A stretch of DNA of 43,237 nt, from the NCBI GenBank assembly GCA_905233345.1, contig CAJODQ010000020.1:1-43237 (forward strand), given 5' to 3'. How positions within the stretch are numbered: position 1 is the stretch's first letter; each line of letters begins with the position of its first letter. Shown here piece by piece: positions 1 through 43,237 of the stretch. The notes under the pieces were generated by a model, which saw only the letters and a program-made list of their open reading frames with translations, had not been told where the DNA came from and did not search any database. This DNA is from an uncultured Bacteroidales bacterium. Lineage in GTDB: Bacteria > Bacteroidota > Bacteroidia > Bacteroidales > UBA932. The position numbers and the translations under genes were made by a program.

Positions 1-481
1 TATCCACATAAGAAAGGCCCGTAAAAGCAGAGAACAGGAAGAGGTCGCGCACCAGTTCCTCGACCGGCGAGGCGGGCGGTTCCTGCATCAGCCGCACCAA
101 CTCCTCCTCCGACAGGTAGCCCCGGTCCACGGGGGTGTAGCTGTTGACATAACCCGCAAAGGGATCATCCTTCATGAGCCGTTCCCGTTTCGCAAGTTCC
201 AACACATGCTTGAGTGCAATCATGTAGCCCCAGACCGTATTGGGCGAAAGCTTGCAGTCCTTGCGCAGGTAGCGGTCGAAGCGGTTGATGAAGGCGGGAC
301 TGACAGAACTGAGCGGCAGGTCTTCCCTGCGGCAGCGCTCCCGAACATAGCGCCGCAGGTGCCCGTAGACCGTCTGGTAGCGCGCAAGGCTCGACATGGA
401 CCGGCTGAATCCCACCTTCTCGGCGAAGGCGAGGTTATGCCGGTCGAAATAAGCCAGGAGTCCTGTCATCGTCTTTTTCAT
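1..481 (-). CDS. Tyrosine recombinase/integrase, IntDOT-like, N-terminal part (truncated by window edge)
   Basis: The minus strand reads from an ATG at 481 for 160 codons and runs off the window. Residues 1-110 look like the core-binding SAM-like domain of Bacteroidetes integrases (residues 72-95 around LSPNTVWGYM, then a DPFAGY motif at 106-111). The catalytic domain starts near 118 with DRGYLSEEEL. The first catalytic box reads FTGLSYVD (153-160), so Ser157 stands where most tyrosine recombinases have Arg I. IntDOT of CTnDOT and related Bacteroides recombinases are known to have a non-Arg residue there, so this does not imply inactivity. The rest of the catalytic residues lie outside the window. 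It is transcribed divergently from susC. It could serve a conjugative element, a phase-variable locus or a remnant island; the sequence shown cannot decide. Confidence 0.85.
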   Translation of the reverse strand, partial: MKKTMTGLLAYFDRHNLAFAEKVGFSRSMSSLARYQTVYGHLRRYVRERCRREDLPLSSVSPAFINRFDRYLRKDCKLSPNTVWGYMIALKHVLELAKRERLMKDDPFAGYVNSYTPVDRGYLSEEELVRLMQEPPASPVEELVRDLFLFSAFTGLSYVD

Positions 482-495
482 ATACTAATTAGTCC

Positions 496-526
496 TAAAT
501 CTAGTTTGAAAAATCCGAATTTCAAA
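496..526 (-). promoter_or_regulatory. Candidate promoter for the recombinase, overlapping an inverted repeat
   Basis: On the minus strand a TTTG (complement of 523-526) is followed after exactly 19 nt by TAGATTTA (complement of 496-503), one base off the Bacteroidetes -7 box TAnnTTTG. It would give an mRNA starting a few bases before the ATG at 481. The -33 TTTG lies in an inverted repeat, TTTGAAA (505-511) and TTTCAAA (520-526), so a mirrored TTTG also faces susC, but no good -7 box follows it on that strand. Confidence 0.35.
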
Positions 527-567
527 ATGTTTTTTCATGAATGAAAGTTTAACCTAAAACATCATTT

Positions 568-3500
568 ATGAGGAAACTTAGAATTTTGTTCACCTGCCTT
601 TTGACTGTTTTAGCACTGGGTACCGCCCTTGCACAGAACATCAAGGTGAAAGGTACGGTGACTGACGCCGCTACCGGCGAGGGTGTTCCTTTTGCCTCGA
701 TCCAGGTGAAAGGCACGATGACCGGTACCGCCACCGATGGAGACGGTAACTACTCCATCGACGTCCCCAAAAATGCAACGCTGATCTTCAGCTCCATCGG
801 TTATCTGAACCAGGAAGCTGAAGTGGCCGGCCGGACGATCATCAACATCCTGCTGGCTTCTGACACGGAGAACCTGGACGAAGCGGTGATCACCATCGCG
901 TACGGTGCCGCGAAGAAATCGACCCTGACGGGTGCTATTTCGAACGTGGATGCCGACAAGATCGCCAATCGTCCTACTTCGACCGTCACCTCCGCCCTCG
1001 AAGGTACGGTGACCGGTGTCCAGGTGAACAGCACCTTTGGTAACCCGGGTTCCGACCCTTCCATCATGATCCGTGGTAACGGTACCATCAATGGTAGCTC
1101 GAGCCCGATGTACGTGATCGACGGTGTCCCCTACGGTGGTAACCTGTCCGACTTGAACCCGGCCGATATCGAAAGCATGACCGTCCTGAAGGACGCTGCC
1201 TCCGCCGCCCTCTACGGTAACCGCGCTTCCAACGGTGTGATCCTGATCACCACCAAGAAAGGCAAGCAGGGCCGCCTGAACGTTTCGTTCACCGCCACCG
1301 CCGGTGTGTACGAGAGAGGTATTCCCGAGTACGACCTCGCTGACGCCCGTGAGTACATGGACATCACCTGGTCCGCCCTCAAGAACGACCGCCAGTATTA
1401 CTACGGTGATTCCCCTGCCGACGCCGCCGCCTATGCCAGTGCGAACCTGATCAGCGAGCGCCTCAAACTCAACATCTGGAACAAATCGGCTGACGCCCTC
1501 TTCCAGAACGGCAAGCTGGTTTCCGACGCCGCCATCAAGCCCGGCTATGTGGACGACCTCGACTGGTTCGGCCAGACCATCAAGCCCGGTTTCCGTCAGG
1601 AGTACAACGCCACCGCTGCCGGTGCCACCGACAAGAGCGACTACTATTTCTCCGTCGGTTACCTCGATGAGAACGGCTACCTTCGTACTTCCGGCTTCAA
1701 CCGCCTCTCCGGCCGCGCCGCCGTCAACGTGAAACCCACTTCCTACATGAAACTGGGCTTCAACATCAACGCCACCCACCAGAGCTACCTCAATACTTCG
1801 ACGAGCTCCAGCGCTTATGTGAACCCGTTCATGTATTGCCGTAACATCGCCCCGATCTATCCGGTGCACCTCCACGACGTGAACACCGGCGAGTACATCC
1901 TGGACGCCCTGGGCAACAAGCAGTACGACCCCGGTTACTACTACGATGAGAACGGTATCCAGATCGATACCCGTAACCAGTATGTGGACCGCCATGTGAT
2001 CTGGGAGAACGAACTCAACCAGGACAAGAGCACCCGCAACACGATGAACGCCATCGCGACGGCAGAGTTCATCTTCCTGAAAGACTTCACCCTGACCATC
2101 AACGGCAACATCAACCTCCGCAGCGACATCGAGCAGAGCTACGACAGCGGCGTGATCGGTGACGGTAAGGGTAACAACGGCCGTGGCAGCCGCAACGAGT
2201 ACAACTACAAGAACTACACCTTCCAGCAGCAGCTGCGTTGGGCACACCAGTTCGGCGACCACACCGTGAACGTCCTGATCGGCCACGAGAACTACGCCAA
2301 CCATTACGACTACCTCTACGGTTACAAGACCTCCGAGGTGTTCCCGAACATCAACAACCTCCGCAACTTCACGGAAATCACCAGCCTCTACAACTACGGT
2401 AACAACTACCGAACCGAGTCCTACCTGAGCCGCGTGCGCTACAATTACCTGGATAAGTACAACGTGGAAGCTTCCTTCCGTCGTGACGGATCCTCGCGCT
2501 TCTCCTCCAAGGCTCGCTGGGGTAACTTCTGGTCCATCGGGGCCAACTGGATGATCTCCAAGGAAATGTTCATGCAGAATGTGAACTGGGTCAATTCCCT
2601 GAAACTCCGCGCCGACTACGGTGAGGTGGGTAACGACGCCGGTTCTGGCTATTACGGCTACCAGGCCCTCTACACTTCCGGCCAGAACGCCAACAAGGGT
2701 GCCTACTGGATCTCCCAGCTGCCGAACTATGACCTGAAATGGGAAACCGGCCAGTCCTGGGGCGTCGGTATCGAGTCCCGCCTGTTCAACCGCTGGAACC
2801 TCAACGTCGAGTACTTCGACCGCCGCAATAAAGACCTGCTCTTCGACGTGATCCTCCCGATCACCGCTGGTGCAACCTCCACGGGCGGCACGAACCCCTC
2901 GATTACGCAGAACATCGGTACGATGTCCAACCGCGGCGTCGAGATTGAGACTGACTTCGACATCGTCCGCACGAAGGATGTCCGCCTCAACATCTTCGCC
3001 AATGCGACCTTCTTGAAGAGCAAGATCCTCAGCCTGCCGGAGCAGAACCGCAAGGAAGGTATCGTGGACGGTACCAAGCGTTATGTGGAAGGCGGTGACC
3101 GCTATGCATACTGGCTCTATCAGTTCGCCGGTGTCGACCAGATGACCGGTCTGTCCCTTTACAAGTTCGATGACGAGCGCTTCTACATCACCGACGACAA
3201 CACCGCGACCGGTAACGTCATCTACGGTACGGCCAAGGATGAAGAAGGCAACGCCCACACCCTGATGAGCGGTACGAACTATACCATCATCAACGGTGAG
3301 CCGTATGTCTGGAACCCTGGCTCCTATGGTAAGAAAGACTGGTCCGGCACGGCCACCCCGACCGTGTACGGCAGCTTCGGCCTCAACTTCAGCTGGAAGG
3401 GCCTGAGCCTCTCGACCATCTTCACCTACGGCCTCGGTGCCAAGGTCTATGACGGTATCTATGCTGGCAAGATGGGCGTCAGCGCCAACCCCGGCAGCGT

Positions 3501-3894
3501 CCACGAGGACAACCTCTATGCCTGGACGGAAGCTCCCGCCGGCATGACGGAGACTTCCCCCGACCGTATCGATCCCAACGGTATCCCGATGAACTACACC
3601 TTCTCCACCTACAATAATGTGAGCATCTCCAACAACGCTGGTACGTCCACCCGTTGGCTGGTTTCCGGCAACTACCTGGTGGTGAAGAACATCGCGCTCT
3701 CTTATGCACTGCCCAAACGCTGGCTCACCCCGCTGCAGATCCAGGGCCTGTCCATCACGGCTTCCGGTGAGAACCTCTTTACCTTCGCAGCCCGCAAGGG
3801 TCTGAACCCGCAGTACAGCTTCGGTGGCGTGACGAGCACCAACACCTTCGTCACCGCCCGCGTGTTCACCGCCGGTATCAATGTCAAATTTTAA
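568..3894 (+). CDS. SusC/RagA-family TonB-linked outer-membrane transporter
   Basis: This is a 1108-residue outer-membrane beta-barrel that with its SusD partner imports oligosaccharides or peptides using TonB energy. A signal peptide ends near residue 22 (TALA-QN). A carboxypeptidase-regulatory-like beta-sandwich follows (about 25-100), then the SusC-type linker DEAVITIAYG (104-113). The plug domain (about 120-232) has the signatures IMIRGNG, MYVIDGVP (181-188) and a final stretch ending GVILITTK (223-230). The remainder is barrel, ending in an aromatic-hydrophobic strand (INVKF). Length is normal for the family. The ATG at 568 gives a proper signal peptide. susD begins 18 bases after the stop if its ATG at 3913 is used. 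No anti-sigma, sigma or hybrid two-component gene is adjacent, and no enzyme gene follows, so the substrate cannot be inferred. Confidence 0.97.
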   Translation: MRKLRILFTCLLTVLALGTALAQNIKVKGTVTDAATGEGVPFASIQVKGTMTGTATDGDGNYSIDVPKNATLIFSSIGYLNQEAEVAGRTIINILLASDTENLDEAVITIAYGAAKKSTLTGAISNVDADKIANRPTSTVTSALEGTVTGVQVNSTFGNPGSDPSIMIRGNGTINGSSSPMYVIDGVPYGGNLSDLNPADIESMTVLKDAASAALYGNRASNGVILITTKKGKQGRLNVSFTATAGVYERGIPEYDLADAREYMDITWSALKNDRQYYYGDSPADAAAYASANLISERLKLNIWNKSADALFQNGKLVSDAAIKPGYVDDLDWFGQTIKPGFRQEYNATAAGATDKSDYYFSVGYLDENGYLRTSGFNRLSGRAAVNVKPTSYMKLGFNINATHQSYLNTSTSSSAYVNPFMYCRNIAPIYPVHLHDVNTGEYILDALGNKQYDPGYYYDENGIQIDTRNQYVDRHVIWENELNQDKSTRNTMNAIATAEFIFLKDFTLTINGNINLRSDIEQSYDSGVIGDGKGNNGRGSRNEYNYKNYTFQQQLRWAHQFGDHTVNVLIGHENYANHYDYLYGYKTSEVFPNINNLRNFTEITSLYNYGNNYRTESYLSRVRYNYLDKYNVEASFRRDGSSRFSSKARWGNFWSIGANWMISKEMFMQNVNWVNSLKLRADYGEVGNDAGSGYYGYQALYTSGQNANKGAYWISQLPNYDLKWETGQSWGVGIESRLFNRWNLNVEYFDRRNKDLLFDVILPITAGATSTGGTNPSITQNIGTMSNRGVEIETDFDIVRTKDVRLNIFANATFLKSKILSLPEQNRKEGIVDGTKRYVEGGDRYAYWLYQFAGVDQMTGLSLYKFDDERFYITDDNTATGNVIYGTAKDEEGNAHTLMSGTNYTIINGEPYVWNPGSYGKKDWSGTATPTVYGSFGLNFSWKGLSLSTIFTYGLGAKVYDGIYAGKMGVSANPGSVHEDNLYAWTEAPAGMTETSPDRIDPNGIPMNYTFSTYNNVSISNNAGTSTRWLVSGNYLVVKNIALSYALPKRWLTPLQIQGLSITASGENLFTFAARKGLNPQYSFGGVTSTNTFVTARVFTAGINVKF

Positions 3895-3912
3895 TTCAAG
3901 GAGATGAACGTC

Positions 3913-5475
3913 ATGAAAAATATCATCAGAATCTCTCTCTGCGCCGTAGTCCTCACGCTGGCAGCCGCCTGCGCCAAGGATTATATGGAAACCACTCCGG
4001 AGAGCTCCGTCTCTCCTGCTACCATCTTCTCCACGACCGACAACGTGAAACTTGCGATCAACGGTATGTGCAAGATGATGACCACCCAGTACCTGAGCAC
4101 CCAGGGCCTCAACGGCGAGGGTACCATCAAGACTTGGTACGGTAACTTTGGTAACGACCTCCAGCGTAGCAACCAGACCGGTTGGGCTTCCCTTTGGAAC
4201 CACACCATGCACGAGAGTGTGAACTCTACGTATCTGGTCTATCCCTGGTACTACTATTATAAGATCATCGGCAACGCCAACCAGGTGATCGAGAACGTGG
4301 ACAATGCCGAAGGTTCCGAGGCTGAGCGTCAGTTCTACAAGGCACAGGCCCTCGTCTTCCGCGCCCATGCCTACACGATGCTGATGCAGTTGTATGCCTA
4401 TCGTTGGGCCGACAGTAACAACGGCAGCGCCAATGGTGTGGCCCTTCGTCTGAGCAGCGCTGCCAACGAGGACGGTTCCTATGACATCGCGCTGTCCACC
4501 CAGGCTGAGTGCTACGCCCAGATCTATGCCGACTGCGACGAGGCCATCAGCCTCTTCAAGTCCAGCGGTATCGACCGTGACGCTGACGAGTTCTACAAAC
4601 CCAACCTGAACGTGGCCTATGCCGTGAAGGCCCGCGCCGCCCTCGTCCGCGAGGACTGGGCGACCGTTGTCGCCTGCGCGCCGGAAGCCCGCAAGGGTCA
4701 CCCGCTGATGAGCAAGAGCCAGTATATGGACGGCGGTTTCTCGGATGAGAACAACGAATGGATCTGGGGTGTCTATGAGGCCTCCGACCAGACCATCTAC
4801 TACTATTCTTTCTTCGCTTATCAGGCATCCAATGCTTCTTCTTCGATGCAGCGTACTTATCCGCTGGCCATCAGCAAGGAACTGTACGATCAGATTCCGG
4901 AGACCGATGCCCGTCGTGACATGTGGCTGGGACCCACGGAAGAAGAATGGGCTGCCTGCGATGCCAAGAATATGGCCAATGCCGCATTCAAGAAACGTGC
5001 GCAGAATAAGTTCGGTGACAAGCTTTACAGCACCAGCCAGGTGTATGCGTACATGCAGGTCAAGTTCCTGTGCACCTTCCTGCCGGGCGGTGGTAGCTTC
5101 AACATCTACCGCAGCGCCGAGATGTATCTCGCCGAAGCCGAGGCTCGTTGCCATCTGGGCGGCCAGGACGCTACGGTCCAGAGTCTGCTCAAGGAGCTCA
5201 ACAAGAACCTCAACCCTTCGTATGACTGCACCAAGACCGGTGCCGACCTGCTGAAGGAAGTCAAGCTGTATCGCCGTATCGACCTCTGGGGCGAAGGCTT
5301 CGACTGGTATGACTACAAGCGTTGGAATGAGCCCATCATCCGCAAGACCAAAGCACAGGGTGGTAGCTTCCAGAGCGCTTTCGCCGTGACCATCAATGTG
5401 GGCGACGGCAACAAGTGGACGTGGAAGATCCCCAGAAACGAGACCGACTACAACAAGCTGATCTCGCTCGAATAA
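3913..5475 (+). CDS. SusD/RagB-family outer-membrane nutrient-binding lipoprotein
   Basis: This 520-residue surface lipoprotein should form the lid of the upstream SusC barrel and capture its substrate. The ATG at 3913 was preferred over the in-frame ATG at 3904 because an AAGGAG (3898-3903) touches the earlier codon but sits 9 nt before the later one, and the later start gives a clean lipoprotein signal with lipobox LAAAC (Cys20). The N-terminal region (KDYMETTPESSVSPATIFST) is typical of SusD. Helical repeats follow (for example the AQALVFRAHAYTMLMQLYAY stretch), and the C-terminal RagB region contains YRSAEMYLAEAEARC and RRIDLWGEGFDWYDYKRW, both classic for RagB/SusD proteins. It is co-transcribed with susC and closed by a strong terminator. 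Confidence 0.96.
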   Translation: MKNIIRISLCAVVLTLAAACAKDYMETTPESSVSPATIFSTTDNVKLAINGMCKMMTTQYLSTQGLNGEGTIKTWYGNFGNDLQRSNQTGWASLWNHTMHESVNSTYLVYPWYYYYKIIGNANQVIENVDNAEGSEAERQFYKAQALVFRAHAYTMLMQLYAYRWADSNNGSANGVALRLSSAANEDGSYDIALSTQAECYAQIYADCDEAISLFKSSGIDRDADEFYKPNLNVAYAVKARAALVREDWATVVACAPEARKGHPLMSKSQYMDGGFSDENNEWIWGVYEASDQTIYYYSFFAYQASNASSSMQRTYPLAISKELYDQIPETDARRDMWLGPTEEEWAACDAKNMANAAFKKRAQNKFGDKLYSTSQVYAYMQVKFLCTFLPGGGSFNIYRSAEMYLAEAEARCHLGGQDATVQSLLKELNKNLNPSYDCTKTGADLLKEVKLYRRIDLWGEGFDWYDYKRWNEPIIRKTKAQGGSFQSAFAVTINVGDGNKWTWKIPRNETDYNKLISLE

Positions 5476-5500
5476 GCTTCCGTCCAAGGATTATATGATG

Positions 5501-5535
5501 AGCGGGCGACTCTTCGGAGCCGCCCGCTTTTTTTT
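5501..5535 (+). terminator. Rho-independent terminator of susCD
   Basis: AGCGGGCG (5501-5508) pairs with CGCCCGCT (5521-5528) around a 12-nt loop, followed by a run of eight T (5528-5535). It lies 25 bases past the susD stop and separates susCD from the plug lipoprotein gene. Confidence 0.92.
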
Positions 5536-5563
5536 GCCGCTGAAGATATGTGAGTATTTTTCG

Positions 5564-5571
5564 TAACTTTG
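5564..5571 (+). promoter_or_regulatory. -7 box of the plug-domain lipoprotein gene
   Basis: TAACTTTG matches the Bacteroidetes -7 consensus TAnnTTTG exactly and ends 25 nt before the ATG at 5597. It lies downstream of the susCD terminator, so the gene has its own transcript. Confidence 0.6.
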
Positions 5572-5596
5572 CAAAGATGCTTATTATTTGATCAAA

Positions 5597-5986
5597 ATGA
5601 AAAAGACATTTCTTCTCGTATTTTCCCTACTGCTGCTCTGCAGTTGCGGCGGCGGCAAATTGATCAATGACGGTGCGAACAGCGACCAGCCCTGGCTGAA
5701 CTACCGCACGCTCGACGAATACATCGAGGTCATCGCTCCGCACTTCTTCGAAGGTGCCGCTGCACGCGGCGTCAGTACGGTCAACGGCAGCACCACGCCG
5801 CTGCTGATGGTCGACGGCTTTGAAGTCCAGAGTTTCGACAGCATCGACATGCACGACATCGTGTCCGTCGAAGTCATCACCGACTCCCGCGTCGCCAGCT
5901 ACGGTGTACGCGGTGCCAATGGCGTTGCCCTGGTGACCACCAAGGCCTCCATGAACGCCAATAAGAAATATAAAGACAGGAATTAA
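5597..5986 (+). CDS. Small lipoprotein consisting of a stand-alone TonB-receptor plug-like domain
   Basis: This is a 129-residue protein. The ATG at 5597 is chosen over a TTG three codons earlier. A lipoprotein signal ends at Cys17 (LCSC), followed by Gly-Gly-Gly. The mature part matches the second half of a SusC plug: LLMVDGFEV (69-77) corresponds to MYVIDGVPY of the upstream SusC. Residues 83-116, from IDMHDI to GVALVTTK, follow the SusC plug pattern (DIESMTVL, ALYG, RASNGVILITTK) without gaps of note. There is no barrel and no carboxypeptidase-like domain, so it cannot be a transporter itself. The function is unknown; it could contact SusD, a SusC barrel or TonB at the outer membrane. Its stop is one base from the end of the convergent gene. 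Confidence 0.85.
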   Translation: MKKTFLLVFSLLLLCSCGGGKLINDGANSDQPWLNYRTLDEYIEVIAPHFFEGAAARGVSTVNGSTTPLLMVDGFEVQSFDSIDMHDIVSVEVITDSRVASYGVRGANGVALVTTKASMNANKKYKDRN

Positions 5987-5987
5987 T

Positions 5988-7295
5988 TTACCAGCTGACT
6001 TTCAGCAGGTAGGGGACGCCGTTCAGGACATCGGTGCGGCCGGTGTACTGGACGCCGTAATAGGTGTCGATGGTGTCGACCGTGGTGGCGCAGAATACCG
6101 AAATGTAGTAGCGGCCGGGCTTCGCGACCGGGATCGTGAAGGACTTGTCGGTGCCGTGCCGGACGTCTTTCCAGCGGGCATTGTCGCGGAAGGCGAAATC
6201 AGCGCCGTCGGCGAAGAGCCAGAGGTCGAAGCGGTCGGTCCAGCGCTCCGGCGCAGCGAGTTCCACTTTGATCTCTTTCACGCCTTTGGGCACATCCACG
6301 GCGAAATGATGGTACTGGCGGTCGCCGATGCGGGTGAAGTCGGGGTCGTTCTCATCCGTGGCGCGCGTCATGGCGCGGGTCTCTCCATTGGCCAGCATGC
6401 CCTTGAGCCGGGGCGTGCCGTTGCCGTCCATCGCGTAACGGAGCAGGGCTGCCATGAGTTCCAGGCGGTCGCCTTCCACCATCCGTTCGGGATGCGAACC
6501 GATGACCACGATACGCCCGGTCTTCGCATTCTCCTTCCAGGCCCAGGCACTGACCTTCTGGTGGATGGATTTCTTGAGTTTCAGCGTGTCGCCGATGTAA
6601 CGCAGTAGAACCTCCGTCCCTGCGGGGACATTCTCCTCCATGTAGGCGTAGCAGCCGCCGTTGTGGCGGATGGAGTCGATCTGCATGTCGCCGCCGAAAT
6701 CATAGTATTGCAGCAGGGGAGAGCCCGGTTCTACGGTCATGCCCGTGGCGGATTTCTCCAGGCCCGTGCCCACCACCCAGCCCGGGTAGATGCACAGGTA
6801 GTCGGGGCGGGGGACATAGCCCGTGTCGCGGACCGAACCTTGGGCGACCATGAAAGCGCCGGCACAGGTACCGACGTAGCTGCCGCCGTTCTTCAGGTAT
6901 GTGCGGAAACGCTCGCGGCCCTCCGCGGTCAGGGAGCGGGTGTGTCCCAGCGCCTTGCCGCCGTTGACATACACCACGCGGAAACGGGGCGCGCCGTCGG
7001 GGTAGAGCAGGGCGCCGTTCTCGTCAAGCCGGTTTCCTACCAGCAGGTAGTTCTGCATTAGCGTGTCGAGGGAGGTCATCTCCAGGCGCGGTGCGGTGCT
7101 GAGCTGTTCCATGCTGAGTCCCAGCCAGTCCGCGGCAGGCAGGTCGGGGTAGGCGTTGAGCGAGCAGCCTCCGTCCATGAAGAGGTCTTTGTAGTAGCCT
7201 TTGTCGCCGGCTTTCTGTGCGGCGGGCTGAGCGAAAGCGGCCGTACACGCCATCGTGAAGGCGAGTACGGCCGTTGCTATCTGCCAGTGTTTCAT
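5988..7295 (-). CDS. Secreted class-I glutamine-amidotransferase-like protein (BPL_N type) with C-terminal PPC-like domain
   Basis: This 435-residue protein has a signal peptide ending near residue 22 (AAFA-QP). Residues about 100-285 form a class-I amidotransferase-like fold: FRVVYVNGGKA (105-115), nucleophile elbow GTCAGAF (Cys144), and GSHPERM with His268 and Glu270. This is the layout of the biotin-protein-ligase N-terminal (BPL_N) family, and the Cys-His-Glu set is intact. The C-terminal 130 residues look like a bacterial pre-peptidase (PPC) beta-sandwich (FAVDVPKGVKEIKVEL, GRYYISVF). It begins 2 nt after the butyrate kinase stop, so it is probably co-transcribed, although a secreted protein has no obvious role in acyl-phosphate metabolism. 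The substrate is unknown; a hydrolase or protease-like role is as likely as amide transfer. Confidence 0.75.
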   Translation of the reverse strand: MKHWQIATAVLAFTMACTAAFAQPAAQKAGDKGYYKDLFMDGGCSLNAYPDLPAADWLGLSMEQLSTAPRLEMTSLDTLMQNYLLVGNRLDENGALLYPDGAPRFRVVYVNGGKALGHTRSLTAEGRERFRTYLKNGGSYVGTCAGAFMVAQGSVRDTGYVPRPDYLCIYPGWVVGTGLEKSATGMTVEPGSPLLQYYDFGGDMQIDSIRHNGGCYAYMEENVPAGTEVLLRYIGDTLKLKKSIHQKVSAWAWKENAKTGRIVVIGSHPERMVEGDRLELMAALLRYAMDGNGTPRLKGMLANGETRAMTRATDENDPDFTRIGDRQYHHFAVDVPKGVKEIKVELAAPERWTDRFDLWLFADGADFAFRDNARWKDVRHGTDKSFTIPVAKPGRYYISVFCATTVDTIDTYYGVQYTGRTDVLNGVPYLLKVSW

Positions 7296-7297
7296 TG

Positions 7298-8356
7298 TCA
7301 GTATACTTTTGCGACTTCGCGGCCCTGCATGACGCTCAGGCCGTTGTGCGCCAGTGCGCCCATCTCGTCTTCGCCGGGATAGATCTTCACCGGAGCGATC
7401 CAGTCCACATATTTGGCCAGGTCGGCCATCATGCCCTTGCCGTAGGCGATGCCGCCGGTCACGAGGATGGCGTCGACCTTGCCCTTGAGGACGCAGGCCA
7501 TGGCGCCGATTTCCTTGGCAATGTTATAGAGGTAGGCGTCGGCGATGAGCTTGAAGTGCGGATCGTCGACCATCTTGCGCTCGATTTCCATGAAGTCGTT
7601 GGTACCCAGATGGGCCACCGTGCCACCTCGGCCGTTGATCATCTTCTTGACTTCCTGCGGGGTATATTTGCCGCTGAAGCAGATGTCAGCCAGCTGCTGG
7701 GCCGGCAGGCCGCCGGAGCGCTCGGGACTGAACGGGCCGTCGCCGTTGAGGGCGTTGTTGGTGTCGATCACGCTGCCCTTGCAGTGTGCGCTGACCGAGG
7801 TGCCGCCGCCCAGATGGACCACGATGAGGTTCAGATCTTCGTACTTCACGCCCTGCTGGGCCGCATACGTCTTGGCGATGGCTTTCTGGTTGAGCGCGTG
7901 GAAGATGGAGATGCGCTTGAAGAGCGGATGGCCGGCTATGCGGGCCAGGTCGCAGAGCTCGTCGACCACAACCGGATCGGTGATGAAGGCACGGCAGCCG
8001 ATCTCCTTGGCGATGGCGTGGGCCAGGATGCCGCCCAGGTTGCTGGCGTGCTCTCCGTAATCGCCGGAACGCAGGTCGGCCAGCATGCGGTCATTGACCT
8101 CGTACACGCCGGAAGGAATGGGGCGCAGCAGGCCGCCGCGGCCTACGATGGCTGAGATCTCGTTCAGCACGATGTCGTTCTCGTTCAGCGCGTCGACGAT
8201 CATTCTCTTCCGGAACTCGAACTGCGAGACGACGTTGGGGTATTTCCCGATTTCCTCGGCGGAGTGGCGGAGGGTCTTGGTGAACACCTGTTCGTAGTCT
8301 TCGAACACCGCGATCTTGGTCGAAGTGGAGCCGGGATTGATAGCAAGAATCTTCAT
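7298..8356 (-). CDS. buk: Butyrate kinase (acyl-phosphate kinase)
   Basis: This 352-residue ASKHA-family kinase converts butyryl-phosphate and ADP to butyrate and ATP in the cytosol. The phosphate-1 motif is at the N-terminus (ILAINPGSTSTKIAVF, residues 3-18). Other hallmarks are VGRGGLLRPIPSG, IVVHLGGGTSVSAH and VTGGIAYGKGM. The length fits Buk (about 355) and is shorter than acetate kinase (about 395). It lies 9 nt after ptb and is part of ackA-ptb-buk. Buk enzymes often also accept isobutyryl- and isovaleryl-phosphate, so branched-chain acid production is an alternative physiological role. Confidence 0.95.
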   Translation of the reverse strand: MKILAINPGSTSTKIAVFEDYEQVFTKTLRHSAEEIGKYPNVVSQFEFRKRMIVDALNENDIVLNEISAIVGRGGLLRPIPSGVYEVNDRMLADLRSGDYGEHASNLGGILAHAIAKEIGCRAFITDPVVVDELCDLARIAGHPLFKRISIFHALNQKAIAKTYAAQQGVKYEDLNLIVVHLGGGTSVSAHCKGSVIDTNNALNGDGPFSPERSGGLPAQQLADICFSGKYTPQEVKKMINGRGGTVAHLGTNDFMEIERKMVDDPHFKLIADAYLYNIAKEIGAMACVLKGKVDAILVTGGIAYGKGMMADLAKYVDWIAPVKIYPGEDEMGALAHNGLSVMQGREVAKVY

Positions 8357-8365
8357 GATGTCGGC

Positions 8366-9271
8366 TTATTTGGCGGTCAGGGCTGCCAGGGCGATGGAGT
8401 TCAGTTTGGTGTCGATGCTGTCGGCGCGGCTGCTGAGCACGCAGGGGGCCATGCCGCCGGCCATGATGGCTGCCTGACGGACGCCCGTGCAAAGCTTCGA
8501 GTTGACCTTGTAGAACACGTTGGCGCTCTCAATGTTCGGGAAGAGGAGGCAGTCGGCGTCGCCGGCCACTTCGCTCTTGACTTTCTTGATGGCGACGGAT
8601 TCCGGGTCGATGGCCACGTCGATGGCCAGCGGACCGTCGACCACGCAGCCGGCGATCTGTCCGCGGTCTGACATCTTGGCCAGCAGGGCGGCCTCGACGC
8701 AGGCGGGCATGCCGTCGAGCATCTGCTCGGTGGCGGCGATGGCAGCCACCTTCGGCTTCTCGATGCCGAGGGCCTTGGCGGTGGCGGCGAGGTACTTGCA
8801 GATGGCCAGCTTCTGCTTGAAATCAGGCAGCGGAATGACGGCCATGTCGCTGACGATCATGAGCTTGTGGTAGTTCGGGTTCTCAATCACGGCCACGTGG
8901 CTCAGAACGGCCTTCGGCGGCAGCAGGCCGCGCTCCTTGTTGAGGATGCCGCGCATGTATTTGTCGGTGCTGCAGAGACCCTTCATCAGGATGTCGCCTT
9001 CACCGTCGCGGACCATGCCCACGGCCTGAGCGATGGCGTCCAGCTCTTTCTTGTTGTCGATGATCGTGAAGATGGACGGGTCGATCTTCTCGTTCCGGCA
9101 GACTTCGAGGATCTTGTCCTTGTCGCCCACAAGGGTGACTTCGACGATGCCTTTCTCAATGGCCTTGGCGGCGGCGGTGATGGTGTGATCGTCTACGCCC
9201 CAGGCGGCGACCATGCGTTTCTTATCCCGTGAACGGAGGGTTTCAAAGAGTTCGTTAAAGTTGGTAATCAT
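8366..9271 (-). CDS. ptb: Phosphate butyryltransferase
   Basis: This 301-residue protein of the phosphate acetyl/butyryl-transferase family interconverts butyryl-CoA plus phosphate and butyryl-phosphate plus CoA. Features seen are the N-terminal VAAWGVDDHTI, EVTLVGDKDKI, DILMKGLCSTDKYMRGIL, the LSHVAVIENPNYHKLMIVSDM stretch typical of Ptb, and near the C-terminus GPLAIDVAIDPES. The length matches Ptb (about 300), not the longer Pta. Neighbours are ackA (12 nt upstream) and buk (9 nt downstream), which supports the assignment and a joint transcript. No Pta gene is present in the window. Confidence 0.95.
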   Translation of the reverse strand: MITNFNELFETLRSRDKKRMVAAWGVDDHTITAAAKAIEKGIVEVTLVGDKDKILEVCRNEKIDPSIFTIIDNKKELDAIAQAVGMVRDGEGDILMKGLCSTDKYMRGILNKERGLLPPKAVLSHVAVIENPNYHKLMIVSDMAVIPLPDFKQKLAICKYLAATAKALGIEKPKVAAIAATEQMLDGMPACVEAALLAKMSDRGQIAGCVVDGPLAIDVAIDPESVAIKKVKSEVAGDADCLLFPNIESANVFYKVNSKLCTGVRQAAIMAGGMAPCVLSSRADSIDTKLNSIALAALTAK

Positions 9272-9283
9272 TGTAGTATTCAG

Positions 9284-10438
9284 TTATTTATTGTTTACGA
9301 TGTTCATGGTGTCGGTGGCGATCACCAGCTCTTCGTTGGTGGTCACGGCCACGACTTTCACTTTCGAGCTGGGACGGCTGATGAGCACGTCCTTGCCGCG
9401 CACCTGGTTGACCTGCGGGTCGAAGTCCACGCCGAGGTATTCGAGGCCTTCGCAGACCTGTTCGCGCACCGGCCATGCGTTCTCGCCGATGCCGCCGGTG
9501 AAGACGATGAGGTCAACGCCGCCGAGGACGGCCGCGTAAGCACCGACATATTTCTTGATGCTGTATGCCAGCATCTTGCGGGCCAGGATGGCGCGCTCGT
9601 TGCCGCTCTTGGCGGCGGCTTCGATGTCGCGGTTGTCGGCCGAAACGCCCGAGATGCCGAGGAGGCCGCTCTTCTTGTTGAGCAGGGCGTTGACCTGATT
9701 GTAGTCCAGGTTTTCTTTCTCCTGGATGAAGGTCACGGCGCCGACGTCGAGATTGCCCACGCGGGTACCCATCACCACGCCTTCGACCGGGGTGAAGCCC
9801 ATCGAAGTATCGATGCTCTCGCCGTTCTTGATGGCGGTGATGGAACTGCCGTTGCCCAGGTGGCAGGTGATGATGCGGCTCTTCTTGATGTCCATGCCGA
9901 CGAATTTGCAGGCCTTCTCCGCGACGTATTTGTGGCTGGTGCCGTGGAAACCGTAGCGGCGCAGGCGGTATTTTTCGTAGAAACGGTAGGGAAGGGCGTA
10001 CATGTAGGCGTAGTCCGGCATGGTCTGGTGGAATGAGGTGTCGAACACGGCAACCTGCGGCTTGCCGGGCATCAGTTTTTCGACGGCCTGGATGCCCATC
10101 AGGTTGGCCGGATTGTGGAGCGGTGCGAGCTCGCAGCAGCGGCCGATCTTGTCCATCACGTCGGGGGTTACCCGCACGCTGCCGGAGAAGAATTCGCCGC
10201 CGTGTGCCACGCGGTGGCCGACAGCCTCGATGCGGTCGAGCGAGTCGATGACGCCTTCTTCGGGGTTGACGAGGGCGTCAAGCACGATTTTGATGCCGGC
10301 GGCATGGTCGGGGACTTCGGCTTCGCCGATCCGTTCGACAAGGCCCTTTTTCATGAGGGTGAAATCTTCGGCGCTCCGCATGTCAAGCAGCTGGTATTTC
10401 AGCGAGGAGCTTCCGCAGTTCAGGACAAGGATAATCAT
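9284..10438 (-). CDS. ackA: Acetate kinase
   Basis: This is a 384-residue acetate kinase (acetyl-phosphate plus ADP to acetate plus ATP). The ATG at 10438 starts the protein directly at the phosphate motif MIILVLNCGSSSLKYQ; a TTG nine codons earlier is unlikely. Conserved elements are HRVAHGG, LAPLHNPANL, VAVFDTSFHQTMP, RYGFHGTSHKYV, ITCHLGNGSSI, MGTR and the C-terminal TTNEELVIA. After MGTR the protein has VGNLD, whereas many family members have a GD-x-D pattern; I cannot tell whether this affects activity. It is the first gene of ackA-ptb-buk-(5988-7295). Acetate kinase linked to Ptb instead of Pta is not the usual pairing. Confidence 0.95.
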   Translation of the reverse strand: MIILVLNCGSSSLKYQLLDMRSAEDFTLMKKGLVERIGEAEVPDHAAGIKIVLDALVNPEEGVIDSLDRIEAVGHRVAHGGEFFSGSVRVTPDVMDKIGRCCELAPLHNPANLMGIQAVEKLMPGKPQVAVFDTSFHQTMPDYAYMYALPYRFYEKYRLRRYGFHGTSHKYVAEKACKFVGMDIKKSRIITCHLGNGSSITAIKNGESIDTSMGFTPVEGVVMGTRVGNLDVGAVTFIQEKENLDYNQVNALLNKKSGLLGISGVSADNRDIEAAAKSGNERAILARKMLAYSIKKYVGAYAAVLGGVDLIVFTGGIGENAWPVREQVCEGLEYLGVDFDPQVNQVRGKDVLISRPSSKVKVVAVTTNEELVIATDTMNIVNNK

Positions 10439-10470
10439 GTTATTTTTCGTTTTTTGAGTTGTCAATCAGA

Positions 10471-10478
10471 CAAAGTTA
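10471..10478 (-). promoter_or_regulatory. -7 box of the ackA-ptb-buk operon
   Basis: The minus strand carries TAACTTTG (CAAAGTTA on +), a perfect TAnnTTTG, ending 32 nt before the ackA ATG. The comEC remnant starts divergently at 10515. Confidence 0.6.
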
Positions 10479-10514
10479 GGAAAAATAATCGTACCTTGCA
10501 GAAAAATCGAAAGG

Positions 10515-11572
10515 ATGTGGCAAGGTAGGGGAATCGTGCTGTGCGCGCTGGCCGTTCTGGCCGGCAATGTGTTGGGAGATCTGCTGACGTTGTCGCCCGT
10601 CGTCTATCTTTCTCTCTCGCTGATGTTTGCCATCGTTGCGACCTGGCAGCCCCGCAGGGGCTGGCTGCTGGCCTGCCTGCTGATGCTGGGGGCGGCTTCG
10701 GTGCAGCTGGGGCGGATGCCATCGGCGGCTGGTCCCTCTGCGCTTGCTCTCTGGGCTTCCGGGGTCAAGGCCTCTTTTTCGACCTGGCTGGGCGGGTTGC
10801 TGCCGCCGGGCGACGAACGGGCCGTGCTGCAGGCTTTGTCCATCGGCGACAAAAACGGTCTGACGCGGGATCTGCGCCTCGCGTACCGCGAGAGCGGCGC
10901 AATGCACCTGCTGGCGTTGAGCGGCCTGCATGTCGGGCTGGTGTATGCCTTGCTGGGTTTTCTGCTGCGGCCTCTCGGCGGGCATCGCGCCGCCCGGCTG
11001 CTGCGCAGCCTGCTCATCCTGGGGCTGCTGTGGACCTATGCGCTGGTGACCGGCATGAGCGCGTCCATCTCCCGCGGCTGATGATTACGTTCTACGAAAT
11101 TTCCGGCCTGTTGTCGGGTGACCGGGACGGGTTGTCGGCACTGGCGGGCAGCGCCCTGATGCTCATGCTTTTCCGGCCGGAGTCACCGCGCGACATCGGT
11201 TTTCAGCTGTCGTATACGGCCGTGCTGTCCATCCTCCTGCTGCATCCCTGGTTGAAGGGCCTCCTGCAGACGCGTTCGCGGCTGTTGCGTCGAGTGTGGG
11301 AGCTGCTCAGCGTCAGCATCTGCTGCCAGGCCACCTGCGGCGTCCTGGCCTGGCACTATTTCGGCACCTTTCCGCGTTATTTCTTGCTGACAACGCTCTT
11401 TGCGATCCCCCTGACCACCGCCGTCATGTACGCCACGGCAGCCACCGTCGCCACTGCCGGCCTCTCCAGCCTGCTGCCTGTCCTGACACCCGTCGTCGCT
11501 GCTGCCGCCGAAGCCCTCCGCTGGCTCATCCATCTGCTCAACACCCTCCTCCGCCTCATCGCCTCCCTGTAA
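10515..11572 (+). pseudogene. comEC: Frameshifted and truncated comEC/rec2 DNA-uptake channel gene
   Basis: The first frame (10515 to a TGA ending at 11081) encodes hydrophobic segments and the ComEC signature: ALSIGDKNGL, then GAMHLLALSGLHVGLVYALL, ending SASISRG. The homology resumes at once in another frame from about 11080 (LMITFYEISGLLSGD, then DIGFQLSYTAVLSILLL) and stops at 11572. One missing base in the run CGCGGC near 11077-11082 would restore an RALMIT reading, the usual family wording. Even restored, the product would be about 350 residues. It lacks the C-terminal metallo-beta-lactamase part and final membrane segments of a full ComEC, ending at LIASL where family members continue. 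A 111-bp repeat begins 18 bp downstream. The frameshift alone could be a sequencing error; the truncation is an additional lesion. Confidence 0.75.
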
Positions 11573-11590
11573 TTATTTAACCTCTCCTTT

Positions 11591-11701
11591 CGCTGCAATG
11601 TACGCATCAGCCGTTCAGCGACTTACACAAAGTCCTCCCCTCTGTGGCGGAGGGGAGGACTTTATGTAAACATCAGTCAATCAGTTGCGTCCGTTGCAGC
11701 G
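11591..11701 (-). repeat. 111-bp REPIN-like nested palindrome, copy A
   Basis: The ends CGCTGCAATGTACGC (11591-11605) and GCGTCCGTTGCAGCG (11687-11701) form a 15-bp terminal inverted repeat with two mismatches. Inside, a 14-bp perfect stem (11629-11642 with 11650-11663) has a 7-nt loop. Read on the minus strand it aligns gap-free with copies C and D over 111 bases. It fills the gap between the comEC remnant and the convergent membrane-protein gene, where the hairpin could also stop transcription. Confidence 0.93.
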
Positions 11702-11711
11702 CATAAAAAAG

Positions 11712-12125
11712 TTAAAAGAGCACCTTGATGACGAACCAGAGGCCAATGGCGCCCAAAAAGACGATGATGATGGTGGGCCAGAGGCCGAGCGTGGCGGCCA
11801 TCGAATTCCAGACCAGATCGAAGTTGAGGGCCAGCCAGATACAGAGCATCGTGAAGAGCAGGATCCCCAGCGCATACAGGAGCGACTTGCCGCGGTAACC
11901 GAGAATCAGGAACCAGGCTTCCAGCACCAGCGCGCCGCCCAGCAGATAGACCAGGCCTTTCCATCCCGAGAGTACCCGCTCGAAAAACGTTTGGACCGCG
12001 GGGACTGCAAAATAACTGAGGACACCGACTGCCACCAGCGCAATGGCGAGCAGCGTGCCGTTGGTTTTCCGGTCGGTCTTGTCCTTGGTCTTGGTTGTGC
12101 TCTTGGTCTTGGATTGTGATGCCAT
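11712..12125 (-). CDS. Small membrane protein of unknown function
   Basis: The 137-residue product starts at the ATG at 12125. A charged, Lys/Thr-rich N-terminus (about 20 residues, SKTKSTTKTKDKTDRKT) precedes about four hydrophobic segments: GTLLAIALVAVGVLSYF, the GLVYLLGGALVLEAWFLIL region, a SLLYALGILLFTMLCIWLAL region and a TIIIVFLGAIGLWFVI region. I do not recognise the family. It starts 13 nt after the GntP permease stop on the same strand, so it is probably in the same transcript and may be an accessory to that transporter, which is inference from position only. Confidence 0.7.
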   Translation of the reverse strand: MASQSKTKSTTKTKDKTDRKTNGTLLAIALVAVGVLSYFAVPAVQTFFERVLSGWKGLVYLLGGALVLEAWFLILGYRGKSLLYALGILLFTMLCIWLALNFDLVWNSMAATLGLWPTIIIVFLGAIGLWFVIKVLF

Positions 12126-12138
12126 CAAACGAAGGGTA

Positions 12139-13497
12139 TTAGAAGATCAGGCTGAGGATAAACACTTCCAGCATCGCAGCCAGGCCAATGACCAGCGTCA
12201 TCAGGGTCTGGGTGCGGTAGCCGTCCCGCAGGGTCAGCCGGCCAAAGCTGGTGACCACCCAGAAGTACGAGTCGTTGGCGTGGGAGACCGTCATAGCGCC
12301 GGCGCCGATGGCGACCACGACCAGTGCGACATCGACTGGTGTCACAAAACCCAACGCGGCCATCAGCGGCGCCAGGATGCCTGCCGTTGTGGTGATGGCC
12401 ACCGTCGAGGAACCTTGAGCGCTCTTCAGCACCGCGGACAGCAGGAACGGGAAGAAGATACCCACGGCTTTAGACATATCGGCGTGGGTTGTAATGAAAT
12501 GCACCAGGTCAGACGAACCAATGACCTTGCCCAGTACACCGCCCGCCGCCGTCACGAAAAGGATGGGCCCGACGTTTTTCAGCGTGTCGTTGGTCAGCGA
12601 ATAGAAGTCTGCGCCTTTGCCGGAGCGGAACAGTTGGATGATGGCCAGCACGACCCCTACCGATAGGGCCATGATGGGCGTTCCCAGAAAAACCAGAATG
12701 TCGGCGAAACGGCCTTCTGCATGCATCATGGAAACGAAAGATGCGATGGCCATCAACAGAATGGGCACGAGGATCGGCGCAATGGCGTCCAACGCGCCGG
12801 GCAATTTGCCGTATTCGGCTTTCAGTTCTTCATAGGTCTTCACGGTCTCGCCGCTGGCTGCCGTTTCGTCGGCACTCTTGACTTTCTGTCCGATGCGCCG
12901 GGCAAAGAAATACCCCGCGATCAGCGGAAAAACGGAGCAAAGGGCGCCCATGCCGATGACCAGCAGCAGGTTGTGCTCCATGCCAAGTGCCTGCGCTGCA
13001 GCGAGCGGGCCGGGCGTGGGCGGAATGAACACATGCGCGATGAACAGGCCGCACGACAGGCACATCGTCATCGCGACGCTTGATGTGCCGGTCTGCCACA
13101 CCATCGCCTTGCGGATGGGATTGAGCATCACAAATCCGCTGTCACAAAACACGGGGATCGAGACCACCCAGCCCATCAGCTCCATGGCGAGTTCCGGATG
13201 CTTGCGCCCTACCAGCCGGATGACCAGGTCGGCAAGTTTGAAGGCGGCGCCCGTCTTCTCGAGCACGGCGCCGATAAAGGCGCCCAGGATAATGACGATG
13301 CCGATGCTTGTGAAGGTCCCGGCAAAGCCACTGCCGATGACGCCCGGTATCTGTCGGAGCGGAATCCCCGCCAGCAGCGCCAGCACCAGCGAAACAGCCA
13401 GGATGGCCAGGAACGGATGCACCTTGAGCTTTGATATGAGCAGGATCATGGCAACGATGGCCACGACAAATGCAATGATGAGGGGGATGCCGGTCAT
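12139..13497 (-). CDS. GntP-family permease (gluconate or related hydroxyacid:H+ symporter)
   Basis: This is a 452-residue polytopic inner-membrane transporter. The ATG at 13497 (MTGIPLIIAFVVAIVAM) is chosen; an open frame continues upstream, but it crosses repeat copy B and is not protein-like. Family marks are FTSIGIVIILGAFIGAVLEKTGAA, the IPVFCDSGFVMLNPI loop typical of GntP, HVFIPPTPGPLAAA, and the re-entrant QGSSTVAITTTAGI region. Members move gluconate, glycerate, D-serine or similar small hydroxy/amino acids; no gluconate kinase or dehydrogenase is adjacent, so the substrate is open. It is divergent from the phosphoesterase at 13716, with copy B between them. A weak box (TAACTTG on minus, 13508-13514) lies 10 nt before the start. 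Confidence 0.93.
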   Translation of the reverse strand: MTGIPLIIAFVVAIVAMILLISKLKVHPFLAILAVSLVLALLAGIPLRQIPGVIGSGFAGTFTSIGIVIILGAFIGAVLEKTGAAFKLADLVIRLVGRKHPELAMELMGWVVSIPVFCDSGFVMLNPIRKAMVWQTGTSSVAMTMCLSCGLFIAHVFIPPTPGPLAAAQALGMEHNLLLVIGMGALCSVFPLIAGYFFARRIGQKVKSADETAASGETVKTYEELKAEYGKLPGALDAIAPILVPILLMAIASFVSMMHAEGRFADILVFLGTPIMALSVGVVLAIIQLFRSGKGADFYSLTNDTLKNVGPILFVTAAGGVLGKVIGSSDLVHFITTHADMSKAVGIFFPFLLSAVLKSAQGSSTVAITTTAGILAPLMAALGFVTPVDVALVVVAIGAGAMTVSHANDSYFWVVTSFGRLTLRDGYRTQTLMTLVIGLAAMLEVFILSLIF

Positions 13498-13552
13498 AAC
13501 AGTTGGCAAGTTACGAAAAAAAACGATGTCCTGTGCCGTCCGCCCCAATTTC

Positions 13553-13663
13553 CGCTGCAATGTACACATTTGATTAACAGTCGTTTGCGAGAACTCCTCC
13601 CCTTGAAAACAATGGGGAGGAGTTCTCGCAAAGTGTTGAAAGACTGCTGTGTACATTGCAGCG
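13553..13663 (+). repeat. 111-bp REPIN-like nested palindrome, copy B (most symmetric)
   Basis: The flanks TTTCCGCTGCAATGTACACA (13549-13568) and its exact complement (13648-13667) make a 20-bp perfect inverted repeat. A second, inner stem of 19 bp is also perfect (13584-13602 with 13614-13632) and has an 11-nt loop. Both arms carry the TGTACA version of the terminal sequence, unlike copies A, C and D, which have one TGTACA-type and one CGGACGC-type arm. It lies between the divergent GntP and phosphoesterase genes. Confidence 0.93.
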
Positions 13664-13702
13664 GAAAAAGGCGAAAAGCTTGCTGAAACAGGAAGAAATC
13701 TG

Positions 13703-13710
13703 TAAATTAG
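13703..13710 (+). promoter_or_regulatory. -7-like box directly before the phosphoesterase start
   Basis: TAAATTAG (two mismatches to TAnnTTTG) ends 5 nt before the ATG at 13716, the same geometry as the better boxes at 16884 and 17478, which would give a leaderless mRNA. Confidence 0.3.
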
Positions 13711-13715
13711 CAAGC

Positions 13716-15059
13716 ATGAAACGCAGAGATTTTATCAAGACTTCGGCGCTGCTGGCTGCGGCGGCGGGTTCGGGTGAACTACTGAAAGCATCTACCTTGG
13801 CGGCGGAACCAACTGATGACCAGCTGATCATTTCGGCACCGATGCTGCAAAACTTCGCGGCCACATCCATGGGCGTCGCCTTTGCGGTGAGTGCACTGGC
13901 GAATGGCTATGTACTTGTGGGTGAGCGCCCCGACCTGTCGGATGCCCGGAAAGTGCTGTGCGGCGGCTACCGCGTCACCGACTTGGATGACCGGGTCATC
14001 CGCGTCCGCCTGACCGGCCTCAAGCCGTCTACGAAATATTACTACCGGATTGGCGCCGACCGTATCAGCTATAAAGGCGGATACAAGATGAAAGTTCTTG
14101 GTAACGAAGAAGATCCGCGAACATATAGCTTTACGACGGCCGGCGAAGGATCGGATGCGCATTTCTGTGTCATCAACGACACGCATGTCCGCATGGAGCC
14201 TTTCGGTCTGGCCATCGAGAAGATTGCAGAACTGGCACCGGCCTGCGTCATTTGGAACGGCGACGCCAGCAACGTGGAGGAGACGGTCGAGGACCAGATC
14301 CGCATCTTCCTCAATCCGGCCATCAAGCGGAAGGACTATGCCGCTGAGATACCGTATCTTTTCTGCCCCGGCAACCACGACAACCGCGGCATGGCCAACC
14401 GGCATCTGGAGCGCGTGTGGATGTTCCGCCAGCCCGAGGAGCGGCTGCCCCGTGACTGGGACCTGGGCCGGAACTATGCTGTCCGCCTGGGCGACGTGGC
14501 ACTGATTGGCCTGGACACTGCTGAGGATAAGTTGGACACCAACCCGAAATTCGCTGGCCTGTTCACCAGCGGGCCCTATCGCGAAGCGCAAACGGAATGG
14601 CTGCGCGACGCACTTGCGCGCGAAGAAATCCGCACGGTCCCTTTCCTCGTGGCGTGCTGTCACATTCCGCTCTTCGACAGCAATCCCCGGCACAATCCGG
14701 GCGATGTAGCCCCCGCTGACAGCGATCCGCAGTATAGCACGGACTATGCCTACTGGCAGCGCACTTGTGCCCGCATGTGGGCACCGCTGCTGGAAGCGGC
14801 AGGCTGCCAGCTGGTTATCACTGCGCACCAGCACCGCTACCGCTATGATGCCCCGACGCTCGAGCGCCCTTGGGCACAAATCGTTGGCGGCGGGCCGGAG
14901 ATGGGCTTCACCGGCTCTGGCGACAAGCGTCGCGAAGACGTTGGAAAGTTTCCTACTGTCATTGAAGGTGCTGTCCGCAACGGCCATCTGGAAATTGCCG
15001 TCCACAATCTTGCGACCGGTACTGTCCGGGACCGCTTCTCGTTCGAACCCCGTCGATAA
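13716..15059 (+). CDS. Tat-exported calcineurin-like metallophosphoesterase
   Basis: The 447-residue protein starts at 13716 with a twin-arginine signal (KRRDFIKTSALLAAAAGS). Residues about 35-142 resemble the Fn3-like N-terminal domain of purple acid phosphatases (LTGLKPSTKYYYRI, YSFTTAGEG). The catalytic domain holds all metal-ligand blocks: NDTH (Asp155, His157), WNGDAS (Asp183), CPGNHDN (Asn220, His221), VACCHIPLFD and TAHQHRYR. Tat export fits a metalloenzyme folded before transport to the periplasm. The substrate is unknown; phosphomonoesters or diesters are possible. Repeat copies B and C flank the gene on both sides. Confidence 0.92.
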   Translation: MKRRDFIKTSALLAAAAGSGELLKASTLAAEPTDDQLIISAPMLQNFAATSMGVAFAVSALANGYVLVGERPDLSDARKVLCGGYRVTDLDDRVIRVRLTGLKPSTKYYYRIGADRISYKGGYKMKVLGNEEDPRTYSFTTAGEGSDAHFCVINDTHVRMEPFGLAIEKIAELAPACVIWNGDASNVEETVEDQIRIFLNPAIKRKDYAAEIPYLFCPGNHDNRGMANRHLERVWMFRQPEERLPRDWDLGRNYAVRLGDVALIGLDTAEDKLDTNPKFAGLFTSGPYREAQTEWLRDALAREEIRTVPFLVACCHIPLFDSNPRHNPGDVAPADSDPQYSTDYAYWQRTCARMWAPLLEAAGCQLVITAHQHRYRYDAPTLERPWAQIVGGGPEMGFTGSGDKRREDVGKFPTVIEGAVRNGHLEIAVHNLATGTVRDRFSFEPRR

Positions 15060-15109
15060 CGCTCCTGTTCTTTCATCTCCAGCCATCCTGCCTTGTCCCG
15101 CCCTTTTTG

Positions 15110-15220
15110 CGCTGCAACGGACGCGGCTGACTGACAGTCGCTTATAGGAAGTCCTCTCCTCTACTGAGAAGGGGAGGACTTTCTGTAAGTCGCTGAACGA
15201 TTGCTGTGTACATTTCAGCG
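15110..15220 (+). repeat. 111-bp REPIN-like nested palindrome, copy C (next to the RAYT gene)
   Basis: The element starts CGCTGCAACGGACGC and ends TGTGTACATTTCAGCG, with one base change (TTT for TTG) relative to copies B and D. The inner stem pairs 15149-15160 with 15170-15181, with one G-T wobble and a 9-nt loop. The arm also contains GACTGACAGTC. It lies 121 bp upstream of the RAYT start, in the same orientation as that gene. Confidence 0.92.
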
Positions 15221-15254
15221 GAAGGAGGGGCGGAGGGATGGACGCGAAACTTGA

Positions 15255-15286
15255 TTTGCATTTTTCAGAAACGTTCCCGAACTTTG
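15255..15286 (+). promoter_or_regulatory. Candidate promoter of the RAYT gene
   Basis: TTTG (15255-15258) is followed after 20 nt by GAACTTTG (15279-15286), one base off TAnnTTTG. This leaves a leader of roughly 50 nt before the ATG at 15342, and it lies outside repeat copy C. Confidence 0.35.
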
Positions 15287-15341
15287 AACAGCAGGAGTTG
15301 TATGAAGCGGCTCCAGACAAATCAATCAAGAGGGGAACGAT

Positions 15342-16259
15342 ATGAAGGGAAGGAAAATACCGATTGTCAAGGCAGATACAGTACATCACGTCTATCAGAA
15401 TACCCGGAACGGATATTTGCTCTTTTATTCCGTCAAGGACTATTTGATTCTTTTTTCAGTCATCACGGTCATTGCTCGCCGCTACGGGATTCAGATCCTG
15501 GGTATCTGCATGATGCCCGACCATATTCACCTCATCGTCTATGTGTGTGATCCTGAACGGTTCAGGGCATTTGTCAGAGACTACACCAGTATTTTCACCA
15601 GAATCTACAACCATCATTACGGCTTGTCCGGCTCACTGTTCAACACCCCCTTCGGGTGCGCGCCCAAGATTATCCACAAGAAGATCCGGTCGGCCATCGC
15701 CTATGTGTATAACAATCCGGTGGAAGGACATCTGGCGCTCAGGGCTGAGGAAGACCGCTGGAACTTCCTGGCCTATGCCGCCGAGAAATATCCTTTCTCG
15801 GAGAAACTGCGTATTGACAAGGCTCGCTGGGCGCTGCGTAAGGCGCTCTATACCGTCAAGGCCTGCAGAAAAAACTGTAGATGGATGGATTATACTGAAA
15901 TAGAGAAAGTTACTGACGGACTTTCCTCTCGCGAACTTCAACAGTTTACGGACTACACGATCCGGAAATACAATTGCATCGACTATGATGCGGCTATCAA
16001 CTATTATGGGTCATACGACAAAATGGTGACAGCCCTGAATGCCAATACCGGCAGCGAGTATGACTTGACGGAAGACACATTCGCTAAGGATTATCGGATC
16101 TATAAGACGATGATCTTGGCACTATGTCATGGAATGAAGATGGAAACGATGGAAAATGTGCTCAGTCTTCCCCGTGCGAACAGGTATCGACTGAAACAGA
16201 GGCTGATACGAAACAAGGGCGCGACTGACAAGGAAGTCGCCAAGTTGCTACGCTTATGA
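15342..16259 (+). CDS. RAYT: REP-associated Y1 HUH transposase
   Basis: This is a 305-residue single-domain IS200-like nuclease with a C-terminal extension. The N-terminal motif TVHHVYQNTRNGYLLF (13-28) is typical of RAYTs. The metal-binding HUH motif is PDHIHLIVY (His61, His63). The probable catalytic tyrosine is Tyr121 in YVYNNPV, aligned with the Y-x-x-x-NPV block of this family. The C-terminus (about 255-305, ending NKGATDKEVAKLLRL) looks like a helix-turn-helix or DnaA-C-like DNA-binding tail. RAYTs are single-copy, domesticated relatives of IS200 thought to mobilise REP/REPIN palindromes. Four matching 111-bp elements lie within 4 kb, one directly upstream. Its A/T-richer codons contrast with neighbours. 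Its last 6 bp overlap the convergent phosphatase gene. Confidence 0.92.
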   Translation: MKGRKIPIVKADTVHHVYQNTRNGYLLFYSVKDYLILFSVITVIARRYGIQILGICMMPDHIHLIVYVCDPERFRAFVRDYTSIFTRIYNHHYGLSGSLFNTPFGCAPKIIHKKIRSAIAYVYNNPVEGHLALRAEEDRWNFLAYAAEKYPFSEKLRIDKARWALRKALYTVKACRKNCRWMDYTEIEKVTDGLSSRELQQFTDYTIRKYNCIDYDAAINYYGSYDKMVTALNANTGSEYDLTEDTFAKDYRIYKTMILALCHGMKMETMENVLSLPRANRYRLKQRLIRNKGATDKEVAKLLRL

Positions 16260-16721
16260 GTGGGGAATGGCAGTGAGCAGGGCGCGGCAGCCTGTGAGGA
16301 TGTCGGCATAGGCGGTTTCGAAATCGCGGGTGTACCAGGGATCAGCTACGTTGCGGTGTTCGCCAGCGTAATCAAGCAGCAAGTGAATCTTGCCTTTCGG
16401 GTCGCCGCCTGCGATGCGCTGGATGCCGCGGATGTTGGCCTCGTCCATGGCAATGATCAGATCATATTTGTCGTAGTCGGATGCTTTCATCTGACGTGCA
16501 GTCCTTTGTCCGTCGTAAGAGATACCATAACGGCGTAAGATTGCAGCAGCCGGCGGATAGATCGGATTGCCCCATTCTTCCTCGCTGACGGCAGCCGAAG
16601 CTATCTCAAACTCGTCGGAACGGCCGGCCTCGGCGGCCAGATGCTTCATGATGGCCTCGGCCATCGGGCTTCTGCAGATATTTCCCAGACAGATAAACAG
16701 AATCTTCTTCTTTGTCGCCAT
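16254..16721 (-). CDS. Low-molecular-weight protein-tyrosine phosphatase
   Basis: This is a 155-residue cytosolic phosphatase, the standard length. The start at 16721 (MATKKKILFICLGNICRS) puts the CX5R loop at residues 11-17 (CLGNICR, then Ser18). The acid loop is DPWYTRDF near the C-terminus. IIAMDEAN and ASAAVSEEEWGNPIYPPA are typical of the family. It is convergent with the RAYT (6-bp overlap) and divergent from the glycosylase gene, with repeat copy D in between. In Bacteroidetes such enzymes often act on tyrosine-phosphorylated proteins of polysaccharide export, but no such genes are here. Confidence 0.95.
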   Translation of the reverse strand: MATKKKILFICLGNICRSPMAEAIMKHLAAEAGRSDEFEIASAAVSEEEWGNPIYPPAAAILRRYGISYDGQRTARQMKASDYDKYDLIIAMDEANIRGIQRIAGGDPKGKIHLLLDYAGEHRNVADPWYTRDFETAYADILTGCRALLTAIPHS

Positions 16722-16726
16722 GACTG

Positions 16727-16734
16727 CAAAGATA
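16727..16734 (-). promoter_or_regulatory. -7 box 5 nt before the phosphatase start
   Basis: The minus strand reads TATCTTTG (CAAAGATA on +), a perfect TAnnTTTG. Only 5 nt separate it from the ATG at 16721, so transcription should begin at or next to the start codon. Confidence 0.55.
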
Positions 16735-16743
16735 GTCATTTTT

Positions 16744-16854
16744 TGCTGCAACGGACGCAACTGACTGACAGATGTTTACATAAAGTCCTCCCCGCCGCCA
16801 TAGAGGGGAGGACTTTCAATAAGACGCTGAACATCTGATGTGTACATTGCAGCG
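16744..16854 (+). repeat. 111-bp REPIN-like nested palindrome, copy D
   Basis: The element starts TGCTGCAACGGACGC (first base changed from C) and ends TGTGTACATTGCAGCG. The inner stem AAAGTCCTCCCC / GGGGAGGACTTT is perfect over 12 bp with an 11-nt loop. It is about 85-90% identical to the reverse complement of copy A with no gap. It lies between the divergent phosphatase and glycosylase genes and leaves their -7 boxes intact. Confidence 0.93.
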
Positions 16855-16883
16855 GAAAGTTGGGGGAATTGCCAGAAGATGTG

Positions 16884-16891
16884 TAACTTTA
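16884..16891 (+). promoter_or_regulatory. -7-like box 5 nt before the glycosylase start
   Basis: TAACTTTA (one mismatch to TAnnTTTG) ends 5 nt before the ATG at 16897. Confidence 0.4.
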
Positions 16892-16896
16892 CGGTC

Positions 16897-17466
16897 ATGG
16901 ATACGGAACGACATCCTTTTGAACCTTTCCTGCCGGAAAAGGCAACCATCCTTTTTCTCGGGAGTTTTCCGCCGCAGCCCAAGCGGTGGTCAATGCCGTT
17001 CTATTACCCGAACTGGAACAACGATTTCTGGCGGGTGATGGGCCTGTTGTTTTTCGGCGACAAAGACCATTTTGCCGTGCCCGGCCAGAAGCGCTTCGAC
17101 CAGCGCAAAATCGAGGCTTTCTGCAGGCAACAGGGCCTTGCACTCTACGACACGGCCTGCGAAGTCAGGCGCCTGAAAGACAATGCTTCCGACAAGTTCC
17201 TCGAAGTTGTCACGCCGACGGATCTGCCGGAACTGCTCGCACGCATCCCCGCTTGCCAAACGTTGGTGACCACCGGCCAGAAGGCGACCGACGTCATCGT
17301 CGAAACCTTCGGCTGCGTGGAGCCGCCCGTCGGGGGTCAGGTTGAACTAACTACGGGCCTTTGCGCGCTAAGCTTCTGGCGGATGCCTTCCACCTCCCGT
17401 GCGTATCCGCTCGCCCTTGAGAAGAAGGCTGCCTACTACCGGCGGCTATGGCCCCATTTGCGCTAA
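16897..17466 (+). CDS. Uracil-DNA glycosylase superfamily protein (hypoxanthine/mismatch-specific type)
   Basis: This is a 189-residue DNA-repair glycosylase. The start at 16897 (MDTERHPFEPFLPEKATILF) is chosen because upstream codons run into repeat copy D. Motif 1 is FLGSFPPQP with YYPNWNNDFWRVMG, as in the branch of the superfamily described as hypoxanthine-DNA or mismatch-specific glycosylases. Motif 2 is the C-terminal LSFWRMPSTSRAYPLALEKK, which inserts into DNA. The LVTTGQKATDVI stretch fits the central strand. It should excise deaminated or mismatched bases. The next gene starts 25 bp downstream but has its own -7 box. Confidence 0.88.
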   Translation: MDTERHPFEPFLPEKATILFLGSFPPQPKRWSMPFYYPNWNNDFWRVMGLLFFGDKDHFAVPGQKRFDQRKIEAFCRQQGLALYDTACEVRRLKDNASDKFLEVVTPTDLPELLARIPACQTLVTTGQKATDVIVETFGCVEPPVGGQVELTTGLCALSFWRMPSTSRAYPLALEKKAAYYRRLWPHLR

Positions 17467-17477
17467 CGCTTTTTTTG

Positions 17478-17485
17478 TAACTTTG
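17478..17485 (+). promoter_or_regulatory. -7 box 6 nt before the MATE gene start
   Basis: TAACTTTG is a perfect consensus box ending 6 nt before the ATG at 17492. It should drive the MATE-kinase-ettA-obgE operon with an essentially leaderless 5' end. Confidence 0.55.
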
Positions 17486-17491
17486 CCAAAT

Positions 17492-18904
17492 ATGGCAGAA
17501 AACATTCCTCTTGAACTGGGCACGGAGCCGGTCGGCAAACTGCTGAAGAAGTACGCGATGCCAGCGATCATCGCGATGACCGCCTCCTCGCTCTACAATA
17601 TGGTGGACAGCATCTTCATCGGGCAGGGATGCGGGCCGATGGCCATTTCCGGCCTGGCGCTGACCTTCCCGCTGATGAACCTCTCCGCCGCGTTCGGTAC
17701 GCTGGTGGGCGTGGGCGGCGCCACCCTGATCTCGGTGCTGCTTGGCCAGAAGAACTACCCCGTGGCCAAGAAGGTGCTGAGCAACGTGTTCATCCTGAAC
17801 GTGCTGGTCGGCGTCCTTTTCGCCACCATCGCCTTGGTTTTCCTGAACCCCATCCTGCGCTTTTTCGGCGCGAGCGACGCCACGCTGCCTTACGCCCGCA
17901 GCTACATGATTCCCATCCTGCTGGGCAACGTGATCACGCACCTGTACTTCGGCCTGAACTCCATCGTGCGTGTGTCGGGGCATCCGCAGAAGGCCATGTA
18001 TGCGACCATCCTGACGGTGACGCTCAACATGATCCTCGACCCGATCTTCATCTTTGTCTTTAAGATGGGCATCCAGGGCGCCGCCATCGCGACGGTCATT
18101 TCCCAGGCCACTTCGCTGGTCTGGATCATGTACATCATCTGCGACAAGCGCGAGTTCCTGCACCTGTCGCATGAAACCTTCGGCCTGGACTGGGGCATCG
18201 CCCAGCGTTCGCTGGCCATCGGCCTGGCGCCGTTCCTGATGAACGTGGCCTCGTGTTTCGTGGTGATCTTCATCAACAACCAGTTCAAGAAATACGGCGG
18301 CGACCTGGCCATCGGCGCCTACGGCATTGTGAACCGGCTGGTATTCCTGTTCCTGATGATCGTCATGGGCTTCACGCAGGGCATGCAGCCCATTGCGGGC
18401 TATAATTACGGCGCGAAGCAATACGACCGCGCGCTGGAAGTGCTGAGGCTGACCATCAAGTGCGCCCTGGCGGTGACATTCACCTGCTTCCTGGTGGGCA
18501 TGCTCATCCCCCGTGCCGCGGTTTCGCTCTTTACGCGTGATGAGGAACTGATCGGCCTGGCGGCGCATGGCTTCCGCATTACGGTGCTGGTCTTCTGCAT
18601 CGTCGGCCGGCAGATGGTTATCTCGAACTTTTTCCAGAGCATCGGCATGGCCAACAAGGCCATCTTCCTGTCGCTCTCCCGTCAGCTGATCTTCCTGCTG
18701 CCTTTCTTGGCCATCCTGCCAATCTGGTTCGGTGCGGATGGCGTGTGGTTCAGCATGCCGGCTTCCGACCTCGCGGCGGTGGTGGTCTCGGAGATCATGC
18801 TGGCTGGTCTCAAGAAGGATTTCCGGCGTGAAATGGCGGCCGCGGCGAAACCTGAGGAACCTGCGACGGTACCCGAACCCATAGAAGTAACCGATACAAT
18901 TTGA
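17492..18904 (+). CDS. MATE-family multidrug/cation-coupled efflux transporter
   Basis: This is a 470-residue inner-membrane protein with about 12 hydrophobic segments in two similar halves, the normal MATE length. Marks include KYAMPAIIAMTASSLYNMVDSIFIGQ at the start of the N-lobe (quoted in part), LVGVGGATLISVLLGQ, and in the C-lobe IGAYGIVNRLVFLF and MGFTQGMQPIAGYNYGA, the classic G-x-QP-x-x-G-x-NYGA block. It should export cationic compounds using Na+ or H+. A charged tail (about 445-470) is rich in Ala, Pro and Glu. The kinase-like gene follows after 6 nt. Confidence 0.96.
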   Translation: MAENIPLELGTEPVGKLLKKYAMPAIIAMTASSLYNMVDSIFIGQGCGPMAISGLALTFPLMNLSAAFGTLVGVGGATLISVLLGQKNYPVAKKVLSNVFILNVLVGVLFATIALVFLNPILRFFGASDATLPYARSYMIPILLGNVITHLYFGLNSIVRVSGHPQKAMYATILTVTLNMILDPIFIFVFKMGIQGAAIATVISQATSLVWIMYIICDKREFLHLSHETFGLDWGIAQRSLAIGLAPFLMNVASCFVVIFINNQFKKYGGDLAIGAYGIVNRLVFLFLMIVMGFTQGMQPIAGYNYGAKQYDRALEVLRLTIKCALAVTFTCFLVGMLIPRAAVSLFTRDEELIGLAAHGFRITVLVFCIVGRQMVISNFFQSIGMANKAIFLSLSRQLIFLLPFLAILPIWFGADGVWFSMPASDLAAVVVSEIMLAGLKKDFRREMAAAAKPEEPATVPEPIEVTDTI

Positions 18905-18910
18905 CGCGAT

Positions 18911-19552
18911 ATGGAACATCATCTGATCATTTCCATCGGACGACAGATCGGCGCGGGAGGCCTGGGCCTGGCCCGACGCCTGTCTGAAGAATTCGGCCTG
19001 AAGGTCTATGACAAGGAACTGCTGGCTGAGGTGGCCCGGGAAAGCGGCTTGGACAAGGCCTGCTTTGAGCAGCGCGACGAGCATTCCACCCGGGGCTTCC
19101 GCACGGCCCTGCAGGGCTTCCGTTCCCTGATCGGGAGTGCTTTATACAACCGCGCCGGCACGAACACCGTGATGACGGAGGAACAGCTCTTCAAGATCCA
19201 GAGCGAGGTCATGCAGAAGATCGCTTCCAAGGAAGATTGTATCATCGTAGGCCGCTGCGCGGACTACATCCTGCGCGACGAGCCGCGGCTGGTGACGGTT
19301 TTCATTTGCGCGGATCTGGAAGACCGCGTGCAGAATCTGATGCGGGTCGGCGGGAAGACCGAGGAGGAGGCGCGCCGCTTCATCGAAGTGGGCGACCGTA
19401 AGCGTGCGGAGTATTACAACTACTATACGTTCAAAAAATGGGGTGATTCGGCGAGCTACGATCTCTGCATCGACGCATCGAAACTCGGCAACGACATCGA
19501 GAAAGTCGTGGACCTCATCAAATTCTACCTGAAACAACGCAATTTGATCTGA
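18911..19552 (+). CDS. Cytidylate-kinase-like protein
   Basis: This 213-residue P-loop kinase homologue belongs to the AAA_26-like 'cytidylate kinase-like' family, not the classical Cmk. The N-terminal nucleotide loop is SIGRQIGAGGLGLARRL (8-24), followed by YDKELLAEVARESG. IIVGRCADYILRD and VFICADLEDRVQNLM resemble the central strand and lid of this group, and FIEVGDRKRAEYYNYYT resembles its Arg-rich region. The true substrate of this family is not established. It sits 6 nt after the MATE gene and 1 nt before ettA, so translation is probably coupled within the operon. Confidence 0.88.
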   Translation: MEHHLIISIGRQIGAGGLGLARRLSEEFGLKVYDKELLAEVARESGLDKACFEQRDEHSTRGFRTALQGFRSLIGSALYNRAGTNTVMTEEQLFKIQSEVMQKIASKEDCIIVGRCADYILRDEPRLVTVFICADLEDRVQNLMRVGGKTEEEARRFIEVGDRKRAEYYNYYTFKKWGDSASYDLCIDASKLGNDIEKVVDLIKFYLKQRNLI

Positions 19553-19553
19553 C

Positions 19554-21230
<1,677 letters not shown>

Positions 21231-21235
21231 CGATT

Positions 21236-22246
21236 ATGAGTTTCGAAACAGGCACCAATTTCATCGATTACGTCCGCATCTTCTGCAAGAGCGGCGATGG
21301 CGGCAACGGTTCGATGCACCTGCACCGGGCCAAGTATGTGCCCAAGGGCGGACCCGACGGCGGCGACGGCGGCCGGGGCGGCCACATCATCCTGCGGGGC
21401 AACCGGCAGATGTGGACGCTCATCCACCTCAAGTACAAGAAGCACATCAAGGCGGAGGACGGCGGCGCGGGCAGCGGTCAGCTCAAGCACGGCAAGCAGG
21501 GCGAAGACATCATCCTGCAGGTACCGCTGGGCACCGTGGCGCGCGACGGCGAGACGGGCGAGGTGCTGTTCGAAATCCTGGAAGACGGCGAGGAGAAGAT
21601 TCTGGCGCGCGGCGGCCGTGGCGGCCTGGGCAACAACTACTTCAAGAGTGCGACCAACCAGACGCCGCGCTATGCCCAGCCCGGCGAGCCCGGGGTCGAA
21701 GGCTGGTTCGTGCTGGAACTCAAGGTGCTGGCCGACGTGGGCCTGGTTGGCTTCCCGAACGCAGGCAAATCGACGCTGCTCTCCGTGGTATCGGCCGCGA
21801 AGCCCAAGATCGCGGACTACGCCTTTACGACACTGGAGCCGCAACTGGGCATCGTGAACTACTATGACGACCGTTCGTTCGTGATGGCCGACATTCCCGG
21901 CATCATCGAAGGGGCGCACGAAGGCAAGGGTCTGGGCCTCAGGTTCCTGCGTCACATTGAGCGCAACGCGATGCTGCTCTTCATGATCCCTGCCGACAGC
22001 AAGGACATCGCTGAAGAATACCGCATCCTGCAGCGCGAGCTCAAGCTCTACAATCCGGAACTGCTTGACAAACAGCGCGTTGTGGCTATCACCAAGTGCG
22101 ACATGCTCGACGACGACCTCCGCAAGGAAGTCCGGCGACACCTGCCCCGCAAGGTGCCTTCCGTGCTGATCTCCTCCCTGACGGGCGAGGGCATCCCGGA
22201 GCTGAAAGACCTGCTCTGGAACACCCTCAATGCGCCCGTTGCGTAG
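21236..22246 (+). CDS. obgE: Obg-family GTPase (50S assembly)
   Basis: This is a 336-residue Obg GTPase involved in large-subunit assembly and stress control. The glycine-rich OBG domain covers residues 1-165 ([16 protein letters not shown]). The G domain has G1 GFPNAGKST (172-180), G2 Thr198-Thr199, G3 DIPG (219-222) and G4 TKCD. It ends directly after the G domain, so the C-terminal OCT domain of some Obg proteins is absent, as is common in Bacteroidetes. It starts 5 nt after ettA and converges on the DUF362 gene with a 3-nt gap. Confidence 0.96.
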
Positions 22247-22249
22247 GGC

Positions 22250-23386
22250 TTATTTCATGAAAATCAGTTCGTACTGACGGCTTCCCAACCCGATTTTCTC
22301 CCCGTGAATGAGTTGGGTCTCCCACTCCGATTCCGGGGTGGTGTTCTTGAAATGGTCGTGGTGATGATGGTGGAAGCCTTCTTCGTGCAGATGGTCCCCC
22401 AGCACCGAATTCCGCAGGGGCTCGGCGGCCAGGCACGCATCCGCGCACGCCTGGTCGAGGGCGACGGGATCTTTCGACGCAAACATGCCGAGGTCCGGCA
22501 GGATGGGCGCGTCGTTCTCGGCATGGCAGTCACAATAGGGTGAAACGTCCATGATGAGCGAAATGTGGAAATTGTCGCGTCCGTCGACCACCGCTTTCGT
22601 ATACTCGGCCATCTTGGCGTTGAGGATGGAAATCGCCTGGTTCTGGGAGAAGTCGATCGCATCGAAGTTGCAGGCGCCGAGGCAGCGTCCGCAACCCACG
22701 CAGTGGCTTTCGTCCACGCGCATCTTGCGGGCCGCTTCGTCGAACACCAGGCCGCCGTTGGCACATTCCTTCTGGCAGCGGCGACAGCCCCGGCACTTCT
22801 CCTCATAAATGAAGGCCTTGCCGGCGGAATGCTGGTCTTTCTTGCCGGCCCGCGAGCCGCAGCCCATGCCGATGTTCTTGATGGCGCCGCCGAAACCGGT
22901 CATCTCATGTCCCTTGAAGTGGGTCAGGCTGATGAACACGTCGGCGTCCATGACGGCGCGGCCGATGAGCGCTTCCTTCGTGTACTCCCCGCCTTGCACC
23001 GGAACGGCGATGTCGTCGGTTCCCTTCAGACCGTCGCCGATAATCACTGGACAACCGGCCGAGAGCGGCGTGAAGCCGTTCTCCCACGCGCACTCCAAGT
23101 GCTCCAGGGCATTTTTCCGAAAGCCCGGATACATGGTGTTGCAGTCGGTGAGGAAAGGCTTGCCACCGAGTTCCTTCACCAGGTCGACGATGGCTTTGGC
23201 GTAGTTGGGGCGGAGGTAGCTGACGTTTCCCAGCTCTCCGAAATGCATCTTGATGGCGACGAACTTGCCATCCATGTCGATGTCGGCGAGGCCCGCCCGT
23301 CGGGCCAGTCGTTTCAGTTTGGCCGGCATGCTTTCGCCAAAGGCGGTCGTCCGGAAGTCGGTGTAATAAACTTTTGCCTTTTCCAT
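22250..23386 (-). CDS. DUF362 protein with two [4Fe-4S] clusters and a His-rich tail loop
   Basis: The 378-residue product starts at 23386 (MEKAKVYYTDFRTTAFGE). The N-terminal two-thirds is the DUF362 domain (KMHFGELGNVSYLRP, FLTDCNTMYPGFRKNA, SLTHFKGHEMTGFGGAIKNIGMG in pieces). Two ferredoxin-type motifs follow, with Cys198/201/204/208 and Cys229/232/235/239, each CxxCxxCxxxC. Near the C-terminus is a natural histidine stretch, HHHHHDH (339-345), preceded by His332 and His334, which could bind a metal ion. It has no signal peptide. An electron-transfer role is likely; the partner is unknown. Confidence 0.88.
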   Translation of the reverse strand: MEKAKVYYTDFRTTAFGESMPAKLKRLARRAGLADIDMDGKFVAIKMHFGELGNVSYLRPNYAKAIVDLVKELGGKPFLTDCNTMYPGFRKNALEHLECAWENGFTPLSAGCPVIIGDGLKGTDDIAVPVQGGEYTKEALIGRAVMDADVFISLTHFKGHEMTGFGGAIKNIGMGCGSRAGKKDQHSAGKAFIYEEKCRGCRRCQKECANGGLVFDEAARKMRVDESHCVGCGRCLGACNFDAIDFSQNQAISILNAKMAEYTKAVVDGRDNFHISLIMDVSPYCDCHAENDAPILPDLGMFASKDPVALDQACADACLAAEPLRNSVLGDHLHEEGFHHHHHDHFKNTTPESEWETQLIHGEKIGLGSRQYELIFMK

Positions 23387-23411
23387 GGGATCGTTTTTGA
23401 GGGGTTTCAGG

Positions 23412-23419
23412 CAAAGATA
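23412..23419 (-). promoter_or_regulatory. -7 box of the DUF362 gene
   Basis: TATCTTTG on the minus strand, perfect consensus, 25 nt before the ATG at 23386. It is back to back with the lplA box at 23458. Confidence 0.55.
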
Positions 23420-23457
23420 ATAAAAATATTGAAAAACGGCCGATGGGCGTTTTTTGT

Positions 23458-23465
23458 TAACTTTG
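23458..23465 (+). promoter_or_regulatory. -7 box 6 nt before the lplA start
   Basis: TAACTTTG, perfect consensus, ends 6 nt before the ATG at 23472, predicting a leaderless or nearly leaderless mRNA. Confidence 0.55.
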
Positions 23466-23471
23466 CAGACC

Positions 23472-24437
23472 ATGAAACTGATCGTCGACACCTGCACAGA
23501 CCCGGCCTGGAACCTGGCGGCCGAGGATTATCTGCTCACGCAGCGCAGCGAACCCTTCGTGCGGCTGTGGCGCAACGCCGACAGCGTGATCATCGGGCGG
23601 CACCAGAATGCGTATGCCGAGATCGACCTCGACTACGTGACGCGGGAGCGGATCCCCGTGGTGCGGCGCATGACGGGCGGCGGGGCGGTGTTCCACGACC
23701 TGGGCAACGTGAACTATTCGTTCTTCGATCTGCAAGACAGGAAGTTCACCGACGTCGTGCTCGACGCCCTGCGGCCGCTGGGCATCGAAGGCGCTTGTTC
23801 CGGCCGGAACGACATGGTGCTGCCCGACGGCCGGAAGTTCTCGGGGACAGCCGTCTGCAAGCACAAGGGACGTGTGCTGGAGCATGGTACGCTGCTTTTC
23901 GACGCCTCGACCGAGCGGCTGGCCGCCGCGCTGAAGCCGCGCCCGGAGAAATTTTCGGGCAAGGCCGTACAATCAGTGCGCAGCCGCGTGGCCAATCTGG
24001 CGCAACAGATGCCGGCGCCGATCAGCGTGGAAGCTTTCATCGCGCACCTGGCCAGCCACATCGGCGAAGCGCTGGGCTGCACGCCTTATGCCTATACAGC
24101 GGACGATCACGAAGCCATCGAACGGTTCCGCGAAGAACGTTTCGGCAATCCCGACTGGAATTTCGGTGCCTCACCGGCCTGCGCCGTGACGAACATCCGC
24201 AAGTTCCCCGCCGGCCTGCTGGAAGCGCATTTCGACCTGCGTGCCGGCCGCATCAGCGGCCTGCGCATATACGGCGACTATTTTTTCGAGCGGCCCACGG
24301 AGGAATTCTGCGCCGCGCTGGAAGGCTGTCCCTACGATCGTGAAACGATCGCCGGCCGCCTCCAAACGGTGGCGACCGGCGCATTTTTCTCGGGCCTCAG
24401 CCCGGACGACTTGCTGTCGTTGTTTTTCTATTTGTAA
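23472..24437 (+). CDS. lplA: Lipoate-protein ligase A
   Basis: This 321-residue enzyme attaches lipoate to E2 and H proteins via lipoyl-AMP. The start at 23472 gives MKLIVDTCTDPAWNLAAEDYL, typical of the family. The BPL/LplA fold is shown by NADSVIIGRHQNAYAEI, RRMTGGGAVFHDLGNVNYSF, the catalytic-lysine region DGRKFSGTAVCKHKGRVLEH and GTLLFD. A C-terminal accessory domain follows (from about 225, ERFGNPDWNFG). It converges on the hpf gene, overlapping its last 10 bases. The divergent partner is the DUF362 gene. Confidence 0.94.
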   Translation: MKLIVDTCTDPAWNLAAEDYLLTQRSEPFVRLWRNADSVIIGRHQNAYAEIDLDYVTRERIPVVRRMTGGGAVFHDLGNVNYSFFDLQDRKFTDVVLDALRPLGIEGACSGRNDMVLPDGRKFSGTAVCKHKGRVLEHGTLLFDASTERLAAALKPRPEKFSGKAVQSVRSRVANLAQQMPAPISVEAFIAHLASHIGEALGCTPYAYTADDHEAIERFREERFGNPDWNFGASPACAVTNIRKFPAGLLEAHFDLRAGRISGLRIYGDYFFERPTEEFCAALEGCPYDRETIAGRLQTVATGAFFSGLSPDDLLSLFFYL

Positions 24438-24718
24438 CGTCTTTCTTTTTCGGAGACCAGCAGGTCTTTCAGCGTGGCGACGCAGTCGTTGACGGCGCCC
24501 TCGAAGGTGTCGTTGTTGCGCTCCACGACGAGTTCGTTACCGGGGATGAAGACGTGGACCTTCACGTTCTTGTTCTGCGGATCGGCGAGCAGGGAGAGGT
24601 CGACTTCCGTGCGCACGATGTCTTCGTAGAATTTCTCGATCTTGCTGACCTTCTTGTCGATGTAGTCAAGCAGTTTCTGGTCTGCGTCGAACTTGATGGA
24701 TTGTACTTTAATTTCCAT
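24428..24718 (-). CDS. hpf: Ribosome hibernation-promoting factor, short form (HPF/YfiA)
   Basis: This is a 96-residue single-domain protein that binds the decoding centre of idle ribosomes. It starts MEIKVQSIKFDADQKLLDYI and has the conserved charged helix KKVSKIEKFYEDI followed by the second beta-strand pair (NVKVHVFIPGNELVVER). There is no long-form C-terminal dimerisation domain. Its first 11 bases overlap the end of the xerC-like gene, so it is probably translated by re-initiation from that transcript. Confidence 0.95.
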   Translation of the reverse strand: MEIKVQSIKFDADQKLLDYIDKKVSKIEKFYEDIVRTEVDLSLLADPQNKNVKVHVFIPGNELVVERNNDTFEGAVNDCVATLKDLLVSEKERRYK

Positions 24719-25625
24719 GGTTACCTCCGTTTTTTGCTCTGGGATGAGCGGTTAAATATGTCTTTTTCAATTGTTCAAACGAGTTGTGCGTATACACCTG
24801 TGTCGCCGCCAGCGAGGAGTGTCCCAGGATCTCCTTGATGCTGTTGAGGTCGGCGCCCCGGTTGAGCAGGTGGGTCGCCAGGGAGTGCCGCAGCACGTGG
24901 GGCGACTTTTTGCCGGTAAATCCCTCCACACCGGCCAGTTCGCGCCGAACCACGTTGTCGGCGAAAGCCAGGTAGAGCGGAGTGCCGCTGTCGGTGAGAA
25001 AGAACTTTCCCTGCGGGTTTTCGGGATACGCTTCACCCAATTTTTCCAAATATAGCGAAATTTCCTGACATAACAAAGCCGGAACAGGGATTTCTCGCGT
25101 CTTGTCACCTTTGCCTGTGACGCGGAAAAGGCGCCGTCCGGGATCGAAGTCCGTCACTTTCAGGGCACAAAGTTCCGCGCGCCGCATGCCCGTCGCATAG
25201 AGTACCACCATCATCATCCGGTTGCGCAGCAGCGCGAAGTCGTCGGGGTTTTCTTCCACCCGGCGGCGGCTTTCGTCGAAGTAGTTGTCGATGGCTTTTT
25301 CGGTATAGAACACGGGGAGTTTCTTTTCCTGCTTGGGACGCGGCACTTTGCTCACCGGGTTGCTCGCCAGCAGCCCCTGACGCAGCAGCCAGTTGGCCCA
25401 GGTGCTGAGTGCGGAGAGCTTGAGGTTCATCGTACGGGCGGATAGTCCCGTGTCCAGGCCGTGTGCAATGAAGCTCCGCACATGGGGCGCCGTCAGCCCT
25501 TCCGGCGCGGGTTCCTCTTCCAGGAACGCATAGAAATCCGACACCGCCTCGTCGTAGAGACGGATCGTCCGCGGAGAGTATCTCCGCTCGACTTGCAGGT
25601 AGCGGATAAAATTTTCTTGCAACAC
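24708..25625 (-). CDS. xerC: XerC/XerD-type tyrosine recombinase
   Basis: This is a 305-residue chromosome-dimer-resolution type recombinase. The core-binding domain is at 1-90 (FIRYLQVERRYSPRTIRLYDEAV). The catalytic domain has all residues: Arg in YATGMRRAEL, Lys in GKGDKTRE, HVLRHSLATHLL, LGHSS and the nucleophile Tyr in ATQVYTHNS. The translation start is a GTG at 25625; no ATG fits. In Bacteroidetes this Xer protein commonly precedes hpf, and here the two genes overlap by 11 bases. It is divergent from rpsU. Confidence 0.93.
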   Translation of the reverse strand: MLQENFIRYLQVERRYSPRTIRLYDEAVSDFYAFLEEEPAPEGLTAPHVRSFIAHGLDTGLSARTMNLKLSALSTWANWLLRQGLLASNPVSKVPRPKQEKKLPVFYTEKAIDNYFDESRRRVEENPDDFALLRNRMMMVVLYATGMRRAELCALKVTDFDPGRRLFRVTGKGDKTREIPVPALLCQEISLYLEKLGEAYPENPQGKFFLTDSGTPLYLAFADNVVRRELAGVEGFTGKKSPHVLRHSLATHLLNRGADLNSIKEILGHSSLAATQVYTHNSFEQLKKTYLTAHPRAKNGGNHGN

Positions 25626-25629
25626 TTGA

Positions 25630-25637
25630 CAAAATTA
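25630..25637 (-). promoter_or_regulatory. -7 box 4 nt before the xerC GTG
   Basis: The minus strand reads TAATTTTG, a perfect TAnnTTTG, ending 4 nt before the GTG at 25625. This supports the GTG start and a leaderless mRNA. Confidence 0.5.
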
Positions 25638-25650
25638 CGAAATATTTCTC

Positions 25651-25658
25651 TATCTTTG
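25651..25658 (+). promoter_or_regulatory. -7 box of rpsU
   Basis: TATCTTTG, perfect consensus, 30 nt before the rpsU ATG, leaving room for a leader with a Shine-Dalgarno site. It is 13 bp from the divergent xerC box. Confidence 0.6.
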
Positions 25659-25672
25659 CGGTCCCTAAGAAA

Positions 25673-25680
25673 AAGGAGGT
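25673..25680 (+). promoter_or_regulatory. Full-strength Shine-Dalgarno sequence of rpsU
   Basis: AAGGAGGT, followed by G, gives nine bases complementary to the 16S 3' end, 8 nt before the ATG at 25689. It is the only such site I noticed in the window. Bacteroidetes ribosomes generally hide their anti-Shine-Dalgarno with the help of bS21, the product of this very gene, so the site fits an autoregulatory role. Confidence 0.85.
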
Positions 25681-25688
25681 GTAAGCAA

Positions 25689-25880
25689 ATGATTATCGTA
25701 CAGGTCAAAGAAGGTGAGAACATCGAGCGCGCGCTGAAGAAATTCAAACGCAAATTCGAGAAGACGGGTGTCATCCGTGAGCTCCGCTCCCGCAAGACGT
25801 TCGAGAAACCGTCCGTGAAGAAACGCGAGATGATGAACAAGGCCATCTACGTGCAGAAGCTTCAGCTCCGCGACGAGTAA
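25689..25880 (+). CDS. rpsU: 30S ribosomal protein bS21
   Basis: This is a 63-residue basic protein of the small-subunit platform near the 16S 3' end. It starts MIIVQVKEGENIERALKKF and contains KRKFEKTGVIRELRSRKTFE and the typical C-terminal KKREMMNKAIY. The ATG at 25689 follows a strong Shine-Dalgarno site by 8 nt. It is a single-gene transcript with its own promoter and terminator. Confidence 0.97.
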   Translation: MIIVQVKEGENIERALKKFKRKFEKTGVIRELRSRKTFEKPSVKKREMMNKAIYVQKLQLRDE

Positions 25881-25900
25881 GTCCATAGAGAAAGCTTAAA

Positions 25901-25932
25901 AAGGCCGACGGATTTTTCCGCCGGCCTTTTTT
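25901..25932. terminator. Bidirectional terminator between rpsU and the AraC-type regulator
   Basis: AAGGCCGACGGA (25901-25912) pairs with TCCGCCGGCCTT (25916-25927) with one A-C mismatch, followed by a T run on the plus strand and preceded by an A run that is a T run on the minus strand. It ends within the stop codon of the convergent regulator gene. Confidence 0.85.
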
Positions 25933-27058
25933 ATGCCGCTTTTTCTTTTTCTTTTTGCATGCGCGCCTTGACGGCGTAATAGGTGGTGCGGGAAGCAAAT
26001 CCCGATTCGGCGATGACTTCACTCAGGGTGGCGTCGGGATGCTCTTTCTGGTAATTGTCGGCGTATTCCAGGCGCAGGTTGTTGATGAAATTGAAGAAAC
26101 CGCCCAGCTCGGTCTTGAAGAGGCCGGCGATGTAGGTGCGGCTGTAGCCGGCTTTATCGGCCACATCCTGGATGGTCAGGTGCGGGTCGAGATAGGCCTG
26201 CTGCTCCACAACCACCTCGCTGATGGCGGAAAGGATGGTCAGGGCCTTGGATTCGGAGAGGGTGCGGTTGTAAAATTCAGTGGAAGAAGCGGCGGGTGCT
26301 TCCGCTGCTGCTTGTTCGGATGTCTCAGGACGTTCCTGTGCAAGTTCACGGTGTCGGTGCGGCTCAAGGACTCCGATGAGCAGTAGGAGGGAAAAACCGC
26401 TGAGGAAGAGCTGGAGGAGTGCCATCACGCCCGGATTGTCCGACAAGGCGGCGACCCAGAGGAAGACGATGGTCAGCAGCATGCGGTGGGCATTTTTCCG
26501 GGCAAAGACCACCGGAAAGTCATACGGGTTGGAATACTCATCATCGTCGTTCACGTTCTGGGCCCAACGCAGAACCCGCGCAACGGACCACAGGCAGATG
26601 ACAGTCATGATGATGCCCAGTACCAGAATTACGCCGTTGGCCAGCTCAAAGCTGCCGATATGCCATTTCTGGAAGAGTCCGGCGATGAGCGGGGCGAGGA
26701 TCAGGCCCGCGAGCCCCGGGATGCCCACCCACTTGGCCGGCCGCTCCCATTTTTTCCAGTCCATCACGTTCCCGAAATAGGAAAACAGCAGGATGGTCAG
26801 GAAATAGAGCTCTACGGGCAGGAAATAGGCCTTGACGATCAACCAGGTGGAAGGACTGGTGGGATTGAAGGCGTAGGGCAGCAGGAACAGCGATGCCAGG
26901 GCAATCAGGGTCGCAATTTTGCGGCCGGGGAAATAATAGTCCGGATTCTTGTCGTAAGGGCGGCACATGTGGAACCAGCGGACCGCTGCGAAGGCAAGGT
27001 TCGTTGCGATAAAGAAGGCTGTCGCCAGACCGGAGAGATAAACGATGTTCGCTGCCAT
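25931..27058 (-). CDS. Membrane-bound AraC-family transcriptional regulator
   Basis: The 375-residue protein starts at 27058 (MAANIVYLSGLATAFFIATN). Residues 1-225 hold about six hydrophobic segments, including GRKIATLIALASLFLLPYAF and a VELYFLTILLFSYFG stretch. A linker rich in Glu and Ala (about 235-260) follows. The C-terminal 105 residues form an AraC-type double helix-turn-helix: LTIQDVADKAGYSRTYIAGL, FFNFINNLRLEYA and TLSEVIAESGFASRTTYYAV. It probably senses a signal at the inner membrane and binds DNA from there. Its own upstream region carries a phased TGAAC array (27103-27170), a likely autoregulatory site. Confidence 0.92.
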   Translation of the reverse strand: MAANIVYLSGLATAFFIATNLAFAAVRWFHMCRPYDKNPDYYFPGRKIATLIALASLFLLPYAFNPTSPSTWLIVKAYFLPVELYFLTILLFSYFGNVMDWKKWERPAKWVGIPGLAGLILAPLIAGLFQKWHIGSFELANGVILVLGIIMTVICLWSVARVLRWAQNVNDDDEYSNPYDFPVVFARKNAHRMLLTIVFLWVAALSDNPGVMALLQLFLSGFSLLLLIGVLEPHRHRELAQERPETSEQAAAEAPAASSTEFYNRTLSESKALTILSAISEVVVEQQAYLDPHLTIQDVADKAGYSRTYIAGLFKTELGGFFNFINNLRLEYADNYQKEHPDATLSEVIAESGFASRTTYYAVKARMQKEKEKAA

Positions 27059-27066
27059 TGCAGCCG

Positions 27067-27074
27067 CAAATATA
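27067..27074 (-). promoter_or_regulatory. -7 box of the AraC-type regulator gene
   Basis: The minus strand reads TATATTTG, a perfect TAnnTTTG, ending 8 nt before the ATG at 27058. Confidence 0.5.
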
Positions 27075-27089
27075 GCCGATTTTCCATGG

Positions 27090-27111
27090 TTTTGTTCTCT
27101 ATTGAACAAAA
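27090..27111. promoter_or_regulatory. Inverted repeat just upstream of the regulator promoter
   Basis: TTTTGTTC (27090-27097) and GAACAAAA (27104-27111) are perfect complements around a 6-nt spacer, about 16 bp upstream of the -7 box on the minus strand, in the -33 region. The right half contains the first TGAAC of the phased array. Confidence 0.4.
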
Positions 27112-27170
27112 AGTGAACGGAAATGAACAGCCTGTAAATGCCGTTGGACAAAGTGTGAACGCGCGTGAAC
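27103..27170. promoter_or_regulatory. Helically phased TGAAC array, operator-like
   Basis: TGAAC occurs at 27103, 27114, 27124, 27156 and 27166, and TGGAC at 27145. Offsets are 0, 11, 21, 42, 53 and 63, so six sites fall on one DNA face over six helical turns, with one turn (about 27134) unoccupied. The array lies about 30-100 bp upstream of the regulator promoter, where activators or autoregulators bind. Confidence 0.5.
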
Positions 27171-27260
27171 GCCGATTAAAATCAGGTCTTGTACATTTGC
27201 ATTCGGAAATACACCCTTTCCCATCGGCTTCAATAAGCATTAGTATATAGGTATTTATGG

Positions 27261-27294
27261 AAAACGGCCCTCCACGCAGGTGGAGGGCCGTTTT
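27261..27294. terminator. Terminator downstream of the hpt-adk gene
   Basis: This is a perfect 15-bp stem (27261-27275 with 27280-27294) with the 4-nt loop GCAG and four T at the end on either strand. It lies 20 bp past the stop of the hpt-adk fusion. Confidence 0.85.
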
Positions 27295-27313
27295 AATGCT
27301 GCTCGGGGGAATA

Positions 27314-28426
27314 TTACATCAATTCACAGAGCTTCGCGAAAACCTCGTCAATGGTGCCCAGGCCGTTGATCTCCTTGTAGACACCCTTGCCTTTGTAATA
27401 GGCGATGACCGGCTCGGTCTTGGCGTGGTAGGTGTCGATGCGGTTGCGGATGATTTCGGGCTTGGTGTCGTCCACGCGGTTCTCCACCTCAGCGCGGTGA
27501 CGGATGCGCTCGAAGACCGTCTCGTCGGGAATGGCGAGCGAGAGCACGGCGTCGATTTTCTCTCCGCGTGCGGCGAGCAGGGCGTCGAGGTGCTCCGCCT
27601 GGGCCGTGGTGCGCGGGAATCCGTCGAAGATGAAGCCTTTGGCGTCGGGATGGGTTTCGAGCTCAGAGGCAATCATGCCTTCCACGACGGAGTCGGGGAC
27701 GAGTTCGCCTTTGTCGATGAGGGTCTTGGCCTGCAGGCCGAGGGCCGTGCCGGCAGCGATTTCACGGCGCAGCAGGTCGCCGGTCGAGACGTGGCGCAGG
27801 CCGAAGCGATCGACCAGCAGGGCGGCCTGGGTGCCTTTTCCGGCGCCCGGAGGGCCAAATATCAGATAGTGTTTCATGGGTGCTTCTTTATCGAGAATGT
27901 AGATGTCCTTGTAGTTGCGGCCCAGTTGGTCGTAGTCAAGACCGAAGCCCACGATGAAGCGGTTCTCGATCTCCAGGGCCACGTAGTCGAGCTTGATATC
28001 CTTCTTGTACACTTCAGGCTTGAGCAACATGGTGCAGATCTTTACGTCTTCAGCGCCCGCTTCGCGGAGCAGGGCGTAGAGGTCCGTGATGGTCTTGCCC
28101 GTGTCGACGATGTCTTCCACCACGATGATCGTGCGGCCCTTGATGGAGGAGGTCAGGCCCAGCACCTTGCGGGTGATGCCCGTGGAGAGGGTGCCCTCGT
28201 AGGAGGAGAGGCGCACGCTCGAGAATTCGCAGGGGAAGTTGAGGCGTTTCATCAGCTCGCCCGTGAAGAGGATGGAGCCGTTGAGTACGCAGAGCACGAT
28301 GGGAACGCCGTTGAAGTCCTTGAAATCGTGGTTGATACGCTCCGCCACCGCGTCGATGGCCTTTTCCAGGCGCTCATAGCGGATATAAGGAACGAAGTAC
28401 TTGTCTTTGAGAAGGATTCTTTCCAT
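27314..28426 (-). CDS. Fused hypoxanthine phosphoribosyltransferase - adenylate kinase
   Basis: This is a single 370-residue frame. Residues 1-180 are HPRT: VPIVLCVLNGSILFTGEL, the flexible loop SYEGTLSTG and the PRPP motif VVEDIVDTGKT (102-112). This domain salvages hypoxanthine/guanine to IMP/GMP. Residues 184-370 are a complete short-lid adenylate kinase: MKHYLIFGPPGAGKGTQ with P-loop 191-199, STGDLLRREI, FIFDGFPRTTAQAE and RVDDTKPEIIRNR. The junction reads ILDKEAPMKHYLIF, with no stop and no linker. The Met184 codon (27877) could start a separate Adk by internal initiation. In many Bacteroidetes hpt and adk are adjacent separate genes, so this may be a stop-loss fusion. The reading frame is clean throughout. 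Confidence 0.9.
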   Translation of the reverse strand: MERILLKDKYFVPYIRYERLEKAIDAVAERINHDFKDFNGVPIVLCVLNGSILFTGELMKRLNFPCEFSSVRLSSYEGTLSTGITRKVLGLTSSIKGRTIIVVEDIVDTGKTITDLYALLREAGAEDVKICTMLLKPEVYKKDIKLDYVALEIENRFIVGFGLDYDQLGRNYKDIYILDKEAPMKHYLIFGPPGAGKGTQAALLVDRFGLRHVSTGDLLRREIAAGTALGLQAKTLIDKGELVPDSVVEGMIASELETHPDAKGFIFDGFPRTTAQAEHLDALLAARGEKIDAVLSLAIPDETVFERIRHRAEVENRVDDTKPEIIRNRIDTYHAKTEPVIAYYKGKGVYKEINGLGTIDEVFAKLCELM

Positions 28427-28463
28427 GGGGAAAATACTTTTTTCAATTTGCGAAAATACACAT

Positions 28464-28471
28464 TATCTTTG
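28464..28471 (+). promoter_or_regulatory. -7 box of the HHH/beta-barrel gene
   Basis: TATCTTTG, perfect consensus, ends 62 nt before the ATG at 28534. The leader between them shows no clear structure. Confidence 0.45.
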
Positions 28472-28533
28472 TTCGGTGGAAGCCCCGCAGGGACTTCTTT
28501 TTGACATTTTATCAACTTTTTCCATGAGAGACC

Positions 28534-30303
28534 ATGTGCAGAATGATTGTGGGGTCGGGATTGCTCTCGCTTTTCCTGGTATTACCCTTTTCCGGTGCGC
28601 AGGCGCAAGGCAGCCTGCCCCGCTTTGTCGTTGACCAGATCGAGGCTGCAGCCGCCGATGGCGCGAATGCCGAGGATCTGATCCTCCACTATGAGGGCTT
28701 GCTGGCGCAGCCCTTGAACCTCAATGCAGTGACGCGGCGCGAGCTGGAAGCGAGCGGGCTGCTGACCCTGTTCCAGCAGGAAAGCCTGCTTGCCTGGCGG
28801 GAACGCTACGGCGCCGTCCGCTCTGCGGCGGAACTCGCGCTGGTGGAAGGTTTTACGCCCGAAAGCGTCGCGGAGCTCCGCCCTTTCGTGACTTTCGGCG
28901 AGGCGGCCCCGTTGCGCTGCCTCACCAACACGACCACCTTCCGGGGGCGCAAGAAATGGCAACAGCCGGGTATGTCCCTCACCGCCAAGCACGCCCTCGA
29001 GGCGCCGCAGCTCTCGCTCCATGCCGTGCTGGACAACGACCCGCAGGAGCGCTTTCCTGATTTCATTTCCCTGGCGGGGCGCTACCGCGGCTTCTGTCTG
29101 GGCGACTTCACGGCACGCTTCGGACAGGGGCTTGTGCTCTGGAAAGCGTTCAGCCTCTCGGCTTTCGGCACGCCTTCCACGGCGGCCCGTCGCGGCAATG
29201 GACTGCAGCCATACCGCTCCACCGACGAGTCCAACTTCTTCCGCGGTGTCGGATGGACGGGCCGCTTCCGGAACTGGAGCGTGACGGCGTTCTGCTCGCG
29301 CAACGCATTGGACGCCAAGATTGTGGACAGCTGCTATACCTCCATCGCCACTGACGGGCTGCATGTCACTGAAGCGGAGCGAACTAAGCGGCATACGTTG
29401 CACGAATACGTGCTGGGCGCGAATCTTTCGTACGAGCGGGGACGCTGGCATTTCGGTGTGACGGGCGCAGCCTACCGCTACGACAAACACAATGGCCGCC
29501 GCGTGCAGGACTACAACCGCTACCAGCAGTACGACGGCTGGTGGGGCAACCTGGGCGCGGACTGGTACGGTACGCTGGGAAGCCTGCGGCTTTTCGGCGA
29601 AATGGCCGTCGACGCGCACCTGGCCCCCGCCGTACTGGCCGGCGTGCTCTGGAGTCCGTCGTACAACTTCGAAACCAGCTTTACTGCACGCTGCTATGCG
29701 CCCGCTTACATCGCCACGCATGCCGGGGCCCATTCCACCCTCAGTTCGGTCTCCAACCAGATCGGCAGTACCGGCTCTGTCCGCTGGATTCAAGGTCCCT
29801 GGACCCTGCAGGGCGATCTGGAATACGTGTATTATCCCTGGAAGCGCTACCGGACCGAGGCCGGGACGCAGCAGCTCAAGGGCCGCCTGCTGCTGAGCTA
29901 CGCTTTCCGTGGCGGTGCGCTGGTGCAAAGCCAGCTGGCCTACGGCAGCACCTGGAAGGCGCGTCTGCAGGGCGAAGTGCCGCTCGGCAAGGGCTGGCAG
30001 CTCACGGCCCGCGCCGATGCCAACCTGCACGGTATCGCAGCTTATGCCGGCGTGCGTTGGCAACCGTCCGGCCGCTGGAGCCTCGCGGCCCGTGTGACTG
30101 TCTGGAACACGGCGGACTGGGCCTCGCGCATCTGCTTTTACGAGCAGAACGTGCCCCAGAGTTTCGCGGTGGAATCGTATTATGGAAAAGGAATCGGGGC
30201 CTACTTTCTGGTGAAGTACGCCCCGGTCCGATACGTCGATCTGTACCTGAAGGTCCAGCAGGGATATGTGTCCTACTTCGTGCGGATCTTCATTCCCGGA
30301 TAG
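28534..30303 (+). CDS. Helix-hairpin-helix domain protein with C-terminal beta-barrel-like region
   Basis: This is a 589-residue exported protein. The signal peptide ends near residue 25 (GAQAQ-G). Residues 45-120 contain paired helix-hairpin-helix motifs of the ComEA/GspK kind (PLNLNAVTRRELEASGLLTL, then ELALVEGFTPESVAELRPF). From about 130 on, alternating aromatic/polar strands (YRGFCLGDFTARFGQGLVLW, WHFGVTGAAYRY) suggest an outer-membrane barrel ending in VSYFVRIFIPG. Similar HHH-barrel proteins occur across Bacteroidetes with no defined function; DNA contact is not shown. Its last 31 bases overlap the convergent mltD-like gene. Confidence 0.8.
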   Translation: MCRMIVGSGLLSLFLVLPFSGAQAQGSLPRFVVDQIEAAAADGANAEDLILHYEGLLAQPLNLNAVTRRELEASGLLTLFQQESLLAWRERYGAVRSAAELALVEGFTPESVAELRPFVTFGEAAPLRCLTNTTTFRGRKKWQQPGMSLTAKHALEAPQLSLHAVLDNDPQERFPDFISLAGRYRGFCLGDFTARFGQGLVLWKAFSLSAFGTPSTAARRGNGLQPYRSTDESNFFRGVGWTGRFRNWSVTAFCSRNALDAKIVDSCYTSIATDGLHVTEAERTKRHTLHEYVLGANLSYERGRWHFGVTGAAYRYDKHNGRRVQDYNRYQQYDGWWGNLGADWYGTLGSLRLFGEMAVDAHLAPAVLAGVLWSPSYNFETSFTARCYAPAYIATHAGAHSTLSSVSNQIGSTGSVRWIQGPWTLQGDLEYVYYPWKRYRTEAGTQQLKGRLLLSYAFRGGALVQSQLAYGSTWKARLQGEVPLGKGWQLTARADANLHGIAAYAGVRWQPSGRWSLAARVTVWNTADWASRICFYEQNVPQSFAVESYYGKGIGAYFLVKYAPVRYVDLYLKVQQGYVSYFVRIFIPG

Positions 30304-31874
30304 ATCTTGCTCTTGCTGTTGAGGTTGTTGAGCTTGTAGATTGTGTTGAGCGAGACGCCGGTCTTCTTGGCGATGCCGCCCAGCGTGTCCCCCGACTTCA
30401 CGGTGTAGTACGAAGCGCCGGCCGTGCTGCTGGAAGCGGTGGAACTCTTCTGGCTGCTGCCCGAACTCTTCTGGGTCGAGGTTCCGCTGCCCTTGGGCGC
30501 GCTGCCATAGATGTAGAGGCGCTGCCCGACGCGGATGTTGTCGCTCTTGAGGCCGTTCCAGCGCTTGATGTTGGCTACGGTGGTGTGGTGCTTCTTGGCG
30601 ATGCTGCCGAGCGTTTCGCCGCTCTTCACCTTGTGGATCACGCGCTGCTCGCCGCTGCCGCCCGTCTCCTTGATCTTCTTGACGGCCACGGGGTTGAAGA
30701 ATACGGAGTCTTTGTAGTTGTAGATGTTTTCCTCCTGGTCTACGAAGGCCAGAGTGTACTGGTGGGGCAGGTTGAGAATATAGGTGTGCTCGGTGCCCGG
30801 GATGATGTCGTGCAGATACTGTGTGTTGAGGTCGCGGAGGGTTTCCATCGGGATGCCGATGTTCTCGGAGATCTGCCCGAAGTGGAGGTTCTTGTTGATG
30901 TGGAAGGTGTCCACGTGGGCCGGCAGGCTGACCTGGGCCGGCACGATGCCGTGCTCCGGATAGTAGTTCAGCGTGTAGAGGGCGGCGATGAAGGCGGGGA
31001 TGTAGCCACGGGTCTCCCGGGGCAGGTAGTCGTAAATCTCCCAGAAGTCGGTCTTGCCGCCGCTGCGGCGGATGGCCTTGCTCACGTTGCCGGCGCCACA
31101 GTTGTAGGAGGCGATGGCCAGCGACCAGTCGCCGAAGATCATGTAGTTGTCCTTGAGCAGCTGTGCCGCGGCCCGGCAGGAAGTCAGCGGGTCGAGGCGC
31201 TCGTCCACATAGGAGGTCATCTCCAGGCCGTACATCTTGGCGGTATTGTACATGAACTGCCACATGCCTTTGGCCCGGGCGCGCGAGACGGCACGCGGGT
31301 TGAGTGCCGATTCGATGACAGCCATGGCCTTCAGTTCCTTGGGAAGCCCGTATTCGTCGAAGATTTCCTCGAAAAGCGGCATGTAATAGGTCGACAGCCC
31401 GATGATGCGGGAGGTGACCATGGGCATGCGCTCGGTGTAGCGGATGATGGCGTTCTTGACCACCTTGTTGAACTGCACCGGGATGAAGGAATTCATCTTC
31501 TTGAGCCGTTCGATGTACACCTCGTCGGGGATGTTGCTGGTCAGCGAGTCGAGATCAAGGGTCGCCACGTCGAAATCGTTGACGTCGATCTGCTTCTGGA
31601 TGTAGTAAATGCTCAGCAGCGAATCGATGTTGTCGGAATTGTAATCGATGAGGTTCTCGATGTCATCGTCCACGAGGATGTCACCGTCGGTGTCGTTTGC
31701 CGGTGCGGTGAGCATCTGGTATTCGTTGTACAGGGAATCGTAAGCCTGCTGCAGGGAGTCCAGACGGTGGGTCAGCTCTTCGATGAGCTGGGTCTGTTTC
31801 TTTTTGTTCTGGGCCTGACCGGGGACGGGGACCAGCAGCAAGGCAAGCATGAGGAGCAGGGGAAGGCGTTTCAT
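30273..31874 (-). CDS. mltD: MltD-like membrane-associated lytic transglycosylase with two LysM domains
   Basis: This 533-residue periplasmic enzyme cleaves peptidoglycan to 1,6-anhydro products. The signal peptide ends near residue 21 (GQAQ). The SLT/GH23 domain is at about 160-330: catalytic Glu188 in MAVIESALNPRAVSRARAKG, then MWQFM and YNCGAGNVSKAI. LysM repeats are at about 413-460 (KVKSGETLGSIAKKHH) and 488-533 (YTVKSGDTLGGIAKKTG), separated by a Ser/Thr-rich linker. A central FNPVAVKKIKE region may hold a degenerate third LysM. It is last in the parA-parB-DUF5683-mltD cluster, 4 nt after DUF5683. Confidence 0.94.
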   Translation of the reverse strand: MKRLPLLLMLALLLVPVPGQAQNKKKQTQLIEELTHRLDSLQQAYDSLYNEYQMLTAPANDTDGDILVDDDIENLIDYNSDNIDSLLSIYYIQKQIDVNDFDVATLDLDSLTSNIPDEVYIERLKKMNSFIPVQFNKVVKNAIIRYTERMPMVTSRIIGLSTYYMPLFEEIFDEYGLPKELKAMAVIESALNPRAVSRARAKGMWQFMYNTAKMYGLEMTSYVDERLDPLTSCRAAAQLLKDNYMIFGDWSLAIASYNCGAGNVSKAIRRSGGKTDFWEIYDYLPRETRGYIPAFIAALYTLNYYPEHGIVPAQVSLPAHVDTFHINKNLHFGQISENIGIPMETLRDLNTQYLHDIIPGTEHTYILNLPHQYTLAFVDQEENIYNYKDSVFFNPVAVKKIKETGGSGEQRVIHKVKSGETLGSIAKKHHTTVANIKRWNGLKSDNIRVGQRLYIYGSAPKGSGTSTQKSSGSSQKSSTASSSTAGASYYTVKSGDTLGGIAKKTGVSLNTIYKLNNLNSKSKIYPGMKIRTK

Positions 31875-31878
31875 TATG

Positions 31879-32865
31879 TCAGAATGTTAATTGCAGGTTG
31901 AGGCCTACTGCCGTGTTGCTGAAACCGGAGCCGGAGCCGCCGGAACTGAAGGCAGTGTATTGCGGGGTGATGGGCTGGATGATGGCAGGCTGAACCTCCA
32001 TCCAGGCGATGTTGTCGTTGACGTCGAAATCGGCCATGTAGGCGAAGACGTGGGCGTCAATGACATTAAGGGCGTAAACGAGGACGGTGGCCAGGATGGA
32101 GTAGTCGCGCCAGCGGCGGTACTTGTCGCGATAGGCTTCCGCCTGGGAAGCGGTGATCTGGCCGATGTAGCCGGTTTCCTCGGTGTTGCGGTCCATCTGG
32201 GTGATCCAGCGGAAGCGCTTGTACTGCATGTCGTTGAAATGGCAGAAATAGCCACAGGCCAACAGTCCGCCGGTCCAGATGGGAATCTTCCAGTAATCGC
32301 CGTTGTTGGCCTGTCCCAGGCCGGGCAGCAGCAGGGAGTAGATGGTGGACTTGGCCGGGACGGGAGCCTTGATGCTGGTCTTGTAGCAAATGGCCCCGTC
32401 GAGCATTTGTCCCCAGTAAAACGCGCCGGCCGCCGCATAGCTGGCCAGGCGCAGGTATTTGTATTTGTCTTCGCCGGTATGCTGGTATTGCCGGTTGAAA
32501 TAGATGCCGCCGTAGATGCCGGCGCCCATGCCGGCATAGATGATGGGCACCTTCCACCAGTCGCGGTTGTACAGCTGGGCGGCACCGGGCACGATGGCCG
32601 TGCCGAGGAGCATGTAGCCCGGGGTCAGGGTGTCTCGTCCGGCGTAACCCCGGAAAAGCTTGCGCAGGGAGAAACCCTGGGTGGTGTCGGTAGCGACGGA
32701 AGTGTCGCGCTGGGCCTGTGCGTTGGCATCCTCAGCGCCCGGAGGACCCGTGACGGTGCCGACGTTGGATCTGCCGGAGACGTCGTTGCGCGTGCTCCGG
32801 AACTGGGCACTGGCGCTGAGACAGACGACGGTCAGCAGCAGGAGGGTAACGATCAGGCGACGCAC
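31879..32865 (-). CDS. DUF5683 membrane protein
   Basis: The 328-residue protein has a signal peptide (to about residue 20, LSASA-QF) and a Thr/Asp-rich spacer. The DUF5683 core contains AIVPGAAQLYNRDWWKVPIIY and repeats the motif later as LLLPGLGQANNGDYWKIPIW, an internal duplication of a P-G-x-x-Q-x-x-N-x-x-x-W-K-x-P pattern. Several hydrophobic helices suggest an envelope protein. It lies 3 nt after parB and 4 nt before mltD, a neighbourhood common in Bacteroidetes. The function is unknown; position suggests an envelope or cell-division role. Confidence 0.88.
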   Translation of the reverse strand: MRRLIVTLLLLTVVCLSASAQFRSTRNDVSGRSNVGTVTGPPGAEDANAQAQRDTSVATDTTQGFSLRKLFRGYAGRDTLTPGYMLLGTAIVPGAAQLYNRDWWKVPIIYAGMGAGIYGGIYFNRQYQHTGEDKYKYLRLASYAAAGAFYWGQMLDGAICYKTSIKAPVPAKSTIYSLLLPGLGQANNGDYWKIPIWTGGLLACGYFCHFNDMQYKRFRWITQMDRNTEETGYIGQITASQAEAYRDKYRRWRDYSILATVLVYALNVIDAHVFAYMADFDVNDNIAWMEVQPAIIQPITPQYTAFSSGGSGSGFSNTAVGLNLQLTF

Positions 32866-32868
32866 GGA

Positions 32869-33762
32869 TTACGCTTCTGGGTTGAGTTGGCGAATTAATT
32901 TTTCTACTTGTTCGGGACGGTCGAAACGAAGGGTGAGGGTGCCGCCGCCTTTGTTGTTGGAACGGACGGTGACGGGGCCGTCGAAATGGCGCCCCACGCG
33001 CTCGGCGAGCATCTGGAACAGGGCGCTCAGGTCGCTGTCTTCCACAGGAATTGCCTCCGTTTCCCGGGGCTTTTCCTGCGCGCTTTCCTCGAGCTTGCGC
33101 ACCGACCAGTCGTTTCGGACAGTCTGTTCAAACAGCTTGCGCTGCCGGACAGGGTCTTCGATGCCCAGCAGCACCTTTGCGTGCCCCGCAGAAATCTTGC
33201 CAAGCTTGAGTGCTTTCTGCATTTCTTCGGGCAATTTCAGCAGACGGAGGCTGTTGGTAATGGTCGAACGCTTCTTGCCGATGCGCAGGGCCATGGCTTC
33301 CTGGGTGAGGTTGCACTCGTCGATCAGGCGCTGGAAACTGAGGGCGGTCTCGATGGGATCGAGGTCCTCGCGCTGGATGTTTTCCACGATGGCCATCTCC
33401 AGCATGGCGGCATCGTCGGCCTGACGGATATAAGCGGGGATACTGGTGAGCCCGGCGGCACAAGCAGCCCGGTAGCGGCGTTCGCCGCTGATAATCTGGT
33501 AGCTGCGAGGGCCGGTCTGGCGCAGGGTGACGGGCTGGATGATGCCAAGGGTGCGGATCGAGTCGGTGAGCTCCTCCAATGCCTCGGGATCAAACTCGGT
33601 GCGGGGCTGGTAGGGGTTGGGGACGATCTGGTCGACGGGAACGTCGTTGACGGCGGCGGGATTGCCACTGACGATACGGTGGATGTCCCGCGTATCCTGC
33701 AGCGGGTCGACGTCGCCCAGCAGGGCGCCGAGGCCTCTTCCTAGTGCGTCTCTTTTTGCCAT
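32869..33762 (-). CDS. parB: Chromosome-partitioning protein ParB/Spo0J
   Basis: This 297-residue CTP-dependent clamp protein loads at parS. The N-terminal ParB domain has VPNPYQPRTEFD and the CTP-binding box GERRYRA (93-99). The central helix-turn-helix reads TQEAMALRIGKKRSTITNSL, after the NIQREDLDPIETA motif. A C-terminal dimerisation segment ends the protein (TLRFDRPEQVEKLIRQL). Its start overlaps the end of parA by 22 bases. I noticed no parS-like palindrome in the window. Confidence 0.97.
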   Translation of the reverse strand: MAKRDALGRGLGALLGDVDPLQDTRDIHRIVSGNPAAVNDVPVDQIVPNPYQPRTEFDPEALEELTDSIRTLGIIQPVTLRQTGPRSYQIISGERRYRAACAAGLTSIPAYIRQADDAAMLEMAIVENIQREDLDPIETALSFQRLIDECNLTQEAMALRIGKKRSTITNSLRLLKLPEEMQKALKLGKISAGHAKVLLGIEDPVRQRKLFEQTVRNDWSVRKLEESAQEKPRETEAIPVEDSDLSALFQMLAERVGRHFDGPVTVRSNNKGGGTLTLRFDRPEQVEKLIRQLNPEA

Positions 33763-34529
33763 GTTTCGTTCTTTTGGATGATCTCGCGGGCCAGGTTCAG
33801 GTAGTTGTCGGAACCGGACGAGCGGGCGTCGTAGAGGATGGCGGGCTTGCCGTAAGACGGCGCCTCGCTCAAGCGTACGTTCTTGGTGATCATGGTCTTG
33901 AATACCATCTCGGGGTAGTAGGTCTTGACTTCTTCCACCACCTGGTTGTGCAGGCGGAGGCGGCTGTCATACATCGTGAAGAGGAATCCTTCGATGGTGA
34001 GGGAGGGATTGAGCCGCGTCCGGACGATGTTGATGGTGTTGAGCAGTTTGCCAAGACCCTCCAGCGGAAAGTATTCCGGCTGGACGGGAATGATCACGCT
34101 GTCGGAGGCCGTGAGGGCGTTGATGGTGATCAGGCCCAGGGAAGGAGCGCAGTCCACCACGATGTAGTCGTAGTTGTCGCGGATGCCGGCCAGGGCGTTG
34201 CGGAGCACGTTCTCGCGCCCCGGCACGTCCAGCATCTCGATCTCCGCACCCACCAGGTTGATGTGCGAGGTGATGATGTCGAGCCGGTCGAGGGCTGTGG
34301 CCTTGATGATCTCCTCCACTTTCCGTTCCCCGATGAGCAGTTCGTAGAGGGTGTCCTGTTCCTTCGAGTCGGGATTGAAGTTGAGACCGGAGGTGGTGTT
34401 TGCCTGCGGGTCGGCGTCGATGATCAGGGTCTTGTATTCCAAGACGGCCAGCGACGCGGCCAGGTTGATGGCGGTCGTGGTCTTGCCGACACCGCCCTTC
34501 TGGTTGGCAATTGCGATGATTTTTCCCAT
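33741..34529 (-). CDS. parA: Chromosome-partitioning ATPase ParA/Soj
   Basis: This 262-residue deviant-Walker ATPase acts with ParB in chromosome segregation. The start at 34529 gives MGKIIAIANQKGGVGKTTTA; codons upstream are open but belong to the opposite lipid-kinase gene. Walker A is KGGVGKTT (11-18), IDADPQAN is the A' motif and VVDCAPSLG is Walker B. The -7 box at 34536-34543 ends 6 nt before the ATG, so the mRNA is predicted to be leaderless. It leads the parA-parB-DUF5683-mltD operon. Confidence 0.97.
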   Translation of the reverse strand: MGKIIAIANQKGGVGKTTTAINLAASLAVLEYKTLIIDADPQANTTSGLNFNPDSKEQDTLYELLIGERKVEEIIKATALDRLDIITSHINLVGAEIEMLDVPGRENVLRNALAGIRDNYDYIVVDCAPSLGLITINALTASDSVIIPVQPEYFPLEGLGKLLNTINIVRTRLNPSLTIEGFLFTMYDSRLRLHNQVVEEVKTYYPEMVFKTMITKNVRLSEAPSYGKPAILYDARSSGSDNYLNLAREIIQKNETWQKETH

Positions 34530-34535
34530 AAACTG

Positions 34536-34543
34536 CAAATTTA
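34536..34543 (-). promoter_or_regulatory. -7 box 6 nt before the parA start
   Basis: The minus strand reads TAAATTTG, a perfect TAnnTTTG. The divergent lipid-kinase box TAACTTAG (34557-34564, one mismatch) is 13 bp away on the plus strand, 31 nt before its ATG. Confidence 0.5.
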
Positions 34544-34595
34544 AGAAAAAAAATAGTAACTTAGCAGAACTAAAACCTGAACTAGAATCCAAATC

Positions 34596-35555
34596 ATGAC
34601 TGATCATTCCGCTTGGCGTGTCATCGTCAGCAGCCGTTCCGGCGGCGGCAAGGCGCGCAAAGACTGGCCCCAGATCGAGAACCTTCTTAAATCCAGCCAG
34701 ATAGATTACTTGGCTACCATGACGGACCATGCTTATCATGCCATTGAACTGGCCCGGGAAGCTGTGCGGGAAGGTTGGCGGAAATTGCTGGTGGTCGGCG
34801 GCGACGGCGCCATGCACGAGGTCATCAACGGCTTGTATTCCCAGGAAGAAGTGTCTCCATCCGAAGTGACCGTGGCGCTGATTCCTGTCGGGTCGGGCAA
34901 CGATTGGGCCCGTTTCCACTGCATCCCCTCCGATTATGCCGCCGCGGTGCAGCTTGTGGCCGAAGCCGCTGCACATGTCCGGGTACAGGACATCGCCCGG
35001 GTGGATACCCGCATGGACGGTGAGGCGTATTGCCGTTACATGGTCAACGTCGGTGGTTTGGGTTTCGATTCGGAAGTGTGCCGGCGTTTCGACCTCGCCA
35101 AAGAACGGGGACATGCCGGCGACAAGCAGTATCTCAAGTCGTTGCTGTCTGGTTTCGTTTCCTATCGCTGCCTGCAGTTCCGCGTGTCGGTCGATGGTGA
35201 GGAATTCTTCCGGGGCCCTGCCTTCTCCGTGGCGCTGGGACTGGGCCGCTACTGCGGCGGCGGCATGATGCAGACGCCCGAAGCCATTCCCGACGATGGC
35301 TTGATCGACCTGACCGTGGTTCGCAAGCTCAGCAAATTGAAATTCCTCGCCAAGGTTCCCACATTGCTCAACGGGACGATCTTCCGGAACAAGGAAGTGA
35401 TCCATACCCGGGGGCGGAGGATCGACATTTCAGCAGCGCCGTATTCGTATATGGAAGTGGACGGCGAGGCCGTCGGTATTACACCGGTTCATATCTCGGT
35501 GATACCGAATGGAATACAGGTGATTTCGAATATTTATTCCACCGACTCGATGTAG
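34596..35555 (+). CDS. Diacylglycerol-kinase-family lipid kinase
   Basis: This 319-residue enzyme of the DAGK_cat/YegS/DgkB family phosphorylates a lipid or sphingoid substrate. The nucleotide-binding motif is VVGGDGAMHEVINGL (66-80) with GGDG at 68-71, followed by IPVGSGNDWAR (96-106). VNVGGLGFDSEVC and the ALGLGRYCGGGMMQTPEA stretch are typical of the C-terminal lobe, as is PDDGLIDLTVV. The substrate is uncertain: diacylglycerol, or in sphingolipid-making Bacteroidetes a sphingoid base or ceramide. Its 3' end overlaps the convergent FKBP gene by 22 bases. Confidence 0.92.
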   Translation: MTDHSAWRVIVSSRSGGGKARKDWPQIENLLKSSQIDYLATMTDHAYHAIELAREAVREGWRKLLVVGGDGAMHEVINGLYSQEEVSPSEVTVALIPVGSGNDWARFHCIPSDYAAAVQLVAEAAAHVRVQDIARVDTRMDGEAYCRYMVNVGGLGFDSEVCRRFDLAKERGHAGDKQYLKSLLSGFVSYRCLQFRVSVDGEEFFRGPAFSVALGLGRYCGGGMMQTPEAIPDDGLIDLTVVRKLSKLKFLAKVPTLLNGTIFRNKEVIHTRGRRIDISAAPYSYMEVDGEAVGITPVHISVIPNGIQVISNIYSTDSM

Positions 35556-36535
35556 AGCCAGAATACGAGGGGGGAATACTCCGGAATGGAGGGATTTTTG
35601 CCGTCCTCGCCATAGCCCAGCTCGGAGTTGAACAGGGTGACGGCTTTTTCGCCGCTGTTCATCTTCAGGATGGCCTGTCCGAATCCTTCCACGACGCTGT
35701 TGTTGCTGTTGAACTGGGTTTCGTCAGACTTATAGTAAGTCATTTCCAGGGCATTGTAGGAACCGCTGCTCGACCAGATACGATAGAACTTGGCCGTGTC
35801 TTCGATGTTGGTGTCGAACACCTGTCCGTTCATCAGGCGGCCGATGTAGCGGACGTTGATGGTGGCGCCTTCGGTGATGGTGTCGGAGTCGGCCGTATGC
35901 TCTTCCAGTTTCTTGAAATAGAGGTGGTCGGCGATCGTAGCTTCACTGTCGTAGTGGGTGCGGAACCATTTGCGCATCTCTTTCTCCTGGTAGTCGATGA
36001 TGTCGTAGAGGACGGTGTCGATGGCGATCTCGAAGATATAGTTGTTGGCCTCTTCCAAGGAGGAGAAGGCGTCGTACAGGGTATATTCGTGGTCGGAGGC
36101 TGATTTCGGCAGGGCGATGGTCGCGCTGCCACCACTGCGCATGGTCCGGAACACTTCTTCCAGCGCGTCGGGGATATAACCCTGGGTCAGGCGCCAGGTG
36201 TTGCCCGCATAGTTCGAGGAGGCTTTGTATTCGCCCAGTTGCTCAGCAATCTCCCGGACGTCGCTCTCGACGATGGTGCCGTCGAGCATCCGCTTCGTGT
36301 AGTGAACGCGGATGTAGGCGCTGTCTCCGATGGACACGCCGTCACCTTTGTCCATCTCCAGGACATAGGCGCCGCCGTTGCCGAAGGGCTTAATGTCAGG
36401 ATGGTTGACGCGCATCCAAGCCTTCATGACGTGGTCGTAGGAGATATCACTGTCCTCTTCAGGGTTGACGGCGCAGGAAATGGCCAGGGAGGCCATCAGC
36501 AGGAGGGAGACAAACAGGGTTTTGTAGCGTTTCAT
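35534..36535 (-). CDS. FKBP-type peptidyl-prolyl isomerase lipoprotein (two-domain)
   Basis: This is a 333-residue envelope lipoprotein with lipobox LAISC (Cys21). Two FKBP-like regions are visible. The first (about 65-185) contains IGDSAYIRVHYTKRMLDGTI and YIPDALEEVFRTMRSGG. The second (about 215-333) contains EGATINVRYIGRLMNGQVFD and NSVVEGFGQAILKMNSGEKA, then the F-x-S-ELGYG motif. The second fits an active-site pattern better than the first. It should assist folding of envelope proteins; GldI-like roles in gliding bacteria are a distant relative. It follows the shorter FKBP gene by 3 nt. Confidence 0.88.
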   Translation of the reverse strand: MKRYKTLFVSLLLMASLAISCAVNPEEDSDISYDHVMKAWMRVNHPDIKPFGNGGAYVLEMDKGDGVSIGDSAYIRVHYTKRMLDGTIVESDVREIAEQLGEYKASSNYAGNTWRLTQGYIPDALEEVFRTMRSGGSATIALPKSASDHEYTLYDAFSSLEEANNYIFEIAIDTVLYDIIDYQEKEMRKWFRTHYDSEATIADHLYFKKLEEHTADSDTITEGATINVRYIGRLMNGQVFDTNIEDTAKFYRIWSSSGSYNALEMTYYKSDETQFNSNNSVVEGFGQAILKMNSGEKAVTLFNSELGYGEDGKNPSIPEYSPLVFWLYIESVE

Positions 36536-36538
36536 ACG

Positions 36539-37027
36539 TTAGTCATTCTTTTTGATCGCCGTGACGAGCACGTCGAACATCAGGGCCGTGTTTTTGGGCA
36601 CCAGTCCGACGGACTGCTTGCCATAGCCGAACTGGGCAGGGAACAGGATCAGGGATTCCTGGCCCAGGCGGGCACCGATCAGGCCGCGGTCCAACCCGGT
36701 GATCAGGTCGCCCTTTCCGACGCGTACCGTGATGCTGTCAACGGTAAACTGGCTTTCCGGGCCGCTCTGCCCAAAGGTATAGCCGATCAGGCAGAGGCTG
36801 GCCGAATCGCCGGACTCGATCGCGGTCGTAACGGGCAGGTTGTTGGCCAGCACCACGCGGACCACGCCTTCGTAGCGGACGATCTCCTTGTCGGAAAATT
36901 CCCGCTGAATGTATTTGTCAATGTATTCGTTCTGGTTGATGTTGGCTTCGCGCACCTCGCTTTCGCAGGAAAGGGCGAGCGTCAGGGCAGCGGCCAGGCA
37001 AAGGCAGAGACGGAACATCAACTTCAT
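36539..37027 (-). CDS. FKBP-type peptidyl-prolyl isomerase lipoprotein (single-domain)
   Basis: The 162-residue protein has lipobox LALSC (Cys21). A short helical spacer (about 25-50) precedes one FKBP domain with GDLITGLDRGLIGARLGQES, the FPAQFGYGKQ motif and VPKNTALMFDVLVTAI at the end. The early part of the domain (SGDSASLCLIGYTFG) lacks the usual Y-x-G-x-L-x-DG-x-x-FD stretch, so isomerase activity is uncertain. It is the first gene of the two-FKBP operon; a TAATTTTG box on the minus strand (37050-37057) lies 22 nt upstream. Confidence 0.88.
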   Translation of the reverse strand: MKLMFRLCLCLAAALTLALSCESEVREANINQNEYIDKYIQREFSDKEIVRYEGVVRVVLANNLPVTTAIESGDSASLCLIGYTFGQSGPESQFTVDSITVRVGKGDLITGLDRGLIGARLGQESLILFPAQFGYGKQSVGLVPKNTALMFDVLVTAIKKND

Positions 37028-37049
37028 TCGGATCAGTTCGGATAATCCG

Positions 37050-37057
37050 CAAAATTA
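37050..37057 (-). promoter_or_regulatory. -7 box of the FKBP pair
   Basis: TAATTTTG on the minus strand, perfect consensus, 22 nt before the ATG at 37027, in the gap after the DHH gene. Confidence 0.45.
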
Positions 37058-37072
37058 TACAAAAGATGTGCC

Positions 37073-38113
37073 TTATAAAAATTTTTCTTCCTTTGCCCAA
37101 CTGGCCAGGGATGCTTCGAAGTAGGCGGGAACCGCCTCCAGGGGCATGTAGAGCCGTCCACCCGCGGCGTTGCGGTGGCCGCCGCCGTTGAAATAGCGGG
37201 CGGCGAAGCGGTTTACATCGATTGTTCCCTTGGAGCGGAGCGAAACGCGGACATACTGGCTGTCAAAGTTTTCCGTAAAGAAAGCGCTCACCAGGACGCT
37301 GCTGATGGCCAGGGGAAGGTTGACGAAGCCCTCGCTGTCGCCCGGCTTGAAGTGGTAACGGTCCTTCTCCTTGTTGCTCAGGAGCATGTAGGCCGTCCTG
37401 TATGCCGGCAGCACCTTCATTTTGTCTTTGATCAGGTGACCCATCAGTCGCGTGCGGGAGACGCTGTAACAACTCAGCACTTTCTCCTGGAGGCCGTCTT
37501 TGTCCACGCCCCGGGCGATGAGCTTAGAGGCCATCTCGAACGTACTGGGCAGCACGGAGTTCGAGAAGTTGTTGGTGTCGGTCATCATGCCCACGTAGAG
37601 CGATTCGGCACAGCGCGCCCCGATCCGGCCGGTGTCACCGTCGATGTCCGGCATGGCCAGCAGGATCCAGAACAGCAGCTCGCAGGTCGAGGAGACGTTG
37701 ACGGTGGAGATCGCCAGGTCGAAACGGTCCAGTTCAGCCGGGATGTGGTGATCGATCAGGACTTTCTTCCCCGGTGCGTGCAGGATATCTTCTTCCAGGT
37801 ATTCGGTACGAGCCAGGCGGTTGAGGTCGAGGCAGATGACAACGTCTGCACCGGCTACGAGGCGGCGGGCGCCGTCCAGGTCGTGCTCGCAGATCAGCAT
37901 CCGGTCCTGCGGGTCGTCCGGCTCAAGGAAGGCCATGTTGTCGGGATAGGGGCTGGGCAGAATGATGCGGGGATGCATTCCCCGTCCCTTCAGGTAGTGA
38001 TAGGCCGCCGTGACGCTTCCCAAAGCGTCGCCGTCGGGATTGAAGTGTCCGACCAACGCCACTTTGTCGGCTTTCTGGAGCAGGGACTCGAGGGAAGAGA
38101 TGTCGATCTGCAT
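37073..38113 (-). CDS. nrnA: DHH/DHHA1 phosphoesterase, NrnA-like oligoribonuclease / pAp phosphatase
   Basis: The 346-residue protein starts at 38113 (MQIDISSLESLLQKADKVAL). DHH-domain motifs are HFNPDGDALGS (23-33), VICLDLNRLART and VLIDHHIPAEL. The DHHA1 domain ends with AARYFNGGGHRNAAGGRLY, the substrate-binding GGGHxxAAG motif. NrnA-type enzymes degrade nano-RNAs and/or 3'-phosphoadenosine 5'-phosphate (pAp). A TAAATTTG box on the minus strand (38138-38145) is 24 nt upstream. It is divergent from the DUF3822/rsmD group. Confidence 0.93.
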   Translation of the reverse strand: MQIDISSLESLLQKADKVALVGHFNPDGDALGSVTAAYHYLKGRGMHPRIILPSPYPDNMAFLEPDDPQDRMLICEHDLDGARRLVAGADVVICLDLNRLARTEYLEEDILHAPGKKVLIDHHIPAELDRFDLAISTVNVSSTCELLFWILLAMPDIDGDTGRIGARCAESLYVGMMTDTNNFSNSVLPSTFEMASKLIARGVDKDGLQEKVLSCYSVSRTRLMGHLIKDKMKVLPAYRTAYMLLSNKEKDRYHFKPGDSEGFVNLPLAISSVLVSAFFTENFDSQYVRVSLRSKGTIDVNRFAARYFNGGGHRNAAGGRLYMPLEAVPAYFEASLASWAKEEKFL

Positions 38114-38137
38114 GGGAATCGCGCAAGTTTCTTGCTG

Positions 38138-38145
38138 CAAATTTA
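38138..38145 (-). promoter_or_regulatory. -7 box of the nrnA-like gene
   Basis: TAAATTTG on the minus strand, perfect consensus, 24 nt before the ATG at 38113. Confidence 0.45.
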
Positions 38146-38176
38146 AAAATATATTGTAGTCTTGAGATTTATTTTT

Positions 38177-38184
38177 TACTTTTG
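38177..38184 (+). promoter_or_regulatory. -7 box of the 38238-39921 operon
   Basis: TACTTTTG, perfect TAnnTTTG, 53 nt before the ATG at 38238. Confidence 0.45.
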
Positions 38185-38237
38185 TAAGTCCAATCAATTT
38201 TGGCGTACTAGGCAGACAATATTAAAAATTAACCGAT

Positions 38238-38933
38238 ATGAGAAAACTTTTGACCTATTTCATTCTCCCTCTCTGCATCATCGCACTGGCGTTCCTGCTT
38301 TACCGGAGCATCAGCGAGCCTGTCAAATTCAACAAGGAACGCGACCAGCGCCTGAGCGTAGGCATTGAGCGGCTGAAAGACATCCGTACGTTGCAGGTTA
38401 CTTTCAAGGATACCTACGGCCACTATGCACCCGTGATGGATTCCCTGATCGACTTCTATAACAACGGCAAGATCACCATCATGCAACAGATCGGTTCGGA
38501 AGACGACTCCGTGGCCGTGCTGCACACCGAAGCCGTGAAGAAGACCTTCCGCAACCTCAAGGGCGAGCAGATGATGCAGAAGCTCTATGAACTCTACCAG
38601 AATGGCGACGAGCACCTCATCATCCGTATCCCGCAGCTGACCGCCGTGAAAGACACCCTCTTCCGCAACCGTCCGGATTTCAAGGTCAACGAACTTCGCT
38701 ACATCCCCTTCTCCGAAGGCGACACCGTGATCATGCGGAGCATCATCAAGCAGGTGTCCGGCGTGGACGTGCCGCTTTTCGAGGCCCAGATGCCGTATTG
38801 GTCGATCCTCAAGGGCATGGACCATCAGCAGATCGTCAACCTCGTGGCTGAGCGTGAGGACACGGGTCGTTACCCGGGCCTGATGGTCGGTTCCATCGAT
38901 AACGCCAACAACAACGCTGGTAACTGGGAGTAG
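38238..38933 (+). CDS. Conserved hypothetical membrane-anchored protein
   Basis: The 231-residue protein has a single N-terminal transmembrane anchor (LLTYFILPLCIIALAFLLY, 4-22). The rest is a hydrophilic, mixed alpha/beta domain of about 200 residues (QRLSVGIERLKDIRTLQVTF, then LRYIPFSEGDTVIMRSIIKQ). I recognise no catalytic motif. It is the first gene of a group with DUF3822 and rsmD; its TAG overlaps the GTG start of the next gene by one base, so translation is probably coupled. An envelope role is suggested only by the anchor. Confidence 0.75.
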   Translation: MRKLLTYFILPLCIIALAFLLYRSISEPVKFNKERDQRLSVGIERLKDIRTLQVTFKDTYGHYAPVMDSLIDFYNNGKITIMQQIGSEDDSVAVLHTEAVKKTFRNLKGEQMMQKLYELYQNGDEHLIIRIPQLTAVKDTLFRNRPDFKVNELRYIPFSEGDTVIMRSIIKQVSGVDVPLFEAQMPYWSILKGMDHQQIVNLVAEREDTGRYPGLMVGSIDNANNNAGNWE

Positions 38934-39385
38934 TGCTGAAGTATACCCTCATACCCGAAGGGTACTTCTCGGAAGAAACGGCGGCCAGCCAACTTGCCCA
39001 GGTTGTCATCCTCGAGAAGTCCACACCGGTAAAAAGTTTGGAACTGCCTTGTTACAAGGCAGTTCTTGTTTATGCCGGTGACGATGCGGCGGCACGTCGT
39101 ATCGCTGACATGCTGTTGGCCGCATCGGCCCTGGACCGTTACAATAAAGTGGTGGTGCACCTGGGCGAAGATGCCGTCGATATCGTGCTGGCGGCGGGTG
39201 ACAAGTTGCTGCTGTGCAATTCGTTCCCGGCCCGGGACGAAGTGACGGCCCAGTACTATCTCTTCGCGGCGCTCAAGCAGTTCCAGATCAACCCCGAGCT
39301 GACGCGCGTCCACTTCTACGGGGAGGTGGGCGAAGGCATCATGGGCGACCTTTTCCGCCACTTCGCCAGCGTGGAGGTTTTATGA
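38933..39385 (+). CDS. DUF3822-like protein, short form
   Basis: This is a 150-residue product with a GTG start at 38933 overlapping the previous stop. It resembles part of the DUF3822 family (actin/ASKHA-like fold, usually about 260-280 residues) in the LPARDEVTAQYYLFAALKQF-like segment and in its place directly before rsmD. About half the usual length is missing and the N-terminus (MLKYTLIPEGYFSEETAASQ) looks like a real start, so it is either a natural short version or shortened by an internal deletion. The reading frame is intact. The function is unknown. Confidence 0.65.
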   Translation: MLKYTLIPEGYFSEETAASQLAQVVILEKSTPVKSLELPCYKAVLVYAGDDAAARRIADMLLAASALDRYNKVVVHLGEDAVDIVLAAGDKLLLCNSFPARDEVTAQYYLFAALKQFQINPELTRVHFYGEVGEGIMGDLFRHFASVEVL

Positions 39386-39921
39386 GAATCATCGGCGGCT
39401 CCTTGCGCGGGAAGGCCATCCTTCCGCCAGCCGGCTACAAGGCCCGGCCAACGACTGATTTCGCCAAGGAGGGCCTCTTCAATACTTTGAACAACGAATT
39501 CTGGTTCGAAGACATGGCCGTGCTCGACCTCTTCGGCGGCACGGGCAGCATCGCCTTCGAGTTCGCGTCCCGCGGGGCGGGGGAGGTTATCTCCGTGGAG
39601 ATGAACCCGGCCCACGTGGCCTTCATCAAGAAGACCGCAGCATCCCTGGGCATTGACAAAGTCGTCAAGGTGCTGCACCAGAATGTTTTTGATTTCCTCG
39701 ACATCTGCACAAAGCGTTTCGACATCGTCTTCGCCGATCCGCCTTATGCCATCGAAGGACTTGACACGATCCCCGACCGCGTCCTGGAAAAAGGGCTGGT
39801 GAACGAGGGCGGCTACCTGATTTTGGAGCACCCCGCCGAATACGACTTTGCCGCACATCCCTCCTTTGTCAAGGAGCGGAAGTACGGCAATGTCCATTTC
39901 AGTTATTTCAGGCCGGCCTAG
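39382..39921 (+). CDS. rsmD: 16S rRNA (guanine-N2)-methyltransferase RsmD
   Basis: This 179-residue SAM-dependent enzyme methylates G966 (E. coli numbering) of 16S rRNA. The ATG at 39382 overlaps the preceding TGA (ATGA), a coupling start. Motifs: MRIIGGSLRGKAI, RPTTDFAKEGLFN, SAM-binding DLFGGTGSIAFEFASRGA and the catalytic FADPPYA (DPPY). The protein ends YGNVHFSYFR, typical of RsmD. Its stop overlaps the end of the convergent lipoprotein gene by 4 bases. Confidence 0.96.
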   Translation: MRIIGGSLRGKAILPPAGYKARPTTDFAKEGLFNTLNNEFWFEDMAVLDLFGGTGSIAFEFASRGAGEVISVEMNPAHVAFIKKTAASLGIDKVVKVLHQNVFDFLDICTKRFDIVFADPPYAIEGLDTIPDRVLEKGLVNEGGYLILEHPAEYDFAAHPSFVKERKYGNVHFSYFRPA

Positions 39922-40532
39922 TTCCAGGGATCTTCGCTGGCCGGCGTCCGGATATCACTCAGGCAGAGGATGTCGTTGAGGAACCACTGTCCCGTGCTTC
40001 CTTTTTTGCGCAGTTTGATGTGGCGCGGGTTGTCTGCGCCGCCCGAAGTCACCATCAGCGAGCACCACTCATGGCCGGAGCCGTCGGTCGTGAAAGAGTA
40101 CTGGTTGCTGTCGACCGTGATCTTATAGGGCTTGCTGGGAGTGTAGTTGTTCTGGGGCGTGGCGCCGTGGAAATAGGAAAGCGGGATATAGCTCTTTCCC
40201 TGAAGCCGCTCGCGGATGAACTGCGCCTGATAGCCGGATACCGGTTCGGGTCCTTTCAGGTAGTTGAGCATCTCGATGCAGTCGCGGGAACTTTCACCGT
40301 AACGTGTGAGCGCGGCGACGGTCAGGGCTGCCACGGCGTAGGGGTCGGTCATTTCGGCCGCTCCGGGGAGTTGCAGCAGGTCATCCAGATTCTTGGGCAG
40401 GCTATTGTAGGTGTAGGTCCGGCTGGGCTTTCCGCTCAGGCTGAATCCGTTTCCGGTTCCGCCCGTCAAGCCGCACCCGCTCACCAGCAGGATCATCGTC
40501 AGCGACGGGATGAGAAGAAGAAGTTTTTTCAT
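39918..40532 (-). CDS. DUF6935-like lipoprotein
   Basis: This is a 204-residue lipoprotein (LLVSGC, Cys20). The mature region has TYNSLPKNLDDLLQL, DPYAVAALTVAALTRY, LNYLKGPEPVSGYQAQFIRE, SYFHGATPQNNYTPSKPYKI and LRKKGSTGQWFLNDILCLSD, a set I associate with the DUF6935 family found in gut Firmicutes and Bacteroidetes. The function is unknown. A TATCTTTG box on the minus strand (40556-40563) lies 23 nt upstream. It is divergent from the GH92 gene. Confidence 0.75.
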   Translation of the reverse strand: MKKLLLLIPSLTMILLVSGCGLTGGTGNGFSLSGKPSRTYTYNSLPKNLDDLLQLPGAAEMTDPYAVAALTVAALTRYGESSRDCIEMLNYLKGPEPVSGYQAQFIRERLQGKSYIPLSYFHGATPQNNYTPSKPYKITVDSNQYSFTTDGSGHEWCSLMVTSGGADNPRHIKLRKKGSTGQWFLNDILCLSDIRTPASEDPWN

Positions 40533-40555
40533 AGAAGCATGCTTTGATCGTTCTT

Positions 40556-40563
40556 CAAAGATA
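40556..40563 (-). promoter_or_regulatory. -7 box of the DUF6935-like gene
   Basis: TATCTTTG on the minus strand, perfect consensus, 12 bp from the oppositely oriented GH92 box. Confidence 0.45.
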
Positions 40564-40574
40564 CACATTTTTTG

Positions 40575-40582
40575 TAAATTTG
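40575..40582 (+). promoter_or_regulatory. -7 box of the GH92 gene
   Basis: TAAATTTG, perfect consensus, 22 nt before the ATG at 40605 (and 10 nt before an in-frame GTG at 40593). Confidence 0.45.
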
Positions 40583-40604
40583 AAGGATCAAAGTGACGGT
40601 TCTT

Positions 40605-42635
40605 ATGCTATCCTGGAAAAAATTAATGGGCGTACTGCTGCTCGGCCTGGCTCTCTGCCTTTCTGTACAGGCTCGGAACAACAGCCGTTACGTGAATCTC
40701 TTCATGGGTACGGCGGGAGACCACGGGCAGGTGAGTCCGGCGGCGCAACTCCCCCTGGGACTGGCCTCCGTCTGCCCGGACAGCCGCGTCCCTTCGCACG
40801 TGGGCTATGATGATGCGGTGCCGGAGATTTCCGGCATTTCGGTGACGCGGGTCAGCGGCGTGGGCGGCAATGGGGGCGGCGGCAACCTCCGGATTTTTCC
40901 CGCGCCGAAAGACGCCGTGGTATCCCTGGTCAAGGGCTCTGAAACGGCAGTCCCCGGGTACTACGCGGCCCGTTTGGACAATGGGGTGAAAGTGCGCCTG
41001 ACCGCCACCAGCCACTGTGCGCTGGAGCAATATCGCTTCCCCCGGAAGGCCCCTTCCACCTTCTACGTGGACTTCAATTCAGCCATCGATCCCCGGCGCA
41101 GCCAATGTGCCTATACGATATTGGACGACCAGAACATTGCGGGCTGGGTCGTCTCTTCCACCGTCTGCAACGCAGGCGCCTACAAGTTGTATTTCCACTT
41201 GCATACCAACGTTCCCTTCACCGTGGCGGACCGGGATTCCCTGAGCGCGCAGCTGCAGTTTCCGACAGGGACGCGGAAGGTGGAAGTGCGCATTGGCCTG
41301 TCTTCCCTCAGTGAAGCTTCTGCCGCGGCAGAACTGGATGCCATTGCCGGACGCAGTTTCCGAAAGCATCGCGCCGCTGCCGCGAAAGCCTGGGCTTCTG
41401 TTTTGAACAAGGTGGAAGTGAAGGGCAGCACGGCTGAACAGCGCACGCTGTTTTATACCGGCCTGTACCGGGTGTACCTGAGCCCCTTCCACGCTACTTT
41501 CGGCGGGAAATATCGCGGTACTGACAGCATCGTGCGTGAAGCCGGGGACTGGACCTTTTACAGTGGTTGGAGTCTTTGGGATACATACCGGGCCAAATTC
41601 CCGCTGATCGCCCTGCTGGATCCCGATGTCACGGCGGATTTCTGCCGCTCCCTGGTCAGCCTCTACCAGACCGGCAAGCGGAACTGGGCCACCTTGCAGG
41701 AGCCCGTTCCCACGGTTCGCACGGAGCACGCCCAGATTACTCTGCTGGATGCCTGGGTGAAGGGTATCCGGGATTTCGACCTGGCCGCCGCCTTCCCTTA
41801 TATGGAGGCTGAGGCAGATGCGGGCCGCCCTGCCGGTGCCAAAAACGGCCTGACACGCAACTCACCGGACCAGAAGATGGAGACCGTCTACGACCTGTGG
41901 GCCATGGGACAGATCGCCCGGATCATTGGCAACGACGAGGCTTCCGCCCGGTACCTGGCGGAATCCGAAACCCTCTTCGCGAGAACCTGGCAGGAAGAAT
42001 TCATGACCATCACCCCGGCGTTCGCACAAATGAAGGGCAATGGCCTGTACCAGGGTACGCGCTGGCAATACCGCTGGGCCGTGCCGGTCTATGCCGACCG
42101 GATGATCGCGTGGGTGGGCAAGGAGCAGCTGGCCGATGAGTTGAGCGAATTCTTCCGCCAGCATCTCTTCAACCAGGGCAACGAGCCGGACATCCAGACG
42201 CCGTTCATGTTCAACCTCTTCGGCCATCCGGAGCGCACCGACGCGCTGGTTCACGCCCTGCTGACCGACGATACCATGATCCATCGCTACGGCGGCAACG
42301 CGGAGTATCCGGAGCCCTTCGTGGGCCGTGCTTTCCGCAACCGGCCGGACGGCTATGCGCCGGAAATGGACGAGGATGACGGAACCTTGAGCGCCTGGTA
42401 CCTGTTCGCCCAGTTGGGATTCTATCCTGTCTGCCTGGGAACCGACCGGTACGAACTGTTCACGCCGCTGTTTGACCGGGCGGTGCTGCATCTGCCCGGC
42501 CATGACCTCAGGCTGGTCCGTCGCTGCGCGCCTGCCTCCGCCCAGGCCATCTCCGTCGATGGTGTCCGGCTTCCCGGCTTTACCATCACCCATGCTCAAC
42601 TCACTTCTGCCCGGGAAATTGTCTGGTTGCCCTGA
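40605..42635 (+). CDS. Glycoside hydrolase family 92 exo-alpha-mannosidase
   Basis: This 676-residue exported enzyme trims alpha-mannose from N-glycans or mannans, calcium-dependent in the family. The ATG at 40605 gives a signal peptide MLSWKKLMGVLLLGLALCLS (cleavage near VQA-R). GH92 marks are YVNLFMGTAGDHGQVSPAAQ, PLGLASVCPDS, TFYSGWSLWDTYRAKFPLIA, NQGNEPDIQTPFMFNLFG (catalytic-site Glu), and near the C-terminus MDEDDGTLSAWYLFAQLGFY. The length is slightly below the usual 720-760. The location is probably periplasm or surface. It stands alone, without a SusCD pair next to it, although the window holds one 35 kb upstream. Confidence 0.95.
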   Translation: MLSWKKLMGVLLLGLALCLSVQARNNSRYVNLFMGTAGDHGQVSPAAQLPLGLASVCPDSRVPSHVGYDDAVPEISGISVTRVSGVGGNGGGGNLRIFPAPKDAVVSLVKGSETAVPGYYAARLDNGVKVRLTATSHCALEQYRFPRKAPSTFYVDFNSAIDPRRSQCAYTILDDQNIAGWVVSSTVCNAGAYKLYFHLHTNVPFTVADRDSLSAQLQFPTGTRKVEVRIGLSSLSEASAAAELDAIAGRSFRKHRAAAAKAWASVLNKVEVKGSTAEQRTLFYTGLYRVYLSPFHATFGGKYRGTDSIVREAGDWTFYSGWSLWDTYRAKFPLIALLDPDVTADFCRSLVSLYQTGKRNWATLQEPVPTVRTEHAQITLLDAWVKGIRDFDLAAAFPYMEAEADAGRPAGAKNGLTRNSPDQKMETVYDLWAMGQIARIIGNDEASARYLAESETLFARTWQEEFMTITPAFAQMKGNGLYQGTRWQYRWAVPVYADRMIAWVGKEQLADELSEFFRQHLFNQGNEPDIQTPFMFNLFGHPERTDALVHALLTDDTMIHRYGGNAEYPEPFVGRAFRNRPDGYAPEMDEDDGTLSAWYLFAQLGFYPVCLGTDRYELFTPLFDRAVLHLPGHDLRLVRRCAPASAQAISVDGVRLPGFTITHAQLTSAREIVWLP

Positions 42636-42651
42636 CGGCCGGATGAAATTC

Positions 42652-42682
42652 TTTGTTTTTTGGCGCTGAATTACTATTTTTT
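42652..42682 (+). promoter_or_regulatory. Promoter of the cobalamin-riboswitch transcript
   Basis: TTTG (42652-42655) and TATTTTTT (42675-42682, last base off consensus) are exactly 19 nt apart, the standard -33/-7 spacing. The start would fall near 42688, right where the riboswitch's 5' helix begins. Confidence 0.5.
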
Positions 42683-42688
42683 CGCCCG

Positions 42689-42864
42689 CAAACAGGTGTT
42701 CGATGCCGTGACCGCGGCGGAGAAAGAATAGGGAATCCGGTGGGAATCCGGAGCAGTACCCGCTGCTGTATGTTCCGATCTGTTGCTTCAAGCCCTCTTG
42801 CAGTCACTGGCCGGCGGCCGGGAAGACGCTTGGAGCGGGACGAGTCAGAAGACCTGCCTGTTTG
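42689..42864 (+). promoter_or_regulatory. Cobalamin (B12) riboswitch
   Basis: The closing helix pairs CAAACAGG (42689-42696) with CCTGTTTG (42857-42864). Conserved core segments are all present in order: AATAGGGAA (42727-42735), CGGTGGGAATCCGG, a CCCGC and CTGTA block (42759-42770), the B12-box-like AGTCACTGG (42802-42810), GGGAAG (42820), and AGTCAGAAGACCTGCC (42843-42858). These match the cobalamin riboswitch (RF00174) consensus. In this class adenosyl- or other cobalamin binding normally lowers expression. Downstream, GGCAG (42885-42889) can pair with CTGCC (42854-42858) in the 3' core, and GAG-CCC / GGG-CTC (42876-42896) can form a hairpin, so a switching region is plausible. Confidence 0.93.
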
Positions 42865-42910
42865 TATGATTAACGGAGATCCCGGGCAGTGGGCTCTGTA
42901 ATTGGAATGA

Positions 42911-42918
42911 TAAATTTG
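42911..42918 (+). promoter_or_regulatory. Possible second -7 box between the riboswitch and the transporter
   Basis: TAAATTTG, perfect consensus, ends 7 nt before the ATG at 42926. If used, it would start transcription after the riboswitch and bypass it. No TTTG lies 19-20 nt upstream; a chance match is possible. Confidence 0.25.
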
Positions 42919-42925
42919 TCCCGAT

Positions 42926-43237
42926 ATGTTTAAAAGCTTTACTGGTTTTCATCTGGTGGAATCCATCTATCAGATGGGTATGGAATTGAAGCACCAGGCA
43001 CAGCGGATCAAACGCAGGACAGCGTCCCTGCTGTTCGTCGCCGCCGTGACGATCGTTCTATTCCTGATTCCGGCCAGTTCCTTCGGCATCGAAGGGCTGA
43101 CCATCGTCCAACAACGCATCATCGCTGTATTCGCCTTTGCCACGCTGATGTGGATCCTGGAGCCGGTTCCGGCCTGGGCCACCTCCATTGCCATCATGAC
43201 GATGCTGCTGTTCTTCACCTCGGATTCCGGCGTCAAA
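42926..43237 (+). CDS. SLC13/DASS-family anion:sodium symporter, N-terminal part (truncated by window edge)
   Basis: The ATG at 42926 opens a frame that runs to the window edge (104 codons). After a charged N-terminus (HQAQRIKRRT), a hydrophobic helix follows (ASLLFVAAVTIVLFLIPAS). The stretch QQRIIAVFAFATLMWILEPV, then PAWATSIAIMTMLLFFT, is the typical SLC13/DASS start (EPxPxxATS motif). The family carries succinate, malate, citrate, sulfate or related anions with Na+. A cobalamin riboswitch directly precedes it. The exact substrate needs the missing C-terminal part, including the second SNT motif. Confidence 0.85.
   Translation, partial: MFKSFTGFHLVESIYQMGMELKHQAQRIKRRTASLLFVAAVTIVLFLIPASSFGIEGLTIVQQRIIAVFAFATLMWILEPVPAWATSIAIMTMLLFFTSDSGVK

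Follow-up and report, generated by a model that had tools for sequence, protein, structure and literature searches.

The window, as the whole stretch of 43,237 nucleotides analysed is called here, comes from an uncultured bacterium related to rumen Bacteroidales. Four copies of a palindromic element with a 111-nt core lie in it around a gene for a RAYT-like Y1/HUH transposase of 305 amino acids (15342..16259, plus strand), which stands between the third and fourth copies. Copy A (11591..11701, minus strand) lies between two convergent genes, was placed by gap-free alignment and scores 119 bits with model R1. Copies B (13553..13663, plus strand) and D (16744..16854, plus strand) each lie between two divergent genes, and copy C (15110..15220, plus strand) lies 121 nt upstream of the transposase gene; all three were placed by alignment and covariance model. 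The sites of B and D are also filled in a relative, G001, and the site of A is empty in G001 and filled in G024. The first-pass annotation gave these coordinates for four gap-free copies of 111 bp, and re-alignment over 111 nt (strands -, +, +, +) reproduced them; its statement that the window holds no further copy also stands, the covariance model matching A to D only at E <= 0.1. The CGCTGCA/TGCAGCG ends that it described are borne out as inverted ends but not as a constant sequence, since D starts with TGCTGCA and C ends with TTTCAGCG, so that the ends differ among the four copies. Comparison of positions 10400-18000 with known RNA families returned nothing but sub-threshold matches to animal microRNA hairpins.

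Structure and ends of the element

Folded as single-stranded DNA, copies A to D are set well apart from their dinucleotide shuffles (z -4.7 to -11.2; 0 of 200 shuffles equalled each fold). The pairing follows the rule i + j = 112, with outer arms at 1-16/96-111 and an inner hairpin at 33-52/60-79; the conserved outer arm reads CGCTGCAAcGgACgCA. Among 12 genome copies, 85.8% of cells are paired, a figure that falls to 37-49% if the partner is shifted by 1-3 bases; the outer and inner arms are paired at 78-91% in register and at 9-41% after a shift of 1-2. In a shuffle control for this 12-copy pairing, 28 of 500 shuffles had as many pairs with both sides changed, and 0 of 500 had as high a covariation score. 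At positions 44-45 of the inner stem, nearly all 14 copies of the window's genome (G000) have CC/GG and nearly all 49 of a near-complete congener (G003) have GA/TC. Judged from these alignments, the arm pairing and the compensated inner-stem changes are those of a structure under constraint; a rigid length combined with an inner stem free to change points to geometry as what the enzyme reads. Four of the 12 rows were reversed in the alignment (A4) and in model R1. This has no effect on the Watson-Crick counts, and the searches covered both strands; the scores given by R1 are tuned to G000. Row orientation was corrected for the analyses of 65 copies and of conservation and covariation beyond the core.

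The element has the inverted conserved ends and the length-fixed, hairpin-forming spacer by which REPs and REPINs are defined. The GT[AG]G foot of that definition, sought from -12 to +4 of either end, is present in 1 of 65 copies; the motif occurs anywhere in the element or the 20 nt around it in 27 of 65, with no position common to more than four. Six half-elements of A, B and D had no folding advantage over shuffles (z -0.58 to +0.85). The rarity of the foot and the lack of folding in the halves argue for one long two-tier hairpin and not two REP hairpins.

Conservation extends about 10 nt beyond the core on either side. In G003 the base adjoining the core and its counterpart on the far side of the palindrome covary (p < 0.002), a signal not detected in G000, and the empty A site in G001 has neither the T-rich left flank nor the GGAA-type right flank. 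For these reasons the two flanks are probably part of the unit. At A, the probable full unit of ~131 nt (11581..11711, minus strand; core plus ~10 nt per side) was delimited against the empty site in G001 and by the conservation profile past the core; TTAA stands on both sides of it, at a boundary that is approximate and drawn by eye. The net size difference between filled and empty sites is ~131-135 nt at A, 121-122 nt at C13:20070 and ~143 nt at C13:36863, and the unit including its weaker outer ends is about 120-140 nt.

Copy number, placement and orthologous sites

The first-pass annotation expected the element to be numerous and intergenic, and it proved to be both. Strong copies (E <= 1e-15, a cut-off set after seeing the data) number 15 in G000 and 50 in G003, 49 of the latter being exactly 111 nt. 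Sixty-two of these 65 copies are wholly intergenic and three overlap a called gene by 2-8 nt, the intergenic share of 111-mers drawn at random from these loci being 7.6%; the gene calls come from a simple hexamer gene caller chosen after the data were seen. Copies occur in both orientations over many contigs. Mean pairwise identity within a genome is 0.675 in G000 and 0.763 in G003, with the closest G003 pair at 97%. Dispersal was seen for the window's element family in several genomes and for other families at a few sites.

A clean empty site was found in some relative at three of nine compared sites: that of A in G001, C13:20070 in G003 and G024, and C13:36863 in G008. Copies thus come and go, and an empty site may reflect either gain or loss; as copy A is held by both G024 and G000, its absence from G001 may be a loss. 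Inspection of the junctions by eye gave TTAA at one of the three empty sites, GTC at another and nothing obvious at the third, and hence no fixed duplication. The earlier claim that target-site duplication is lacking holds to that extent, three clean sites inspected by eye being a weak test. In different species the same site is filled by different element families or by terminator-like hairpins; such hairpins were recognized by eye in place of the element at C13:20070 in G001, G007 and G008 and at C11:96731 in G003 and G004. Local gene order also varies between species. One flank of C13:26164 is inverted in all three relatives that have both flanks (G004, G008, G024), and one flank of C34:18998 in G001, G004 and G024, G007 being without a flank; the flanks of C11:96731 are inverted in G008, and the G007 sequence ends there.

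The two terminator-like sites bear on the idea that the elements are immobile and are retained at gene ends by selection, as bidirectional terminators or 3'-end hairpins. So does placement in G003: 24 of the 49 copies with both neighbours called are in convergent gaps, compared with 32 of 193 element-free gaps of G000 and G003 (p 6e-6), and 3 of 49 are in divergent gaps, compared with 38 of 193 (p 0.015), the gaps not being length-matched. G000 shows no such convergent bias (2 of 14), however, and B and D sit in divergent gaps. Unrelated loci within a genome share 68-76% mean identity, the element is missing at orthologous sites, and the RAYT gene is flanked by copies that diverge with it. This explanation is therefore considered unlikely, although terminator function could be a secondary role of the elements. 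An intrinsic terminator as their main identity was rejected, since only C of the four copies is terminator-like by a simple scan.

Integron attC-like sites would agree with four successive filled gaps and with the variable gene order, and the imperfect palindromes are of attC-like size. Against them stand the copies in both orientations on many contigs and the integrase matches, which are weak and occur in 10 of 10 genomes but also in 14 of 14 controls. With an integron integrase over the cut-off in 0 of the 10 genomes searched, attC sites were rejected and are given almost no weight.

The transposase and its association with the element

In the transposase, the HUH motif (H61/H63) and catalytic tyrosine (Tyr121) noted in the first reading are the same in all 25 aligned proteins, among them that of the window, and a C-terminal tail of ~160 residues is present. 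The tyrosine is followed by NNP, so that the protein carries the HUH, single Tyr and NP by which RAYT (TnpA_REP) proteins are recognized. It matches Pfam Y1_Tnp (E 1.2e-6; 29 bits, above the cut-off of 23) and NCBIfam REP_Tyr_transpos (E 6.4e-8), the latter at 32.6 bits and so below the curated RAYT cut-off of 80; all 25 aligned family members match REP_Tyr_transpos at E <= 1e-3. Its AF2 model (pLDDT 81) resembles IS608, ISDra2 and TnpA_REP 4er8 (Foldseek probability 1.00, E ~0.01), with no Foldseek match at E <= 0.001. The model comparison, together with the Pfam match over cut-off, predicts a Y1 transposase fold. A sequence search of solved structures gave IS200-type transposases as best matches (E 0.007 and above), and the enzyme matched no phage families.

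Thirty genes of the enzyme family occur in 14 genomes of one genus, with up to four RAYT lineages per genome; the family cut-off was set after seeing the data, where the best matches of the genomes split at E <= 1.2e-48 and E >= 1e-9. Elements (R1, E <= 1e-3) were found in all 14 genus genomes with the family, in 3 of 11 without it (Fisher p 1.5e-4) and in 0 of 16 genomes of other genera; the R1 matches of G010, G013, G016, G019 and G022 were not read singly. The earlier expectation that species without the RAYT lack the element holds only in part, and one of the grounds named beforehand for refuting the reading is partly present. Strong copies occur in 7 of 7 genomes with the orthologous RAYT, but also in 4 of 18 without it, and at the looser cut-off of E <= 1e-3 some match occurs in 10 of these 18 same-genus genomes. 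The four genomes with strong copies in which the clade-1 RAYT was not found (G007, G011, G015, G018) are all drafts. G011, which is 95% complete, lacks both the RAYT and copy C at the orthologous place and yet keeps 10 copies at E <= 1e-6. These four count against a strict link between RAYT and element.

At the other six clade-1 RAYT loci a copy lies upstream of the gene, by 117-126 nt in five and 68 nt in the sixth. More widely, a two-tier palindrome of ~108-114 nt lies within 160 bp of 24 of the 30 enzyme genes, which are thus flanked by palindromes of their own, as is typical of RAYT (TnpA_REP) genes, with dispersal seen mainly for the window's family. The ends differ between enzyme clades (CGCTGCAA, GTGGCAC and CGCTGGAG). 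The palindrome scan, with thresholds chosen after the data were seen, was without a match near six of the 30 genes; among these, G015:C77 has a sub-threshold palindrome by eye, one is at a contig end and one is a split gene. In the 121,668 bases scanned around 22 genes, 16 scan matches were near a gene and 10 farther off, compared with 17 in 1,216,680 dinucleotide-random bases; single-base shuffles gave 0 matches, the dinucleotide model being the fairer control. Some of the real matches at a distance from the enzyme genes resemble chance matches in coding sequence. No palindrome was found within 160 bp of five short distant Y1 genes (G000:C12, G003:C8, G004:C3, G007:C32, G024:C148). Enzyme and element similarity are correlated over 23 pairs (Mantel r 0.669; 0 of 9,999 permutations as high). 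The nearest element belongs to the nearest enzyme in 10 of 23 cases, to the same end-type clade in seven more and to another clade in six. This co-divergence could be partly a product of physical linkage.

A MITE belonging to an unrelated element, of DDE or tyrosine-recombinase type and with CGCTGCAA ends, would likewise have terminal inverted repeats around a short body without coding sequence. In 57 loci (326,475 bases, a part of the genomes), 128 of 132 end-motif matches lie inside listed elements; two of the other four belong to an element held in an overlapping, duplicate locus, and no longer parent element with the same ends occurs in these loci. The lack of a constant target duplication at the three empty sites and the tracking of RAYT clades by the same architecture also speak against a MITE, which is regarded as improbable. 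Even less weight is given to the RAYT being a host-domesticated regulator that binds the elements, their spread being historical. The divergence of copies within genomes would fit, and RAYTs are described as domesticated, vertically inherited genes (PMC8049555), but the closest G003 pair is 97% identical and the filled sites vary between species.

Proposed mobilization and related systems

The preferred reading, at a probability of roughly 0.8, is a REPIN-like mobile hairpin that is non-autonomous and owes its spread to the RAYT-like Y1/HUH enzyme whose gene lies between C and D. It would be a relation, so far little studied, of the REP/REPIN repeats known from other bacteria. It draws on observed structure, copy number, intergenic placement, presence and absence at orthologous sites, association and co-divergence. 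The Bacteroidales REPIN/RAYT system of the first-pass annotation is upheld in its intergenic copies, its Y1 RAYT-like enzyme, their co-occurrence and co-divergence and its Bacteroidales kin. The element is not a canonical REPIN, given the foot in 1 of 65 copies, the halves without a fold of their own and a protein below the curated RAYT cut-off. Most likely, a single-stranded copy (on the lagging-strand template, for example) would fold into one two-tier hairpin, of which the enzyme would recognize the conserved outer arm plus a fixed geometry. Tyr121 would cut at the HUH metal site and the strand would be joined to a new, mainly intergenic site, while the variable inner hairpin and the rigid length may hold both ends in register. 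Each related RAYT clade in the genus would have diverged together with its element, which keeps the common plan but has an end sequence of its own.

REPINs as described by Bertels and Rainey (2011, PMC3116915) are alike in their two conserved inverted 16-nt ends, a variable fixed-length spacer pairing with compensatory changes, intergenic dispersal and copies adjoining a RAYT. The present element differs from that description in lacking the GT[AG]G foot, in halves that form no fold by themselves, in a longer unit (111-nt core) and in another protein lineage, and its 15 and 50 strong copies are below the more than 100 REPs per genome given as usual (PMC2817692). According to the motifs and descriptions printed by Quentin (2018, PMC6006769), TnpA_REP subclass 2.6 (Bertels group 5) is mostly from Bacteroidetes, its genes being flanked by 'atypical' GT[AG]G-less structures, called weaker, with copies elsewhere in the genome; it has NH[LIV]H, YIH[QN]NP and a median of 179 aa, where the enzyme here has DHIH, YVYNNP and 305 aa. 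Subclass 2.4 (group 4) of the same source occurs in Bacteroidetes, has a YIxNNP motif close to YVYNNP and 'double foot' structures symmetric at both ends, but also GT[AG]G at the foot, NH[IFV]H and a median of 194 aa. The TnpA proteins of IS608 and ISDra2 (IS200/IS605) share the Y1 fold, HUH and single Tyr over ~95-140 Foldseek columns; in contrast to those systems, the enzyme here is not encoded by the element and continues into an additional C-terminal tail, and a single nested hairpin stands where they have two subterminal hairpins (PMC8266576). The RAYTs of E. coli, Stenotrophomonas and Marinomonas are described as depending, to differing degrees, on a GTAG guide (PMC8266576).

We infer that the window's enzyme mobilizes the element. 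At about even odds, the system belongs to a separate Bacteroidales RAYT branch in which a whole length-locked two-tier hairpin of ~111 nt, and not a REP with a GTAG foot, is both recognized and moved, and in which several lineages per genome (up to four) each drive a family of their own. These families would share intergenic niches, replacing one another or a terminator at a given gene end from species to species. The spreading of repeats by RAYTs is still poorly understood. The 30 enzyme genes of one genus, spread over 14 genomes and in 24 cases adjoining palindromes of common geometry and differing ends, offer a natural experiment on which part of the hairpin is read by each enzyme and on how repeat families share one genome.

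Structure, copy number and location of the element

The four repeats reported in the first-pass annotation (A, 11591-11701, minus strand; B, 13553-13663, C, 15110-15220, and D, 16744-16854, plus strand) were confirmed at these coordinates as gap-free 111-nt copies. As single-stranded DNA, each folds far better than its shuffles, following the pairing rule i + j = 112, with an outer arm of 16 bp, internal loops of 16 nt between outer arm and inner stem, and an inner stem of 20 bp with an apical loop of 7 nt. In 12 copies, 85.8% of the cells are paired, versus 37-49% with slid partners. Both-side changes occur at 11 of 36 pairs, a count reached by 28 of 500 shuffles; the covariation score of the alignment was reached by none of 500. 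At inner-stem positions 44-45, nearly all copies of the window's genome (G000) carry CC/GG and nearly all copies of the congener G003 carry GA/TC; whole copy populations have thus shifted with pairing retained. Mean identity among copies is 0.675 in G000 (14 copies) and 0.763 in G003 (49 copies), so that the fixed length of 111 nt is far more rigid than the sequence. Conservation extends past the 111-mer to about 10 nt per side in G003 (left, a C-rich stretch and TTTT; right, AAAAA then GGG), where the core-adjacent base covaries across the palindrome (59% paired versus 38% expected, 0/500 shuffles). No covariation of this base was detectable in G000, and pairing outside the T/A run was not above expectation.

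BLAST with copy D as query yielded 10 other copies, and a covariance model built on the G000 copies (R1) found 15 strong and 2 weak copies in G000 (2.32 Mb, 89% complete); those missed by BLAST include B and three others. The most complete congener of the set, G003 (98%), carries 50 strong copies, of which one measures 112 nt and the other 49 exactly 111 nt, and one weak match. G003 also holds a 56-nt form (locus L202, 2045-2100; G003:C3:123144-123199) that kept both ends and lost the inner hairpin. The expectation that all copies are intergenic was correct for 62 of the 65 strong copies of the two genomes, which touch no gene called by a simple hexamer gene caller; the other three overlap a gene by 2-8 nt. 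By comparison, 7.6% of 111-mers drawn at random from these loci are intergenic. Among G003 copies with both neighbours called, 24/49 lie in convergent gaps (32/193 element-free gaps) and 3/49 in divergent gaps (38/193). This convergent bias was not seen in G000 (2/14 convergent, 4 divergent, 8 tandem).

The transposase and its association with the element

The RAYT-like gene (15342-16259, plus strand) encodes 305 aa. The protein matches Pfam Y1_Tnp over the cut-off (E 1.2e-6) and REP_Tyr_transpos, the NCBIfam model of RAYT, below its cut-off of 80 (32.6 bits, E 6.4e-8); the latter is matched at E <= 1e-3 by all 25 aligned family members. The predicted HUH motif and catalytic tyrosine are conserved: H61, H63 and Tyr121 are invariant in this 25-protein alignment, which leaves out partial genes and some further genes. 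An AlphaFold model (pLDDT 81, built from 10 sequences) resembles IS608, ISDra2 and the complex of E. coli TnpA_REP with a REP hairpin (probability 1.00, E ~0.01), and no structure match reached E 0.001. The tail past about residue 145 is mostly helical in the model, with invariant positions.

The enzyme family is present in 14 of 25 genus genomes (30 genes). G004 and G023 each carry four different RAYT-family genes; RAYTs are described as single-copy genes in a passage of PMC8049555. Sources of some Bacteroidales relatives include goat rumen, yak rumen and buffalo reticulum. R1 matches at E <= 1e-3 occur in 14/14 genus genomes with the family versus 3/11 without (G011, G018, G019; p 1.5e-4); 16 genomes from outside the genus have none. 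Strong copies (best E <= 1e-15) occur in 7/7 genomes with an orthologous RAYT (clade 1, 59-100% identity) versus 4/18 without (p 7e-4). At this threshold, the proposal that species without the RAYT lack the elements holds for most and fails for G007, G011, G015 and G018, whose copies count against a strict link. At E <= 1e-3, 10 of these 18 genomes have an R1 match, some of them probably to other element families. G018, in which 16 copies score more than 80 bits, is 87% complete, and its RAYT gene may have been lost in assembly. In G011 (95% complete) the RAYT and copy C are absent at the orthologous place, where neighbour-gene matches end 16 bp apart; its 10 copies score 44-93 bits, which fits decay after RAYT loss, although R1 is tuned to G000.

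The distance from copy C to the RAYT downstream of it is 121 nt; at five of six other clade-1 loci a copy precedes the gene by 117-126 nt. In other RAYT clades the gene is flanked, at one end or at both, by palindromes of about 108-114 nt that have the same two tiers and different ends (GTGGCAC, CGCTGGAG, CGTGGAGG, TTGGCGGCTAAC, TGTGCAC and more). A two-tier palindrome lies within 160 bp of 24/30 enzyme genes (13 via R1, 11 via palindrome scan). The scan of 22 loci (121,668 bases) gave 16 matches close to the gene and 10 at other positions; in the control, 1,216,680 bases generated from a dinucleotide model gave 17. Protein and element identity are correlated (r 0.669 over 23 pairs, leaving out the partial gene G022:C48), and all 9,999 permutations were lower (maximum 0.336). 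In 10/23 cases the nearest element was that of the nearest enzyme; in 7 others it came from the same end-type clade, and in 6 from another clade. At related loci with at least 33% identity, scanned with slightly relaxed thresholds, palindromes lie within 150 bp at 6/9 (L138-L141, L143, L144), of which L138 is the G001 contig and L140 may be a G013 contig already counted; at L142 and L145 they lie farther than 150 bp. The L146 RAYT (33% identity; 5001-5912) is flanked on both sides not by the two-tier element but by a short, almost perfect palindrome of GGGGTGCACC type, present in several copies.

Occupied and empty sites across species

Orthologous sites were compared for 9 of the 15 G000 copies, recorded as presence or absence without polarity; terminator-like and family calls at the three contig sites named here were made by eye. 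Copy A is absent from G001, with both flanks aligned, and present in G024; B, C and D are common to G000 and G001. At C13:20070, G003 and G024 have no element, G001, G007 and G008 have a terminator-like hairpin instead, G018 has an element, and G011 and G023 carry about 1 kb of other DNA. C13:36863 is occupied by the window's family in G000, G001, G004 and G018, by another family with GTGGC ends in G024 and G015, and in G003 by a hairpin without family call; in G008 the element is absent. At C11:96731, G024 and G001 carry the GTGGC-type family, and G003 and G004 a terminator-like hairpin. The remaining two sites have inverted flanks in relatives. A second family with GTGGCAC ends (L229, ~9163-9274; L243, ~2390-2501) thus occupies the intergenic sites at which G000 carries the CGCTGCAA family.

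The A-to-C segment (window 11583-15226) is inverted in G024 (L103, 6023-9695) with an element at both ends, the outcome expected of recombination between the two copies, which lie in opposite orientation. Gene blocks around the region are reordered between species; few gaps are common to elements and breakpoints, so that the evidence for elements causing rearrangement is weak. A ComEC-type competence gene (PF03772; 10515-11572) is split over two reading frames, while in 7/7 relatives compared its two parts are in a single frame; either an assembly error or a recent frameshift would account for the split. At 7298-10465, two acetokinase-family genes flank a phosphate acetyl/butyryl transferase gene in a row (Pfam).

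Relation to known REPIN/RAYT systems

A literature search of titles and abstract starts among freely accessible papers returned no paper on Bacteroidales RAYT elements. The nearest published description found is RAYT subclass 2.6 (PMC6006769, Quentin 2018), mostly of Bacteroidetes, with atypical flanking structures lacking GT[AG]G and found by hand; its printed motifs and length differ from those of the window RAYT. The general idea is thus not new. REPINs are described as inverted REP doublets with a length-fixed, pairing spacer (PMC3116915), and the window's element is alike in plan. Canonical REPs carry GT[AG]G at their foot, whereas 1 of 65 copies does here, and the halves of REPINs fold alone, whereas six halves tested gave z -0.58 to +0.85 versus shuffles. 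For E. coli TnpA_REP, GTAG is reported as needed, with cleavage at CT (PMC8266576). The REPIN/RAYT reading of the first-pass annotation is therefore retained in part: two canonical features are absent, but element and enzyme probably work like a REPIN/RAYT pair. We infer the chemical steps of movement from the enzyme family. The best reading, with a probability of about 0.83, is a REPIN-like element moved by the neighbouring RAYT.
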